The translations under genes and the position numbers were made by a program. DNA of 40,771 bases from a virus, in IMG/VR virus record IMGVR_UViG_3300045955_000313, positions 1 through 40,771 of that record. The stretch is one strand, 5' to 3'. This document shows positions 1 to 40,771 of this stretch, in pieces. Every line of letters begins with the position of its first letter. The first letter of the stretch is position 1. The notes under the pieces are model-generated. The model was not told the DNA's origin, searched no databases, and saw nothing but the letters and a program-made list of their open reading frames with translations.

Positions 1-1242
1 ATCTTCGAGCATGAAGGCTGCACCTGGCGTGTTGTACGTGATGTTACTTTGCACCAGCCCCCAGTGGGCGTTGTGGACAGCAATGCCCCACTTGTGAAAA
101 TGGAAGCCGGAGGCGGCATTGTTCACCGCGTTGCCAATCAGCGTAAATTGCCAGCCATTGCTCTGTGGAGATGATGGGCCCATGAGATGGTGCATATGTA
201 GCGGATAGCGCCCGACTTGATTCGTGCCGATCTTGGTAATTGCTCCACTCGCGATGGTCGTACTATCGAGCGGACTCGTGGTTGTCCGTCCGAGGTCTTG
301 AAATTCAACGTACCGCACATCTACGTCTGCCCGACCGATAAAGAGCACGTGTCCGCGTGTGGCAGCGGGGTTTTCGGATTTGACGACGACATTGCGAGTG
401 ATATTCCCGATGTGCGGAAGTTTCTGGATGGTCCCAGCATTGTTGCGTGCGCCTTTGTGCGCATAAGTGAGGCCGGCGACGACGATTGACAGATTATCCC
501 CTGCAACAGAAGAGATAGTACGCTCTTCCCATTGTGGTGAGATTGGACCATGTGGTGGTATCCACTTATCAGTTGTATGGGCCTGTGTGTCAGGAATAAC
601 AACAGTATCGCCAGCTCCCCACCCTGACACCGCAGACCCGAATGTGACAGTCGTGGCGCTGACGGTGGTTTCTGCTCCAAAGCGCACAAAACTCGTCTTT
701 GTCGCTCCGACCATACGGACGGTGCCCCCAGTGGCAAGGATGCCCGTCCCAAACTGCTCTGGATCATACACACCCGAGGCGTCGTCCACGGTGTCAGGAG
801 CAGTGTTGCGAACGATAAGCGTCGCCGTATTGGAGGAACCAATCGGTGTCCCGGTTGTCCCAACGTTCATGGTCCCGCCAGTTTTTACCAGGATGGTATC
901 GAACGTGAGTTGTGTGTTCGCGTTCGTTGTCCAGGTCAGTGTCCCGCCAGTTTCCACACAGATATTCTTGGCCACGCCCGCCGAGGCATTCATGGTGACA
1001 GTATGAGCACTAACAATCTTCACGACATCTGAGGCCCCCGGTACGCCAGAGGGAGTCCAGGTGCCTGCGGTATTCCAGTTCCCTGTGCCAGCAGAGGTCT
1101 TCGTGGTGGCCTGGCAGAAGTCAGGGATGTACTCAACCCGGCTATGCTTCAAGTTGATCGTGATACAGTTGGTATCGCAATAGGCCGCCCATGTCTGGGC
1201 AGGGAGGAGGATGAGAGCAATGAATAACGCGAGACGCTTCAT
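1..1242 (-). CDS. G8-domain / parallel beta-helix tail spike, N-terminal part (continues at 40771)
   Basis: This is the N-terminal 414 codons of a protein that runs off base 1 exactly at a codon boundary and continues in frame from 40771 to the stop at 39584 (809 residues in total). The start ATG at 1242 overlaps the TAA of the upstream fibre gene (TAATG). Residues 1-19 form a Sec-type signal peptide (MKRLALFIALILLPAQTWA). A G8-like domain follows (GTWTPSGVPGASD), then beta-helix repeats and a YPLHMHHL motif like that of CEMIP/TMEM2 hyaluronan-binding proteins. In a phage late operon this suggests a receptor-binding or polysaccharide-degrading spike; that role is inferred. The signal peptide is odd for a virion protein, which normally assembles in the cytoplasm. 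Confidence 0.8.
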   Translation of the reverse strand, partial: MKRLALFIALILLPAQTWAAYCDTNCITINLKHSRVEYIPDFCQATTKTSAGTGNWNTAGTWTPSGVPGASDVVKIVSAHTVTMNASAGVAKNICVETGGTLTWTTNANTQLTFDTILVKTGGTMNVGTTGTPIGSSNTATLIVRNTAPDTVDDASGVYDPEQFGTGILATGGTVRMVGATKTSFVRFGAETTVSATTVTFGSAVSGWGAGDTVVIPDTQAHTTDKWIPPHGPISPQWEERTISSVAGDNLSIVVAGLTYAHKGARNNAGTIQKLPHIGNITRNVVVKSENPAATRGHVLFIGRADVDVRYVEFQDLGRTTTSPLDSTTIASGAITKIGTNQVGRYPLHMHHLMGPSSPQSNGWQFTLIGNAVNNAASGFHFHKWGIAVHNAHWGLVQSNITYNTPGAAFMLED

Positions 1243-4200
1243 TAGAATTTACTCCATGAATCTGTCAAATAGAGCAGTTTGATGTTGCGAAAGATGGGCA
1301 CGTTTGCCATAGTTGCATCTGTGGTGGTGTCATCGATTTGCATGCGCACGCAAACCTCGCATGCGTTTGTTGAGGTGCACGAGCCATTTGGTGTGATCGC
1401 TGCGCTTTGTACAGTCCACTGGTCATTTTGCGCAAAGCCCGAGTTGAAATTCACATCTGCCGCTACCGTAGATCCCCACGTGGAGTTGAGCGCAGCACTG
1501 TGTTCTCTTTGCGCAGCACTGATGTCCATTGCAAGATCTTGGTTGGTGAAGGTTGTATTGGAGTTCGCGCCTGTGATGACTGCATATACGCTACCCGTAG
1601 CCGCATAGCCCACGAGTGTAGTGCACCCTTCCGCGCGAGAGGTGTTTGCCACATCAGTGCAATTCAGTGCAGACCTCGGAGCAGAGCCATTCACCACCGC
1701 AAGTTCTTCTGCGCATGTGCTCCCTGCCGGACCTGAGGTGCTAGTCGCTCTGAGCTCAATGTCCGCCGTCTCATAGGCGTAGTATTGGCTGTTCTGGTAC
1801 TTGAACATGTTGCGACGAGAGGCATTATCAGGGTCAATACAGATCACATCGGCTGCCGCCTCACTGTCGAAAAAGCAAAACTGTCGGTTCACCGGAACCG
1901 CAAACTTCACATCCACTGGCGTGTCTGTGTCCAGCACGAATGTGCCCGCCGCAACGTAGAACCGTGCACAGAGACCTCCTGAGCCCTCGCAGAACTTCAC
2001 CGACTTCGTTGCGCTACTTGCATCATCAAATATCAAGCCATTGGTACCCATAGTGATGGTGGGTGACGCTCCACTGGCGTTGTAAGCCGCCTGGAGGGTA
2101 GTCGCGAGCGGGGTGTTGACATAGACAACCTCACTCCAGAGCGTCCCATTCCATCGTAGCACAAGCGTGTCGGGCACACGCGAGAGTTGATCTGAGGACA
2201 CCGTACGGGAAGAGACCCGCAATTCCAACCCTGTGCTATCATCGAGTTTGACCCCCTCGCCAAAGTCTGGATCGCCTGCCCCGAGTAAGACGCACTCCTG
2301 TCCCACGGTCGTGCCCGCGATAATTTGTGGGTTCGAGGTGAGGTCGACAAATTCACTTCCCGCGGTTGAGGACTTCACCGGGACAACGTGTTGTAGATTG
2401 CAGTTGATTTGTGAGCTCTCGCTCAGCGATTGCACGGTAGCGGTGTTCAGCAGCAGTTTGCGGACCGTGACATCGCGTGCGGTAAAATCTCCGGTGGAGT
2501 TGATGCGAATGGTTGGATTCGTCGCGGCTCCAGACGGATTGTCAATCGCGATGCCGTTACTTGACTGAAGACTCGCAATCGTGGTGACGCCGGCAGCCGT
2601 TCTGCGGAGGAGCCCATTACTGCCGGGGTCGCTGAGGTCACCGATTTTGATCCAGGTGTTGGTGGTCGTGCAGACATATAATTCCGACCCTCCACTGTCC
2701 GTGTCGTGATGCTGCTGTCCTTCCGTGCAGGTCGCTGGCAGCGATGTGCTGCGGGTAGCAGGCTTGCTACTGTCAGCAGCCCCCGCGTCAAGCGTGTCTC
2801 CGCTGGCAGCGGTCAAGGCGCTGACGTCGCCGCTGCTATCCGTCCACACGTCGGTGATGTCGCCACTGCCTGCCGCCCCTTGGACCACCCAGGTGTTGGT
2901 GGATTCGCACAGATACCAACGCGAGCCGCTCGTCGCGTCGGTGTCCATGTACATATCGCCGGTCGTGCAGGTGGCCGGCAACGTGGTGGAGTTGGGCACG
3001 CGCACGGTCTTACTGGTCAAGACGATGGTGGCAGGGAGAGAGGCGGTTGCGGTCGAGCCTTCGCCTGGGGTGTGGCTTACGGTGATTTCGTTTGCTGTGC
3101 CGGCCACATCAGCCACGTAGTTGCCGGTGGTATCGGTGGTCAGTGCCACGCTATCGGCCTGAATGGTGGCCGTTACGCCGGAGGTGACAACATCACCTGC
3201 GAGCGGGCCAAGCTGAAACGTGCCGCTGGCGTCAGGCAGTGTCCAGGTGCGGTCAGCCGTCAACGTGCCGGCCTCAATCATGCCTTCGATGGTGTCGGCG
3301 GTTGGTCCTTCAAAAAAGACGCCCGTCGCGCCAAAGTAGGCCGTGCCGCCAGCAAAGCCAGGGCTGTTGGCGAGTGTTGAGGCGGTGTTGAGATCGATCC
3401 AGTTGATCGAGGTGTCGGTAATCTCACTCGAGCCAATGGCGTTCGCGGCAATCGTTGTGGTAAATGTTCCTGTTCCTGTCCCTGTCACGTCGCCCTGCAG
3501 GGTAATAGTTTGGTCGCCAGTGTTGGTGCCACTCAAGCCGGTAACGGCAATGGTCATGGTGTCGGTGGTTTCGTTGCCGGTGATCGTGATGGGTGCGGTC
3601 GCTACCCAGTTGAGGGTATCGGTGGCGGTGTCCGCCACCGGATCAGTGCCAGCGGGTGCGTTCATTGTCGTGAAGGCATTGATGGCAATGGGGGTACAGG
3701 TACCGTCACCGAGCACGCCGGTGGTCGTGTTGCACGTGCCAGTGATACCAGTAAATGTCACCCACTCGGCAAAGGTGTTGATCTCTTCATCGCGGGTGAT
3801 CGCTGCGGCCAGCCACCCATCGTCGAGTGTGCCAGCCCCACCAGTTTTGGGAATGGCATTCGTGCTAGGGGTCGCCGTGGCGATCTCATCACTGCCCCCA
3901 TGCTGATGCGAGGTGGCATGCGCCGTGGGCGTGCGAGCATTCGAGAGCCGGGCATCGTTGCCTTGCACCACGACATTGGCCGCATTCTCGCCGTCCGTGG
4001 CAAGCTCAACCACGCCGGTGGCGGTCGTGGTGGCGGCAGTGACCGCGACCGTGAGCGTATCAGTGGTTGCATCGCCGGTGATCGTGATGGGTGCGGTCGC
4101 TACCCAGTTGAGGGTATCGGCGGTAGAGTCCGCAACCGGATCAGTGCCAGCGGGTGCGTTCTGGGTGGTGAAGGGGAGTGGATACTCGGTGACGATTTCA

Positions 4201-4616
4201 TTGATGGCGGTCTGGACGTTCGTGGCAGCGAGAGAGCCAGCAGGGGTGTTGGTGATCTCTGCTGCGATGTAATCGCCTGATGCGGCAGTGACAACGCCCG
4301 TGCGTCCCTCAAATGAGGTGACGCCAGAGGAAGATGCGCTTGAGGTCGTGACCCATTCGCCGGTTTGGTCACAGACGCCCGTATTCCCGCCGTCTTCAGG
4401 GGTTTTACAAATCCAGGTCGTGCCGTCATCCAGGTCTGTGCAGAGCTGGTGCAACGTGGCGGGCACGTTGGTGCGGCAGTCGGTGGCGTGGGTGAGTGGG
4501 GTGGCAGTGGCAGAGGTCGAAGGAACGTTAACAATCTGCGCGCGAGCAAGCGCGGGCAGAATCAGGAGGGACGCAAAAAAAAAACGCGGGAAATTCTCAT
4601 TGTTGGACGCCCTCAA
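1242..4616 (-). CDS. Large repetitive tail-fibre-like protein with signal peptide
   Basis: This 1124-residue Ser/Thr/Ala/Gly-rich protein has internal duplications. The segment NAPAGTDPVAD...NWVATAPITITG occurs twice, and modules of the type LPATC...TNTW occur twice. Low-complexity beta-rich repeats in the late operon, just before the G8 spike, suggest a fibre or adhesin. The open frame starts with TTG at 4616, but a better start is the ATG at 4600. That ATG forms an ATGA overlap with the upstream gene and would give a clean signal peptide (MRISRVFFFASLLILPALA). It is out of frame here because of a run of ten A (T on the coding strand) at 4575-4584; one more or two fewer bases would restore it. 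This may be a sequencing error or a slippage switch. Confidence 0.7.
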   Translation of the reverse strand: MRASNNENFPRFFFASLLILPALARAQIVNVPSTSATATPLTHATDCRTNVPATLHQLCTDLDDGTTWICKTPEDGGNTGVCDQTGEWVTTSSASSSGVTSFEGRTGVVTAASGDYIAAEITNTPAGSLAATNVQTAINEIVTEYPLPFTTQNAPAGTDPVADSTADTLNWVATAPITITGDATTDTLTVAVTAATTTATGVVELATDGENAANVVVQGNDARLSNARTPTAHATSHQHGGSDEIATATPSTNAIPKTGGAGTLDDGWLAAAITRDEEINTFAEWVTFTGITGTCNTTTGVLGDGTCTPIAINAFTTMNAPAGTDPVADTATDTLNWVATAPITITGNETTDTMTIAVTGLSGTNTGDQTITLQGDVTGTGTGTFTTTIAANAIGSSEITDTSINWIDLNTASTLANSPGFAGGTAYFGATGVFFEGPTADTIEGMIEAGTLTADRTWTLPDASGTFQLGPLAGDVVTSGVTATIQADSVALTTDTTGNYVADVAGTANEITVSHTPGEGSTATASLPATIVLTSKTVRVPNSTTLPATCTTGDMYMDTDATSGSRWYLCESTNTWVVQGAAGSGDITDVWTDSSGDVSALTAASGDTLDAGAADSSKPATRSTSLPATCTEGQQHHDTDSGGSELYVCTTTNTWIKIGDLSDPGSNGLLRRTAAGVTTIASLQSSNGIAIDNPSGAATNPTIRINSTGDFTARDVTVRKLLLNTATVQSLSESSQINCNLQHVVPVKSSTAGSEFVDLTSNPQIIAGTTVGQECVLLGAGDPDFGEGVKLDDSTGLELRVSSRTVSSDQLSRVPDTLVLRWNGTLWSEVVYVNTPLATTLQAAYNASGASPTITMGTNGLIFDDASSATKSVKFCEGSGGLCARFYVAAGTFVLDTDTPVDVKFAVPVNRQFCFFDSEAAADVICIDPDNASRRNMFKYQNSQYYAYETADIELRATSTSGPAGSTCAEELAVVNGSAPRSALNCTDVANTSRAEGCTTLVGYAATGSVYAVITGANSNTTFTNQDLAMDISAAQREHSAALNSTWGSTVAADVNFNSGFAQNDQWTVQSAAITPNGSCTSTNACEVCVRMQIDDTTTDATMANVPIFRNIKLLYLTDSWSKF
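3576..3662. repeat. 87-nt internal duplication in fibre gene, copy 1
   Basis: This 87-nt stretch is nearly identical to 4074-4160. Both encode the NAPAGTDPVAD...NWVATAPITITG module of the fibre, so the gene has grown by internal duplication. Confidence 0.8.
4074..4160. repeat. 87-nt internal duplication in fibre gene, copy 2
   Basis: Partner of the copy at 3576-3662. The two differ at only a few bases, mostly around 4121-4136. Confidence 0.8.
4575..4584 (-). repeat. Homopolymer A10 (T10 on coding strand) in fibre signal peptide
   Basis: Ten consecutive A on the plus strand lie within codons 5-9 of the fibre gene as counted from the ATG at 4600. With ten bases that ATG runs into a stop after 12 residues. 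With 11 or 8 bases it joins the long fibre frame. Confidence 0.9.
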
Positions 4617-5151
4617 GGTATGCGTTGATCGTGCCGGACGAATACGATGACACGCGGGCCTTTACCCATTTGCTGGGCATGGTCACGTTGATGATGCTGT
4701 CTGCTGAGACGGACGCGGCTTGTATCTCGTGGTCATTGTTGGCGGGTTTGGCCGGGGCGTTTGACACGTTCACGATCACTGTTGCGGTGGTAATGCCGCT
4801 CACGTGGATGGTGTAGGCATTAAAAGCTTCGACGGCGATCCAACTGCCGTCTCCGGTTGCTGCTGCGTCGGCAAGGAGCGTGGCACGCTCTACCCTGCGT
4901 CCGTGAATGGTGTTGAAGTTCTGCGCGTCGGCTGGGACTGCAGCGCCCAGCAGGAGGAGGAACAGCAGGACGCGGAGGATGGGCTGCTTATCCTGGTCAA
5001 GGGGCGGGTCTTGCGGGCGTTTTTGGAGCAAGCCGCCAAGCATGGCGAGTGCAGCGGTGAGCGCGTCTGGCCAATCCCCACCCACTGCGAGCCCTGCGGC
5101 GGCAGCCGTGGCGAGGTTGGCCACGAGTTTGAGCATGGTGACAAGTGACAT
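4597..5151 (-). CDS. Virion-associated protein with N-terminal membrane segment and internal signal-like segment
   Basis: This 184-residue protein belongs to no family I recognise. It looks composite. Residues 1-50 are an alanine-rich helical, possibly membrane-inserting segment (MLKLVANLATAAAAGLAVGG). A short charged linker (QKRPQDPPLDQDK) follows, then a second very hydrophobic stretch ending in AVPADAQ like a signal-peptide cleavage site, then a beta-rich domain of about 105 residues. I see no ATG, GTG or TTG that would start the second half alone. The stop overlaps the probable ATG of the fibre gene (ATGA). It may be a fusion of a holin-like peptide and a secreted tail component, but that is a guess. 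Confidence 0.65.
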   Translation of the reverse strand: MSLVTMLKLVANLATAAAAGLAVGGDWPDALTAALAMLGGLLQKRPQDPPLDQDKQPILRVLLFLLLLGAAVPADAQNFNTIHGRRVERATLLADAAATGDGSWIAVEAFNAYTIHVSGITTATVIVNVSNAPAKPANNDHEIQAASVSADSIINVTMPSKWVKARVSSYSSGTINAYLEGVQQ

Positions 5152-5159
5152 AGCGCCTC

Positions 5160-5369
5160 TTAGGTCAAGCTGATGCTGGTCGAGCCAATGGCGTGCGTGG
5201 CCTCATAGTCCGTGTCGGTCACGCCGCCGTCATCATCGAGTTTCGCCAGCACAAGGTTCAGATCCGTCTTCACTTCGTTGCCCAGTGTCGACGTGGCTTT
5301 GAGTTGGCGGATCAATTCGTTCTTGGTCGAGCGGGGCAGCGGTAGTCGATTGAGTTGTGATGCTCTCAT
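5160..5369 (-). CDS. Small hypothetical late protein (69 aa)
   Basis: I do not recognise this 69-residue protein. The first half is basic and helical (RSTKNELIRQLKATS); the second half is acidic (LDDDGGVTDTDYEATH). It starts with an ATGA overlap on the 207-residue gene upstream and stops 9 bases before the next start, so it is cotranslated within the late operon. Its size and position fit a small virion or chaperone component. Confidence 0.65.
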   Translation of the reverse strand: MRASQLNRLPLPRSTKNELIRQLKATSTLGNEVKTDLNLVLAKLDDDGGVTDTDYEATHAIGSTSISLT

Positions 5370-5989
5370 GCGGCCTCCTGTTCGTAGACCATGATGGAAA
5401 AACGTGGAGTTTTGCGATGAATGGGGAGGGAGGGCGTCATGTGTGGCTGGTCGGGGGAGCGCACGCCCAGATAGCGCCCGTTCTCAATGGGATACTCCCA
5501 TGTGTCAATGACTGCGTGTTGCAGGACTTCCAAGACTGCACGCGAGACGGTCGTGAGTTCTCCATACGGAACGGAAAACGCATTGCCGTTGACGCAGCCC
5601 GTGATGGGGCGGTTTTCGTTCGCGTGGGGCGCGATGTAGATTTTGACGAGTTCCTTGCCATTCACGGGACCACGGGGCGTCTCACGCTCAAGCGGTTCAC
5701 CCTGCGGGGTGACGAGCCCGTGGGGCTTGAGGGACTTCACGATGTCGGCAATGGCCGTGCTCTGCTGGAGGATCAGGTGTTCGAGCCGGTCCAGGCGGGC
5801 ATGGTCGCTGGCATCGTTTTCCTGGTCGAGGCGCTGTTCCTCGGCCTTCGCGTCCTGCGCTGCCTGTCGCTCGTCGTCTTCCACGGAGCCCGTGAGGTAC
5901 TCGCCGACGGGCTCTGGCATCTGTGCGAGTGCGTCTTCGGCGTGCTTCTGCGCTTCGTTGAGCAGTTCGGCTTCGGTTTTACGCGCCAT
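5366..5989 (-). CDS. Hypothetical late virion protein (207 aa)
   Basis: This 207-residue protein has an acidic, coiled-coil-prone N-terminal half (AEEQRLDQEND, ARLDRLEHLILQQSTAIADI) and a C-terminal globular part rich in beta-strand residues (KELVKIYIAPHANENRPITG). The start ATG at 5989 has a GGAG ribosome-binding site. The gene lies between the capsid and fibre genes, where head-decoration or connector proteins are common, but no family was recognised and the role is open. Confidence 0.7.
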   Translation of the reverse strand: MARKTEAELLNEAQKHAEDALAQMPEPVGEYLTGSVEDDERQAAQDAKAEEQRLDQENDASDHARLDRLEHLILQQSTAIADIVKSLKPHGLVTPQGEPLERETPRGPVNGKELVKIYIAPHANENRPITGCVNGNAFSVPYGELTTVSRAVLEVLQHAVIDTWEYPIENGRYLGVRSPDQPHMTPSLPIHRKTPRFSIMVYEQEAA

Positions 5990-6203
5990 GATGTCGAAAT
6001 CTCCGTGTGGTGGGGGTCGGAGGAGTTGGTTCGATCAGCGCCGCAATCCGCACATGCGAGTGCACGAGGAAAAGAAAATCTGCGGCATCGATCTCAAACG
6101 GCACACCCACGGGAAAGACTTTACGGTGGTCGTTAATGGACATGACGCGCGTTTCCCCTGGCGTGATGGTGGTATGCGGATCGGGGGAGATCAGTGCTTT
6201 CAT
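5979..6203 (-). CDS. Small hypothetical late protein (74 aa)
   Basis: A 74-residue protein with no recognised family. It overlaps the next gene's start by 11 bases and begins 7 bases after the stop of the 137-residue gene, so it is inside the late operon. The composition is mixed, with a hydrophobic centre (DAADFLFLVHSHVRIAALI) and a proline/threonine/arginine-rich tail. Confidence 0.6.
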   Translation of the reverse strand: MKALISPDPHTTITPGETRVMSINDHRKVFPVGVPFEIDAADFLFLVHSHVRIAALIEPTPPTPTTRRFRHHGA

Positions 6204-6209
6204 GGGTGC

Positions 6210-6623
6210 CTATCGATCGCCTTTGAATGCCAGGATCATGTTGCGTCCGCTGTTGGTCTGGTGGTCGGCGGGGATGCTGACACCAGGGGCGGTGATATGC
6301 CCTGCGCTGGCAAAGGTGCCGTCGCGGTCAATATGTTTGCCATCGGTGTTGGCGGTCTCGGTGCTGGCGATGGTATCGCCGCCTGCGTACTTGCTGATGC
6401 CGGAGGTGTCGCGGGTCACGACGCCAGTCGAGCCTGTGACCAGGAGACTCAGCGCAGCCGCCCATTGCGCGTGCTTGTCGTTGTTAAACCAGAGATACAG
6501 GTTCGGGTTGGTGCCGCCGTGGTTCTGAATGAACAGCACGGCATCAGGGACAAAGCCCAGTTCGGCGTGCACGATGGCGGCGGTCGAGGCGCTGATAAAT
6601 TCAATAGTGGCTATTTGTGACAT
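6210..6623 (-). CDS. Hypothetical head/virion protein downstream of capsid (137 aa)
   Basis: A 137-residue protein directly downstream of the major capsid gene, with an 18-base gap. It has no recognised domain. The central part is rich in Gly/Thr/Ser and looks beta-structured (VTGSTGVVTRDTSGISK); the start is hydrophobic. Its place right after the capsid gene fits a decoration or head-stabilising protein, by analogy only. Confidence 0.65.
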   Translation of the reverse strand: MSQIATIEFISASTAAIVHAELGFVPDAVLFIQNHGGTNPNLYLWFNNDKHAQWAAALSLLVTGSTGVVTRDTSGISKYAGGDTIASTETANTDGKHIDRDGTFASAGHITAPGVSIPADHQTNSGRNMILAFKGDR

Positions 6624-6641
6624 GGTGCGCTCACTTATGGG

Positions 6642-7649
6642 TTATGGGTTGGCATCGCCAACGGTCACCTCGCCTCGGGTCATAAAATTGTCGTTCAAAA
6701 TTTTACGTGCGCCGGTATGTTTCCAGCCACTCGTGGAGAGCTGGTTGAGGGGATCGGCCACGCCGGCAGAGCCCAAGGGCTTGATGATGTTCTCTAAAGA
6801 CATGCCTTCGAGCGGCACCGTGGCTATCGCTTCTTTGCCAAAGAGCAAGAGCGAGTAGACATCGGCGTTGCTGCTCGTGGATTTCACGTCGCCTGACGCG
6901 GCGCCGCCGCCGCCCAGCCAGGCTTTGGCTTGGGTCGTCTGGATCCAGCGCGTGTTCTTGTAGGCCCCGACTTCGCCGTCCATCACTTTGGACTCAGAGG
7001 CGTACTCTTCCACGCTGATCCAGCCGGGCATCTCCTGCATGGTGAAGATCACATTGACATGGGTGATGCCGATGTAGGCGGGCCGGATCGGGAAGGTGCT
7101 GACCTTGGTGGTCGCCGCGACCATCTCGGTAAACATGCTGGCGTTGTTGGCGTGCAGATAGCGAATCATCCGGTCGAGGAGCGTCGGATCGACTTTATGC
7201 GTGGTGGTGGTGAGGTTCGCACGGGCGGTCTGCCCGCCACCGTAAAAGACGGAGGTGCCGGCGGCGGCGACGTCGCGGAGCAGCGCGTCGAGCGTCTGTC
7301 CACTCTGCTCGCCTAAGAGGTCGTTGGCTTCATTCAGGAGGTCATTCTCAACCGTTGCGCGTCCAAAGTCGGTGAGGGTAACATAATCTCCCCATTGCTG
7401 GAGCGTGGCACTGATGTCCGTTTTGCTCATTTGCCGTCCCGTTGGCGGCGATCCCTCGGTGATGGCGGCCAGCGCGAGCGCGAGGGCCTCAAACCGGCGC
7501 ATGACAATAGTGTTGCCGTTGCGCTTGGCGAGGCTGCGCCGCTGGGCTACCTTTTGATACGCCAGGTAGGGCAACGCCCGCATTAAGAGTTTGCGGTCGA
7601 AATAACTGGCGACGGCGGGCGGGATCGTGACACTGGTGGTGACTGCCAT
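6642..7649 (-). CDS. Major capsid protein, N4-gp56 family
   Basis: A 335-residue protein forming the phage head shell. The N-terminal region (PPAVASYFDRKLLMRALPYL) and the central motif GNTIVMRRFEALALA followed by QWGDYVTLTDFG match the N4-gp56 / P22-coat-like HK97-fold capsid family as I know it. The length is typical. The start ATG at 7649 has a strong GGAGGAG site that overlaps the stop of the scaffold-like gene, so the two are coupled. This is one of the anchor genes identifying the window as a tailed phage. Confidence 0.85.
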   Translation of the reverse strand: MAVTTSVTIPPAVASYFDRKLLMRALPYLAYQKVAQRRSLAKRNGNTIVMRRFEALALALAAITEGSPPTGRQMSKTDISATLQQWGDYVTLTDFGRATVENDLLNEANDLLGEQSGQTLDALLRDVAAAGTSVFYGGGQTARANLTTTTHKVDPTLLDRMIRYLHANNASMFTEMVAATTKVSTFPIRPAYIGITHVNVIFTMQEMPGWISVEEYASESKVMDGEVGAYKNTRWIQTTQAKAWLGGGGAASGDVKSTSSNADVYSLLLFGKEAIATVPLEGMSLENIIKPLGSAGVADPLNQLSTSGWKHTGARKILNDNFMTRGEVTVGDANP

Positions 7650-7652
7650 AGC

Positions 7653-8426
7653 TTAACTCCTCCGATTGACTTCCGCGCGGAAGTCGTCTTCCGACATATT
7701 CCAGACATCCTGGGCCGTGCGGGGCTGTTGCGCGGTCTGTCGTCCGCCGGCGCCCTGCACGACTTTCAGGGCGGCACCTTTGGTGGCGTTCTGGATGGCT
7801 TTGGTGACATCCTTTGCGCCCTCGGTGCGAGCACCGATCGCGTTACGAATGGCGCGGATGGTCTGCACGAGATTGCCGTTGCTCTTGGCGTGCACTTCGT
7901 GCAGCAGGCCCAGCATGTAGCGATCTTCTGGGCCGAGCATCTGGAGAAAGGGAGCAATCTCTGGGTTCTGGCGGGTCAGTGGCGCAAGGTAGGTGTTGAC
8001 GACGGAATCGTAGTCGTTGCCCTTGCCGAGCGTGTGTTCGCTGTAGAGTCCACGGGCGCGTTGATCATCACTGGCACGCTGTAAGCCTTGCTCAATCCTC
8101 CAGTCGGAGTATTCGATCAGGTCTTTCTCGGTCCACTGCTGGCGTGGCTTGCTGAAAAATTCGGGGGCACGCGGTTGCTGTCGGAAGTTCGGGTCACTCA
8201 AGTTGCGCAGCGAGGACTCGAGCTCGCGGTTGCGGCGCTCTAACGCCTCAAAGCGGGCCGTGTAATCAGGAGGGGGGGAAGACGCTGGGGTAGGCGTCTC
8301 CCCCGATGGCGCTGGCTCGCTGACACTTGTGGATTCCTCTCCCGCGTTGAAATCGACGGGTTCCTCAGCCGTCTGCGGCTGTTCCTGCTCACCTGTATCA
8401 AATCCGCTCACTTCTTCCGCTTCCAT
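7653..8426 (-). CDS. Scaffolding-like protein upstream of capsid
   Basis: A 257-residue, highly charged protein with a disordered acidic N-terminus (about residues 1-55, rich in E, P, S and T), a predicted coiled coil (ARFEALERRNRELESSLRNL) and a helical C-terminal half. It lies immediately before the major capsid gene, the usual place of a scaffold in podoviruses. It is the first gene of the roughly 20.9-kb leftward late operon. Its AAGGGAA ribosome-binding site overlaps one copy of the TTTGATAC motif in the divergent promoter region. Assignment rests on composition and position, not on a recognised domain. Confidence 0.65.
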   Translation of the reverse strand: MEAEEVSGFDTGEQEQPQTAEEPVDFNAGEESTSVSEPAPSGETPTPASSPPPDYTARFEALERRNRELESSLRNLSDPNFRQQPRAPEFFSKPRQQWTEKDLIEYSDWRIEQGLQRASDDQRARGLYSEHTLGKGNDYDSVVNTYLAPLTRQNPEIAPFLQMLGPEDRYMLGLLHEVHAKSNGNLVQTIRAIRNAIGARTEGAKDVTKAIQNATKGAALKVVQGAGGRQTAQQPRTAQDVWNMSEDDFRAEVNRRS

Positions 8427-8435
8427 ACGTTCCCT

Positions 8436-8507
8436 TTTGATACAATTTAGTGTAGTACCGTATCAAATACGCTACGTTATAGATTCGGATATGTACCAAT
8501 TTGATAC
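8436..8507. promoter_or_regulatory. Divergent late control region with three TTTGATAC motifs
   Basis: Between the leftward (8426) and rightward (8491) late operons, TTTGATAC occurs at 8436-8443, inverted at 8460-8467 (GTATCAAA), and again direct at 8500-8507 just inside the small terminase gene. The first two form an inverted pair. The arrangement fits an operator or activator site controlling both late operons. A possible -10 for the rightward operon is TTATAG at 8477-8482, without a convincing -35. Confidence 0.45.
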
Positions 8508-9012
8508 GAATGTCAAGTCAGCAGACGGCAGAAAGCCGCCGCGTCAGCCCATGACCCCGGAAAAGCGGGCGAAAATGGAGGCGGGCAAGCAGCGACGCAA
8601 AGAAGAGCGGTTCAATATTTTGGCGGGTCGCGCGTCTGGCGATGTGCTGCCCGGCATTACGCGGTGGGATCAGATCGAGCAGACCTCGCTTGGCCGAAAA
8701 ATGACCGGACGAGAACGGCAGGCGCTTTCGGAAGCCGGCTGTCGGTGGCTCAATGAGCGGGCCATCGACCTGCTGGAGTACGCCTATGCCATCGTGAAGG
8801 GGACCATCAAAACAGACCGGGATGATGGGCCTCGGATCGCGCTGTTGCGGCAGATTGTCGGCACGATTCTCCCGGCGGCGCGTGTGCCGCAGGAGGAGCA
8901 AAGCGAGAGCAAAGTGACGCGGATTGTGATTGGCGCGCCGCTCAAACGCCTCATCGAGAAAGGCGTGACGGTCGCGGCAGAAGTGCGAGAAGGAGACGCG
9001 GCCAATGAATGA
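8491..9012 (+). CDS. terS: Putative small terminase subunit
   Basis: A 173-residue basic protein directly upstream of, and overlapping by 8 bases, the large terminase. It would bind phage DNA at the packaging start and recruit the large subunit. The N-terminus is lysine/arginine rich (PEKRAKMEAGKQRRKEE) and the centre is helical. The frame is open upstream to 8329, but the upstream part lies in the divergent scaffold gene, so I take the ATG at 8491. Its ribosome-binding site is weak. The call relies mainly on position and size. Confidence 0.6.
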   Translation: MYQFDTNVKSADGRKPPRQPMTPEKRAKMEAGKQRRKEERFNILAGRASGDVLPGITRWDQIEQTSLGRKMTGRERQALSEAGCRWLNERAIDLLEYAYAIVKGTIKTDRDDGPRIALLRQIVGTILPAARVPQEEQSESKVTRIVIGAPLKRLIEKGVTVAAEVREGDAANE

Positions 9013-11452
9013 CGAGGGTGAACTACGCTACACGCCAAACCCCAGTGCTATTGCGATTCATGATAGTGCCTACAAAATCAAAGCTATTTGTGGGCCTGTC
9101 GGGAGCGGGAAAACCTCGGTTGCGTGCTGGGAGTTCTTTCTGCTCTGTCACGACAGCAAGGTCCCCGTGCGGGGCGTCGTCATTCGGGAGTCCTACCGTG
9201 AACTCCAAGACTCCACGCGCAAAACGTTCTTTGAGTGGTTTGGGGAGTTCGCAGAGTACAAAGAGAAGAACGAGACTGCGCTCCTCACCATTCCTGGGGC
9301 CGATGGAAAGGTGAGAACGCACGAGCTCATGTTCCGGGCATGTCGCAAAGAGTCGGACGCGACGAAATTTTTATCGACGGAGTTTGCCTTTGCGTGGCTT
9401 GAGGAAATCTGCCCCGTCTACACGTCGAAAGGCGTGATGGGCCAGGGCTTGCCGATGGGCGTCTTTGATGTCGCAAAGATGCGGATTCGCCAGAAGCACG
9501 CGCCGCGCCTCGAAATCGTCTTGACCTTCAATCCGCCGAATACCCGGCACTGGGTCTACAAAGAAATTTTCGTCAAGACGCCGGCGGAATTAGACCGCAA
9601 AGGCTATGCCCTCTTTCGGCAACCGGCCTACGAGAACAAAGAAAATCTCCCCACAAACTACTATGAGGAATTGACGGAAACACTTTCGCCCGATTTAGCG
9701 CGGCGCTTCGTGCAGGGCGAAGTCGTTACTATGTACGAGGGCGAGCGTGTGTTTCCAGAGGCCAAGGATAACTGGCATATCGTGGAGCATGTGGATCCGT
9801 TGCCGGGGTTGCCGCTTATCCTGGGGCAAGACTATGGATTGTGTTACGACGACAAAACAGAAGTATTAACTGACAAGGGCTGGCTCTTCTTTCGAGACGT
9901 GCCGGATGACGCCCGATTTGCGACGCTCAATCCTGAAACGCGAGAGGTATCGTATGCGTTTGCGGACAAACGAGTTGCAGAGCCCTACTCTGGCGAAATG
10001 CTGGAATGGGCAACCGCCGCAGTGAACATTTGCGTTACGGCTGACCATTGGGTGCCGTGGGTTGATGACCATGATGAAAAACGGGCTGTGCGGTGGGCGC
10101 AAGCGAAACAACTTGCACAGCGGAGAGGTTCTCATCATTGCGTACTCGTGACTGGGCAGTGGCGTGCACCAGCATTTGATCCCCAAGCAACCTACGGACC
10201 GTTAGGGTGGGATGCGCTCACGTTTTGCGAATTTATGGGGTGGTATTTGAGCGAGGGGAGTTGTGACGGGACATATCGAGTCAATGTGGCGCAACAAGAG
10301 CGGCACTTGAAGCTTGAGCAATCACTTGACGCTACAGGGTTGACATGGCGACGAGCAGCAACAAGTTACCGAATCTCCCATCGGGGTCTTGTTGCCTACT
10401 TGTCGCAATTTGGAAAAGCAAAAGAGAAATTTGTTCCTGATGAAATCAAGCAATTCCCTTCATGGCTCATCCGACGGTTTATTGATAGCTACACACTGGG
10501 CGATGGCAACCGGCGCGTGCGAGCAAACGGGGCGGAAGAACATACAGTATATACTACGTCTGCTCGCATGAAAAATGACATGCAAGAGTTAGCACTCAAA
10601 GCGGGATGGCATTCCTCCGTGCGGGGAATGAAGCCTCAGCGCTCTTATATTCAAGAAGCCTCTGGGGTGCGAGCGATTCGGGGAACAGGGGGCTATAATA
10701 TAACCTTTAAGAAGCGAGCCTCTGAAGCACGGCTCTTGCCGAATAAGCTCCGGCGCTTTCATTATGAGGGGATGGTGTATTGTGTGCGCGTGCCGTTTCA
10801 CACACTTTATGTGAGGCGTAATGGGAAGCCTTCATGGAATGGAAATACCCCCTGTTGCCTTATCACGCAAATTACTCCTGGCGGGCAATGGAGATGGTTG
10901 CGCGAGTTGCAACTTTGGAACAAAGGAATGCGGGCATTTGTCGAGTTTCTTGTCCCGATGTTAAAAAATGAGTTCTTCGGCTACCAGGTACAAACCATCT
11001 GGCAAGATCCGCAGGGTGGGAACATGCGGGTGCAAACAGATGAGACAACGTGCGCTGATATTCTGCGGGCGGCAGGCTTCAACGTACAGGATGGTCACAA
11101 TAACTGGGCGTTACGAAAAGAAGTGATGAAGCAGCGGCTTGAAATTGCCCCTAATGGAGAGCCGGGAGTATTAGTGTCTCGGTATGGCTGCCCGATGGCA
11201 GCAGAGGGATTACTGGGGGCATACCGATATGCGAAGACTGCGGACGGTCTTGTCGCGTCCGTCCCTATTAAGAATGAAGCGAGCCACTTACAAGACGCCG
11301 CGCAAATGATTGCGGTTGGTGAGTTCTCGGTGATGAGTGGGCTAGCAAAAATGGAAGAGATAAAACAGAAAGTGCGGCTCAGGCCGGTGCATAATCCGCT
11401 GGCGTCGAATCGTGCGCCGCGTAGCAATGCCCTGGGATGGATGGGAAGGTAA
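9005..11452 (+). CDS. terL: Large terminase subunit with in-frame intein
   Basis: An 815-residue precursor. Residues 1-279 carry the packaging ATPase, with Walker A GPVGSGKT at 30-37 and a Walker B-like region FAFAWLEE near 126-133. The host frame then reaches GQDYGL, the first acidic motif of the RNase-H-like nuclease. There it is interrupted by a 335-residue intein (280-614) and resumes at TPCCLITQITPGG. After splicing the terminase would be 480 residues, a normal length. Mature TerL powers DNA into the procapsid and cuts concatemers. It follows terS with an 8-base overlap; a broken endolysin and an HNH gene lie downstream before the portal. Confidence 0.9.
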   Translation: MNDEGELRYTPNPSAIAIHDSAYKIKAICGPVGSGKTSVACWEFFLLCHDSKVPVRGVVIRESYRELQDSTRKTFFEWFGEFAEYKEKNETALLTIPGADGKVRTHELMFRACRKESDATKFLSTEFAFAWLEEICPVYTSKGVMGQGLPMGVFDVAKMRIRQKHAPRLEIVLTFNPPNTRHWVYKEIFVKTPAELDRKGYALFRQPAYENKENLPTNYYEELTETLSPDLARRFVQGEVVTMYEGERVFPEAKDNWHIVEHVDPLPGLPLILGQDYGLCYDDKTEVLTDKGWLFFRDVPDDARFATLNPETREVSYAFADKRVAEPYSGEMLEWATAAVNICVTADHWVPWVDDHDEKRAVRWAQAKQLAQRRGSHHCVLVTGQWRAPAFDPQATYGPLGWDALTFCEFMGWYLSEGSCDGTYRVNVAQQERHLKLEQSLDATGLTWRRAATSYRISHRGLVAYLSQFGKAKEKFVPDEIKQFPSWLIRRFIDSYTLGDGNRRVRANGAEEHTVYTTSARMKNDMQELALKAGWHSSVRGMKPQRSYIQEASGVRAIRGTGGYNITFKKRASEARLLPNKLRRFHYEGMVYCVRVPFHTLYVRRNGKPSWNGNTPCCLITQITPGGQWRWLRELQLWNKGMRAFVEFLVPMLKNEFFGYQVQTIWQDPQGGNMRVQTDETTCADILRAAGFNVQDGHNNWALRKEVMKQRLEIAPNGEPGVLVSRYGCPMAAEGLLGAYRYAKTADGLVASVPIKNEASHLQDAAQMIAVGEFSVMSGLAKMEEIKQKVRLRPVHNPLASNRAPRSNALGWMGR
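9842..10846 (+). mobile_element. Intein with LAGLIDADG homing endonuclease inside terL
   Basis: The insertion starts with Cys280 (CYDDKTEVLTDKGW, a typical intein N-terminal block) and ends with Asn614 (PSWNGN), followed by Thr615 as the +1 nucleophile. The residue before the final Asn is Gly rather than the usual His. Two LAGLIDADG-type motifs are visible, GWYLSEGS near residue 411 and RRFIDSYTLGDG near residue 490, so it should encode a homing endonuclease as well as protein splicing. The insertion falls directly after the catalytic-aspartate motif of the terminase nuclease. Confidence 0.88.
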
Positions 11453-11453
11453 G

Positions 11454-11700
11454 ATGTCACTGGTAGACAAGCAAGATAAGTTTACGTCGATGGTGGCCGC
11501 GTTGATTCTGCGAGCGGCTCGCTATTGATCTCAACCTCTTTCGCAACGGACGGTATCTTGATGCGAGTGAGGACCATAAGGCGTTGGGGGAATGGTGGGA
11601 GTCGATTGGTGGGGCATGGGGCGGGAAATTTGTTGGTAGAGATGGAAGGCCGACACCAGATGGGAATCACTATAGCCTTCCTCACGAGGGGCGCAAATGA
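11454..11700 (+). pseudogene. Broken M15-type (L-alanyl-D-glutamate peptidase-like) endolysin
   Basis: The first frame from ATG 11454 reads MSLVDKQDKFTSMVAALILRAARY and then stops at 11526-11528. The shifted frame from about 11517 to the stop at 11700 reads RLAIDLNLF...WWESIGGAWGGKF...DGNHYSLPHEGRK, the conserved C-terminal half of VanY/M15-like phage endolysins. The roughly 40-50 middle residues, including the SLH part of the zinc-binding motif, are missing. The bases CGGCTCGCTATTG at the junction fit both the lost N-side and the C-side codons, which suggests a deletion between short repeats. As it stands it cannot encode an active lysin. Confidence 0.7.
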
Positions 11701-12308
11701 GCTTTCATGTGAGTAGCATGATTGGGATAAACGACAAGGTTCCTTGGTCGATTGTCTTGTTTATTGCCATTCTTATGATGTACCTCTTCTCTTTGAAGAA
11801 TGAGCCTGCCAAGCATCTTTTCTGCAACAAGGATATGTTCAAAAACATACCCCTTACCATCGGCGCGATGGTGTTGTGGGTGAAGAATCTTTCTGTAGCC
11901 CTTTTTAAGAATAAAAGGGTGAGCGCGTGCAATGCCGCAACACTTCCGGGAGCAGTAGCGGGCCTTTTCGTAGCGGTGCCGCGATACCTTAAACAATTTC
12001 CAACAGGCTGCACATCGCTTGTCTTTCCAAGAGGGAGCAATAGAACGAGGCTGAACATTCCTCCATACAGTGAGATAATGCCGACGACAAAACCCTCTGC
12101 CGAAGTGGGGGGCTTCACATCCATACTGGCATTTCTTCTTTGGCCGCTGAGGTTTCCCCTGCTCACCAAATGTTTTCCCTCTTTGCCATTTGCCATAGCA
12201 TGTTTGCGAACAAAAGGGGCGTTCAGACTGTCTCCAACGTGTCGGCCTGCGGAAAGGTTGATTGCAAGCGGTACATTTCAATGCGTGAGCATTTATCATG
12301 CGTGACAC
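11682..12308 (-). CDS. HNH homing-type endonuclease
   Basis: A 208-residue (199 if started at the ATG at 12299) zinc-finger/HNH nuclease. Two Cys pairs occur in each of two N-terminal zinc-finger-like segments (CTACNQPF...FCSQTC and CAACWKLF...YCSRKC). The C-terminus carries the HNH core FEHILVAEKMLG...EEVHHKNGNKQDNRPRNLVV. It lies on the opposite strand to its neighbours terL and portal, with its 3' end overlapping the broken endolysin by 19 bases. This is typical of a selfish endonuclease inserted between structural genes. Its presence next to a damaged endolysin may not be a coincidence. Confidence 0.85.
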   Translation of the reverse strand: MSRMINAHALKCTACNQPFRRPTRWRQSERPFCSQTCYGKWQRGKTFGEQGKPQRPKKKCQYGCEAPHFGRGFCRRHYLTVWRNVQPRSIAPSWKDKRCAACWKLFKVSRHRYEKARYCSRKCCGIARAHPFILKKGYRKILHPQHHRADGKGYVFEHILVAEKMLGRLILQREEVHHKNGNKQDNRPRNLVVYPNHATHMKAHLRPS

Positions 12309-12367
12309 ATATCATAGTTTTGCAGTGATGGCAATCACTACTGGTTCACAATCATAAGGAGAATCCT

Positions 12368-14287
12368 ATGGCAGCAAGCGCACGTCAGTATGAGGATGAG
12401 AGTAAAGAGGAATACGGCAAAGTGACCGCGCAAAAGTTGCGAGCCTGGTTCTCAGACTCGTACAGGGCGCATGAGGAGTCACGCGGGCAATTTGTCGAGT
12501 CCCTCAAAATGCTGAACAACGACCAATGGCCGGACCATCTCAAAGCCAAGCTCTATGAGCAGAACATGGCACCAGTGGTGATTAACAAGATGCTCATGCC
12601 AGTCATGTTCCTCTCTGGTGTCCAGCGCCAAACTCGCAATGAACCGAAGCTCATCCCGTTTGAAGGTGGCGATGTGCGGAGCACAGAGCTGATGAATGCC
12701 GTACTCCACTGGGTCGTGGAACAGAGCAACGGGGCAGAGATGGATTCCCGCGTCTTTCTGGACAAGGCCGCGCTGGGCCTGGGCTGGTGGAAATGCACGG
12801 TCGATTACGAGAGCGACGATATTGAAGGCACGATTTGCGTCAAACGCCGGCATCCCTTGGCGATCTTTCCCGACCCGAACTGGTTCGATGCCGGGGACTG
12901 GAGCGAAGCGGAGTATGTGCACGATGCGCAGTGGTACACGCCAGCCGAGGCGTGCGCCAAGTGGCCGGAGTATGACGAGCTGTTCAAACGGCATCAGGGG
13001 GAATGGATGCAAGCGCGGCAGGGGGACTCTGGTGGTGGGGCGACGATGGCGGAGCATTCCGGCGATTCGCTGACCGCCGATCGGCTCTTTTTTGATCCCC
13101 TCACCAAGCGGGTGCGGGTGATCGAGTGCTGGTATAAGGAGCGCACGAAAGTGACCGTCGCGCTGAATACCATGACCATGCAAACCGAGAACGATCAGGA
13201 GCGTGTCAAGGAGATGCAGCAGCTCGCCAAGACGCTGCCACCGTGGGAAGCGCAGCACCTCGTTTTCATCAAGAAGGAAGTGCCGCTGGTGCGGGTCGCG
13301 CATTTCTTTGAGGACACGTTGCTTGATGATGACGTGTCGCCATACGAGCGTGCGCCAACCAGTTTTCCGATCTGGCCGAGCCTGGGCCTCTATTTTTGGA
13401 AAAACCCGTTTGGGCTTGCCGAGATGATGAAAGACCTCCAGCGAGAGAAGAACAAGCGACGCTCCAAGCTCATTGAACTGGTCGGACGGATGCCATTGTC
13501 AGGCTTTTTTAACAAGACCGCTGGTGGTGCGGATCCCAAGCAAATAGAAGAATACGGCTCTGGGAATGGGGTCGTCATTAACTACGATCAGCAAGAGCCT
13601 ACCCCGATTCGTCCGCCAGACTTACCAATGGCGGTCGTCCGACTTGAGGACAAGAGCGACGAGGAAATTAAGGATGTGCCCAACGTCCACAACGAGCTGC
13701 TGGGTCAGGCGACACAAAAGACGATCTCGGGGCGAGCGATCGAGGCGCGGCAGCGGGGGGGCCTCGTCTCGCACGAATACCTGTTCGACACCTTTCGCAC
13801 GGATCAGGCGGCAGTGAGCAAGTTTCTGGTCGCGCTGATTAAGCAGTATGTTTCTCCGACGAGAGCGCTTCGGATCTTGGGCTCAATCGCGGTGCGGCAG
13901 CCTGACTCCCAGATCGCGGGCATGATGGGCGCGGCGAACGCGGACGCCATCGCCGCGATGGAGATTCAGGAGGCGCTGAGTGCAGCCTATGATACCGAGT
14001 ATGATTGTGTGGTGAGCTCGCGGCCGGCAGAGCCCAGCCTGGCCATGCAAGCGTGGGAAACGCTCTCAGAGATGAAGAGCAACGGGGCGGATATCCCTCC
14101 CAAGGTGCTCTATGAAGCAGCCCAGCGAGCGGGAATTCTGACGGAGGATCAGGTCAAGGAGATTTTGGCCTACATTCAGCAGATGATGATGGGGCCGGCG
14201 GCGAGCGCGGGGGCTGTTCCTCCTGGGGCATCCTCACCAGGAGTGAGCGCGGATTCTGGTCGACTCCCGCCAGTCATGCCACAGTAG
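12368..14287 (+). CDS. Portal protein, P22-like
   Basis: A 639-residue protein forming the dodecameric DNA channel at the head vertex. The N-terminal region (ARQYEDESKEEYGKV, then NKMLMPVMFLSGVQRQTRNEPK) and the later segments RRHPLAIFPDPNWFDAGDWSEAEYV and KTISGRAIEARQRGG match P22-type portals as I know them. An AAGGAGAAT ribosome-binding site precedes the ATG at 12368. The C-terminus is helical and ends in a low-complexity Gly/Ala/Pro/Ser tail. It is the last gene of the rightward late cluster and is followed by a strong hairpin at 14298-14319. Confidence 0.87.
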   Translation: MAASARQYEDESKEEYGKVTAQKLRAWFSDSYRAHEESRGQFVESLKMLNNDQWPDHLKAKLYEQNMAPVVINKMLMPVMFLSGVQRQTRNEPKLIPFEGGDVRSTELMNAVLHWVVEQSNGAEMDSRVFLDKAALGLGWWKCTVDYESDDIEGTICVKRRHPLAIFPDPNWFDAGDWSEAEYVHDAQWYTPAEACAKWPEYDELFKRHQGEWMQARQGDSGGGATMAEHSGDSLTADRLFFDPLTKRVRVIECWYKERTKVTVALNTMTMQTENDQERVKEMQQLAKTLPPWEAQHLVFIKKEVPLVRVAHFFEDTLLDDDVSPYERAPTSFPIWPSLGLYFWKNPFGLAEMMKDLQREKNKRRSKLIELVGRMPLSGFFNKTAGGADPKQIEEYGSGNGVVINYDQQEPTPIRPPDLPMAVVRLEDKSDEEIKDVPNVHNELLGQATQKTISGRAIEARQRGGLVSHEYLFDTFRTDQAAVSKFLVALIKQYVSPTRALRILGSIAVRQPDSQIAGMMGAANADAIAAMEIQEALSAAYDTEYDCVVSSRPAEPSLAMQAWETLSEMKSNGADIPPKVLYEAAQRAGILTEDQVKEILAYIQQMMMGPAASAGAVPPGASSPGVSADSGRLPPVMPQ

Positions 14288-14297
14288 AAACAAAAAC

Positions 14298-14319
14298 AGC
14301 CCTCTCGATGGAGAGGGCT
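14298..14319. terminator. Hairpin terminator downstream of portal
   Basis: A perfect 9-bp stem (AGCCCTCTC/GAGAGGGCT) with loop GATG. On the minus strand it is followed by a T-rich tract (TGTTTTTGTTTC), so it looks like an intrinsic terminator for the leftward regulator gene. On the plus strand the tail is weak. Confidence 0.6.
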
Positions 14320-14336
14320 CTGCTGGTTCTGCTTTC

Positions 14337-14364
14337 GGGCTTACGAGGTAGCTCTCGTAAGCCC
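14337..14364. terminator. Second hairpin overlapping the 3' end of the HTH gene
   Basis: A perfect 11-bp stem GGGCTTACGAG/CTCGTAAGCCC with a 6-base loop. The stop codon of the leftward HTH gene (14343-14341) lies inside the stem. The following CCTTT is only a weak U tract on the plus strand. Confidence 0.5.
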
Positions 14365-14616
14365 GCCTTTGCCCCCGGCATGAAGCTCACCACTGAGCAC
14401 CGGAAGTCCGGCTGCCTCTTCTCGGCTGGGTTCGGCGGGGGGTGTCCACTCATCCAGGAGGGAGCATGGTATTCGTAGCATGAGCAGTTTCCCGTCGTCT
14501 GCCTCTATGCGCTCGCACTTGTCTAGGTGATTGTGTTTTCTCAAGAAAGCGTAGATCGTCTGGCGGTGTACGCCGAAGTGTTCCGCTGCGCGGGTGAGTG
14601 TGGTCATCTGTTCCAT
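14341..14616 (-). CDS. Small HTH DNA-binding protein
   Basis: A 91-residue protein with an N-terminal helix-turn-helix (LTRAAEHFGVHRQTIYAFLRKH), similar to MerR/excisionase-type or Fis-type winged HTH segments, followed by a charged patch and a flexible C-terminus. The ATG at 14616 has a GGAGGAGG site; the frame is open further up, but without a better signal. It is transcribed away from the RHH gene at 14731, so 14617-14730 is a divergent promoter region. Probably a regulator of phage gene expression. Confidence 0.65.
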   Translation of the reverse strand: MEQMTTLTRAAEHFGVHRQTIYAFLRKHNHLDKCERIEADDGKLLMLRIPCSLLDEWTPPAEPSREEAAGLPVLSGELHAGGKGGLTRATS

Positions 14617-14730
14617 AGCAAGCACGCCTCCTCCCACGCAAGCAGCAAGCCTCATGCCTTATGAGCAAGCCCCACTTCTCCCGCACAAAAAGAGTAGCTT
14701 TTCGCACGGAAATGCGCTAGAGAGAGGAGT

Positions 14731-15096
14731 ATGCCGTTCGGTCCGCAAAAGGTGCGTAAACTCAAGCAGGTCGCCTTCCAGATCACGCATGTCGAGCACC
14801 AAATCCTGCGAGACTTCGCAACCGCTCGACAAGTCTCCCTCTCGGAACTCTTCCGCAGAATACTAGAGGATACCATCGACTCTTGGATCAAGGGAGGCGT
14901 AATACCGAGCCCAAACAAGATAACGTCTTATACAATAGAACCAACTGACTTCATAATCCGAGAAACCCCTTCAGGCTATCGTTTCCTCGCTGGCAAATAT
15001 CCGACTAAAGGCAGGAAGAATGGCCAGACAACCAACGCTGCGGCATACGCAAACGAGCTGATAAGCCAGGCCGATCAGCCCAAGAGCAGTAGCTAA
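14731..15096 (+). CDS. Ribbon-helix-helix-like DNA-binding protein
   Basis: A 121-residue basic protein. Residues 11-52 (KQVAFQITHVEHQILRDFAT, then RQVSLSELFRRILEDTID) look like a CopG/Arc ribbon-helix-helix fold: a short beta-strand and two helices. The rest is not recognised and ends in a Ser/Lys-rich tail. It has a clear AGAGAGGAGT ribosome-binding site. It stands alone on the plus strand between the portal and the replication genes, so a regulatory role is the best guess. Confidence 0.6.
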   Translation: MPFGPQKVRKLKQVAFQITHVEHQILRDFATARQVSLSELFRRILEDTIDSWIKGGVIPSPNKITSYTIEPTDFIIRETPSGYRFLAGKYPTKGRKNGQTTNAAAYANELISQADQPKSSS

Positions 15097-15614
15097 TCCG
15101 CTACAGTCTTCGCCTTTTTTTCGCCTCGCCTCCAGCGACCTTCATGTAAGTCGCTGATATTCCACGAGCGGCCAGGTTACATATGTAGATATTATCAGAC
15201 ATTGTGTTGTTTTCCTCGCCAGTTTTCGCCCTGGCTCTCCCCTCGATCTTGCAAATGTCCTCCCCTAGCCTGGACCTGGCCCTCGACCGGACCTAATCCA
15301 AGTCTGGGAGTCCCGTTCCATCCGTGCGCCCACGGCGCTACGTAGGCATTCACTCCCGCACCTCGTCTCGTCTATCTCCGCTCTATTTTCCGCCTTACTT
15401 TTCCTGACTTTCAATGGTTGTTCTATTTTTCCCAAGTTCTGTACTTTATCTATGTACTTTACCTCTGTCCTTCTCCCTCTCTCCAACTCTCGGGGGGGGG
15501 GTCTTTATATCTGGTTTTTCTATATAATAATATCAAGTACTTAGACGCTTAGAGGGAGTGAGTGCGAGAGTCCGTGAGTGAGAGGGGGCGGTACAGAAGA
15601 CAGAGGTACACAGG
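15097..15614. other. Gene-poor, strand-biased gap with G10 tract and AT-rich segment
   Basis: No convincing gene lies here. The plus strand is strongly pyrimidine-rich from about 15228 to 15490, then has ten G in a row (15492-15501), then an AT-rich stretch (about 15517-15540, TATATAATAATATCAAG). A hairpin CAGCGAC/GTCGCTG lies at 15133-15156. The region is where rightward and leftward transcription converge. It might hold an origin or packaging signal, but nothing here proves that. Confidence 0.5.
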
Positions 15615-16934
15615 TTATGGATGGGAGAGAGAGAGGAGCTTTGTTTTTCCGGCGACTTTGAGTTCTAAGGCATTGGATTGTAAGAGTTTTTCGACAGCGG
15701 ACGAGATGGCGGTATAGCCGCCATTTTTGCGGAGGCGTTGGCAGAGGGAATCTTTGCGGATGTGTGGTTCGGAGGAGACGAGGGAGAGGATTTTCTCTTC
15801 TATACTGGCGTTTGCTTTGAGCAAGGGGGGGAGGGAGGTGATGGTGTCGTCGTGCAGGAAGCGGAGGTAGCGCTCGGAGGTGTGCACGGCGGCATGGGCG
15901 GCTCGGACGTGGGAGGTGAGGATAGCGTCGGAGTGCATGGCCCAGGCGTAGAGGCACTGGATGCGGCGGTTGTAGGCATGGAGCCGGGTGAAGGGAGAGC
16001 GCTCGCCGGTATCTTTGCCGTGGTGGTAGCGGCTGGCCAACTCCTCGCCAAAGGGTTCGTCCAGGGCAAAGGCTTCTCTGGAGTAGCACTCGCCCATGGG
16101 CTTGCCATTCCCAAAGGTGTGGGGGCGCAGGAAGCGCTCGGTGACATACTGGCGCACGCGGGAGTAGTCGCGGTGCTCGAGGGGGGAGTTGTAGCGCCAG
16201 GCGACGTTGGGGCCCGGCAGAATGAAGTGGCGGTTGATCGTGCCACTGCTCACGAGATCGTCGGAGACGGTCTTCTGGTAGCGGAGTTCGGTCGTGGTGG
16301 CACACAGGGTCAAGGTGGGCTGGTGAATGCGCAGTTTGCCCTGTTTGGCGCGATTCAAGTCGGTCTGGATGCCGTCGGCGATCTCACACAGACACTCTAA
16401 GAGGGTCGAGCCGTGGTGGAGCATGTTGCCCAACAGCCGCGTCCATTCCGCAGAGATGAGGATGGAGGGGGTCGCCGTGACTGCGGTGACTTTTTTGGTG
16501 TGCTCATCCTGCGTGATGGTGGCGATCGACTCGGCCAAGGCTTGACCGGACTCCACCGAGGTAAAAATTTCGTAGTGCTCTGGCAGCAAGTGGCGGCAGA
16601 GCGTGGTGGTGAGCGATTTGCCGGTGGCAGACGGGGCGACGAGCAGCCAGTAGCCCATGCCCCAGAGCGGCTCGTAGTAGGCGCAGTGAATGTTGCGATG
16701 CGCGCGGGCGGAGAGCGCGGCGGTAATGCCCATCCACACGCGCCAATCGCGGATGCCGAGGAGGTTGGCAATGTCTGCCCAGGGCCCGATCCAGACGTCT
16801 GGCGGGCAGGGATACTCTGGCTCCGTCGCCTCGCGTTCGTGGGCCAGAATTGCCCCATTCTCCGCCGCGTCCACCTCGTTGCGATACGTTGCCGTTTCTG
16901 TCAACGCCTCCTCCATCTCGTGCCGTGAGGCCAT
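15615..16934 (-). CDS. DUF3987-type ATPase / replication helicase-like protein
   Basis: A 439-residue P-loop protein. The Walker A region is APSATGKSLTT (residues 100-110), with acidic/hydrophobic segments downstream (ILISAEWTRLLGNML) in the place of Walker B. The organisation matches DUF3987 proteins, which accompany phage and plasmid primases and probably unwind or load at the replication origin. It starts 71 bases after the CHC2 zinc-finger gene with a GGAGAGGAGG site. Together the two probably form a split primase-helicase. It is the last gene of the early leftward operon. Confidence 0.7.
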   Translation of the reverse strand: MASRHEMEEALTETATYRNEVDAAENGAILAHEREATEPEYPCPPDVWIGPWADIANLLGIRDWRVWMGITAALSARAHRNIHCAYYEPLWGMGYWLLVAPSATGKSLTTTLCRHLLPEHYEIFTSVESGQALAESIATITQDEHTKKVTAVTATPSILISAEWTRLLGNMLHHGSTLLECLCEIADGIQTDLNRAKQGKLRIHQPTLTLCATTTELRYQKTVSDDLVSSGTINRHFILPGPNVAWRYNSPLEHRDYSRVRQYVTERFLRPHTFGNGKPMGECYSREAFALDEPFGEELASRYHHGKDTGERSPFTRLHAYNRRIQCLYAWAMHSDAILTSHVRAAHAAVHTSERYLRFLHDDTITSLPPLLKANASIEEKILSLVSSEPHIRKDSLCQRLRKNGGYTAISSAVEKLLQSNALELKVAGKTKLLSLSHP

Positions 16935-17004
16935 GCCCCCTCCTCTCCTGTATGGTCACTCGTCGTACGGCGGGCAGACAGAGTGAATCGCTCGACTCCA
17001 CATC

Positions 17005-17556
17005 TCACTCTTCCTCCCACCACTGCATGCGCTCCTTGATAAGGGCATCATAGGTGAGCACATCCAACTGGTGCTCCACGATGGGCAGCAGGTCATACAA
17101 TTCCGAGAGGTAGAGCGCCCAATACTCCTGCTCGTCCTGGGTGTAGCGCGCTGGGCAGCGGTGTGTGGCCCGGTAGGCAATGCCAGCGACGTCTGCCTCT
17201 GCCGTCAGCTCGTGAAAGAGATCACACGTCTCTGCGAGTGTGCGGTGATACCAGAGGAAATACGCTCGCAAGAGCCGGTCTTTGACTGCCCGCTCTCTCG
17301 CGGCATGCTCGCTCTCGTACGCAGGGAGTTCCTTGCCGACGAGACGCGCAGCGTCACGAAAAGAGAGGCCCCGCTTGCGCCGCAGATAGGAAATGGCATC
17401 GCCAGAGGCCAAGCAGCCAAAGCAGTGAAATACGTCCTTTTCGATATTCACCGAGAATGACGGCGTGTGTTCTTGATGGAACGGACAACAACACCACGCC
17501 TCGCCGTTGCGGATCGTCACTGCTGCGTCTTGCTGAAGGAGGTCCAGGAGCGTCAT
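17005..17556 (-). CDS. CHC2 zinc-finger primase fragment (DnaG-type N-terminal domain)
   Basis: A 183-residue protein with the classic DnaG zinc-finger pattern: CPFHQEHTPSFSV followed by HCFGCLASGD, with likely Zn ligands Cys24, His27, Cys45 and Cys48. It would recognise the template for primer synthesis. No Toprim catalytic domain is present, so it must work with another protein; the DUF3987 ATPase encoded just downstream is the natural partner. Its ATG overlaps the stop of the DUF6745 gene (ATGA). Confidence 0.85.
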   Translation of the reverse strand: MTLLDLLQQDAAVTIRNGEAWCCCPFHQEHTPSFSVNIEKDVFHCFGCLASGDAISYLRRKRGLSFRDAARLVGKELPAYESEHAARERAVKDRLLRAYFLWYHRTLAETCDLFHELTAEADVAGIAYRATHRCPARYTQDEQEYWALYLSELYDLLPIVEHQLDVLTYDALIKERMQWWEEE

Positions 17557-18812
17557 GATTCAAACATCGGGTGATATTCTTCGGGCTCAAGGTTGAACGT
17601 CCACGCGATGGCCTCCTGCGCGTTCGTCATGTCTGGGGGAACCCGAAGGAAGTAATCTTTGAAGCGTGACGGTTCTCCGCACTGGCAGGAGCGGACAGAC
17701 CGTTCTGTGGTCAGCAGTCCGCCACACTTGGCACATGGCTCTGGTGTTGCGTTGACGACTTTCACCATGACAATCGGCTCATCCCCGTGCTGCTCCATTC
17801 TGTAGAGGGTGCCATACGTATCCGCATGAATGATGCGTGCTCCTGCATCGAGGAGATACCGAGATGTGCCATACCGTTCGACTATCACACGCCTGACTTC
17901 GGCGTTCTGTTCGTCTTGGATATGCTTGAGGGTTATCTCGTGAGGCCGTTCAACTATAAATTCTGGCACTCTCACGCCATTGACGGCATAAATTTTCCAC
18001 CCATCGGGGTAGGCAATAGCAGGACCAGAGAGCGAATGGAGACGTCCACGATCATTACGTGATAACATATGATGTCGTTCGGAGACCCAACAGAGCTTTG
18101 CGTGGGGCAGCACCCATCCTGCACTTTCGGCAAGTTGCCAAAGGCCGTTTATTTTTTCGGTTTCTTTCGTGAGATGACAAACCTCGTAAAAGTAACGATA
18201 AAAACTAATCCAGCCAGCGTCATGCTGACCATAGATCGAGTCCCGCACCGAATCCCCAACTGCGTCCCGCACCGAGTCCCGCACCGAGTCCCGCACCGAG
18301 GCCCCAACTGCGTCCCAAACCGAGGCCCAAACCGAGGCCCCAACTGCGTCCCAAACCGAGGCCCAAACCGAGGCCCAAACCGAGTCCCGCACCGAGTCCC
18401 GCACCGAGGCCCCAACTGCGTCCCGCACCGAGGCCCAAACCGAGGCCCCAACTGCGTCCCAAACCGAGGCCCGCACCGAATCCCCAACTGCGTCCCGCAC
18501 CGAGTCCCGCACCGAGTCCCAAACCGAGGCCCAAACCGAGGCCCCAACTGCGTCCCAAACCGAGGCCCGACTGTTTAAGAATTTCTGATTGAGTATAATT
18601 GCCCGAGTGATCCCTTGAGAGAGCGGAGATCCACACCAGACAATTGTTTTTGGGGGAGACAGGTTGGCACAGCGATACGACTCAATGATGGCTTGTTCCG
18701 CCTGTTCTCTATTCGCTGGTTCGGTAGAAAGGCCAATAGCGGTCCATTTCTCAACAAATTCAGCAAATCGCGCCTCTTGCTGTGCGGTGAGAGTTTCAAT
18801 TTTCTTTTTCAT
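17553..18812 (-). CDS. DUF6745-domain protein with tetrapeptide repeats
   Basis: A 419-residue protein. Residues 1-80 (QEARFAEFVEKWTAIGLSTE) and the C-terminal part (GPAIAYPDGWKIYAVNGVRV, then VERPHEITLKHIQDEQNAEV) resemble DUF6745 proteins, whose function is unknown. Residues 83-194 consist of 28 units of four residues, [A/D]-[S/A]-V-[W/R/G], the last being DSIY. A cysteine-rich segment near the C-terminus (CAKCGGLL...CQCGEP) may bind zinc. It sits between the primase and a conserved small gene. The array could fold as a regular beta-solenoid or helix stack; this is inference. Confidence 0.75.
   Translation of the reverse strand: MKKKIETLTAQQEARFAEFVEKWTAIGLSTEPANREQAEQAIIESYRCANLSPPKTIVWCGSPLSQGITRAIILNQKFLNSRASVWDAVGASVWASVWDSVRDSVRDAVGDSVRASVWDAVGASVWASVRDAVGASVRDSVRDSVWASVWASVWDAVGASVWASVWDAVGASVRDSVRDSVRDAVGDSVRDSIYGQHDAGWISFYRYFYEVCHLTKETEKINGLWQLAESAGWVLPHAKLCWVSERHHMLSRNDRGRLHSLSGPAIAYPDGWKIYAVNGVRVPEFIVERPHEITLKHIQDEQNAEVRRVIVERYGTSRYLLDAGARIIHADTYGTLYRMEQHGDEPIVMVKVVNATPEPCAKCGGLLTTERSVRSCQCGEPSRFKDYFLRVPPDMTNAQEAIAWTFNLEPEEYHPMFES
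18231..18566. repeat. 28 x 12-bp tandem repeat coding for tetrapeptides
   Basis: Twenty-eight contiguous 12-bp units such as GCCTCGGTTTGG, GACTCGGTGCGG and GACGCAGTTGGG on the minus strand, differing only at a few positions. Each unit keeps the reading frame, so gain or loss of units would change protein length without breaking it. The long frames on the plus strand here are by-products of the repeat. Confidence 0.9.
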
Positions 18813-18821
18813 CGAAGCACC

Positions 18822-19130
18822 TCAGTCAACGACTGTACGGATGGCGTCTGGATGATATTCCCGTTGAATCACAATCTCGTAAGCCTCACCCTTCGTGAGT
18901 GCTGCCCGACGATGCTCTTCGTGGTCAAGGGTGGTATCGTCCAGCACTTTGAGATACCGCCGACCGTGATCGTTTACGTCTACCCAAATCTCGCCGTGTT
19001 CCTTGACCTGGTGGCTATGGCCTGTTACTTCTCCGTAGGCGAGAATACACGGTCCCTCCTGTTTCTTGGCTGCCGTGGGTATGGTCCGCACCTGTTTTAA
19101 GAGGACATCTCCTTGTCGTATCAGCTTCAT
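18822..19130 (-). CDS. Conserved small phage protein (MKLIRQGDVLL family)
   Basis: A 102-residue protein. The start MKLIRQGDVLL, the motif LAYGEVTGHSHQV and the ending YEIVIQREYHPDAIR are well-conserved features of a small protein I have seen in phage and bacterial early operons, with no known function. The histidines in TGHSH and HEEH could bind metal. The ATG at 19130 has an AAAGGAG site. It is cotranscribed with the DUF6745 gene (9-base gap). Confidence 0.7.
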   Translation of the reverse strand: MKLIRQGDVLLKQVRTIPTAAKKQEGPCILAYGEVTGHSHQVKEHGEIWVDVNDHGRRYLKVLDDTTLDHEEHRRAALTKGEAYEIVIQREYHPDAIRTVVD

Positions 19131-19151
19131 ACATGCTCCTTTCCGAAAAAA

Positions 19152-19406
19152 TTATTGCTCATGTTTTGGGTTGGGGGTATTGGCTTCTGCTGGCAGATAT
19201 TTCCAAAAACGCTCTTTTGCTTCGTGGAGCGCTTGCGCACCTCCGCGTTGCGTCCCGGCTAGCGCCTCAAGATTCGGCAAGCCACTCTCGATGCTGGCGA
19301 TGACTTCTTCGCGGGTCGCGGTCCGGCCCTCACGAATTTTCGATGATCCATCGCTCGAAACTCTGGTTTCCCGTCGATCCAGGCAACAAACCAAGGAATA
19401 GGCCAT
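19152..19406 (-). pseudogene. Out-of-frame C-terminal part (TREEVIASIESGLPNLEAL) of a probable frameshifted gene
   Basis: The 84-residue frame is meaningful only from about residue 23 onward (KIREGRTATREEVIASIESG, then NLEALAGTQRGGAQALHEAK), which looks like a conserved helical module. Its first 20 residues are a shadow of the overlapping gene at 19259-19477. The likeliest reading is one ancestral gene split by a frameshift near 19330, or two naturally overlapping genes. Confidence 0.45.
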
Positions 19407-19477
19407 CCATGTTCATCGACGGTGAGCCGCCTCATCCGTACTGGAAGAGTTTCCAGTGATTTGCGTATGTGATTCAT
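19259..19477 (-). CDS. Small conserved protein (PWFVAWIDGKPEFR motif), C-terminus probably frameshifted
   Basis: A 72-residue frame whose first 50 residues (RMRRLTVDEHGWPIPWFVAW, then IDGKPEFRAMDHRKFV) match a widespread small protein of unknown function that normally continues with Cys-rich or helical sequence. Here the last 20 residues are arginine/serine-rich filler, while the sensible continuation is in another frame (see 19152-19406). The start overlaps the upstream gene (ATGA). It may be a truncated or frameshifted gene. Confidence 0.5.
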   Translation of the reverse strand: MNHIRKSLETLPVRMRRLTVDEHGWPIPWFVAWIDGKPEFRAMDHRKFVRAGPRPAKKSSPASRVACRILRR

Positions 19478-19737
19478 GATTTTCCCTTGACCTTCGTCAT
19501 GGCGCTCAAGATTTCCAGATGTAGCGTCTTGAGCGCCTGCAGCATGGCAAACGCCTGCCCGTTCCGCACCTGCATACTCATCATGCGCTCCTCCATCCAG
19601 GCGATCCGTTCCAGAAAGCCGGAGAGCTCGGCGTAGTCCGCTAAGCGCTGATGGCGTGCGGTTTCCTCGGTGAGCGAGCGCATTCGGGCTTTACCGACGG
19701 CATTGGCGATGGGAGTGTATGGACCTTTGTAGCTCAT
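19474..19737 (-). CDS. Hypothetical helical early protein next to the CRISPR array
   Basis: An 87-residue, mostly helical protein with heptad-like stretches (RHQRLADYAELSGFLERIAW, then MEERMMSMQVRNG). No family recognised. The ATG at 19737 has a GAGG site at normal distance, and its upstream region overlaps the degenerate repeat unit at 19753-19767. It is the first gene after the CRISPR array in the direction of early transcription, so it would need read-through of the array or its own promoter. Confidence 0.6.
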   Translation of the reverse strand: MSYKGPYTPIANAVGKARMRSLTEETARHQRLADYAELSGFLERIAWMEERMMSMQVRNGQAFAMLQALKTLHLEILSAMTKVKGKS

Positions 19738-19752
19738 ACGGATACCTCTTCA

Positions 19753-19767
19753 GATGAAGGGTGCAGC
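19753..19767 (+). repeat. Degenerate CRISPR repeat end left of the array
   Basis: GATGAAGGGTGCAGC matches the last 15 bases of the repeat (GATGAAAGATGCAAC) at 12 of 15 positions. It lies exactly 37 bases before the first full repeat, one spacer length. It is either a decayed terminal repeat or an anti-repeat carried on the minus strand. Confidence 0.5.
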
Positions 19768-19804
19768 CTGGTTTGCCTTTTTCAACGAATTGCGAGTCAT
19801 CACT

Positions 19805-20134
19805 CTTGCACGTCCCACCCCGCAGTGATGAAAGATGCAACTTGACCCGGACTGGTCGAAAGACCGTGTTGTCTTTGGCTTGCACGTCCCACCCCGCAGT
19901 GATGAAAGATGCAACCGCATGGAGAAGCTCTCTCAGCACTACCAGTCAGAACTTGCACGTCCCACCCCGCAGTGATGAAAGATGCAACTGGGGTAATGAC
20001 ACGACTGTGCCCTTTTGGGTGAAACCTTGCACGTCCCACCCCGCAGTGATGAAAGATGCAACACCGGACCCTTGGGGTGGTACTGGCAGAGGTTATCCTT
20101 GCACGTCCCACCCCGCAGTGATGAAAGATGCAAC
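19805..20134. CRISPR. CRISPR array: five 37-nt repeats, four spacers
   Basis: Five identical 37-nt repeats at 19805-19841, 19879-19915, 19952-19988, 20026-20062 and 20098-20134. On the plus strand the repeat begins CTTGCACGTCCCACCCC and ends GTGATGAAAGATGCAAC; its ends are short inverted copies (TTGCA/TGCAA). Spacers are 37, 36, 37 and 35 nt and all different. The 3' end is like that of Cas12f-type repeats (GAATGAAGGAATGCAAC), which favours plus-strand crRNA. The neighbouring effector is on the minus strand, and the decayed unit on the left would favour the opposite direction. No cas1 or cas2 is present. I found no spacer match elsewhere in the window by eye. Confidence 0.95.
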
Positions 20135-20207
20135 CGCTCCAGACTCATTGAAAAAAACGTGCCTTTTTCGTCATCTTCCGACTCCATTTTTCGCAACAGC
20201 CCATTTT

Positions 20208-20231
20208 GTTGCCAAACCCTCATCATTTGCG
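20208..20231. ncRNA. Candidate tracrRNA anti-repeat
   Basis: On the plus strand GTTGC (20208-20212), TCATCA (20220-20225) and TGCG (20228-20231) appear in the order of the complement of the repeat's 3' half. RNA from here could pair with the repeat in two helices (GCAAC and TGATGA) around an internal loop. It lies between the array and the effector gene, where tracrRNAs of compact type V systems are often found. No promoter was identified. Confidence 0.35.
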
Positions 20232-20316
20232 AAAACCGCAGCACACCTCGTATGCGGCTAGTGCTCATAGCCTCGATACCATCGTGGGTGGGATTCGAGG
20301 GGCTGCGAGCCATCAT

Positions 20317-21417
20317 TTAGGCGGCCTCTTCTTTCTCGACTGCCACGCGATCCTTCATCCTGGTCACCTCCGCCACAATCCCGACTTCCTGCGCTTTGTA
20401 CTGCACCATCGATTGCAGCTGATACCAGGGCAGATCTGGCGCGCCGGCATCGATCTGCCAGTGAATCTCCTTTGCCTGCTGCTGCTCTGCGTAGGCGAGG
20501 ATCTCGCGGGAGAGCTGATGTAGTGGGATCAGCGCCCAGGTGGTAAAATTGCCAGCCTTCAGTAAGGCCATCTTCGCACGATAGCGCGACCCACGCTTGC
20601 CCAGGTGGGCGCGCAGGCGGGCATGGATCCGCGCAAAGTGCTCCTTCATGTGAATCAGGCGGTAGATCCGATTGGCCAGCGAGAGACTGCGGCCCTCACA
20701 CCGCAGCCAGCACGAGCCGTCCGAGAGGACTGACACAAGCATTGTTGGCCCCTCGCGCTCGATCTGCACGAGCGGCTTAGCGTAGGTGAGCAGGAGGTAC
20801 ACCTTCCGCCCTGGGCGCTTGAAGCAGATCGTCGCCTTGCGAATGCGGTCTGGGTCCGCCGCCAGCGCATCAAGCAGATCGCGCTTGAATTTGTCCTTCG
20901 CAGGCATGAAGACCGCAACTTCGGTAGTCTCCGCTGGTACTGGCTCAAGCCGCAGGCTGAGAAAGAATTTCTGGAAGGTTTTGCCCTCTTGCGTCACCTC
21001 GCGGCGCTCCAGCTTCACGCCGCGGTCGCGCACAACGAGCGAGCGGTTGGCCGAGAAGCGACCGAGCGTCTCTTCGCCGCGCAGCACCTTCTTCCCATTA
21101 CGCCGCCAATAGCCCATCGTCTCGCGGTTAATGGCGTCACGCACGGACGCGCTGAGTTTGTCATTGAAGTCGGTGTAGGCGGTAAAGAGCTGCTTGAGTA
21201 AGGATTGGACCGCGACCAGCAACTCAGGCTGCGTGCCTTTTTCTGCGAGTCCCTTGGACTTCATCGTCGCAAAGGACTCCGACAGCAGACAGTTGGCATA
21301 TTGCGCGCCGATATAGGCGAGCCGACGGAGCAGCTGCCATTGCTTATCGGCGACGCCAACGAGCGGGATTTGCACGACGCGCTGGCTGACCAACGACTTG
21401 TCTTTTTCCATGTTCAC
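20317..21417 (-). CDS. Compact Cas12/TnpB-like effector, predicted nuclease-dead
   Basis: A 366-residue protein (start GTG 21417 or ATG 21411, after AAGGAAGAGAGG). The N-terminal half resembles the WED/REC part of TnpB-like proteins. From about residue 224 a RuvC fold is readable: strand TMLVSVLSDGSCWL (225-238), helix HQLSREILAYAEQQ (300-313), strand KEIHWQID (316-323), then LPWYQLQSMVQYKAQEVGI (329-347). The RuvC-II Glu is Gln321; the RuvC-I Asp is displaced or missing (Asp233 in a tight turn). The protein ends about 20 residues after YKAQEVGIVAEV, before RuvC-III and the zinc ribbon. With the adjacent array it should bind RNA-guided targets without cutting. It is in the early operon, 21 bases after a hypothetical gene. 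Confidence 0.82.
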   Translation of the reverse strand: MNMEKDKSLVSQRVVQIPLVGVADKQWQLLRRLAYIGAQYANCLLSESFATMKSKGLAEKGTQPELLVAVQSLLKQLFTAYTDFNDKLSASVRDAINRETMGYWRRNGKKVLRGEETLGRFSANRSLVVRDRGVKLERREVTQEGKTFQKFFLSLRLEPVPAETTEVAVFMPAKDKFKRDLLDALAADPDRIRKATICFKRPGRKVYLLLTYAKPLVQIEREGPTMLVSVLSDGSCWLRCEGRSLSLANRIYRLIHMKEHFARIHARLRAHLGKRGSRYRAKMALLKAGNFTTWALIPLHQLSREILAYAEQQQAKEIHWQIDAGAPDLPWYQLQSMVQYKAQEVGIVAEVTRMKDRVAVEKEEAA

Positions 21418-21438
21418 GTACCCTCTCTTCCTTCTGTA

Positions 21439-21906
21439 TTAGTTTTGGGTTGGGATGATAACTTTCCGTGTGACTGATCCCACACGGCCATACACGATGC
21501 CGATCAATCCGCATTGCGCTAACAGGTGTGGCAGCTGCCGCATCGCGTCTCTATGGGACACCAGGCAATACGAGTGCATCTGTGAGTCAGGACCGTGGAT
21601 CGTGAGGTGAACAGTCGCCTTGTGTGGACCGGATTGACGAATGTGAAAGGTGCTTGCTGGGGCCTTGGTTATGAGCATCCTCTTCCGTGTTTGATGAGGG
21701 TCTAAGCGAAGATGCTCGCAGCAATAGAGAAAACTCCCCCATCCGGTGCTAGGACTTGTCAGATACTGGTATGCGTCTTGTCGCCGAGTGGAAGAGTGCA
21801 TGTCGTGCTCGCATAGCTCCAGCATCGCAAGGAGGAGCCGTTGTTCTGGCGTCGTGGTTCGCGTCGGGTAAAACTGGGCAGGAAGCGCGAAGAGTTCACT
21901 GATCAT
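21439..21906 (-). CDS. Hypothetical early protein upstream of the Cas12-like gene (155 aa)
   Basis: A 155-residue protein. The segment TPEQRLLLAMLELCEHDMHS, followed by GWGSFLYCCEHLRLDPHQTRKRML, matches a common phage/prophage pattern (a helical module ending in LxxDPxxxRxxL) of unknown function, possibly DNA-binding. The start ATG at 21906 has a GGAGG site and overlaps the 47-residue gene by 11 bases; the frame is open further up, but the extra residues are a shadow. It is followed after 21 bases by the effector gene, so the two are likely cotranscribed. Confidence 0.65.
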   Translation of the reverse strand: MISELFALPAQFYPTRTTTPEQRLLLAMLELCEHDMHSSTRRQDAYQYLTSPSTGWGSFLYCCEHLRLDPHQTRKRMLITKAPASTFHIRQSGPHKATVHLTIHGPDSQMHSYCLVSHRDAMRQLPHLLAQCGLIGIVYGRVGSVTRKVIIPTQN

Positions 21907-22039
21907 CGCGGGCCTCCAGGTCGTGCGTGCACCAAAACATGGAATCAATGGCGCACGCGGCGATAAATGCGTCTCGTGTTTCGCTGTCCGTCTGAAGTTC
22001 CTGATGAAGGCTTTCTAGCGTTGTCTGTTGGTCGATCAT
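21896..22039 (-). CDS. Small acidic early protein (47 aa)
   Basis: A 47-residue acidic helical peptide (MIDQQTTLESLHQELQTDSE then AFIAACAIDSMFWCTHDLEA). The start ATG at 22039 lies 2 bases after the stop of the nuclease gene, with an AGGAGG site inside that gene's 3' end, so it is clearly translated in the operon. No family recognised. Confidence 0.6.
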   Translation of the reverse strand: MIDQQTTLESLHQELQTDSETRDAFIAACAIDSMFWCTHDLEARDDQ

Positions 22040-22040
22040 C

Positions 22041-22355
22041 TCAAGGTTCCTCCTGTTGGGTGTTGAGCGGGCCAAAGAGATCCACAAAGTCTGCTAAACG
22101 TAAGACGACAATTTCCCCGTGCTTGCCGCGTTCTTTCAGGACCAAAAGCGGTGGTTTCGCAGGGTGGTAGCGCTGCGCCTGTGCCAAGCCCTGGGCGAGG
22201 AGCGCGGGGAGATGCTTGCGATACTTGCACTCCACGCTAAAGAGCGGGTGCTCGACATCAGCAGCAGAGACTGAAAAGTCTTCGCCACGGGCGTTGCGTT
22301 TTCCCCGCAGCAGGCGGGCGGTTTTGCGCTCCAGGTTTTTCCAGCTTTGGCTCAT
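22041..22355 (-). CDS. PD-(D/E)XK nuclease, Holliday-junction-resolvase-like
   Basis: A 104-residue protein with a compact restriction-endonuclease-like fold. WKNLERKTARLLRGKR is a helix with a conserved Glu; ADVEHPLFSVECKYRK carries the D...ExK catalytic signature (Asp33, Glu42, Lys44). The helix LLAQGLAQAQRY follows, then a strand, PPLLVLKERG. Such proteins resolve branched DNA or process ends in phage recombination. The ATG at 22355 overlaps the exonuclease stop (ATGA), and ERF and YqaJ are directly upstream, which supports a recombination role. Confidence 0.75.
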   Translation of the reverse strand: MSQSWKNLERKTARLLRGKRNARGEDFSVSAADVEHPLFSVECKYRKHLPALLAQGLAQAQRYHPAKPPLLVLKERGKHGEIVVLRLADFVDLFGPLNTQQEEP

Positions 22356-22966
22356 GGCATGAGTTCCTTGAGGTGGGCCTTGGCGCACTCAAGTTTAAGG
22401 ATAAATTCTGCCAACGCCTCGGCTAAGGCGTGTTGCACCTGGCGGTCTGGGCTGACGCGCACAAGGAGCGGCGGGAGGCCAGGATAGTAGCTGAGAAAGT
22501 CGCACCACTGCCGCTGTGTCACAAAGAGTTGTCCTTGGAGTTGCAGCCGGTAGTCATCAGGCAGGCTGTCGGCAAGGAGGTAACTGACATGCGTGGGGGC
22601 GAGCGGGCATTTGATCTCTAACAGCCCCTCCGTGCCAACGAATCGGTCAGGCGATGCCCCGACGCTGCGATCATCGGTGAGACAGCAGCCGGCCAGCGTC
22701 GTTTGCGCCTGGTAGGTCAGTTCGTAGAAGTCCACGGCTTCTTGCTCGCGTTCAATGCCTTGCTCCATCGACCAGACGAGGGTGTCCTGCTCAAAGGGCG
22801 TATCCAGGAGCCATTCCGCCAGCAGGCGACACATGTAGGCGTCCGCCTGGGCAGAGAGGCGCAACGTCTTGGGCGTGAGAATCTTGTGAAACTCACTTGC
22901 GGTGGGAATCCCGATCCGCGCCCTGAACCATTCGGACGAGCCTTGCAGGACATCAACGTGAATCAT
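22352..22966 (-). CDS. YqaJ/lambda-exonuclease-type recombinase nuclease
   Basis: A 204-residue exonuclease that would resect double-strand ends for the annealing protein. N-terminal QGSSEWFRARIGIPTASEF is typical of YqaJ; the active site is visible as SPDRFVGTEGLLEIKCP (Asp107, Glu117, Lys119), followed by QLQGQLFVTQRQWCDFLSYY. The frame is open further upstream to 23170, but those residues are a shadow of the ERF gene. The true ATG at 22966 is one base past the ERF stop. Confidence 0.87.
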   Translation of the reverse strand: MIHVDVLQGSSEWFRARIGIPTASEFHKILTPKTLRLSAQADAYMCRLLAEWLLDTPFEQDTLVWSMEQGIEREQEAVDFYELTYQAQTTLAGCCLTDDRSVGASPDRFVGTEGLLEIKCPLAPTHVSYLLADSLPDDYRLQLQGQLFVTQRQWCDFLSYYPGLPPLLVRVSPDRQVQHALAEALAEFILKLECAKAHLKELMP

Positions 22967-22967
22967 G

Positions 22968-23684
22968 CTATGCACTCCGTGCCTTCCGTTGCAGCAACGC
23001 TTGCTGAATCCGTGCGTAGTCACGGACAGGAATCTCATCGAGTTGTTGGACCTTGGCGAATTTCCAGAAGTTCGGGGTGTCAGCGCCGGTGTCATCCAAG
23101 AGTTTGCGCAAGGTCTGCTGCTGCTCCAGCGTGATTTTTTCGTTGTCCTGGGTAAGCCCCTTGCCATCATCGTCTGGGAGGCCGGTGGTGATGCCGAGTG
23201 CGCCGCGAAAGGCGTAGCGTTCCGCGAATGTTACGGCACTGGCCACCGCATGGCCCTCGCTCAACTTATTGTCTCCAGGGATGGGAAGAGAAAACGGTGT
23301 GCGTGTCTTGTGCCCGCCGCGATGCCGGAGTTCACACCAGACGGTGATCGTTTTCTCCTTAATCTCTCGATCAAAGGAGAACGAGAATCCGTGCTGCTTG
23401 CGGAGGTCCCGGGTCTGCTCAACGATGTCGTCCATGGCGGCAAAGCGCGAGGAAAAATGGTTGCCGCCTCTCGTGGGAAACTCAATCTTGGTGTTTTTGA
23501 GAATGACGGGACAGTCTGCTTGAAACTGCGCCAGCGCCTCGTTGAACTCGGCCTCGGCGCGTTTGGCCTCCATCATCTGATAGACTTCGGCGAGGGTTTT
23601 GATGCCCTCTGCATCAATACCTTTCTCGATGGCAGCTTGCAGCATGGAGGCAGGACTCACGTAGGTGGTCATGTCGTTGCTCAT
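22968..23684 (-). CDS. erf: ERF-family single-strand annealing protein
   Basis: A 238-residue recombination protein that anneals complementary single strands. The central part has the ERF pattern: FNEALAQFQADCPVILKNTK, FSSRFAAMDDIVEQTRDLRK, then SEGHAVASAVTFAERYAFRG ALGI. The C-terminal part is a helical, variable segment. Its ATG at 23684 overlaps the stop of the 122-residue gene. Together with the YqaJ nuclease and the resolvase-like protein it forms a complete phage recombination module. Confidence 0.88.
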   Translation of the reverse strand: MSNDMTTYVSPASMLQAAIEKGIDAEGIKTLAEVYQMMEAKRAEAEFNEALAQFQADCPVILKNTKIEFPTRGGNHFSSRFAAMDDIVEQTRDLRKQHGFSFSFDREIKEKTITVWCELRHRGGHKTRTPFSLPIPGDNKLSEGHAVASAVTFAERYAFRGALGITTGLPDDDGKGLTQDNEKITLEQQQTLRKLLDDTGADTPNFWKFAKVQQLDEIPVRDYARIQQALLQRKARSA

Positions 23685-24049
23685 AGCTCCTCGACTGCCA
23701 GAGGCATGAGCTGCCCGCTGTCAAAGCGCTCGGAGCGCTTGGGGCGGGGGGACTTGCCAATGATAAACTCGACATCAACCACGGCCCCGCTCTCCAACCC
23801 ATCCCAGTGCTCGGCAATAAACTGATGTGCCTCGGTCAGCGTGCGTGAGTGCCAGCGGTACGGGTCATAGTCGGCGCGTTGGTCGCTCACATGAAAGAGC
23901 ACGGTGTATTGGTTTTGACGGGGCCAGGTCTTGCCAAAGCCCGCACGGGCCAGGAGCCAGCGCTCGGCCTCGTCACGGCCACCGAGCCGGAGCGCGATGA
24001 TGGGAATGAGCGTGTCGCGGTCACGGATTTCAAAGAGTTTGATGTTCAC
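23681..24049 (-). CDS. Hypothetical early protein (122 aa)
   Basis: A 122-residue protein starting with GTG at 24049 (GTGA overlap with the upstream gene, GGAGGTGGAG site); upstream residues in the same frame are a shadow. It has an alpha/beta appearance: DTLIPIIALRLGGRDEAERW, then TVLFHVSDQRADYDPYRWHS, then a helix LTEAHQFIAEHWDGL. No family named with confidence. It sits right before ERF in the recombination operon. Confidence 0.65.
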   Translation of the reverse strand: MNIKLFEIRDRDTLIPIIALRLGGRDEAERWLLARAGFGKTWPRQNQYTVLFHVSDQRADYDPYRWHSRTLTEAHQFIAEHWDGLESGAVVDVEFIIGKSPRPKRSERFDSGQLMPLAVEEL

Positions 24050-24324
24050 GGCTCCACCTCCGCGTGTTCGGGGGTCTTCGCTGCGTGTTTGCGGCTGGTC
24101 GGCTTCTTCTCTTTCCCTTGTGGCGGTAGCGGCTGATACCGACGGACAAAGTCTTTGTGCTCCACGATCAAACGGACCCCATTGGGGAGAAACACGAGCC
24201 AATCTGTTGGCCCGACCACAAAGCGCTGCTTGGGCAACTCCTGATCGGTGGGCGGGAAGACCAGTTCGCATTCTTCGGGAAATTGGATTGCCTGGACCTG
24301 TTGGGGCTTTTGTTGAAAGTACAT
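24046..24324 (-). CDS. PGDYG-like small early protein
   Basis: A 92-residue protein. The layout MYFQQKPQQVQAIQF, then PTDWLVFLPNGVRLIVEHKD FVRRYQP, matches small phage proteins of the PGDYG type (a beta-barrel with a GDW-like turn and a final F..RYxP). The basic C-terminus (KEKKPTSRKHAAK) may bind nucleic acid. Function unknown. It overlaps the following GTG start. Confidence 0.6.
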   Translation of the reverse strand: MYFQQKPQQVQAIQFPEECELVFPPTDQELPKQRFVVGPTDWLVFLPNGVRLIVEHKDFVRRYQPLPPQGKEKKPTSRKHAAKTPEHAEVEP

Positions 24325-24333
24325 GGGACCTCC

Positions 24334-24498
24334 TTATGTGAACACCATCAGAACGATGGCGACTAACACACCCACGCCGAGCCCCAAGACAATAGGTAGT
24401 AACAGAGAGTGAAGCTCCTCGTCGGGTTTCAAAAAATGCGAGCAGTGTTGACAAATGGGAAAGCGGGACGGCCGCCCGCAGGCATAACAGCGACTCAT
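24334..24498 (-). CDS. Zinc-ribbon plus transmembrane peptide (54 aa)
   Basis: A 54-residue protein with an N-terminal zinc-ribbon-like pair (CYACGRPSRFPICQHC) and a C-terminal transmembrane helix (SLLLPIVLGLGVGVLVAIVL). The ATG at 24498 overlaps the upstream stop (ATGA), with GGAGG upstream. It would sit in the inner membrane with the zinc finger in the cytoplasm. Role unknown. Confidence 0.65.
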   Translation of the reverse strand: MSRCYACGRPSRFPICQHCSHFLKPDEELHSLLLPIVLGLGVGVLVAIVLMVFT

Positions 24499-24842
24499 AG
24501 GGCCTCCTTGTTTTTTTCTCTGTGAACGGCAGCAGTCCCTTCCATTCTTCCGTCGCTCGTCCACCCCCCTGCTGCCCCCACCTCCCTCTCTTGTGTCACG
24601 CCTTTCTGGATAACCGTGCCATCTTCATAGCGCAGGCCTGTGTGCGTCACGGTCCCGTGATGCAACTGCCACACCTGTTGTGCGGCTTTCTTCATCTGCG
24701 TGGAGAAGAAAAACGCACAACTGGCACAGTAGAGATTCATCGAATGGGGAATCTCGTACAATTCCGTCATGGGCTGCCCACAATGGTCACAACACCAATC
24801 GGGCAAGTCACTGACCAATTCCAGACGTAGAAGCGCTGACAT
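24495..24842 (-). CDS. Zinc-ribbon early protein (115 aa)
   Basis: A 115-residue protein with four cysteines in two CxxC pairs (WCCDHCGQPM and LYCASCAFFF), suggesting a zinc ribbon, followed by a helical segment (QMKKAAQQVWQLHH) and a flexible tail. It could be a transcription-modulating or nucleic-acid-binding phage protein. Cotranscribed and overlapping the next gene by ATGA. Confidence 0.65.
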   Translation of the reverse strand: MSALLRLELVSDLPDWCCDHCGQPMTELYEIPHSMNLYCASCAFFFSTQMKKAAQQVWQLHHGTVTHTGLRYEDGTVIQKGVTQEREVGAAGGWTSDGRMEGTAAVHREKNKEAL

Positions 24843-24856
24843 AATCCGGTCCTCCT

Positions 24857-25117
24857 TTAATGCAGAGCGTGTGCTGTTGGGTGTAGTCCGTGTGATCGCG
24901 CCTTCAGCTCGGGCAGCGTGGTGCGCAGCCAGCGCTGCACGTCCTCGATGTTGAAGCGGGGCGACTGGCCGACACGGAAATGGGGTAGGCCCTTGGACAT
25001 CAGCCGGTAGATGTTGCGCTCACTCGTCTGGAGCCACTGCGATAGTTGGCGCAGCGTCAGCGGTTGATCGTGCTGGAGCGCAAAGGCTAAGGTGGTGGTC
25101 GTCCGTGTGGTGGTCAT
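24857..25117 (-). CDS. HTH (excisionase/MerR-type) DNA-binding protein
   Basis: An 86-residue protein. The motif LTLRQLSQWLQTSERNIYRL, followed by PHFRVGQSPRFNIEDVQRWL, is a clear winged helix-turn-helix of the MerR/excisionase type. It is the second gene of the early leftward operon. Such proteins act as early regulators or recombination directionality factors; the better excisionase candidate by position is at 27592. Confidence 0.75.
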   Translation of the reverse strand: MTTTRTTTTLAFALQHDQPLTLRQLSQWLQTSERNIYRLMSKGLPHFRVGQSPRFNIEDVQRWLRTTLPELKARSHGLHPTAHALH

Positions 25118-25162
25118 ATCTCTCTCCCTTCTGGATGTTGGCGGTAGGGTGAAAAGGGATGG

Positions 25163-25381
25163 TCATGCGCGCTGCTCGCTGACATCGATGCCGTACTCCT
25201 GCTTGAGGTGAGTGCGGAAGTCTTTAATTGGGGTGATCCACCGACCAAGCGGCTTCCTGCCGGGGAGTTTTCCTTGTCGGAGGAGGCGGTAGACATGAAT
25301 TTTTGAGTAGTGCAGCGCTTTCGCCCAATTTTCGACTGTCGCAAAATCTTCACGGTGTGCTAGATGTTTATTTTGTTTCAT
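25163..25381 (-). CDS. HTH DNA-binding protein, Cro/early regulator candidate
   Basis: A 72-residue helix-turn-helix protein (NWAKALHYSKIHVYRLLRQG, then LPGRKPLGRWITPIKDFRTH). It is the first gene of the early leftward operon and diverges from the XRE repressor, the place of a cro-like gene. Its ATG lacks a clear ribosome-binding site, so it may be leaderless. It lies next to the palindrome at 25420-25432. Confidence 0.7.
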   Translation of the reverse strand: MKQNKHLAHREDFATVENWAKALHYSKIHVYRLLRQGKLPGRKPLGRWITPIKDFRTHLKQEYGIDVSEQRA

Positions 25382-25390
25382 GGTGCATAA

Positions 25391-25435
25391 TTGTGATAAA
25401 CTTTGACTACAGATGTATACGAAAAATTTTCGCGA
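25391..25435. promoter_or_regulatory. Divergent lysogeny-switch control region with palindromic operator
   Basis: CGAAAA-A-TTTTCG at 25420-25432 is a perfect 6-1-6 palindrome between the early operon start (25381) and the repressor's ATG at 25436. A possible -35 TTGTGA (25391) and -10-like GTATAC (25415) lie on the repressor side. This is the expected place of the genetic switch; promoter calls are tentative. Confidence 0.45.
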
Positions 25436-25918
25436 ATGTCAAGCGCGAATAAATTTCATGAAAATATGAAACTCTCACAGGACGAAAAACATAGGCGAGG
25501 GAGGCTTTTAGTTGCTCTGCGCGACAGCGCTGGCATGACGCAAGGTGATGTGGCCGAGCTGTTAAGGCCAGGGAATCCCAATTTCCTTCGCACATATCAA
25601 AACTGGGAAGCGGGGAAATCTTGGCCGATCCTGATGGAATCAAGACTCGAGCAATTATTCCAGGTCGAAGCCGGATACTTCGCGCGGGGCCGACAAAAAC
25701 TCAAAATAGAGCCAATACACAAAGCAACGGAAAGTCGAGTTGAAGAAGGTGGACCTACATGGGATCAGCGGACAAAGGAGCGCATCGCACAGGTGAAGCA
25801 GTTAATGTCTTTTCGCGATGAGGGTGTGGATCTTCATCTTGAGCGTCAATTGGAGTTGCTCGTTCGACTGAAACACGTTGAAACGGTGAGCAATCTGCGA
25901 GACAATCCGGATGCGTGA
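25436..25918 (+). CDS. XRE-family phage repressor
   Basis: A 160-residue protein from ATG 25436 (the frame is open from TTG 25403; ATG 25466 is another option). None has a good ribosome-binding site, which fits a leaderless repressor mRNA. Residues around LLVALRDSAGMTQGDVAELL RPG form an XRE helix-turn-helix, followed by YQNWEAGKSWP. The C-terminal part is helical, without a recognisable S24 peptidase, so induction by RecA cleavage is not expected. It diverges from the HTH gene at 25381 and precedes lipoprotein and integrase: a lysogeny repressor. Confidence 0.8.
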   Translation: MSSANKFHENMKLSQDEKHRRGRLLVALRDSAGMTQGDVAELLRPGNPNFLRTYQNWEAGKSWPILMESRLEQLFQVEAGYFARGRQKLKIEPIHKATESRVEEGGPTWDQRTKERIAQVKQLMSFRDEGVDLHLERQLELLVRLKHVETVSNLRDNPDA

Positions 25919-25927
25919 GTGGCGGGT

Positions 25928-26011
25928 ATGGGAGAAGTCCTCCTGTTCTTATTCGTCGGTCTTCCTGTGGGCCTCTGGGTGTCAGTAATCGTCTTGGTGC
26001 CGTTGCTGTAG
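25928..26011 (+). CDS. Possible 27-aa hydrophobic membrane peptide
   Basis: A short frame MGEVLLFLFVGLPVGLWVSV ending IVLVPLL, almost wholly a transmembrane helix, directly after the repressor gene. Only a GGCGGG lies upstream. It could be a small toxin or lysogeny membrane protein, or chance; such peptides are hard to prove from sequence. Confidence 0.35.
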   Translation: MGEVLLFLFVGLPVGLWVSVIVLVPLL

Positions 26012-26097
26012 TGATTGCACCAGAGCACTGATGAATTCGGTGAGGATGTTGTGATAAGCGGATAACTCTTTGTGATGAAACGTGAGGCCCTGGGGCG

Positions 26098-26373
26098 ATG
26101 CCTGTGATGAAAAAATACGGTCTCCTCTCTGTCCTGATCAGTGTGCTGTGTCTGCTCTCTGCCTGTCGTTCCGTACAAGCGCCGCTCCTCTTCCTCGCGG
26201 AAGGTGGACGTCCGACCCGCCGGACGGAGTACAGCACGGTATACAGCCCGGATGAATGTATCGGTGCGATCGTCAATGGCGTCTGTCACGGCTCCATCCT
26301 GCCCAAGTCTGCGTATCATCGCACGTGTTATGGCGAGATGCTCAACGGTCAGTGCACGGGGCCAATGTTTTGA
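26098..26373 (+). CDS. Small lipoprotein expressed from the lysogeny region
   Basis: A 91-residue protein with a lipoprotein signal peptide ending in the lipobox LLSAC (Cys at residue 23), then a short mature part with two CxGxxxNGxCxG-like repeats (CIGAIVNGVCHG and CYGEMLNGQCTG). Similar small Cys-containing lipoproteins occur in bacteria; I know no function. It starts at 26098 or 26107 and stops 3 bases before integrase, so it may be cotranscribed and expressed in lysogens, altering the host envelope. Confidence 0.7.
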   Translation: MPVMKKYGLLSVLISVLCLLSACRSVQAPLLFLAEGGRPTRRTEYSTVYSPDECIGAIVNGVCHGSILPKSAYHRTCYGEMLNGQCTGPMF

Positions 26374-26376
26374 CGT

Positions 26377-27453
26377 ATGGGCCTCGTCAAGAAGATCAAT
26401 AAAGATAAGACCGTCACGTGGTACATCCGCTATGCCGCCCCTCCCGACGGCACCCGCCGCACCACGCGCGACAAGTGGGAAGCGATCGGTCCTTCCAAAA
26501 AAGAAGCCGCAGCCGTCTTAGCCAAGCGCAAGACGCAGATACGAGAGGGGAAATTTTGGGGCGAGGCGTCTGCGGGGGTGCGCCTGCCCTACGCGGACCT
26601 GATTGACCGTTATCTCGCGTTCAGTAAGACCGCCAAGAAGCCCAAGACACACTACCTCGACCAGGGCCTCGCCCGCCAGATCCGCCCGGCGTTGGGTGAC
26701 TACAAGGTGAAGGACCTCACCCCAGCCCGCGTGCTCACCTACATCAACGGCCAGCTCGCCGCCGGCAAAGCCCCCGCGACGGTCAACAGCCACTGGGCGT
26801 TTCTCTTGCACTCGATCGCAAAGGCCATTGAGTGGGGACTGCTCCGAGAGAGTGAGAACCCGCTCGCCCGGATCAAGAAGCCCTTCAAAGTGAAGAATCA
26901 GCGCACGCGGTTCTTCACCGCTGCCGAGATCGACCGTCTTACCGCTGCTGCCTCTCCGCTCTGGCGTACGCTTGTTTTGGTCGCTGTGCACACCGGCATG
27001 CGCAAGGGCGAGATCCTCACGCTCAGGAAAGACCATGTGTATCTGGAGGAAGGTCTGCTCTTGCTCCGAGGAGACGACACGAAGCCAGGAGAGCCGCGCC
27101 CTGTATTCTTGAATGAAACTGTCAGCGCTGCGCTGCGAGAGCACTTGGCTGCGACTGCGAACCCCAGCCCCTGGGTGTTCCATAATCCCAAGACTGGCAC
27201 GCACTACCGGGAAGACTTTGACACCGGCTGGTACTCGGCGCTGAAAAAGGCGGGCTTGTCAGGGGTGCGTTTTCACGATTTACGGCATACCACAGGAAGC
27301 CACCTCATCATGTCCGGAGCCTCGCTCAAGGACGTGCAGGAGGCGTTAGGCCACAAGAGAATAGAGACGACGCTCCGCTACGCGCACCTCTCTCCCGAGC
27401 ACCGACGCCGCGTGATCCAGCGATTAGACCAGGTGCTCAACCCAGCGAGGTGA
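26377..27453 (+). CDS. int: Tyrosine recombinase integrase
   Basis: A 358-residue tyrosine recombinase. The core-binding SAM-like domain is at about 70-165. The catalytic residues are seen as HTGMRKGE (Arg209), FHDLRHTTGSH (His300, Arg303), LGHKRIETTLRYAH (His326 and nucleophile Tyr335). An N-terminal arm-binding-like segment (KTVTWYIRYAAP) is present. It would integrate the phage at the tRNA-Arg site described at 28149. Its 3' end converges with the DUF3854 remnant. Confidence 0.93.
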   Translation: MGLVKKINKDKTVTWYIRYAAPPDGTRRTTRDKWEAIGPSKKEAAAVLAKRKTQIREGKFWGEASAGVRLPYADLIDRYLAFSKTAKKPKTHYLDQGLARQIRPALGDYKVKDLTPARVLTYINGQLAAGKAPATVNSHWAFLLHSIAKAIEWGLLRESENPLARIKKPFKVKNQRTRFFTAAEIDRLTAAASPLWRTLVLVAVHTGMRKGEILTLRKDHVYLEEGLLLLRGDDTKPGEPRPVFLNETVSAALREHLAATANPSPWVFHNPKTGTHYREDFDTGWYSALKKAGLSGVRFHDLRHTTGSHLIMSGASLKDVQEALGHKRIETTLRYAHLSPEHRRRVIQRLDQVLNPAR

Positions 27454-27580
27454 GTTCCTTGTGATCTGTGACGGTACGGTAGCCGCGCGCAGCGATAACC
27501 TCGTCTGAGATGCCGGACTCGTCACGGAGCATCTTCAAGTGAAATTCACCCAGAGGGGAAGGAGCATTCGCGTCAGCCAT
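27437..27580 (-). pseudogene. Truncated DUF3854 N-terminus
   Basis: A 47-residue frame reading LGEFHLKMLRDESGISDEVI, then AARGYRTVTDHKEL, the N-terminal signature of DUF3854 proteins of integrative elements, which normally continue for hundreds of residues. Here it ends just after the signature and overlaps the integrase 3' end by 17 bases. It keeps a good ribosome-binding site (GAGAGGGAAAG), so it may still be translated with the excisionase gene. Confidence 0.6.
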
Positions 27581-27591
27581 CTTTCCCTCTC

Positions 27592-27804
27592 TTACCGAGC
27601 CATCTCTGCCAGAGGCTCTACTCGTGCATTTCTTAATAACGCGGCGATATCGCTTTCGTCAAAGAGAATCCGCCTGCCAAGTCGGTAGAAGGGAATTCGT
27701 TTTTCTCTCACCCAGGCGCGAACGGTAAAGGGAGAGACGCCCATCTCGTCTGCCGCCTCCTCTACTGAAAGCTTCCTTGTCTGTGTTTGCCGTTGCATCT
27801 GCAT
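27592..27804 (-). CDS. xis: Excisionase-like HTH protein
   Basis: A 70-residue protein of the helix_turn_helix_17 / MerR-like excisionase type (KLSVEEAADEMGVSPFTVRA, then EKRIPFYRLGRRILFDESDI). ATG 27804 has an AGGAG site at 5-base spacing; GTG 27810 is also open. Lying between integrase and the attachment region, it is a likely recombination directionality factor. Confidence 0.72.
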   Translation of the reverse strand: MQMQRQTQTRKLSVEEAADEMGVSPFTVRAWVREKRIPFYRLGRRILFDESDIAALLRNARVEPLAEMAR

Positions 27805-27832
27805 ATACACTCCTCACATATTGTTAATTACT

Positions 27833-27889
27833 GTCAGTAGACCTTCTAACATTATCTGTCAAGATTGAGACAGAGGATGAACTACTGAC
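27833..27889. promoter_or_regulatory. Inverted repeats upstream of the excisionase-like gene
   Basis: GTCAGTAG (27833-27840) and CTACTGAC (27882-27889) form an outer inverted repeat, and TCTGTC/GACAGA an inner one (27855-27860, 27869-27874). The shared TGTCA core suggests binding sites for Xis, Int or a regulator of this promoter. Confidence 0.4.
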
Positions 27890-28097
27890 AATAGTGTAAT
27901 TTTTTTACTTCCTCTATATTATTGATTATTCAGTGATGCGGTGTCGTTCCTGGGAAGGGGCGACCTTATATGCAGGCACGGGGGTGATTTCGGCGTGTCT
28001 CCTTCGTGCGAGAAATTTTGATCTGCCAGCGATGGCCACCGCCGCCACGTTTTTGTCTCATCAAGTACCTAGTCCATGTTTTTTGTAGAAAAACTGT

Positions 28098-28113
28098 AGT
28101 TTCACGTGAAACA
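28098..28113. promoter_or_regulatory. parS: Near-consensus bacterial parS site
   Basis: AGTTTCACGTGAAACA differs at one base from the ParB-binding consensus TGTTTCACGTGAAACA, and the inner 14 bases are a perfect palindrome (28099-28112). No parA or parB gene is seen in the window, so a host ParB would be the partner. Confidence 0.7.
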
Positions 28114-28148
28114 TTGTCTCTTCTTTTAGGCTAAATACCTGAAAAGAA

Positions 28149-28190
28149 TGCGCCCTAGAGGATTTGAACCTCTGGCCTACAGATTCGTAG
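28149..28190 (-). other. 3' half of tRNA-Arg(ACG) forming the att core
   Basis: On the minus strand this reads as the 3' half of a tRNA. It has the anticodon loop CTACGAA (28190-28184, anticodon ACG), an anticodon stem side TCTGT, variable loop AGGCC, a complete T arm (AGAGG-TTCAAAT-CCTCT), acceptor side AGGGCGC and discriminator A. Upstream bases do not complete the tRNA. Integration here would rebuild a host tRNA-Arg gene. Confidence 0.8.
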
Positions 28191-28344
28191 TTTCTATTAT
28201 GTCTGAAAAGAGCAGGTAGTGTCAGGTGTTGGCGGGCAAAAGTGCGTGATTTTTGCGGACTCTCTGCTCATGACTGCCAAATGAGACAATGTATGTTCAG
28301 GTCGTGCATTTTTGGTACGGTAGAAAATTTGTAGTTTGGGCCGA

Positions 28345-28707
28345 TCACACGTCTGGCTCACCCTCTTTCTCTTTCCCTTCGGTGAGATGTTTCATAAAGA
28401 TTTCTGTCAGGCGGGCGTGCTCAGCCCGGCAGGAGGACACCATATCAACAAAGGCTTTATCTTTGGCTTCGATATGTTTCATGAACCATTTCACGATCAG
28501 GACTACCAGGGTGAGTGAGCCAAAGTCTTTGACTTGCGTCTCCCAGCCTATGAACGGATTGACAACTTTGACCGGGACCGAGTCTGCGATGTCCCCGAAT
28601 GTGAGGCGTACGAATCCCTCCCAGAGCAGAAATCCAATCGCGAGGGCATAGGGCCAACTCCAGGGGATCTCCTGAGTACGCGAGTGGAGCGCATGATCGC
28701 CTCGCAT
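28345..28707 (-). CDS. Holin-like membrane protein
   Basis: A 120-residue protein with two hydrophobic segments (YALAIGFLLWEGFVRLTFG around 20-38 and SLTLVVLIVKWFM around 64-76) and a charged C-terminal tail (KHLTEGKEKEGEPDV). It is the last gene of the leftward late operon and its start overlaps the stop of the 1329-residue gene (TAATG). Position, size and membrane topology fit a holin, but no family is recognised. No intact endolysin is next to it. Confidence 0.5.
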   Translation of the reverse strand: MRGDHALHSRTQEIPWSWPYALAIGFLLWEGFVRLTFGDIADSVPVKVVNPFIGWETQVKDFGSLTLVVLIVKWFMKHIEAKDKAFVDMVSSCRAEHARLTEIFMKHLTEGKEKEGEPDV

Positions 28708-31700
28708 TAGCGCCTCAACATGCGTTCCCGCAGGAGTTCTTGCCGATGCTCTGGCAGCCGGTTCATTTTAATATCGCGCAGGCGTTGCGGGTCTGTGCCT
28801 CCAAGTTGTCGCTCACCGTAGCCGCGTGCTTTCGCCAGCAAATCCCGCAAGAGTTCTTCGCGTCCGGCATCGCGCTGGCTGCGAAAGCGCACATCGTTAA
28901 TGAGGCGTTGCCCTTCCCGCTCTACCACTGGTCCCATGCGCTCTGCGATGGCGCGCGCGTCCGCCCGATTCTCCACGCGGGGATAGACGGCTTCGCGGGG
29001 GATGCCGAGTCGTCCAATCTCTTGCTCCACGGGGTTGGGCGTGCTGATGTTTGCGCCAAAGAAATGCGCCAAGGGATAGGGAAAATGGACAGGATCGGCA
29101 GACGTGGACGAGGCCCGTTCAGGGAGCGTGCGTGAGGCAAACGGAAACTGATTGAGGGTTGGTCCGAGTAGTCGTGTCTGCCAGTCGTCACGAAACTCGC
29201 GTTGGATCGCTTCGGGAGGGATGCCTTCTGAGGTCATGCCTTCAATGGTCGCGGCAATATCTTTGGTCTGACTCACGGGATTGAAAAAGCCTGCGCCGAA
29301 CATCCCAGCCAGGTCAGCGAGGAGATTACTCACACCTTCCCAGCTCACGTCTCCACGACCAGACACCATATCCATGAGGGTCAAGCCGATTCCGGCGCGC
29401 GTGCCTAACACGGCCAGCCCTTGGGCAATATCGGATGCGCTCATGGTGATCTCGCCCTGTGTCACATATTGTCGTCCTAGTTCACCCAGGAACATGAATC
29501 CGGCCATAGTGGAGAAGGGACGCATGTCGAGCCGCGTATCGCCTGCTTTGACTTCCCACCAGTGTTCGCCGGCGATGTCGGGGTGACGGAGTGCCACGCC
29601 GGCGGCAAGTGAGAGCGTCAAGCCGGTGGCGACTTTTCCTATCGTCTCAGCGGGGGTATCGACATAGACGAGATCGCGTTTCGCTTGTTGAATGTTCTGC
29701 TCCGCGCGTTGGATGGCCGCCTCGAGTTTCTCCCCGGTGAGCGGCGTTTTTCCTGCTGACAGCGAGGCCAGGACCTCTTCGTTGTCGGTCAGGCGTTGGG
29801 TGAGCATGCCGCGTCGCGTGTTTTCGGTGGCGAGTTTTGCCAGTCCTACGGGAGAGTGATCGACCACATACTGCAGGCGATTTGCCATGTAGCGAGGAAA
29901 CGGCGCGATACCATAAAGCACGGGGTTTCTGCGGAAGATGTCAGAGACTTCCCGCAGCAGCGCGTTGCTCGGATTGCTGCCCATTGAGGTGAGAAAGCCA
30001 AGTGATGTTCCCCGTGGTTGTCCTTGCATCGTGCCTTTCAGGGCCTCGGACAGGGACTTCTCCAGCACGTCGTCAGGGATCATCCCCGGGTTGCGAAAGG
30101 CATGATCTGGGTCAATGCCTGCACGGCGCAAGCCGTTGATGAGTTCGGCCTCCGCGTGGGCCCGTCGATACCAGTTCTCCTGCACTTCGTTAAACTTGTT
30201 GATCGTGCGCAGATAGGTGCCCAGTGGACCTTGAAGCCCTTCGGGTTTCTCTAAGAGGCGCTGCGAGAACTCATCGTGGTGATTGAGGATGGTGTCAAGT
30301 GTGTCTGGCTCTTTGGCGGCAAGGTGGACCGCTTGAGCGATCGAGTCCTTGAAGCGGCGCGCAGCGACACTGCCCAGGGTGAGGGCTTGCTGTGCGCCCT
30401 GCAGTGGTTTGCCCTGCCGCAGTCCCGCAATGGTGCCGGTAAAGAGGCGATCGAGGATGGTGGAGCCTAAGATAGCTCCCTGGTCGCCCGCGTTGCGGAC
30501 TTGAGTAGCGATCTTTCCCACGAGTGAGCCGCGCCAGAAGTTCATCACGCGCTGGCCGGCGGTCATCTCTGGGTAGAGGATGTCTCGTAATCGAGCCGCG
30601 TCTACGTCGCCAGCATCAGCGCGGCGATTGAGTTCTTGCGCGAGGGCCGAGAGGCGTTGCAATACTTGGCCTGCGCCTCGGATCGTGCCTTTATACTTCG
30701 CACTGTCAGGACCGCCTTCGGGGAACACAATCTGGTCAACGACCTTATAGAGGCGGTTGTTCGGGTCGATTTCATGGGCTCTGGCTCTGAGTTCATCAAG
30801 GTGCTTCCATGCCTGGTCTGCGACCTCATGTGCCTGGGTGTAGTCGCCGATCTTCTCACGGGTGCCAAGCATCTCGTCGGTAATCGCACGGGCTTTCTTG
30901 CCGAGTTCCTGGGCGATCGCTTCCACTGGGGTTGTTGCCTGTGGTGGCTTCTTGGTGAAAAACTCACTCAGTTTTCGTCCGCCGGCGCGGGCGAGGGCGG
31001 GAGACGCTGCCGCTCCAATGCCAGCAACAAGAGCGGCATTGCGGAGTCGTTCTTCTGGTGTCTCGCCTTGGGTGTAGCCGACCAATCCGCCTACGCCTGC
31101 TCTGCCAAGGGCGAACATGACGGCTTGCCGTGCTCCTCCGATCTGGTCACGAAAGAGTTTGGTGTAGGCTGATGAGGAGCCTGCAAGGTCGACATCCTCA
31201 AGCAGTTCACGTCCGGCGGTGGGGTTGGTCTCCATGAGTCGCAAGCCGTCTTCGGTGGCGGTCTGCAGGGAATCGTACTTCTGCCGTAAGCCCAACACCC
31301 TGACCGCTTCCTCCTTCATGTTGTCGCGGATCTCACGTTCTGCTTGGACGGCGGCAAAGCCTTTCTGTGTCCAGCCTGGCGGGGCATCGGGAATGGAGAG
31401 GGAGACCTGATCTCCTTGTGGGGTGCGGAGCGTGAACGTGCCTGGGGGTCCCTCAATTGGACCGCCTACCTCTTCAGTCATGCGGTTGCGCTCCAGGGTT
31501 TGCGTCAGGCTGCGGAGGTCCTCTGCTCGCAAGGGAAGGATAATAGGGTTTTCCTCTTGTGGACCTCTTTGCTTCACGGCTTGTAGGACGCTGCGCTCAA
31601 AGTCTGCGAGTTGAGTTTTCTGTTCACTGGCAGAAAGTGGCTGCACGGAAGGGGACATTCTGGCTTCTGCTTCAGTGCGAAATGGGAGCACGATTGGCCC

Positions 31701-32696
31701 TTGTTCCTGTGGACCTCGGCGGCTGACTGCTTGGAGTACTCCTTGCTCAAGAGGGGCTTGCGCTTCTTTGGCAAGCAGTTCTTGTCCCGCCGTGCGTTCC
31801 TGCCCTCTGATTTCTGTCCTAGGTCGTCGGATCGTAAACAGGGGCGCTGCTTCAGCGGGTGCCGTCTCGCGGATCAGGCGCTCAACTTCTTCCGTAGGCA
31901 CGCCTCTTCGGGTCAGTATCCCTCTCATCAGCTCCTCGGTCTCATCAGGAAATGGCTGCCCAGAGGGGCTAACGATACGTGCTGAAGGGTTTGGTATAGG
32001 GCCAGGGAGGATCAGGTCTCCTTGGCCTGCCTGCGGCGTCATTGCAGGCTGAATATCAACGGGTCTCGGAGATTGCGGGCCAATAAGAGGAGTGGGCTCA
32101 CCGGTGGTAGTGCGGAAGGGTGGAGCTTCTTGTCCAGCTCTCGCCTGAGCTATTGCAGCCTCTCGTGCCGCTTGGCGGCTTGCCAGTCTTCCGGCAATCG
32201 CGCCTCCTCCCGCACCTATGCCAGCACTCAGCGCCGTTGCTCCGGCAGATGCTGGCGCTCCCGTTTCCGAGAAGGATGTTGCCTGGGTGACAAGCGCATT
32301 TCTCAGTGCTTCGATGCCTGCCGATTTGACGGTACTCGGAATTGCCTTTGTTGCGGCTGAGCCAACGGAGGCAATGCCGATGGTAAGAGGGTTGAACTTT
32401 TCCCGCGTGCCCTCGGCCATTTCATACGCCTGCGCCCCTACTTCACCTACACCACCTCCTACCATGCTCCCAAGGAGAGGTTGCCCGATGAGGGAGCCTC
32501 CAATGAGGCCAGCCGCTGTGCCTCCTACACGAATGCCGGTCGGAATCAGCGAGCGTGACCCTTCGGGCTCCGGTGGACCAACAAGCTCAGGCGGGCCTTG
32601 AATGGTGGTGTCCATCTGTGGACGGCGAATAGTGAAGAGCGGTTCGTCTGCCTGTTGTTGTTCTTCGTTGCGCCGGACGGTGAACAAGTCTCCCAT
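28707..32696 (-). CDS. Very large internal virion / DNA-ejection protein
   Basis: A 1329-residue protein. The N-terminal 250 residues are repetitive and Gly/Ala/Pro-rich, with hydrophobic segments (GLIGGSLIGQPLLGSMVGGG) and repeated LFTIRRP motifs. The long rest is mainly helical. Proteins of this size and look at the end of podovirus late operons are internal core or ejection proteins that cross the envelope with the DNA. No enzymatic domain could be read. It overlaps neighbours on both sides by TAATG. Confidence 0.6.
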   Translation of the reverse strand: MGDLFTVRRNEEQQQADEPLFTIRRPQMDTTIQGPPELVGPPEPEGSRSLIPTGIRVGGTAAGLIGGSLIGQPLLGSMVGGGVGEVGAQAYEMAEGTREKFNPLTIGIASVGSAATKAIPSTVKSAGIEALRNALVTQATSFSETGAPASAGATALSAGIGAGGGAIAGRLASRQAAREAAIAQARAGQEAPPFRTTTGEPTPLIGPQSPRPVDIQPAMTPQAGQGDLILPGPIPNPSARIVSPSGQPFPDETEELMRGILTRRGVPTEEVERLIRETAPAEAAPLFTIRRPRTEIRGQERTAGQELLAKEAQAPLEQGVLQAVSRRGPQEQGPIVLPFRTEAEARMSPSVQPLSASEQKTQLADFERSVLQAVKQRGPQEENPIILPLRAEDLRSLTQTLERNRMTEEVGGPIEGPPGTFTLRTPQGDQVSLSIPDAPPGWTQKGFAAVQAEREIRDNMKEEAVRVLGLRQKYDSLQTATEDGLRLMETNPTAGRELLEDVDLAGSSSAYTKLFRDQIGGARQAVMFALGRAGVGGLVGYTQGETPEERLRNAALVAGIGAAASPALARAGGRKLSEFFTKKPPQATTPVEAIAQELGKKARAITDEMLGTREKIGDYTQAHEVADQAWKHLDELRARAHEIDPNNRLYKVVDQIVFPEGGPDSAKYKGTIRGAGQVLQRLSALAQELNRRADAGDVDAARLRDILYPEMTAGQRVMNFWRGSLVGKIATQVRNAGDQGAILGSTILDRLFTGTIAGLRQGKPLQGAQQALTLGSVAARRFKDSIAQAVHLAAKEPDTLDTILNHHDEFSQRLLEKPEGLQGPLGTYLRTINKFNEVQENWYRRAHAEAELINGLRRAGIDPDHAFRNPGMIPDDVLEKSLSEALKGTMQGQPRGTSLGFLTSMGSNPSNALLREVSDIFRRNPVLYGIAPFPRYMANRLQYVVDHSPVGLAKLATENTRRGMLTQRLTDNEEVLASLSAGKTPLTGEKLEAAIQRAEQNIQQAKRDLVYVDTPAETIGKVATGLTLSLAAGVALRHPDIAGEHWWEVKAGDTRLDMRPFSTMAGFMFLGELGRQYVTQGEITMSASDIAQGLAVLGTRAGIGLTLMDMVSGRGDVSWEGVSNLLADLAGMFGAGFFNPVSQTKDIAATIEGMTSEGIPPEAIQREFRDDWQTRLLGPTLNQFPFASRTLPERASSTSADPVHFPYPLAHFFGANISTPNPVEQEIGRLGIPREAVYPRVENRADARAIAERMGPVVEREGQRLINDVRFRSQRDAGREELLRDLLAKARGYGERQLGGTDPQRLRDIKMNRLPEHRQELLRERMLRR

Positions 32697-33898
32697 TACT
32701 CGCCTCCAGACAGTTCTTTCAGGAACCGGCGGGCAATCTCAGCCGCGATGGCTTTTGCTCTCATGTTTCCTTCTGGAGTTTCAGGGATACGGTCAGTGGC
32801 CTTATGGATTTCCTCTTGCAGGGCTTGTCGACGGGCGCGGGCCTGTTGCGGCACGTCGTAGGATTTCATGGCATTGAGCACTTCGTCATCATTCATCTGC
32901 GAGACGTTCTTTCGTTGGGAGACACGAGGGGTGATGACTTGCGGACCTGGGAGTGACTCGCCTGTTCGCGTGTCTCTCTCAGCAGGGCCTTGCGTGACCT
33001 CGTAGCCGTATTGGTCGGGGAGGCCCAGACGTTGCGCGTCTCGATTCAGAATCGTTTCCACCGCTTTCGCTTGTTCTGGTGTGTAGGGCGGGGTTTCGTT
33101 GCCAAATATGTCTTTTGATCCACTGAGCCGTCCAAAGTAGTCCGTGGCGGCATTGTAGTGTGCGCGCACGGCGCGTTGATATTCGCCAGCATCCATACCG
33201 CCACTCTTGCCGACGTTGGCGGCCTCGGCGTTGGCCTTGCCTGCGAGTGCGCCTTCGGTTTGCATTTGGGCGCCCTTGAGGTTGATGTCACTCTGAATGC
33301 GCTGGTTGCCCAGGCGTTGCTCTTCTTGCATCCCTGGAAAGAGTTGTCCGGATTGGGCAATGTCTTGGCGGGTCTTATCCCTGCGGGCTTCCGCTCCTTG
33401 CGTTTCCATGCCGATGCGCTGGTTCTCAACGCCTGTCTGGACGATGTTGGCACCTTCCTGTGGCGTTCTGGCAAACCCGCCGAGCTTGTTCAGGTAGTTC
33501 GGATCTTGGTTGTTTAAGAGCTGCATCTGGGAGAGGCGAGAGGTTTCTGCGAAACTGAGTAAGTTTGCCGTGGCTTTCTGCGGGTCATACCCTTGGCGCA
33601 GGTAGGTATCTTGGATAGCGGAGAGAATGTCACTGGCTATCTTCATGTCTCCCGCGTGCACCGCTTCCTGAAAGCCCATGTACTGCTCGGCCAGTCCTTC
33701 GCGCACATCGTTGAAGCGCTGCCGATCTTCCGTCGCATACTGTTGGGTGAGCACACGGGAGGGGTCGGCAATGGATTGGAAAATGCCGCCGAGTCCTGGT
33801 GGGCGGGCATCTGACGCCAGCGCTGCCAGCGTGCCAAAGAGTCCATCTGCACGTGAGGTCCGGTAGGTGTCGTCACCAAAGCCAATCGAGAACGGCAT
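32696..33898 (-). CDS. Internal virion protein, helical (400 aa)
   Basis: A 400-residue protein from ATG 33898 (AAAGGAG site; the frame is open to 34054 but that part is a shadow). It has long helices rich in Gln, Ala and Arg (EAVHAGDMKIASDILSAIQD, AEARRDKTRQDIAQSGQLFP). It lies between two other internal-protein candidates. Likely part of the ejection apparatus; no family recognised. Confidence 0.65.
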   Translation of the reverse strand: MPFSIGFGDDTYRTSRADGLFGTLAALASDARPPGLGGIFQSIADPSRVLTQQYATEDRQRFNDVREGLAEQYMGFQEAVHAGDMKIASDILSAIQDTYLRQGYDPQKATANLLSFAETSRLSQMQLLNNQDPNYLNKLGGFARTPQEGANIVQTGVENQRIGMETQGAEARRDKTRQDIAQSGQLFPGMQEEQRLGNQRIQSDINLKGAQMQTEGALAGKANAEAANVGKSGGMDAGEYQRAVRAHYNAATDYFGRLSGSKDIFGNETPPYTPEQAKAVETILNRDAQRLGLPDQYGYEVTQGPAERDTRTGESLPGPQVITPRVSQRKNVSQMNDDEVLNAMKSYDVPQQARARRQALQEEIHKATDRIPETPEGNMRAKAIAAEIARRFLKELSGGE

Positions 33899-33914
33899 AT
33901 CCACTCCTTTCCAA

Positions 33915-35393
33915 TCAGAATGAAACCGAACCTCCCAGGCTGCTACTTGCACTATCGCCCTTGCCAAACGACGCCCCGCCGAGTTCTCCGACGATCGCAA
34001 GTTGCCGGAGATACGTGTTGTAGAAGAGCGAGAGGTTATCGAGTTCAAAGGCATCCATCCGCGCCAGGTCTGTCTCTTGGAGATTCAAGAGCTGTAGGAA
34101 TTGCTGTCGAGCGATCTGCTCTTGTTGCAGGTTGAGGCCCATCGTGCGCAGTTGCATCTCGGCTTGAGCAATCGCGGCCTCGTGGCCGAGTTGCGCACGG
34201 GTGAGGTTCGCGGTTAAGAGGTTGCGGGCGTTGTTGAGCTGCGCGTCCATATTGAAGCCCGCATTGGCGAGGCTGGTCTGCTGGCGCAGTTTGGCGTTTT
34301 CCATGCTCTGCGTGTACTCCATGCCATAGCGTTGCGCGGTGGCACGCTGGGCGGCGTCCGATGCCGCCTGCGCGATCTGGCGGTTATACTCCTCGCGTTG
34401 GCGGCCACGCTGGGCAAGGCCGGTGCCGGAGTCTGCCAGTCCGGCCTGGGCGAGCTGCGCATTGAGCCGACTATCTTCCAGGTCGGCTTGCCGAGTGAGC
34501 TCCCGTTGGATGGGATCAAACTCGGAGCGGTACAGGGCATCTTGCAATTTTTGAAAGTCGGTAAATCCGCCTTGTGCCGCGGTGGCCGTGGGGGCTGTGA
34601 CGAGGGGCGGATTCTCCACAGTCACGCCAGAGGTATCAATAATGGGGGTGGCAAACGGAATCGGTGTCTGCCCAAAGCCGAGGTTAATCAGCGTCTGCTC
34701 GTGCTCTCCGGTGCCAAAAAGGGGATGTGTGGCTGTGGCTCCTCCGGGTAGAGCACCGCCTGATGCTGGGACGTAAGGGTTGGGAGCAAAGTTCCCCCAA
34801 TTTGCGGGTGTGCCGCTGTTTGAGGCACTGCCGGTGCCGGTGCGTGGCCCTGTTGTAGGAGGAAGCGTTAGGGTTGGATAACTGGACGCTCCATAGGTGC
34901 TCTCATTGCCTGGTTGTGGAGCGACAAAGGTGGTTGGGCCGCTGCGTTGTCCTGTCGCGGGTGTCGGGCTTGTCGTTGCGCGGCTCCCGGTTGTCACGCC
35001 ACTGCCAGGGTTCGCATACGAAAGCCCTTGACTTTGACTTTGCGCGGCACTGCCGCTGCCCGGGGCTTGCCCGATGGGATAGCGGGTGTTGACGTTGCCC
35101 TTCCACGGGTTTCCGCCTGCGAGACCTTCGTACATCGTCCCTGCGTAGTTGATGTTCCACGCATCTTCCTGGTTCATGCCCTTGCTGGCTGCCCATTGGT
35201 CAATGCCAAGATAGCCAGGCACGGGCTCTGTGAATTGAATCCTGGCCCGGCGATCAGCCGCACGCTGTTCCGCTGAGGGGCGCGCTCCGTGTGAAGCCAT
35301 CTCTGCGGAAAGTTGCGCCTGGCGCTGGCGGAATACGTCTTGATAGGGTTTGAGTCGATCGGCAATGGTGCTAAATCCAAGACTGTAGGCCAT
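33915..35393 (-). CDS. Internal virion protein with disordered centre (492 aa)
   Basis: A 492-residue protein. After about 100 ordered residues comes a long Gly/Ser/Thr/Pro-rich disordered region (roughly 100-260), then a helical C-terminal half rich in Gln and Ala (DLEDSRLNAQLAQAGLADSG, QLRTMGLNLQQEQIARQQFL). Together with the 400- and 1329-residue neighbours it resembles the trio of ejection proteins of podoviruses such as P22. This assignment is by position and composition. Confidence 0.6.
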   Translation of the reverse strand: MAYSLGFSTIADRLKPYQDVFRQRQAQLSAEMASHGARPSAEQRAADRRARIQFTEPVPGYLGIDQWAASKGMNQEDAWNINYAGTMYEGLAGGNPWKGNVNTRYPIGQAPGSGSAAQSQSQGLSYANPGSGVTTGSRATTSPTPATGQRSGPTTFVAPQPGNESTYGASSYPTLTLPPTTGPRTGTGSASNSGTPANWGNFAPNPYVPASGGALPGGATATHPLFGTGEHEQTLINLGFGQTPIPFATPIIDTSGVTVENPPLVTAPTATAAQGGFTDFQKLQDALYRSEFDPIQRELTRQADLEDSRLNAQLAQAGLADSGTGLAQRGRQREEYNRQIAQAASDAAQRATAQRYGMEYTQSMENAKLRQQTSLANAGFNMDAQLNNARNLLTANLTRAQLGHEAAIAQAEMQLRTMGLNLQQEQIARQQFLQLLNLQETDLARMDAFELDNLSLFYNTYLRQLAIVGELGGASFGKGDSASSSLGGSVSF

Positions 35394-35926
35394 TAGAAGA
35401 TCCCTGTGCCTTTCCCCCCGCCATAGACAGAGGAGAGGTCGCCTTTTTGCATCAAGATAGACAGCATCTCGTTAAAGTTCCCTCGGCTCCGGCCTGAGAA
35501 GCCCTTGTCCTTGGCTTTGCCACTGAGGTCTTGAAACTCGTCCAGGGTAAAGCTGTTCGGGTCGACGTCGGAGCCTTTGAAGAGTCGATCGAGGTCCATC
35601 TTCTTTTCCGGGTCGTCCGCGTAGGCATCTTGGAGGTCGTTCAAGGAGAACCGCGGCGGTTCCGCGCTGCCTGAGGCTGGTTGCGTGGGTGCGCCGAACC
35701 CAAGGTTGAAGCCGCCGCCTGGTCGCATGGAGCCCTGGTTTGCGTTGCCAAACAACGAACGCCCACGCGGAGCCATCTGAAAGAGATCATTCACCGTAAA
35801 GGGCCCGCCAAAGGTGTTGTGATAGTCGAGCAGGAATTGCCGGGGGAAGAGCGTTTGCGAGCCCTGGCGCGAGGTGTTACTGCTGTCTGAGGTGTTAAAG
35901 CCAAGTCCGCTTGGTAATAATGCCAT
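35393..35926 (-). CDS. Hypothetical virion protein (177 aa)
   Basis: A 177-residue protein with a disordered Gly/Pro-rich middle (SMRPGGGFNLGFGAPTQPAS) and a C-terminal acidic/helical part with an EF-hand-like stretch (DPEKKMDLDRLFKGSDVDPN) that may or may not bind calcium. The TAATG overlap at 35393 couples it to the next gene. Confidence 0.6.
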   Translation of the reverse strand: MALLPSGLGFNTSDSSNTSRQGSQTLFPRQFLLDYHNTFGGPFTVNDLFQMAPRGRSLFGNANQGSMRPGGGFNLGFGAPTQPASGSAEPPRFSLNDLQDAYADDPEKKMDLDRLFKGSDVDPNSFTLDEFQDLSGKAKDKGFSGRSRGNFNEMLSILMQKGDLSSVYGGGKGTGIF

Positions 35927-35935
35927 AGTGCCTCC

Positions 35936-36289
35936 TTATCTGTACTCTACCTGCACGGTCGGGGTGATGTCTCCTCCCGAATGGTTGCGGGCACGGACGA
36001 CAATCTGTGTGGTGGAGACACTGTCCAGATGGACGCTGATGCTCGCATTATTGCATCTGGGCGCAGCCAGTGGAACTCGGCCCAGGGTGTGGGTGAAGGT
36101 GATCGTTGCGCTGCCATTGGCCGGAATGAGCGTGCTGTTATGGGACTGCGTGCTCAGGGTCAACAACGCTTCCAGGGTCAACAAATCTTGACGGGCATAG
36201 GAAAAATTCTGCGACACCTCACGGAACACCTCGATGACCTGCGGGGAGGCCTGTTGGACTTCGCGGATTTTGTCTCTGGTGAAGATCAT
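35936..36289 (-). CDS. Small beta-rich tail component (117 aa)
   Basis: A 117-residue protein with an N-terminal helix (DKIREVQQASPQVIEVFREV) and a C-terminal beta-sandwich-like part (SATITFTHTLGRVPLAAPRC). The motif FTHTLGRVP followed by a beta-strand is common in phage tail-fibre tip domains. It overlaps the tail protein upstream by ATGA. Function probable but unproven. Confidence 0.6.
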   Translation of the reverse strand: MIFTRDKIREVQQASPQVIEVFREVSQNFSYARQDLLTLEALLTLSTQSHNSTLIPANGSATITFTHTLGRVPLAAPRCNNASISVHLDSVSTTQIVVRARNHSGGDITPTVQVEYR

Positions 36290-37758
36290 GACGGAAAGCT
36301 CCTAAGTGATCGGACGCGCGTTTCCAGATCGACGCGGTAGAGTTCAAAGTCCATGGGGATTCCGCCCGTCGAGAGCCGCAGGGTGCACGTGCGTCCCTGC
36401 TTGGTCATATCCCAGAGTTTGGCGCGGGCTTCTTGGGCGGCGAGGTCAAGCGCTCCCAGTGGGGTGCCAATAGTAAAGCTCTCCGTGCCCGTGCCTGTGT
36501 AGTAGTAGCTGACCAGGCCATTGAGTGCTTCCGTCGCGCGGTGAATCGTCCTGACGGTTGTGACGCGCCCCGAGCGCAGGGCGAGTGGATCGAGCAGCTG
36601 AGGCACGGTTTCAATCGTGCTGGTGAAGCTGACACCGTTATCGGTGGGTGAGTTCGCATCGACAATCCAGACTTGCCCGGCGCGATCGCCAACGAGGAGG
36701 GTGCCGTCTTCGGACTCGGCGTCCCAGGCGCACGCGCTTTGCATGCCTAACACGGTGTTTTTTGCCCACGGCAGGGCGGTGGTTTTACCGTCAGGGCTGG
36801 TGATGCGCGTGAGCACGTAGGCGGGCGATTGTCCAGCCTCCAGCGAGCACAGGTATTGATTGCGGCGGGCGTAGCTGATGCCCACGGCGGTGCTGTAGAT
36901 TGTCTGGTCAGCGCGTTGCACGAACAAGGCCTGTAAGCCGGGCGAGACATCAAGGGGCGTCGAGCGCTCGCCATCGGTGACACGAAACCCGGCGCGGGCC
37001 AGGTAGATGACCCCGCCAGGCCAGGGCTGGACGGTATTGGGGGCAATACACCCTTCGTCACTGTACTGCGCAAGGCTGCCGCCGAAGGTGATATCGCCAT
37101 GAAAGCGCCAGAGGCCAGTGGTTTTCAGCAGAATGAGTTTGTCATTCACGCCGAGCAGTCCGGTAATCAGTCCGCCCTCGCGGTCGCTCAAGTTGAGGTG
37201 ATTGCCAGCGGGCCACGTGGTCTCGTCGTTAATCTCAGAGGCATAGACAGAATAGTTCAGTTCATTGGGGTCGGTCGCCCACAATCGGGATTGCCAGACC
37301 GTGAGATAGGGGCCTTTCTTGGGGGTGCTGCCCAGGTCCGTGAGCGTGCCTGCCGCGTAGGTGCGCATGGTGGCCACGCCATTGGTGAGAAACGTCTTGT
37401 TCTTGCTGGGCCAAAACGCGAAGCGAAACGGCATGTCATTGGCAAAGCCCGTGCCGCCAGCAATCACACTAAAGGTGCCATTACTCGCCGTGTCGTGGTA
37501 GAGGTTGACCTGTGCGCCGTCCTTGACGGCGGCCAGCGTTGCCGGTGCGCCCGTGCGGGGGTAATGTCGCCACAGGGAGTAGACATCATCTGGGAGTGGG
37601 GTCGCATTGTATTTGATCCGTCCCCGCCGTCCACGGATCGCGCCAGAGGGAAGATAGTCGATATTGTCTGCCACGCGCAGGGCGTTAGCGGGGGCCACGA
37701 CTTCTGGCGAATCGGCGACCCAGAGGCCACCCAAAAAATTTGTCCATTGCAGCATCAT
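36286..37758 (-). CDS. Tail tube/stabilisation-like protein (490 aa)
   Basis: A 490-residue beta-rich protein from ATG 37758 (TAATG overlap with the connector gene; the longer frame upstream is a shadow). The N-terminal region (NFLGGLWVADSPEVVAPANA, then IDYLPSGAIRGRRGR) and repeated blades suggest a beta-propeller-like podovirus tail or stabilisation protein comparable in place to P22 gp10 or T7 gp12. It follows the probable head-tail connector, the expected order. Confidence 0.65.
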   Translation of the reverse strand: MMLQWTNFLGGLWVADSPEVVAPANALRVADNIDYLPSGAIRGRRGRIKYNATPLPDDVYSLWRHYPRTGAPATLAAVKDGAQVNLYHDTASNGTFSVIAGGTGFANDMPFRFAFWPSKNKTFLTNGVATMRTYAAGTLTDLGSTPKKGPYLTVWQSRLWATDPNELNYSVYASEINDETTWPAGNHLNLSDREGGLITGLLGVNDKLILLKTTGLWRFHGDITFGGSLAQYSDEGCIAPNTVQPWPGGVIYLARAGFRVTDGERSTPLDVSPGLQALFVQRADQTIYSTAVGISYARRNQYLCSLEAGQSPAYVLTRITSPDGKTTALPWAKNTVLGMQSACAWDAESEDGTLLVGDRAGQVWIVDANSPTDNGVSFTSTIETVPQLLDPLALRSGRVTTVRTIHRATEALNGLVSYYYTGTGTESFTIGTPLGALDLAAQEARAKLWDMTKQGRTCTLRLSTGGIPMDFELYRVDLETRVRSLRSFPS

Positions 37759-38447
37759 TAGAAATCTCGGATGCGAATCTGCACGGGGCGGTTGGAAAAC
37801 TGCGCTTTGACCTGACGCTGGCGCATAGCGGTGAGCCCAGCCACCCACATCGCCTCGGCATTGGCCATATCCCGAATGGTCTCGTCTTGAAATTTAAGTC
37901 CGTGCCGATAGAGCCCCGCCAGCAGGGTGGGGATGTCCTCGATGAGCACTTCGACAATCTCATCTCCGTCATTGAGGGTTGCTGGGGGGGCGAGGTGCTC
38001 AACGAGGCAGGAGGCGCTGGCGAAGTCTGCCTGAGCAACCGGCCAGACTTGCAGTTGGGTTGGGTTGGGATAGACCCGCCACAGGTGTGGCCGGTCGGTG
38101 TACGCCGTGCCGTACGCGAGCCACTGGGTCTCGAAGTCGTCATCGCTCGCCTTGGTGAGTTTTCCCCAGGGAGCGCCCCAGGCAGGAACAATGAGTTTGT
38201 TGATCTGGCTTGGGAAGAGCGGTGCGGCCAGTCCTGTGATCGTGCGCGTGCTAAAATTGAGAATGCCATTGCTCGGCGTACCAGCACTGAAGAGAAACGC
38301 GCTTTCTTTCGTGAGGGTCGAGAGCACGCCGTGCTGGGCCAGCTCGAGCACCACAAAGTCAAAGGTGGTGCTCAGGATGGCCAGAAAACCCGCGGACATA
38401 TCCCCTAATCGACGGGCACATTCGTTCAGGACGGCTTGCTTTTGCAT
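37758..38447 (-). CDS. Head-tail connector-like protein (229 aa)
   Basis: A 229-residue protein with N-terminal helices (QKQAVLNECARRLGDMSAGF) and a beta-rich middle (PHLWRVYPNPTQLQVWPV) ending in helices (TIRDMANAEAMWVAGLTAMR). This is the pattern of adaptor proteins at the portal-tail junction (tail tubular protein A or gp4-like). Being directly upstream of the tail protein supports this. No family could be confirmed. Confidence 0.6.
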   Translation of the reverse strand: MQKQAVLNECARRLGDMSAGFLAILSTTFDFVVLELAQHGVLSTLTKESAFLFSAGTPSNGILNFSTRTITGLAAPLFPSQINKLIVPAWGAPWGKLTKASDDDFETQWLAYGTAYTDRPHLWRVYPNPTQLQVWPVAQADFASASCLVEHLAPPATLNDGDEIVEVLIEDIPTLLAGLYRHGLKFQDETIRDMANAEAMWVAGLTAMRQRQVKAQFSNRPVQIRIRDF

Positions 38448-38462
38448 ATTCGCGCTGCCTCT

Positions 38463-39572
38463 TTAGGGATAAAGATGGACGGGTTCACCACCGCCCCCTC
38501 CCCCAGTGCCATCATCAAATGCCTCAATCATCAAGCCCATCATGGGGCGTCGCGTTGTCGTTTGGGACCAGCTTCCCTCATCAGTGCGTGAGGTAAAATG
38601 AAAATCCTGTCCGCCCTCAAACGCACCCATGACGGCGGCGGAATTCACATCAAAATTGGGGAGTACGATCAACGTCGTCGTCGTGGGCTTGAGAACAAGT
38701 CGATAGCTCGTGTTCGCAGTGAGTGTGACCGGCGATGTGAATTTGCGCTTTAACACAAGGTTCGTCGTCGTTTGCCGAACATCACTATCAAACGAGAGAG
38801 AACGAAGCGTCGATGAGCCATCAGCATCGTACAGTATCAGATCCGCGGCACCATCCAGATCTGCCACCATCCACGCGCCCGCGACGGTGACTGGATAAGG
38901 AAAACTAAAGTAGAGCCCCTGCTCATCCGGCGTAGAATTTGAGGCATACCCTCCTCCCGTGGTAATCGCCGCATATGGATAGACAGTAGGACCGTAGGCG
39001 TAACTCCCATCGCTATACTCTACCGCGACCACCGGAGCGGCCTGTTGCTTTGCCCAGGCTGAGGTGAAGTGGTCAGGATAACTTTCCCCCCCGAAATCAT
39101 CGGAGTAGTGGGTGACTTGAAGATTGCCGCCCGTTCCCCACACAATGACCACAGCGAGGAGATCTCCCTGCGTGACTGAGGCCCCAGCAGTCAACGTGGT
39201 TGTAAACCAGGTATTGTCATTGGCACTGTCAACCACCTGAGAACCGTTGGTGTTGGTGCCAAAGAGCGTCCCCGATGGATCGCCGGTTGTTGTATCGACG
39301 GTCTCAAGCCGAACATCGACCGTTGCACCTGTTGTGACAGTGGAAGTGCGCCAGCCTATTTTGCTGACGGTACCAGTCTTTGGCGCATAGAAGACGGCGG
39401 CGGCTTTTTCTCCACTAGCATCAAGGGTGACAAAGCCGAACGTGGGTGGCCCGCTCATGAGCGGATGCCAGGGTGGAATAACCGCCATCGGGAACGTCTG
39501 CAATGTTGCCAGCGCTGGCGCGGCGGCAACGAGCAGCGCTCCGAGAAATCCAAGGAACGATTTTCGTATCAT
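38463..39572 (-). CDS. Secreted-type tail/fibre protein (369 aa)
   Basis: A 369-residue beta-rich Ser/Thr/Gly protein with a signal peptide (MIRKSFLGFLGALLVAAAPA, then LA) and a C-terminal Gly-rich tail (DDGTGGGGGGEPVHLYP). It starts 11 bases after the spike stop, with an AAGGAG site. It has jelly-roll-like sequence (TTLTAGASVTQGDLLAVVIV). A fibre or adhesin role is likely from position. It shares the unusual signal peptide with its late neighbours. Confidence 0.65.
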   Translation of the reverse strand: MIRKSFLGFLGALLVAAAPALATLQTFPMAVIPPWHPLMSGPPTFGFVTLDASGEKAAAVFYAPKTGTVSKIGWRTSTVTTGATVDVRLETVDTTTGDPSGTLFGTNTNGSQVVDSANDNTWFTTTLTAGASVTQGDLLAVVIVWGTGGNLQVTHYSDDFGGESYPDHFTSAWAKQQAAPVVAVEYSDGSYAYGPTVYPYAAITTGGGYASNSTPDEQGLYFSFPYPVTVAGAWMVADLDGAADLILYDADGSSTLRSLSFDSDVRQTTTNLVLKRKFTSPVTLTANTSYRLVLKPTTTTLIVLPNFDVNSAAVMGAFEGGQDFHFTSRTDEGSWSQTTTRRPMMGLMIEAFDDGTGGGGGGEPVHLYP

Positions 39573-39583
39573 CAGTGTTCTCC

Positions 39584-40771
39584 TTATGGCGATGCTCCAA
39601 TGCTGAGACCTGTTGGCGGGTTTTGGTTGGCAGGGGGAGGCGGGTCTTCTGGTGGCGGGTCTGGTGCGCCCGCGCCAGTGAGCAGACAGGTAAACCCGAA
39701 GACGGTGGGGCGTGTCGTATCATCAGTGCAAGTCGCTATCTCGCCTGCGAACCTCACTCCGTGGGTGGTATTGCATTGTGTATTGGTTAATCCTGCTGAA
39801 GGACAGGCAATCTTCTGTGGAACGCCACTCGGGTAGAATGTCGATTGATCCAGAATGGCGGTGTCGCGCTGTTCCTTAAAATAAATGCGCAAGTCTATAT
39901 CGGGATCTGCTCCCCAATTAAACCAATACAGACTATTCTCGACGACAAGCTCGGCAACCAGACTTCCGGGAACCTTATTCATATAGACATCGTATGCTAT
40001 GCCACAGTTAATCCCGGTTGGTCGATTGACGACGGTATCACGCACTTCAGTCCGAAAGCCGCGATAGTCCGTGACGTGCCCATTGTGAAATGGGTCACGC
40101 ACGCGAATGTTAATGCAGTTATTGAAGGTGGAGTTCTTGATCGTCTGGACATACGCAGGCTGTGAGTTGCCTCGCGTCTGCCCACACGGCATCGTGATCC
40201 CTTTGGCGTACCCCTCAACCTTAAAGTTATCAAGAATGACCTGACTGCCTCGGTAATCGCCAAAATCAATTCCCGAACCTTGCATGGTGCCGGCATAAGC
40301 CGTCTTATCTCCCCATATCTCAAAGTTCTTCATGGTCAGATTATGTGTCGGATACATGAGCTGGGTTGCGTTATGCCAGCAGATTTGTCCGTCCGCGGTG
40401 ATGCGATTTGGTTCGGGAATTTGAATACCTTTCTCTCCCTGCACTCCTATTGACCACATGGTAAAACAGGTTCGGGACGAGTAGGCTTCATTCCCTTTCG
40501 CCCCGTCGCCCGAGACGCCCCCCTCAGCGAAGTCGACCTGATGGATATTGATTATGCTACTGGTGGTTGCACTATCATTCCCTTGGGCAGTCGGAACCAA
40601 AACATCTCCAAATCCATTCGGAAGTCCTGGGCCAGACTTGAGCAGGTTCGACATCCACAGAATCCCTACTTTTGAAGCATTGGCCGCGACATTATTTTTG
40701 ATCCGTGAGAGTGGCCCCCGCATCCAAAAGGCCGACCCATCATGGCCACAATCAGGGTCACAGCGTCCATC
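39584..40771 (-). CDS. G8-domain / parallel beta-helix tail spike, C-terminal part (continues from base 1)
   Basis: These are the C-terminal 395 residues of the spike whose N-terminal part lies at 1-1242. Reading the minus strand from 40771 continues the codon phase of the last codon at 3-1, with residues DGRCDPDCGHDG at the join. The region has many short beta-strand and turn segments typical of a right-handed parallel beta-helix, for example the stretches around NVAANASKVGILW and IKNSTFNNCINIRV. It ends in a proline-rich tail (PDPPPEDPPPPANQNPP) that may be a flexible linker. The next gene's ribosome-binding site (AAGGAG) overlaps the stop. The cut through this gene is an artefact of linearising a circular sequence. 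Exact substrate and function are unknown. Confidence 0.8.
   Translation of the reverse strand, partial: DGRCDPDCGHDGSAFWMRGPLSRIKNNVAANASKVGILWMSNLLKSGPGLPNGFGDVLVPTAQGNDSATTSSIINIHQVDFAEGGVSGDGAKGNEAYSSRTCFTMWSIGVQGEKGIQIPEPNRITADGQICWHNATQLMYPTHNLTMKNFEIWGDKTAYAGTMQGSGIDFGDYRGSQVILDNFKVEGYAKGITMPCGQTRGNSQPAYVQTIKNSTFNNCINIRVRDPFHNGHVTDYRGFRTEVRDTVVNRPTGINCGIAYDVYMNKVPGSLVAELVVENSLYWFNWGADPDIDLRIYFKEQRDTAILDQSTFYPSGVPQKIACPSAGLTNTQCNTTHGVRFAGEIATCTDDTTRPTVFGFTCLLTGAGAPDPPPEDPPPPANQNPPTGLSIGASP

Follow-up and report, generated by a model that had tools for sequence, protein, structure and literature searches.

A probable mobile class 1 intein placed after the first nuclease motif of a phage large terminase

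A large terminase subunit (TerL) gene of a virus was found to carry a long in-frame insert in its nuclease domain, which raises the question of what the insert is, how it came to lie there, and whether its position serves the phage. The window that we analyzed is a stretch of 40,771 nucleotides (positions 1 to 40,771 of IMG/VR record IMGVR_UViG_3300045955_000313). The gene is a single open frame of 815 codons with zero internal stops (Table 1), and its product matches Terminase_3 of Pfam above the cut-off (E = 2.9e-10) as well as the PHROG terminase large subunit (E = 5.6e-27). It also has a Walker A motif (GPVGSGKT), the RNase H-like nuclease ligands D276, D668 and H761, and the predicted folds of a TerL. 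A P22-like portal gene lies downstream (12368-14287, Pfam E = 2.4e-82). The interval that separates terL from the portal gene holds a free-standing HNH_3 endonuclease gene that runs against both (11682-12308, minus strand, E = 1.5e-9) and is possibly a second homing element beside terL. The minus strand also carries the gene for the major head protein (6642-7649), near the plus-strand terL and portal genes (span 6642-14287), an arrangement of head and packaging genes that is out of the ordinary.

Table 1. Position of the features of the intein-split terL gene in the window.
Feature	Position	Strand	Basis
terL precursor gene (intein-split large terminase, 815 aa)	9005..11452	+	open frame; Terminase_3 and PHROG matches
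N-extein, 279 aa: ATPase domain and first nuclease strand, ends GQDYGL	9005..9841	+	ATPase fold match
Codon of Asp276, predicted first nuclease metal-binding Asp (motif I)	9830..9832	+	invariant in 11/11; weak profile alignment to D294
Probable class 1 intein, 335 aa, from C1 to GN, then T+1	9842..10846	+	in-frame translation, homology, TliVMA fold match
Predicted LAGLIDADG homing endonuclease domain (about precursor residues 392-573), acids E417 and D500	10178..10723	+	fold matches, alignment
C-extein, remaining nuclease domain, begins T-P, with D668 and H761	10847..11449	+	nuclease fold, alignment

The insert takes up precursor residues 280-614, with junctions that read GQDYGL/CYDD...WNGN/TP (slashes mark junctions throughout). 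Its boundaries are fixed by homology, because 11 precursors align and the joined exteins match TerLs that are free of an intein. The in-frame translation and this homology agree to the base with the 335-residue intein of the original prediction, whose figure of 480 residues for the TerL left after intein removal (815 - 335) is likewise correct. In an alignment of the 11 distinct precursors occupied at this site, Cys1, Thr345, His348, the F-block Cys593 and Trp-Asn-Gly-Asn (611-614) are invariant. Class 1 inteins have Cys, Ser or Thr at position 1, TxxH in block B, and a C-terminal Asn or Gln followed by Cys, Ser or Thr at +1; here, position 1 is Cys in 11/11, T345 and H348 are present in 11/11, and the window reads GN/T at its C-terminal junction. 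The penultimate His, usual but not obligatory in this class, is absent and replaced by Gly. All 11 inserts are preceded by D-x-G-L, and are followed by Thr (nine) or Ser (two) at +1 and by Pro at +2 in every case. Class 3 inteins have no nucleophile at position 1 and carry a Trp-Cys-Thr triplet in blocks B, F and G (PMC5050341); we ruled out this class by Cys1 and by the block G residue before Gly-Asn, which is Asn and not Thr. The insert is thus a real class 1 intein that is probably competent to splice. Its GC content is 0.518, against 0.547 and 0.532 for the exteins (at third positions 0.496, against 0.681 and 0.567); as 8.7% of window stretches of the same length have a composition as low, we regard the lower GC as no more than suggestive.

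Profile libraries alone leave the identity of the intein unsettled, since the Pfam match to LAGLIDADG_3 is weak and falls below the cut-off (E = 0.0015). A structure was predicted for the whole precursor (mean pLDDT 78.1, pTM 0.47). Model residues 283-606 match the TliVMA intein (7qsu; Z 22.4, rmsd 4.8, 295 aligned), and within them the LAGLIDADG endonucleases I-DmoI (residues 396-573; Z 13.1, rmsd 2.9, 146 aligned) and I-Tsp061I (residues 393-573; Z 13.8) are matched as well. The archaeal TliVMA intein and the yeast PI-SceI each join a splicing domain to a LAGLIDADG endonuclease, and the fold predicted here is alike; they are 18% and 12% identical to the window intein over the aligned part and sit in another host protein, so that the match is at the level of the fold. 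Both active-site acids of the endonuclease are kept in the same-site alignment, E417 in 10/11 (Asp in the remaining one) and D500 in 11/11. Outside the intein, the model matches the ATPase of P74-26 TerL (residues 1-243; Z 19.2, rmsd 3.4, 214 aligned) and, across the intein, the nuclease domains of SPP1 TerL (residues 247-775; Z 16.3, rmsd 3.0, 168 aligned) and P22 TerL (residues 243-777; Z 16.6, rmsd 3.4, 178 aligned). The splice junctions are the least certain parts of the model (pLDDT below 50 at 280-284 and 606-614), and a prediction for the intein only, made without an alignment (mean pLDDT 36), was left out of the analysis.

The insert begins three residues after Asp276 (Asp276-Tyr-Gly-Leu, then Cys1). 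Asp276 and Asp668 are found in 11/11 same-site TerLs, and His761 in 10/11. As a sequence search of solved structures for mapping the catalytic residues gave zero terminase matches, we mapped these residues by fold match and by a weak profile alignment of 11 intein-free TerLs to the TerL of Thermus phage P23-45. In this alignment, which is weak (probability 12.5%, E = 0.0023) and collinear, Asp276 falls on D294 and the Asp of DPxG on D347; the P23-45 residue numbers were confirmed, and G20c numbering fits P23-45. The G20c TerL cannot do without its metal ligands D294, D347 and D429, and its loop L0 (295-301) helps to form the active site (PMC5389553). If the P23-45 alignment is right, the intein probably interrupts loop L0, with the insertion point between the residues that correspond to 297 and 298. 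The original prediction had put an intein with a homing endonuclease immediately behind the first of the catalytic motifs in the TerL nuclease: the endonuclease domain is borne out by its I-DmoI-like predicted fold and the kept acids, and the placement by the alignment, the fold matches and the profile alignment. It is plausible, and a reasonable thing to infer, that a precursor TerL would be unable to cut DNA until splicing.

When viral contigs were scanned with just the insert as query, 37 relatives (28 distinct) came up, comprising 33 of 315-364 residues and four of 142-143 residues that have no endonuclease. All 37 are stop-free and run on into the flanking frames, three of them for just 8 or 9 downstream residues; inspection by eye assigns their flanks to a variety of proteins, including TerL at other places. 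The four short relatives (46% identity for L031-L033, 36% for L034) sit, by eye, in other host proteins.

The same site is occupied in ten further divergent metagenomic TerLs. Among 23 candidate stretches, 17 were a TerL with an intein at the motif I site, three (L043, L044, L062) were, by eye, other TerL-like proteins with an insert at the same motif, two (L045, L058) had their intein in another protein, presumably ThyX judging by its motif, and one (L050) had no intein. An 18-stretch set is formed by the 17 and L185, which by eye ends WNGN/C. The 11-row alignment consists of the window and 10 others, with a single representative of each set of near-identical sequences; it excludes L049 and L054 (truncated by the contig stretch), L185, L043, L044 and L062. 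Two of the 10 (L053, L055) have no TerL start, and L001 and L002 share their contigs with L060 and L063, respectively. The TerL-like frame of L062 (10181-12442, minus strand; assigned by eye) has its insert after the same motif, DWGF/CLDSSTEVL, and this insert seems to end in His-Asn followed by Met, so that it would be without the usual +1 nucleophile. By eye, two inteins each are present in L044 (ORF 3502-8181, minus strand; seemingly at the first and last nuclease motifs), L020 (ORF 1267-4824) and the Mic1 TerL (L064:1-2859). Two short patterns, used in one scan of cellular genomes, had 78 matches there, and not one was a relative. Three precursor queries of named phages returned 0/113, 0/86 and 0/70 matching records with a place covering 80% of the query, considering the best 40 of 113, 12 of 86 and 12 of 70 records listed; a pattern for TerL relatives built from the N-extein only had zero matches in viral contigs.

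To obtain TerLs free of an intein, we used a DNA pattern that describes the joined motif, which gave at least 120 stretches, or 121 together with BcepC6B. The joined motif in these 120 is therefore there by construction, and the set is no measure of intein frequency. The BcepC6B TerL, found by protein similarity, reads DFGLTPA and has no intein. The joined exteins of the window match 120/121 of these TerLs by BLASTP (E of 1e-5 or better), and 120/121 are gapless over the 12 junction residues. An intein-free homologue without the flanking residues, the observation proposed beforehand as one that would speak against an intein, was not seen, and the two flanks adjoin each other in TerLs that have no intein.

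We consider it very probable that the insert is a mobile class 1 LAGLIDADG intein in the nuclease of a phage TerL, predicted to splice out and to home into empty TerL genes. The alternative that survives best, which we still judge unlikely, is an intein that is inherited vertically and still splices, with its homing lost. The window intein is 35-47% identical to the other 10, against 25-33% for the exteins, and the intein value is the higher one in all 10 comparisons. For the close pair L041/L055 the intein is 70% and the extein 74% identical; with intein identity below extein identity, this intein travelled with its gene, and such similar divergence favors vertical inheritance. In an intein tree of 40 rows (11 same-site inteins, 27 other relatives, L044 and L062), whose bootstrap had not settled, the 11 form one group with support 100/100, apart from the 29 other inteins, which again suits vertical inheritance; L044 and L062 are different inteins at the same motif and fall outside this group. 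Within it, the L056 intein groups with those of L041/L055 (99/95), and the L063 intein with that of L057 (98/79). In a TerL tree of 110 rows (11 occupied and 99 empty, of more than 380 residues), however, L063 groups with two empty TerLs (95, starred) and L057 with two others (80), and L056 is far off. Intein presence requires 6 gains or losses on the TerL tree, of which at least 5 are forced by well-supported branches. The best-scoring TerL is an empty one for 8/11 occupied TerLs, although an empty best match is likelier by number alone, as there are 99 empty and 10 other occupied TerLs. Occupied TerLs are also clustered on the tree (0/500 shuffles were as low), a further point for vertical inheritance, and the branches of the window, L056, L063 and L057 are long, with an odd residue make-up of L056 in both trees; for these reasons, the gain counts and tree conflicts should be taken as rough. 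Nevertheless, the disagreeing groupings of inteins and TerLs speak for transfer between TerLs, and an acid is kept at both endonuclease positions in all 11, which, like the at least 5 changes of state on the TerL tree, argues against lost homing. The patchy occupancy would fit a homing element with a mixed history of transfer, loss and vertical inheritance.

As a mobile element, the intein would most likely excise itself after translation, by attack of Cys1, transfer to Thr+1, and cyclization of Asn without a penultimate His, and an ordinary 480-residue terminase would remain. Its endonuclease would most likely cut at the conserved DxGL-TP codons when a co-infecting phage has a TerL gene free of an intein, and repair of the cut gene would then insert a copy of the intein. 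This conserved target for cutting, together with selection against losses that are imprecise, explains the site best, in preference to a regulation of packaging.

Such regulation forms the next alternative: the intein would be kept because its splicing is slow or conditional, so that TerL translocates DNA and cannot cut it until a cue arrives. In its favor, the predicted fold has the nuclease interrupted close to the active site and the ATPase domain in one piece, two Cys (C1 and C593) are among the splicing residues, and a sensor role has been proposed for the TerL inteins of phage Mic1 (PMC7156551). The original prediction had suggested that the penultimate Gly may slow or condition splicing, and this suggestion is unsupported. 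Among the 28 distinct relatives, fetched with patterns that did not include the intein C-terminus, the penultimate residue is Gly in 26 (24 GN, 2 GQ) and Ser in two. It is Gly in 11/11 aligned same-site inteins, and Gly precedes Asn in 14/15 distinct inteins at the motif I site, the exception being the distant L062 (HN/M). The RDF intein of mycobacteriophage Bethlehem, which is in a different host protein, is likewise class 1 with a natural penultimate Gly, and its splicing has been measured: in an endonuclease-inactivated background it splices completely, and with Gly changed to His it needs more than 5 hours for about half splicing (PMC5050341). With Gly ordinary among the relatives and the Gly form of this phage intein splicing completely, the residue gives no reason to expect that splicing is slow or conditional, and we rejected the penultimate Gly as a sign of it. 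Furthermore, five mycobacteriophage TerL inteins are described as splicing readily, with the precursor readily visible for just one (PMC5050341), and many related TerLs (at least 120 stretches) do without an intein. A regulatory role is distinctly improbable. We give equally little credence to a wider version of the idea, in which one group of Gly-Asn inteins recurrently targets the loop after the first catalytic Asp of the nuclease in divergent terminases and, with the ATPase intact and the nuclease broken up to the time of splicing, acts as a timer, so that the motor assembles before cutting is possible.

Two further readings deny protein splicing altogether. A permanent, non-splicing domain insertion is highly improbable, considering that the splicing residues are invariant, that homologues lack precisely the insert, and that, in each of 11 divergent TerLs, it parts a conserved nuclease from its own catalytic Asp. 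The other reading is a self-splicing RNA intron that keeps the frame. Introns, like homing endonucleases, are known from phage genes (PMC12350094), but an intron here has a probability close to nil and was rejected, as Rfam (including its group I and II intron models) gave 0 matches at the gathering score in the window, and the insert is conserved at the protein level along its length and has an intein fold.

Elsewhere in the window, a CRISPR-like array (19805-20134) consists of 5 repeats of 37 nt and 4 spacers of 35-37 nt. It adjoins a gene for a 366-residue protein (20317-21417, minus strand) that PADLOC matches to Cas12f (E = 4e-14) and Cas12u3 (E = 4e-11). Read by eye, this protein shows no clear RuvC motif with the customary aspartate, and may therefore be a nuclease-dead mini Cas12 carried by the phage. 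No relative of it was found in viral contigs, where close relatives only were sought, or in named phages; 33 nt of the repeat had no exact match in genome contigs, and 30 nt of one spacer had none in viral contigs. A 12-nt periodic repeat (18189-18620, 24 overlapping copies listed) lies inside a 419-residue ORF with a DUF6745 match (17553-18812, minus strand), and two 136-nt repeats (3541-3676 and 4039-4174, 84% identical) lie inside a 1124-residue ORF (1242-4616, minus strand) with no PHROG or Pfam match.

Motif I is a new TerL site for an already known kind of element; we found no description of it in the open-access literature searched, with subscription papers largely outside that search. 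Besides the papers cited above, the literature consulted includes PMC6293099, PMC7886860, PMC3556154, PMC7468147, PMC7344957, PMC3868846 and PMC12363816. The window intein extends the known TerL intein sites by one in the nuclease domain, with one intein group present there in divergent terminases, and the 11 distinct sequences make a natural set in which splicing that lacks a penultimate His could be studied. Should the precursor prove nuclease-dead, it would further offer an easy means of uncoupling translocation and cleavage in a packaging motor. TerL inteins have been reported from crAss-like, phiCbK-like and T4-like phages, that of phiCbK being in the N-terminal portion. The mycobacteriophage TerL inteins (Kelley et al. 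2016, PMC5050341) occupy seven sites (a-g), all in the ATPase domain; five were shown to splice and two to cut intein-free alleles. They are likewise at or near functional motifs and include class 1 members without a penultimate His, whereas the window intein lies in the nuclease domain, after motif I. In the cyanophage Mic1, which infects Microcystis, one of the two TerL inteins is also in the nuclease domain (PMC7156551). The window site differs from the seven mycobacteriophage sites and from that of Mic1: read by eye, the Mic1 intein stands before the last nuclease motif (HL/CFVAG...VSN/CDALRY), and the window intein after the first.
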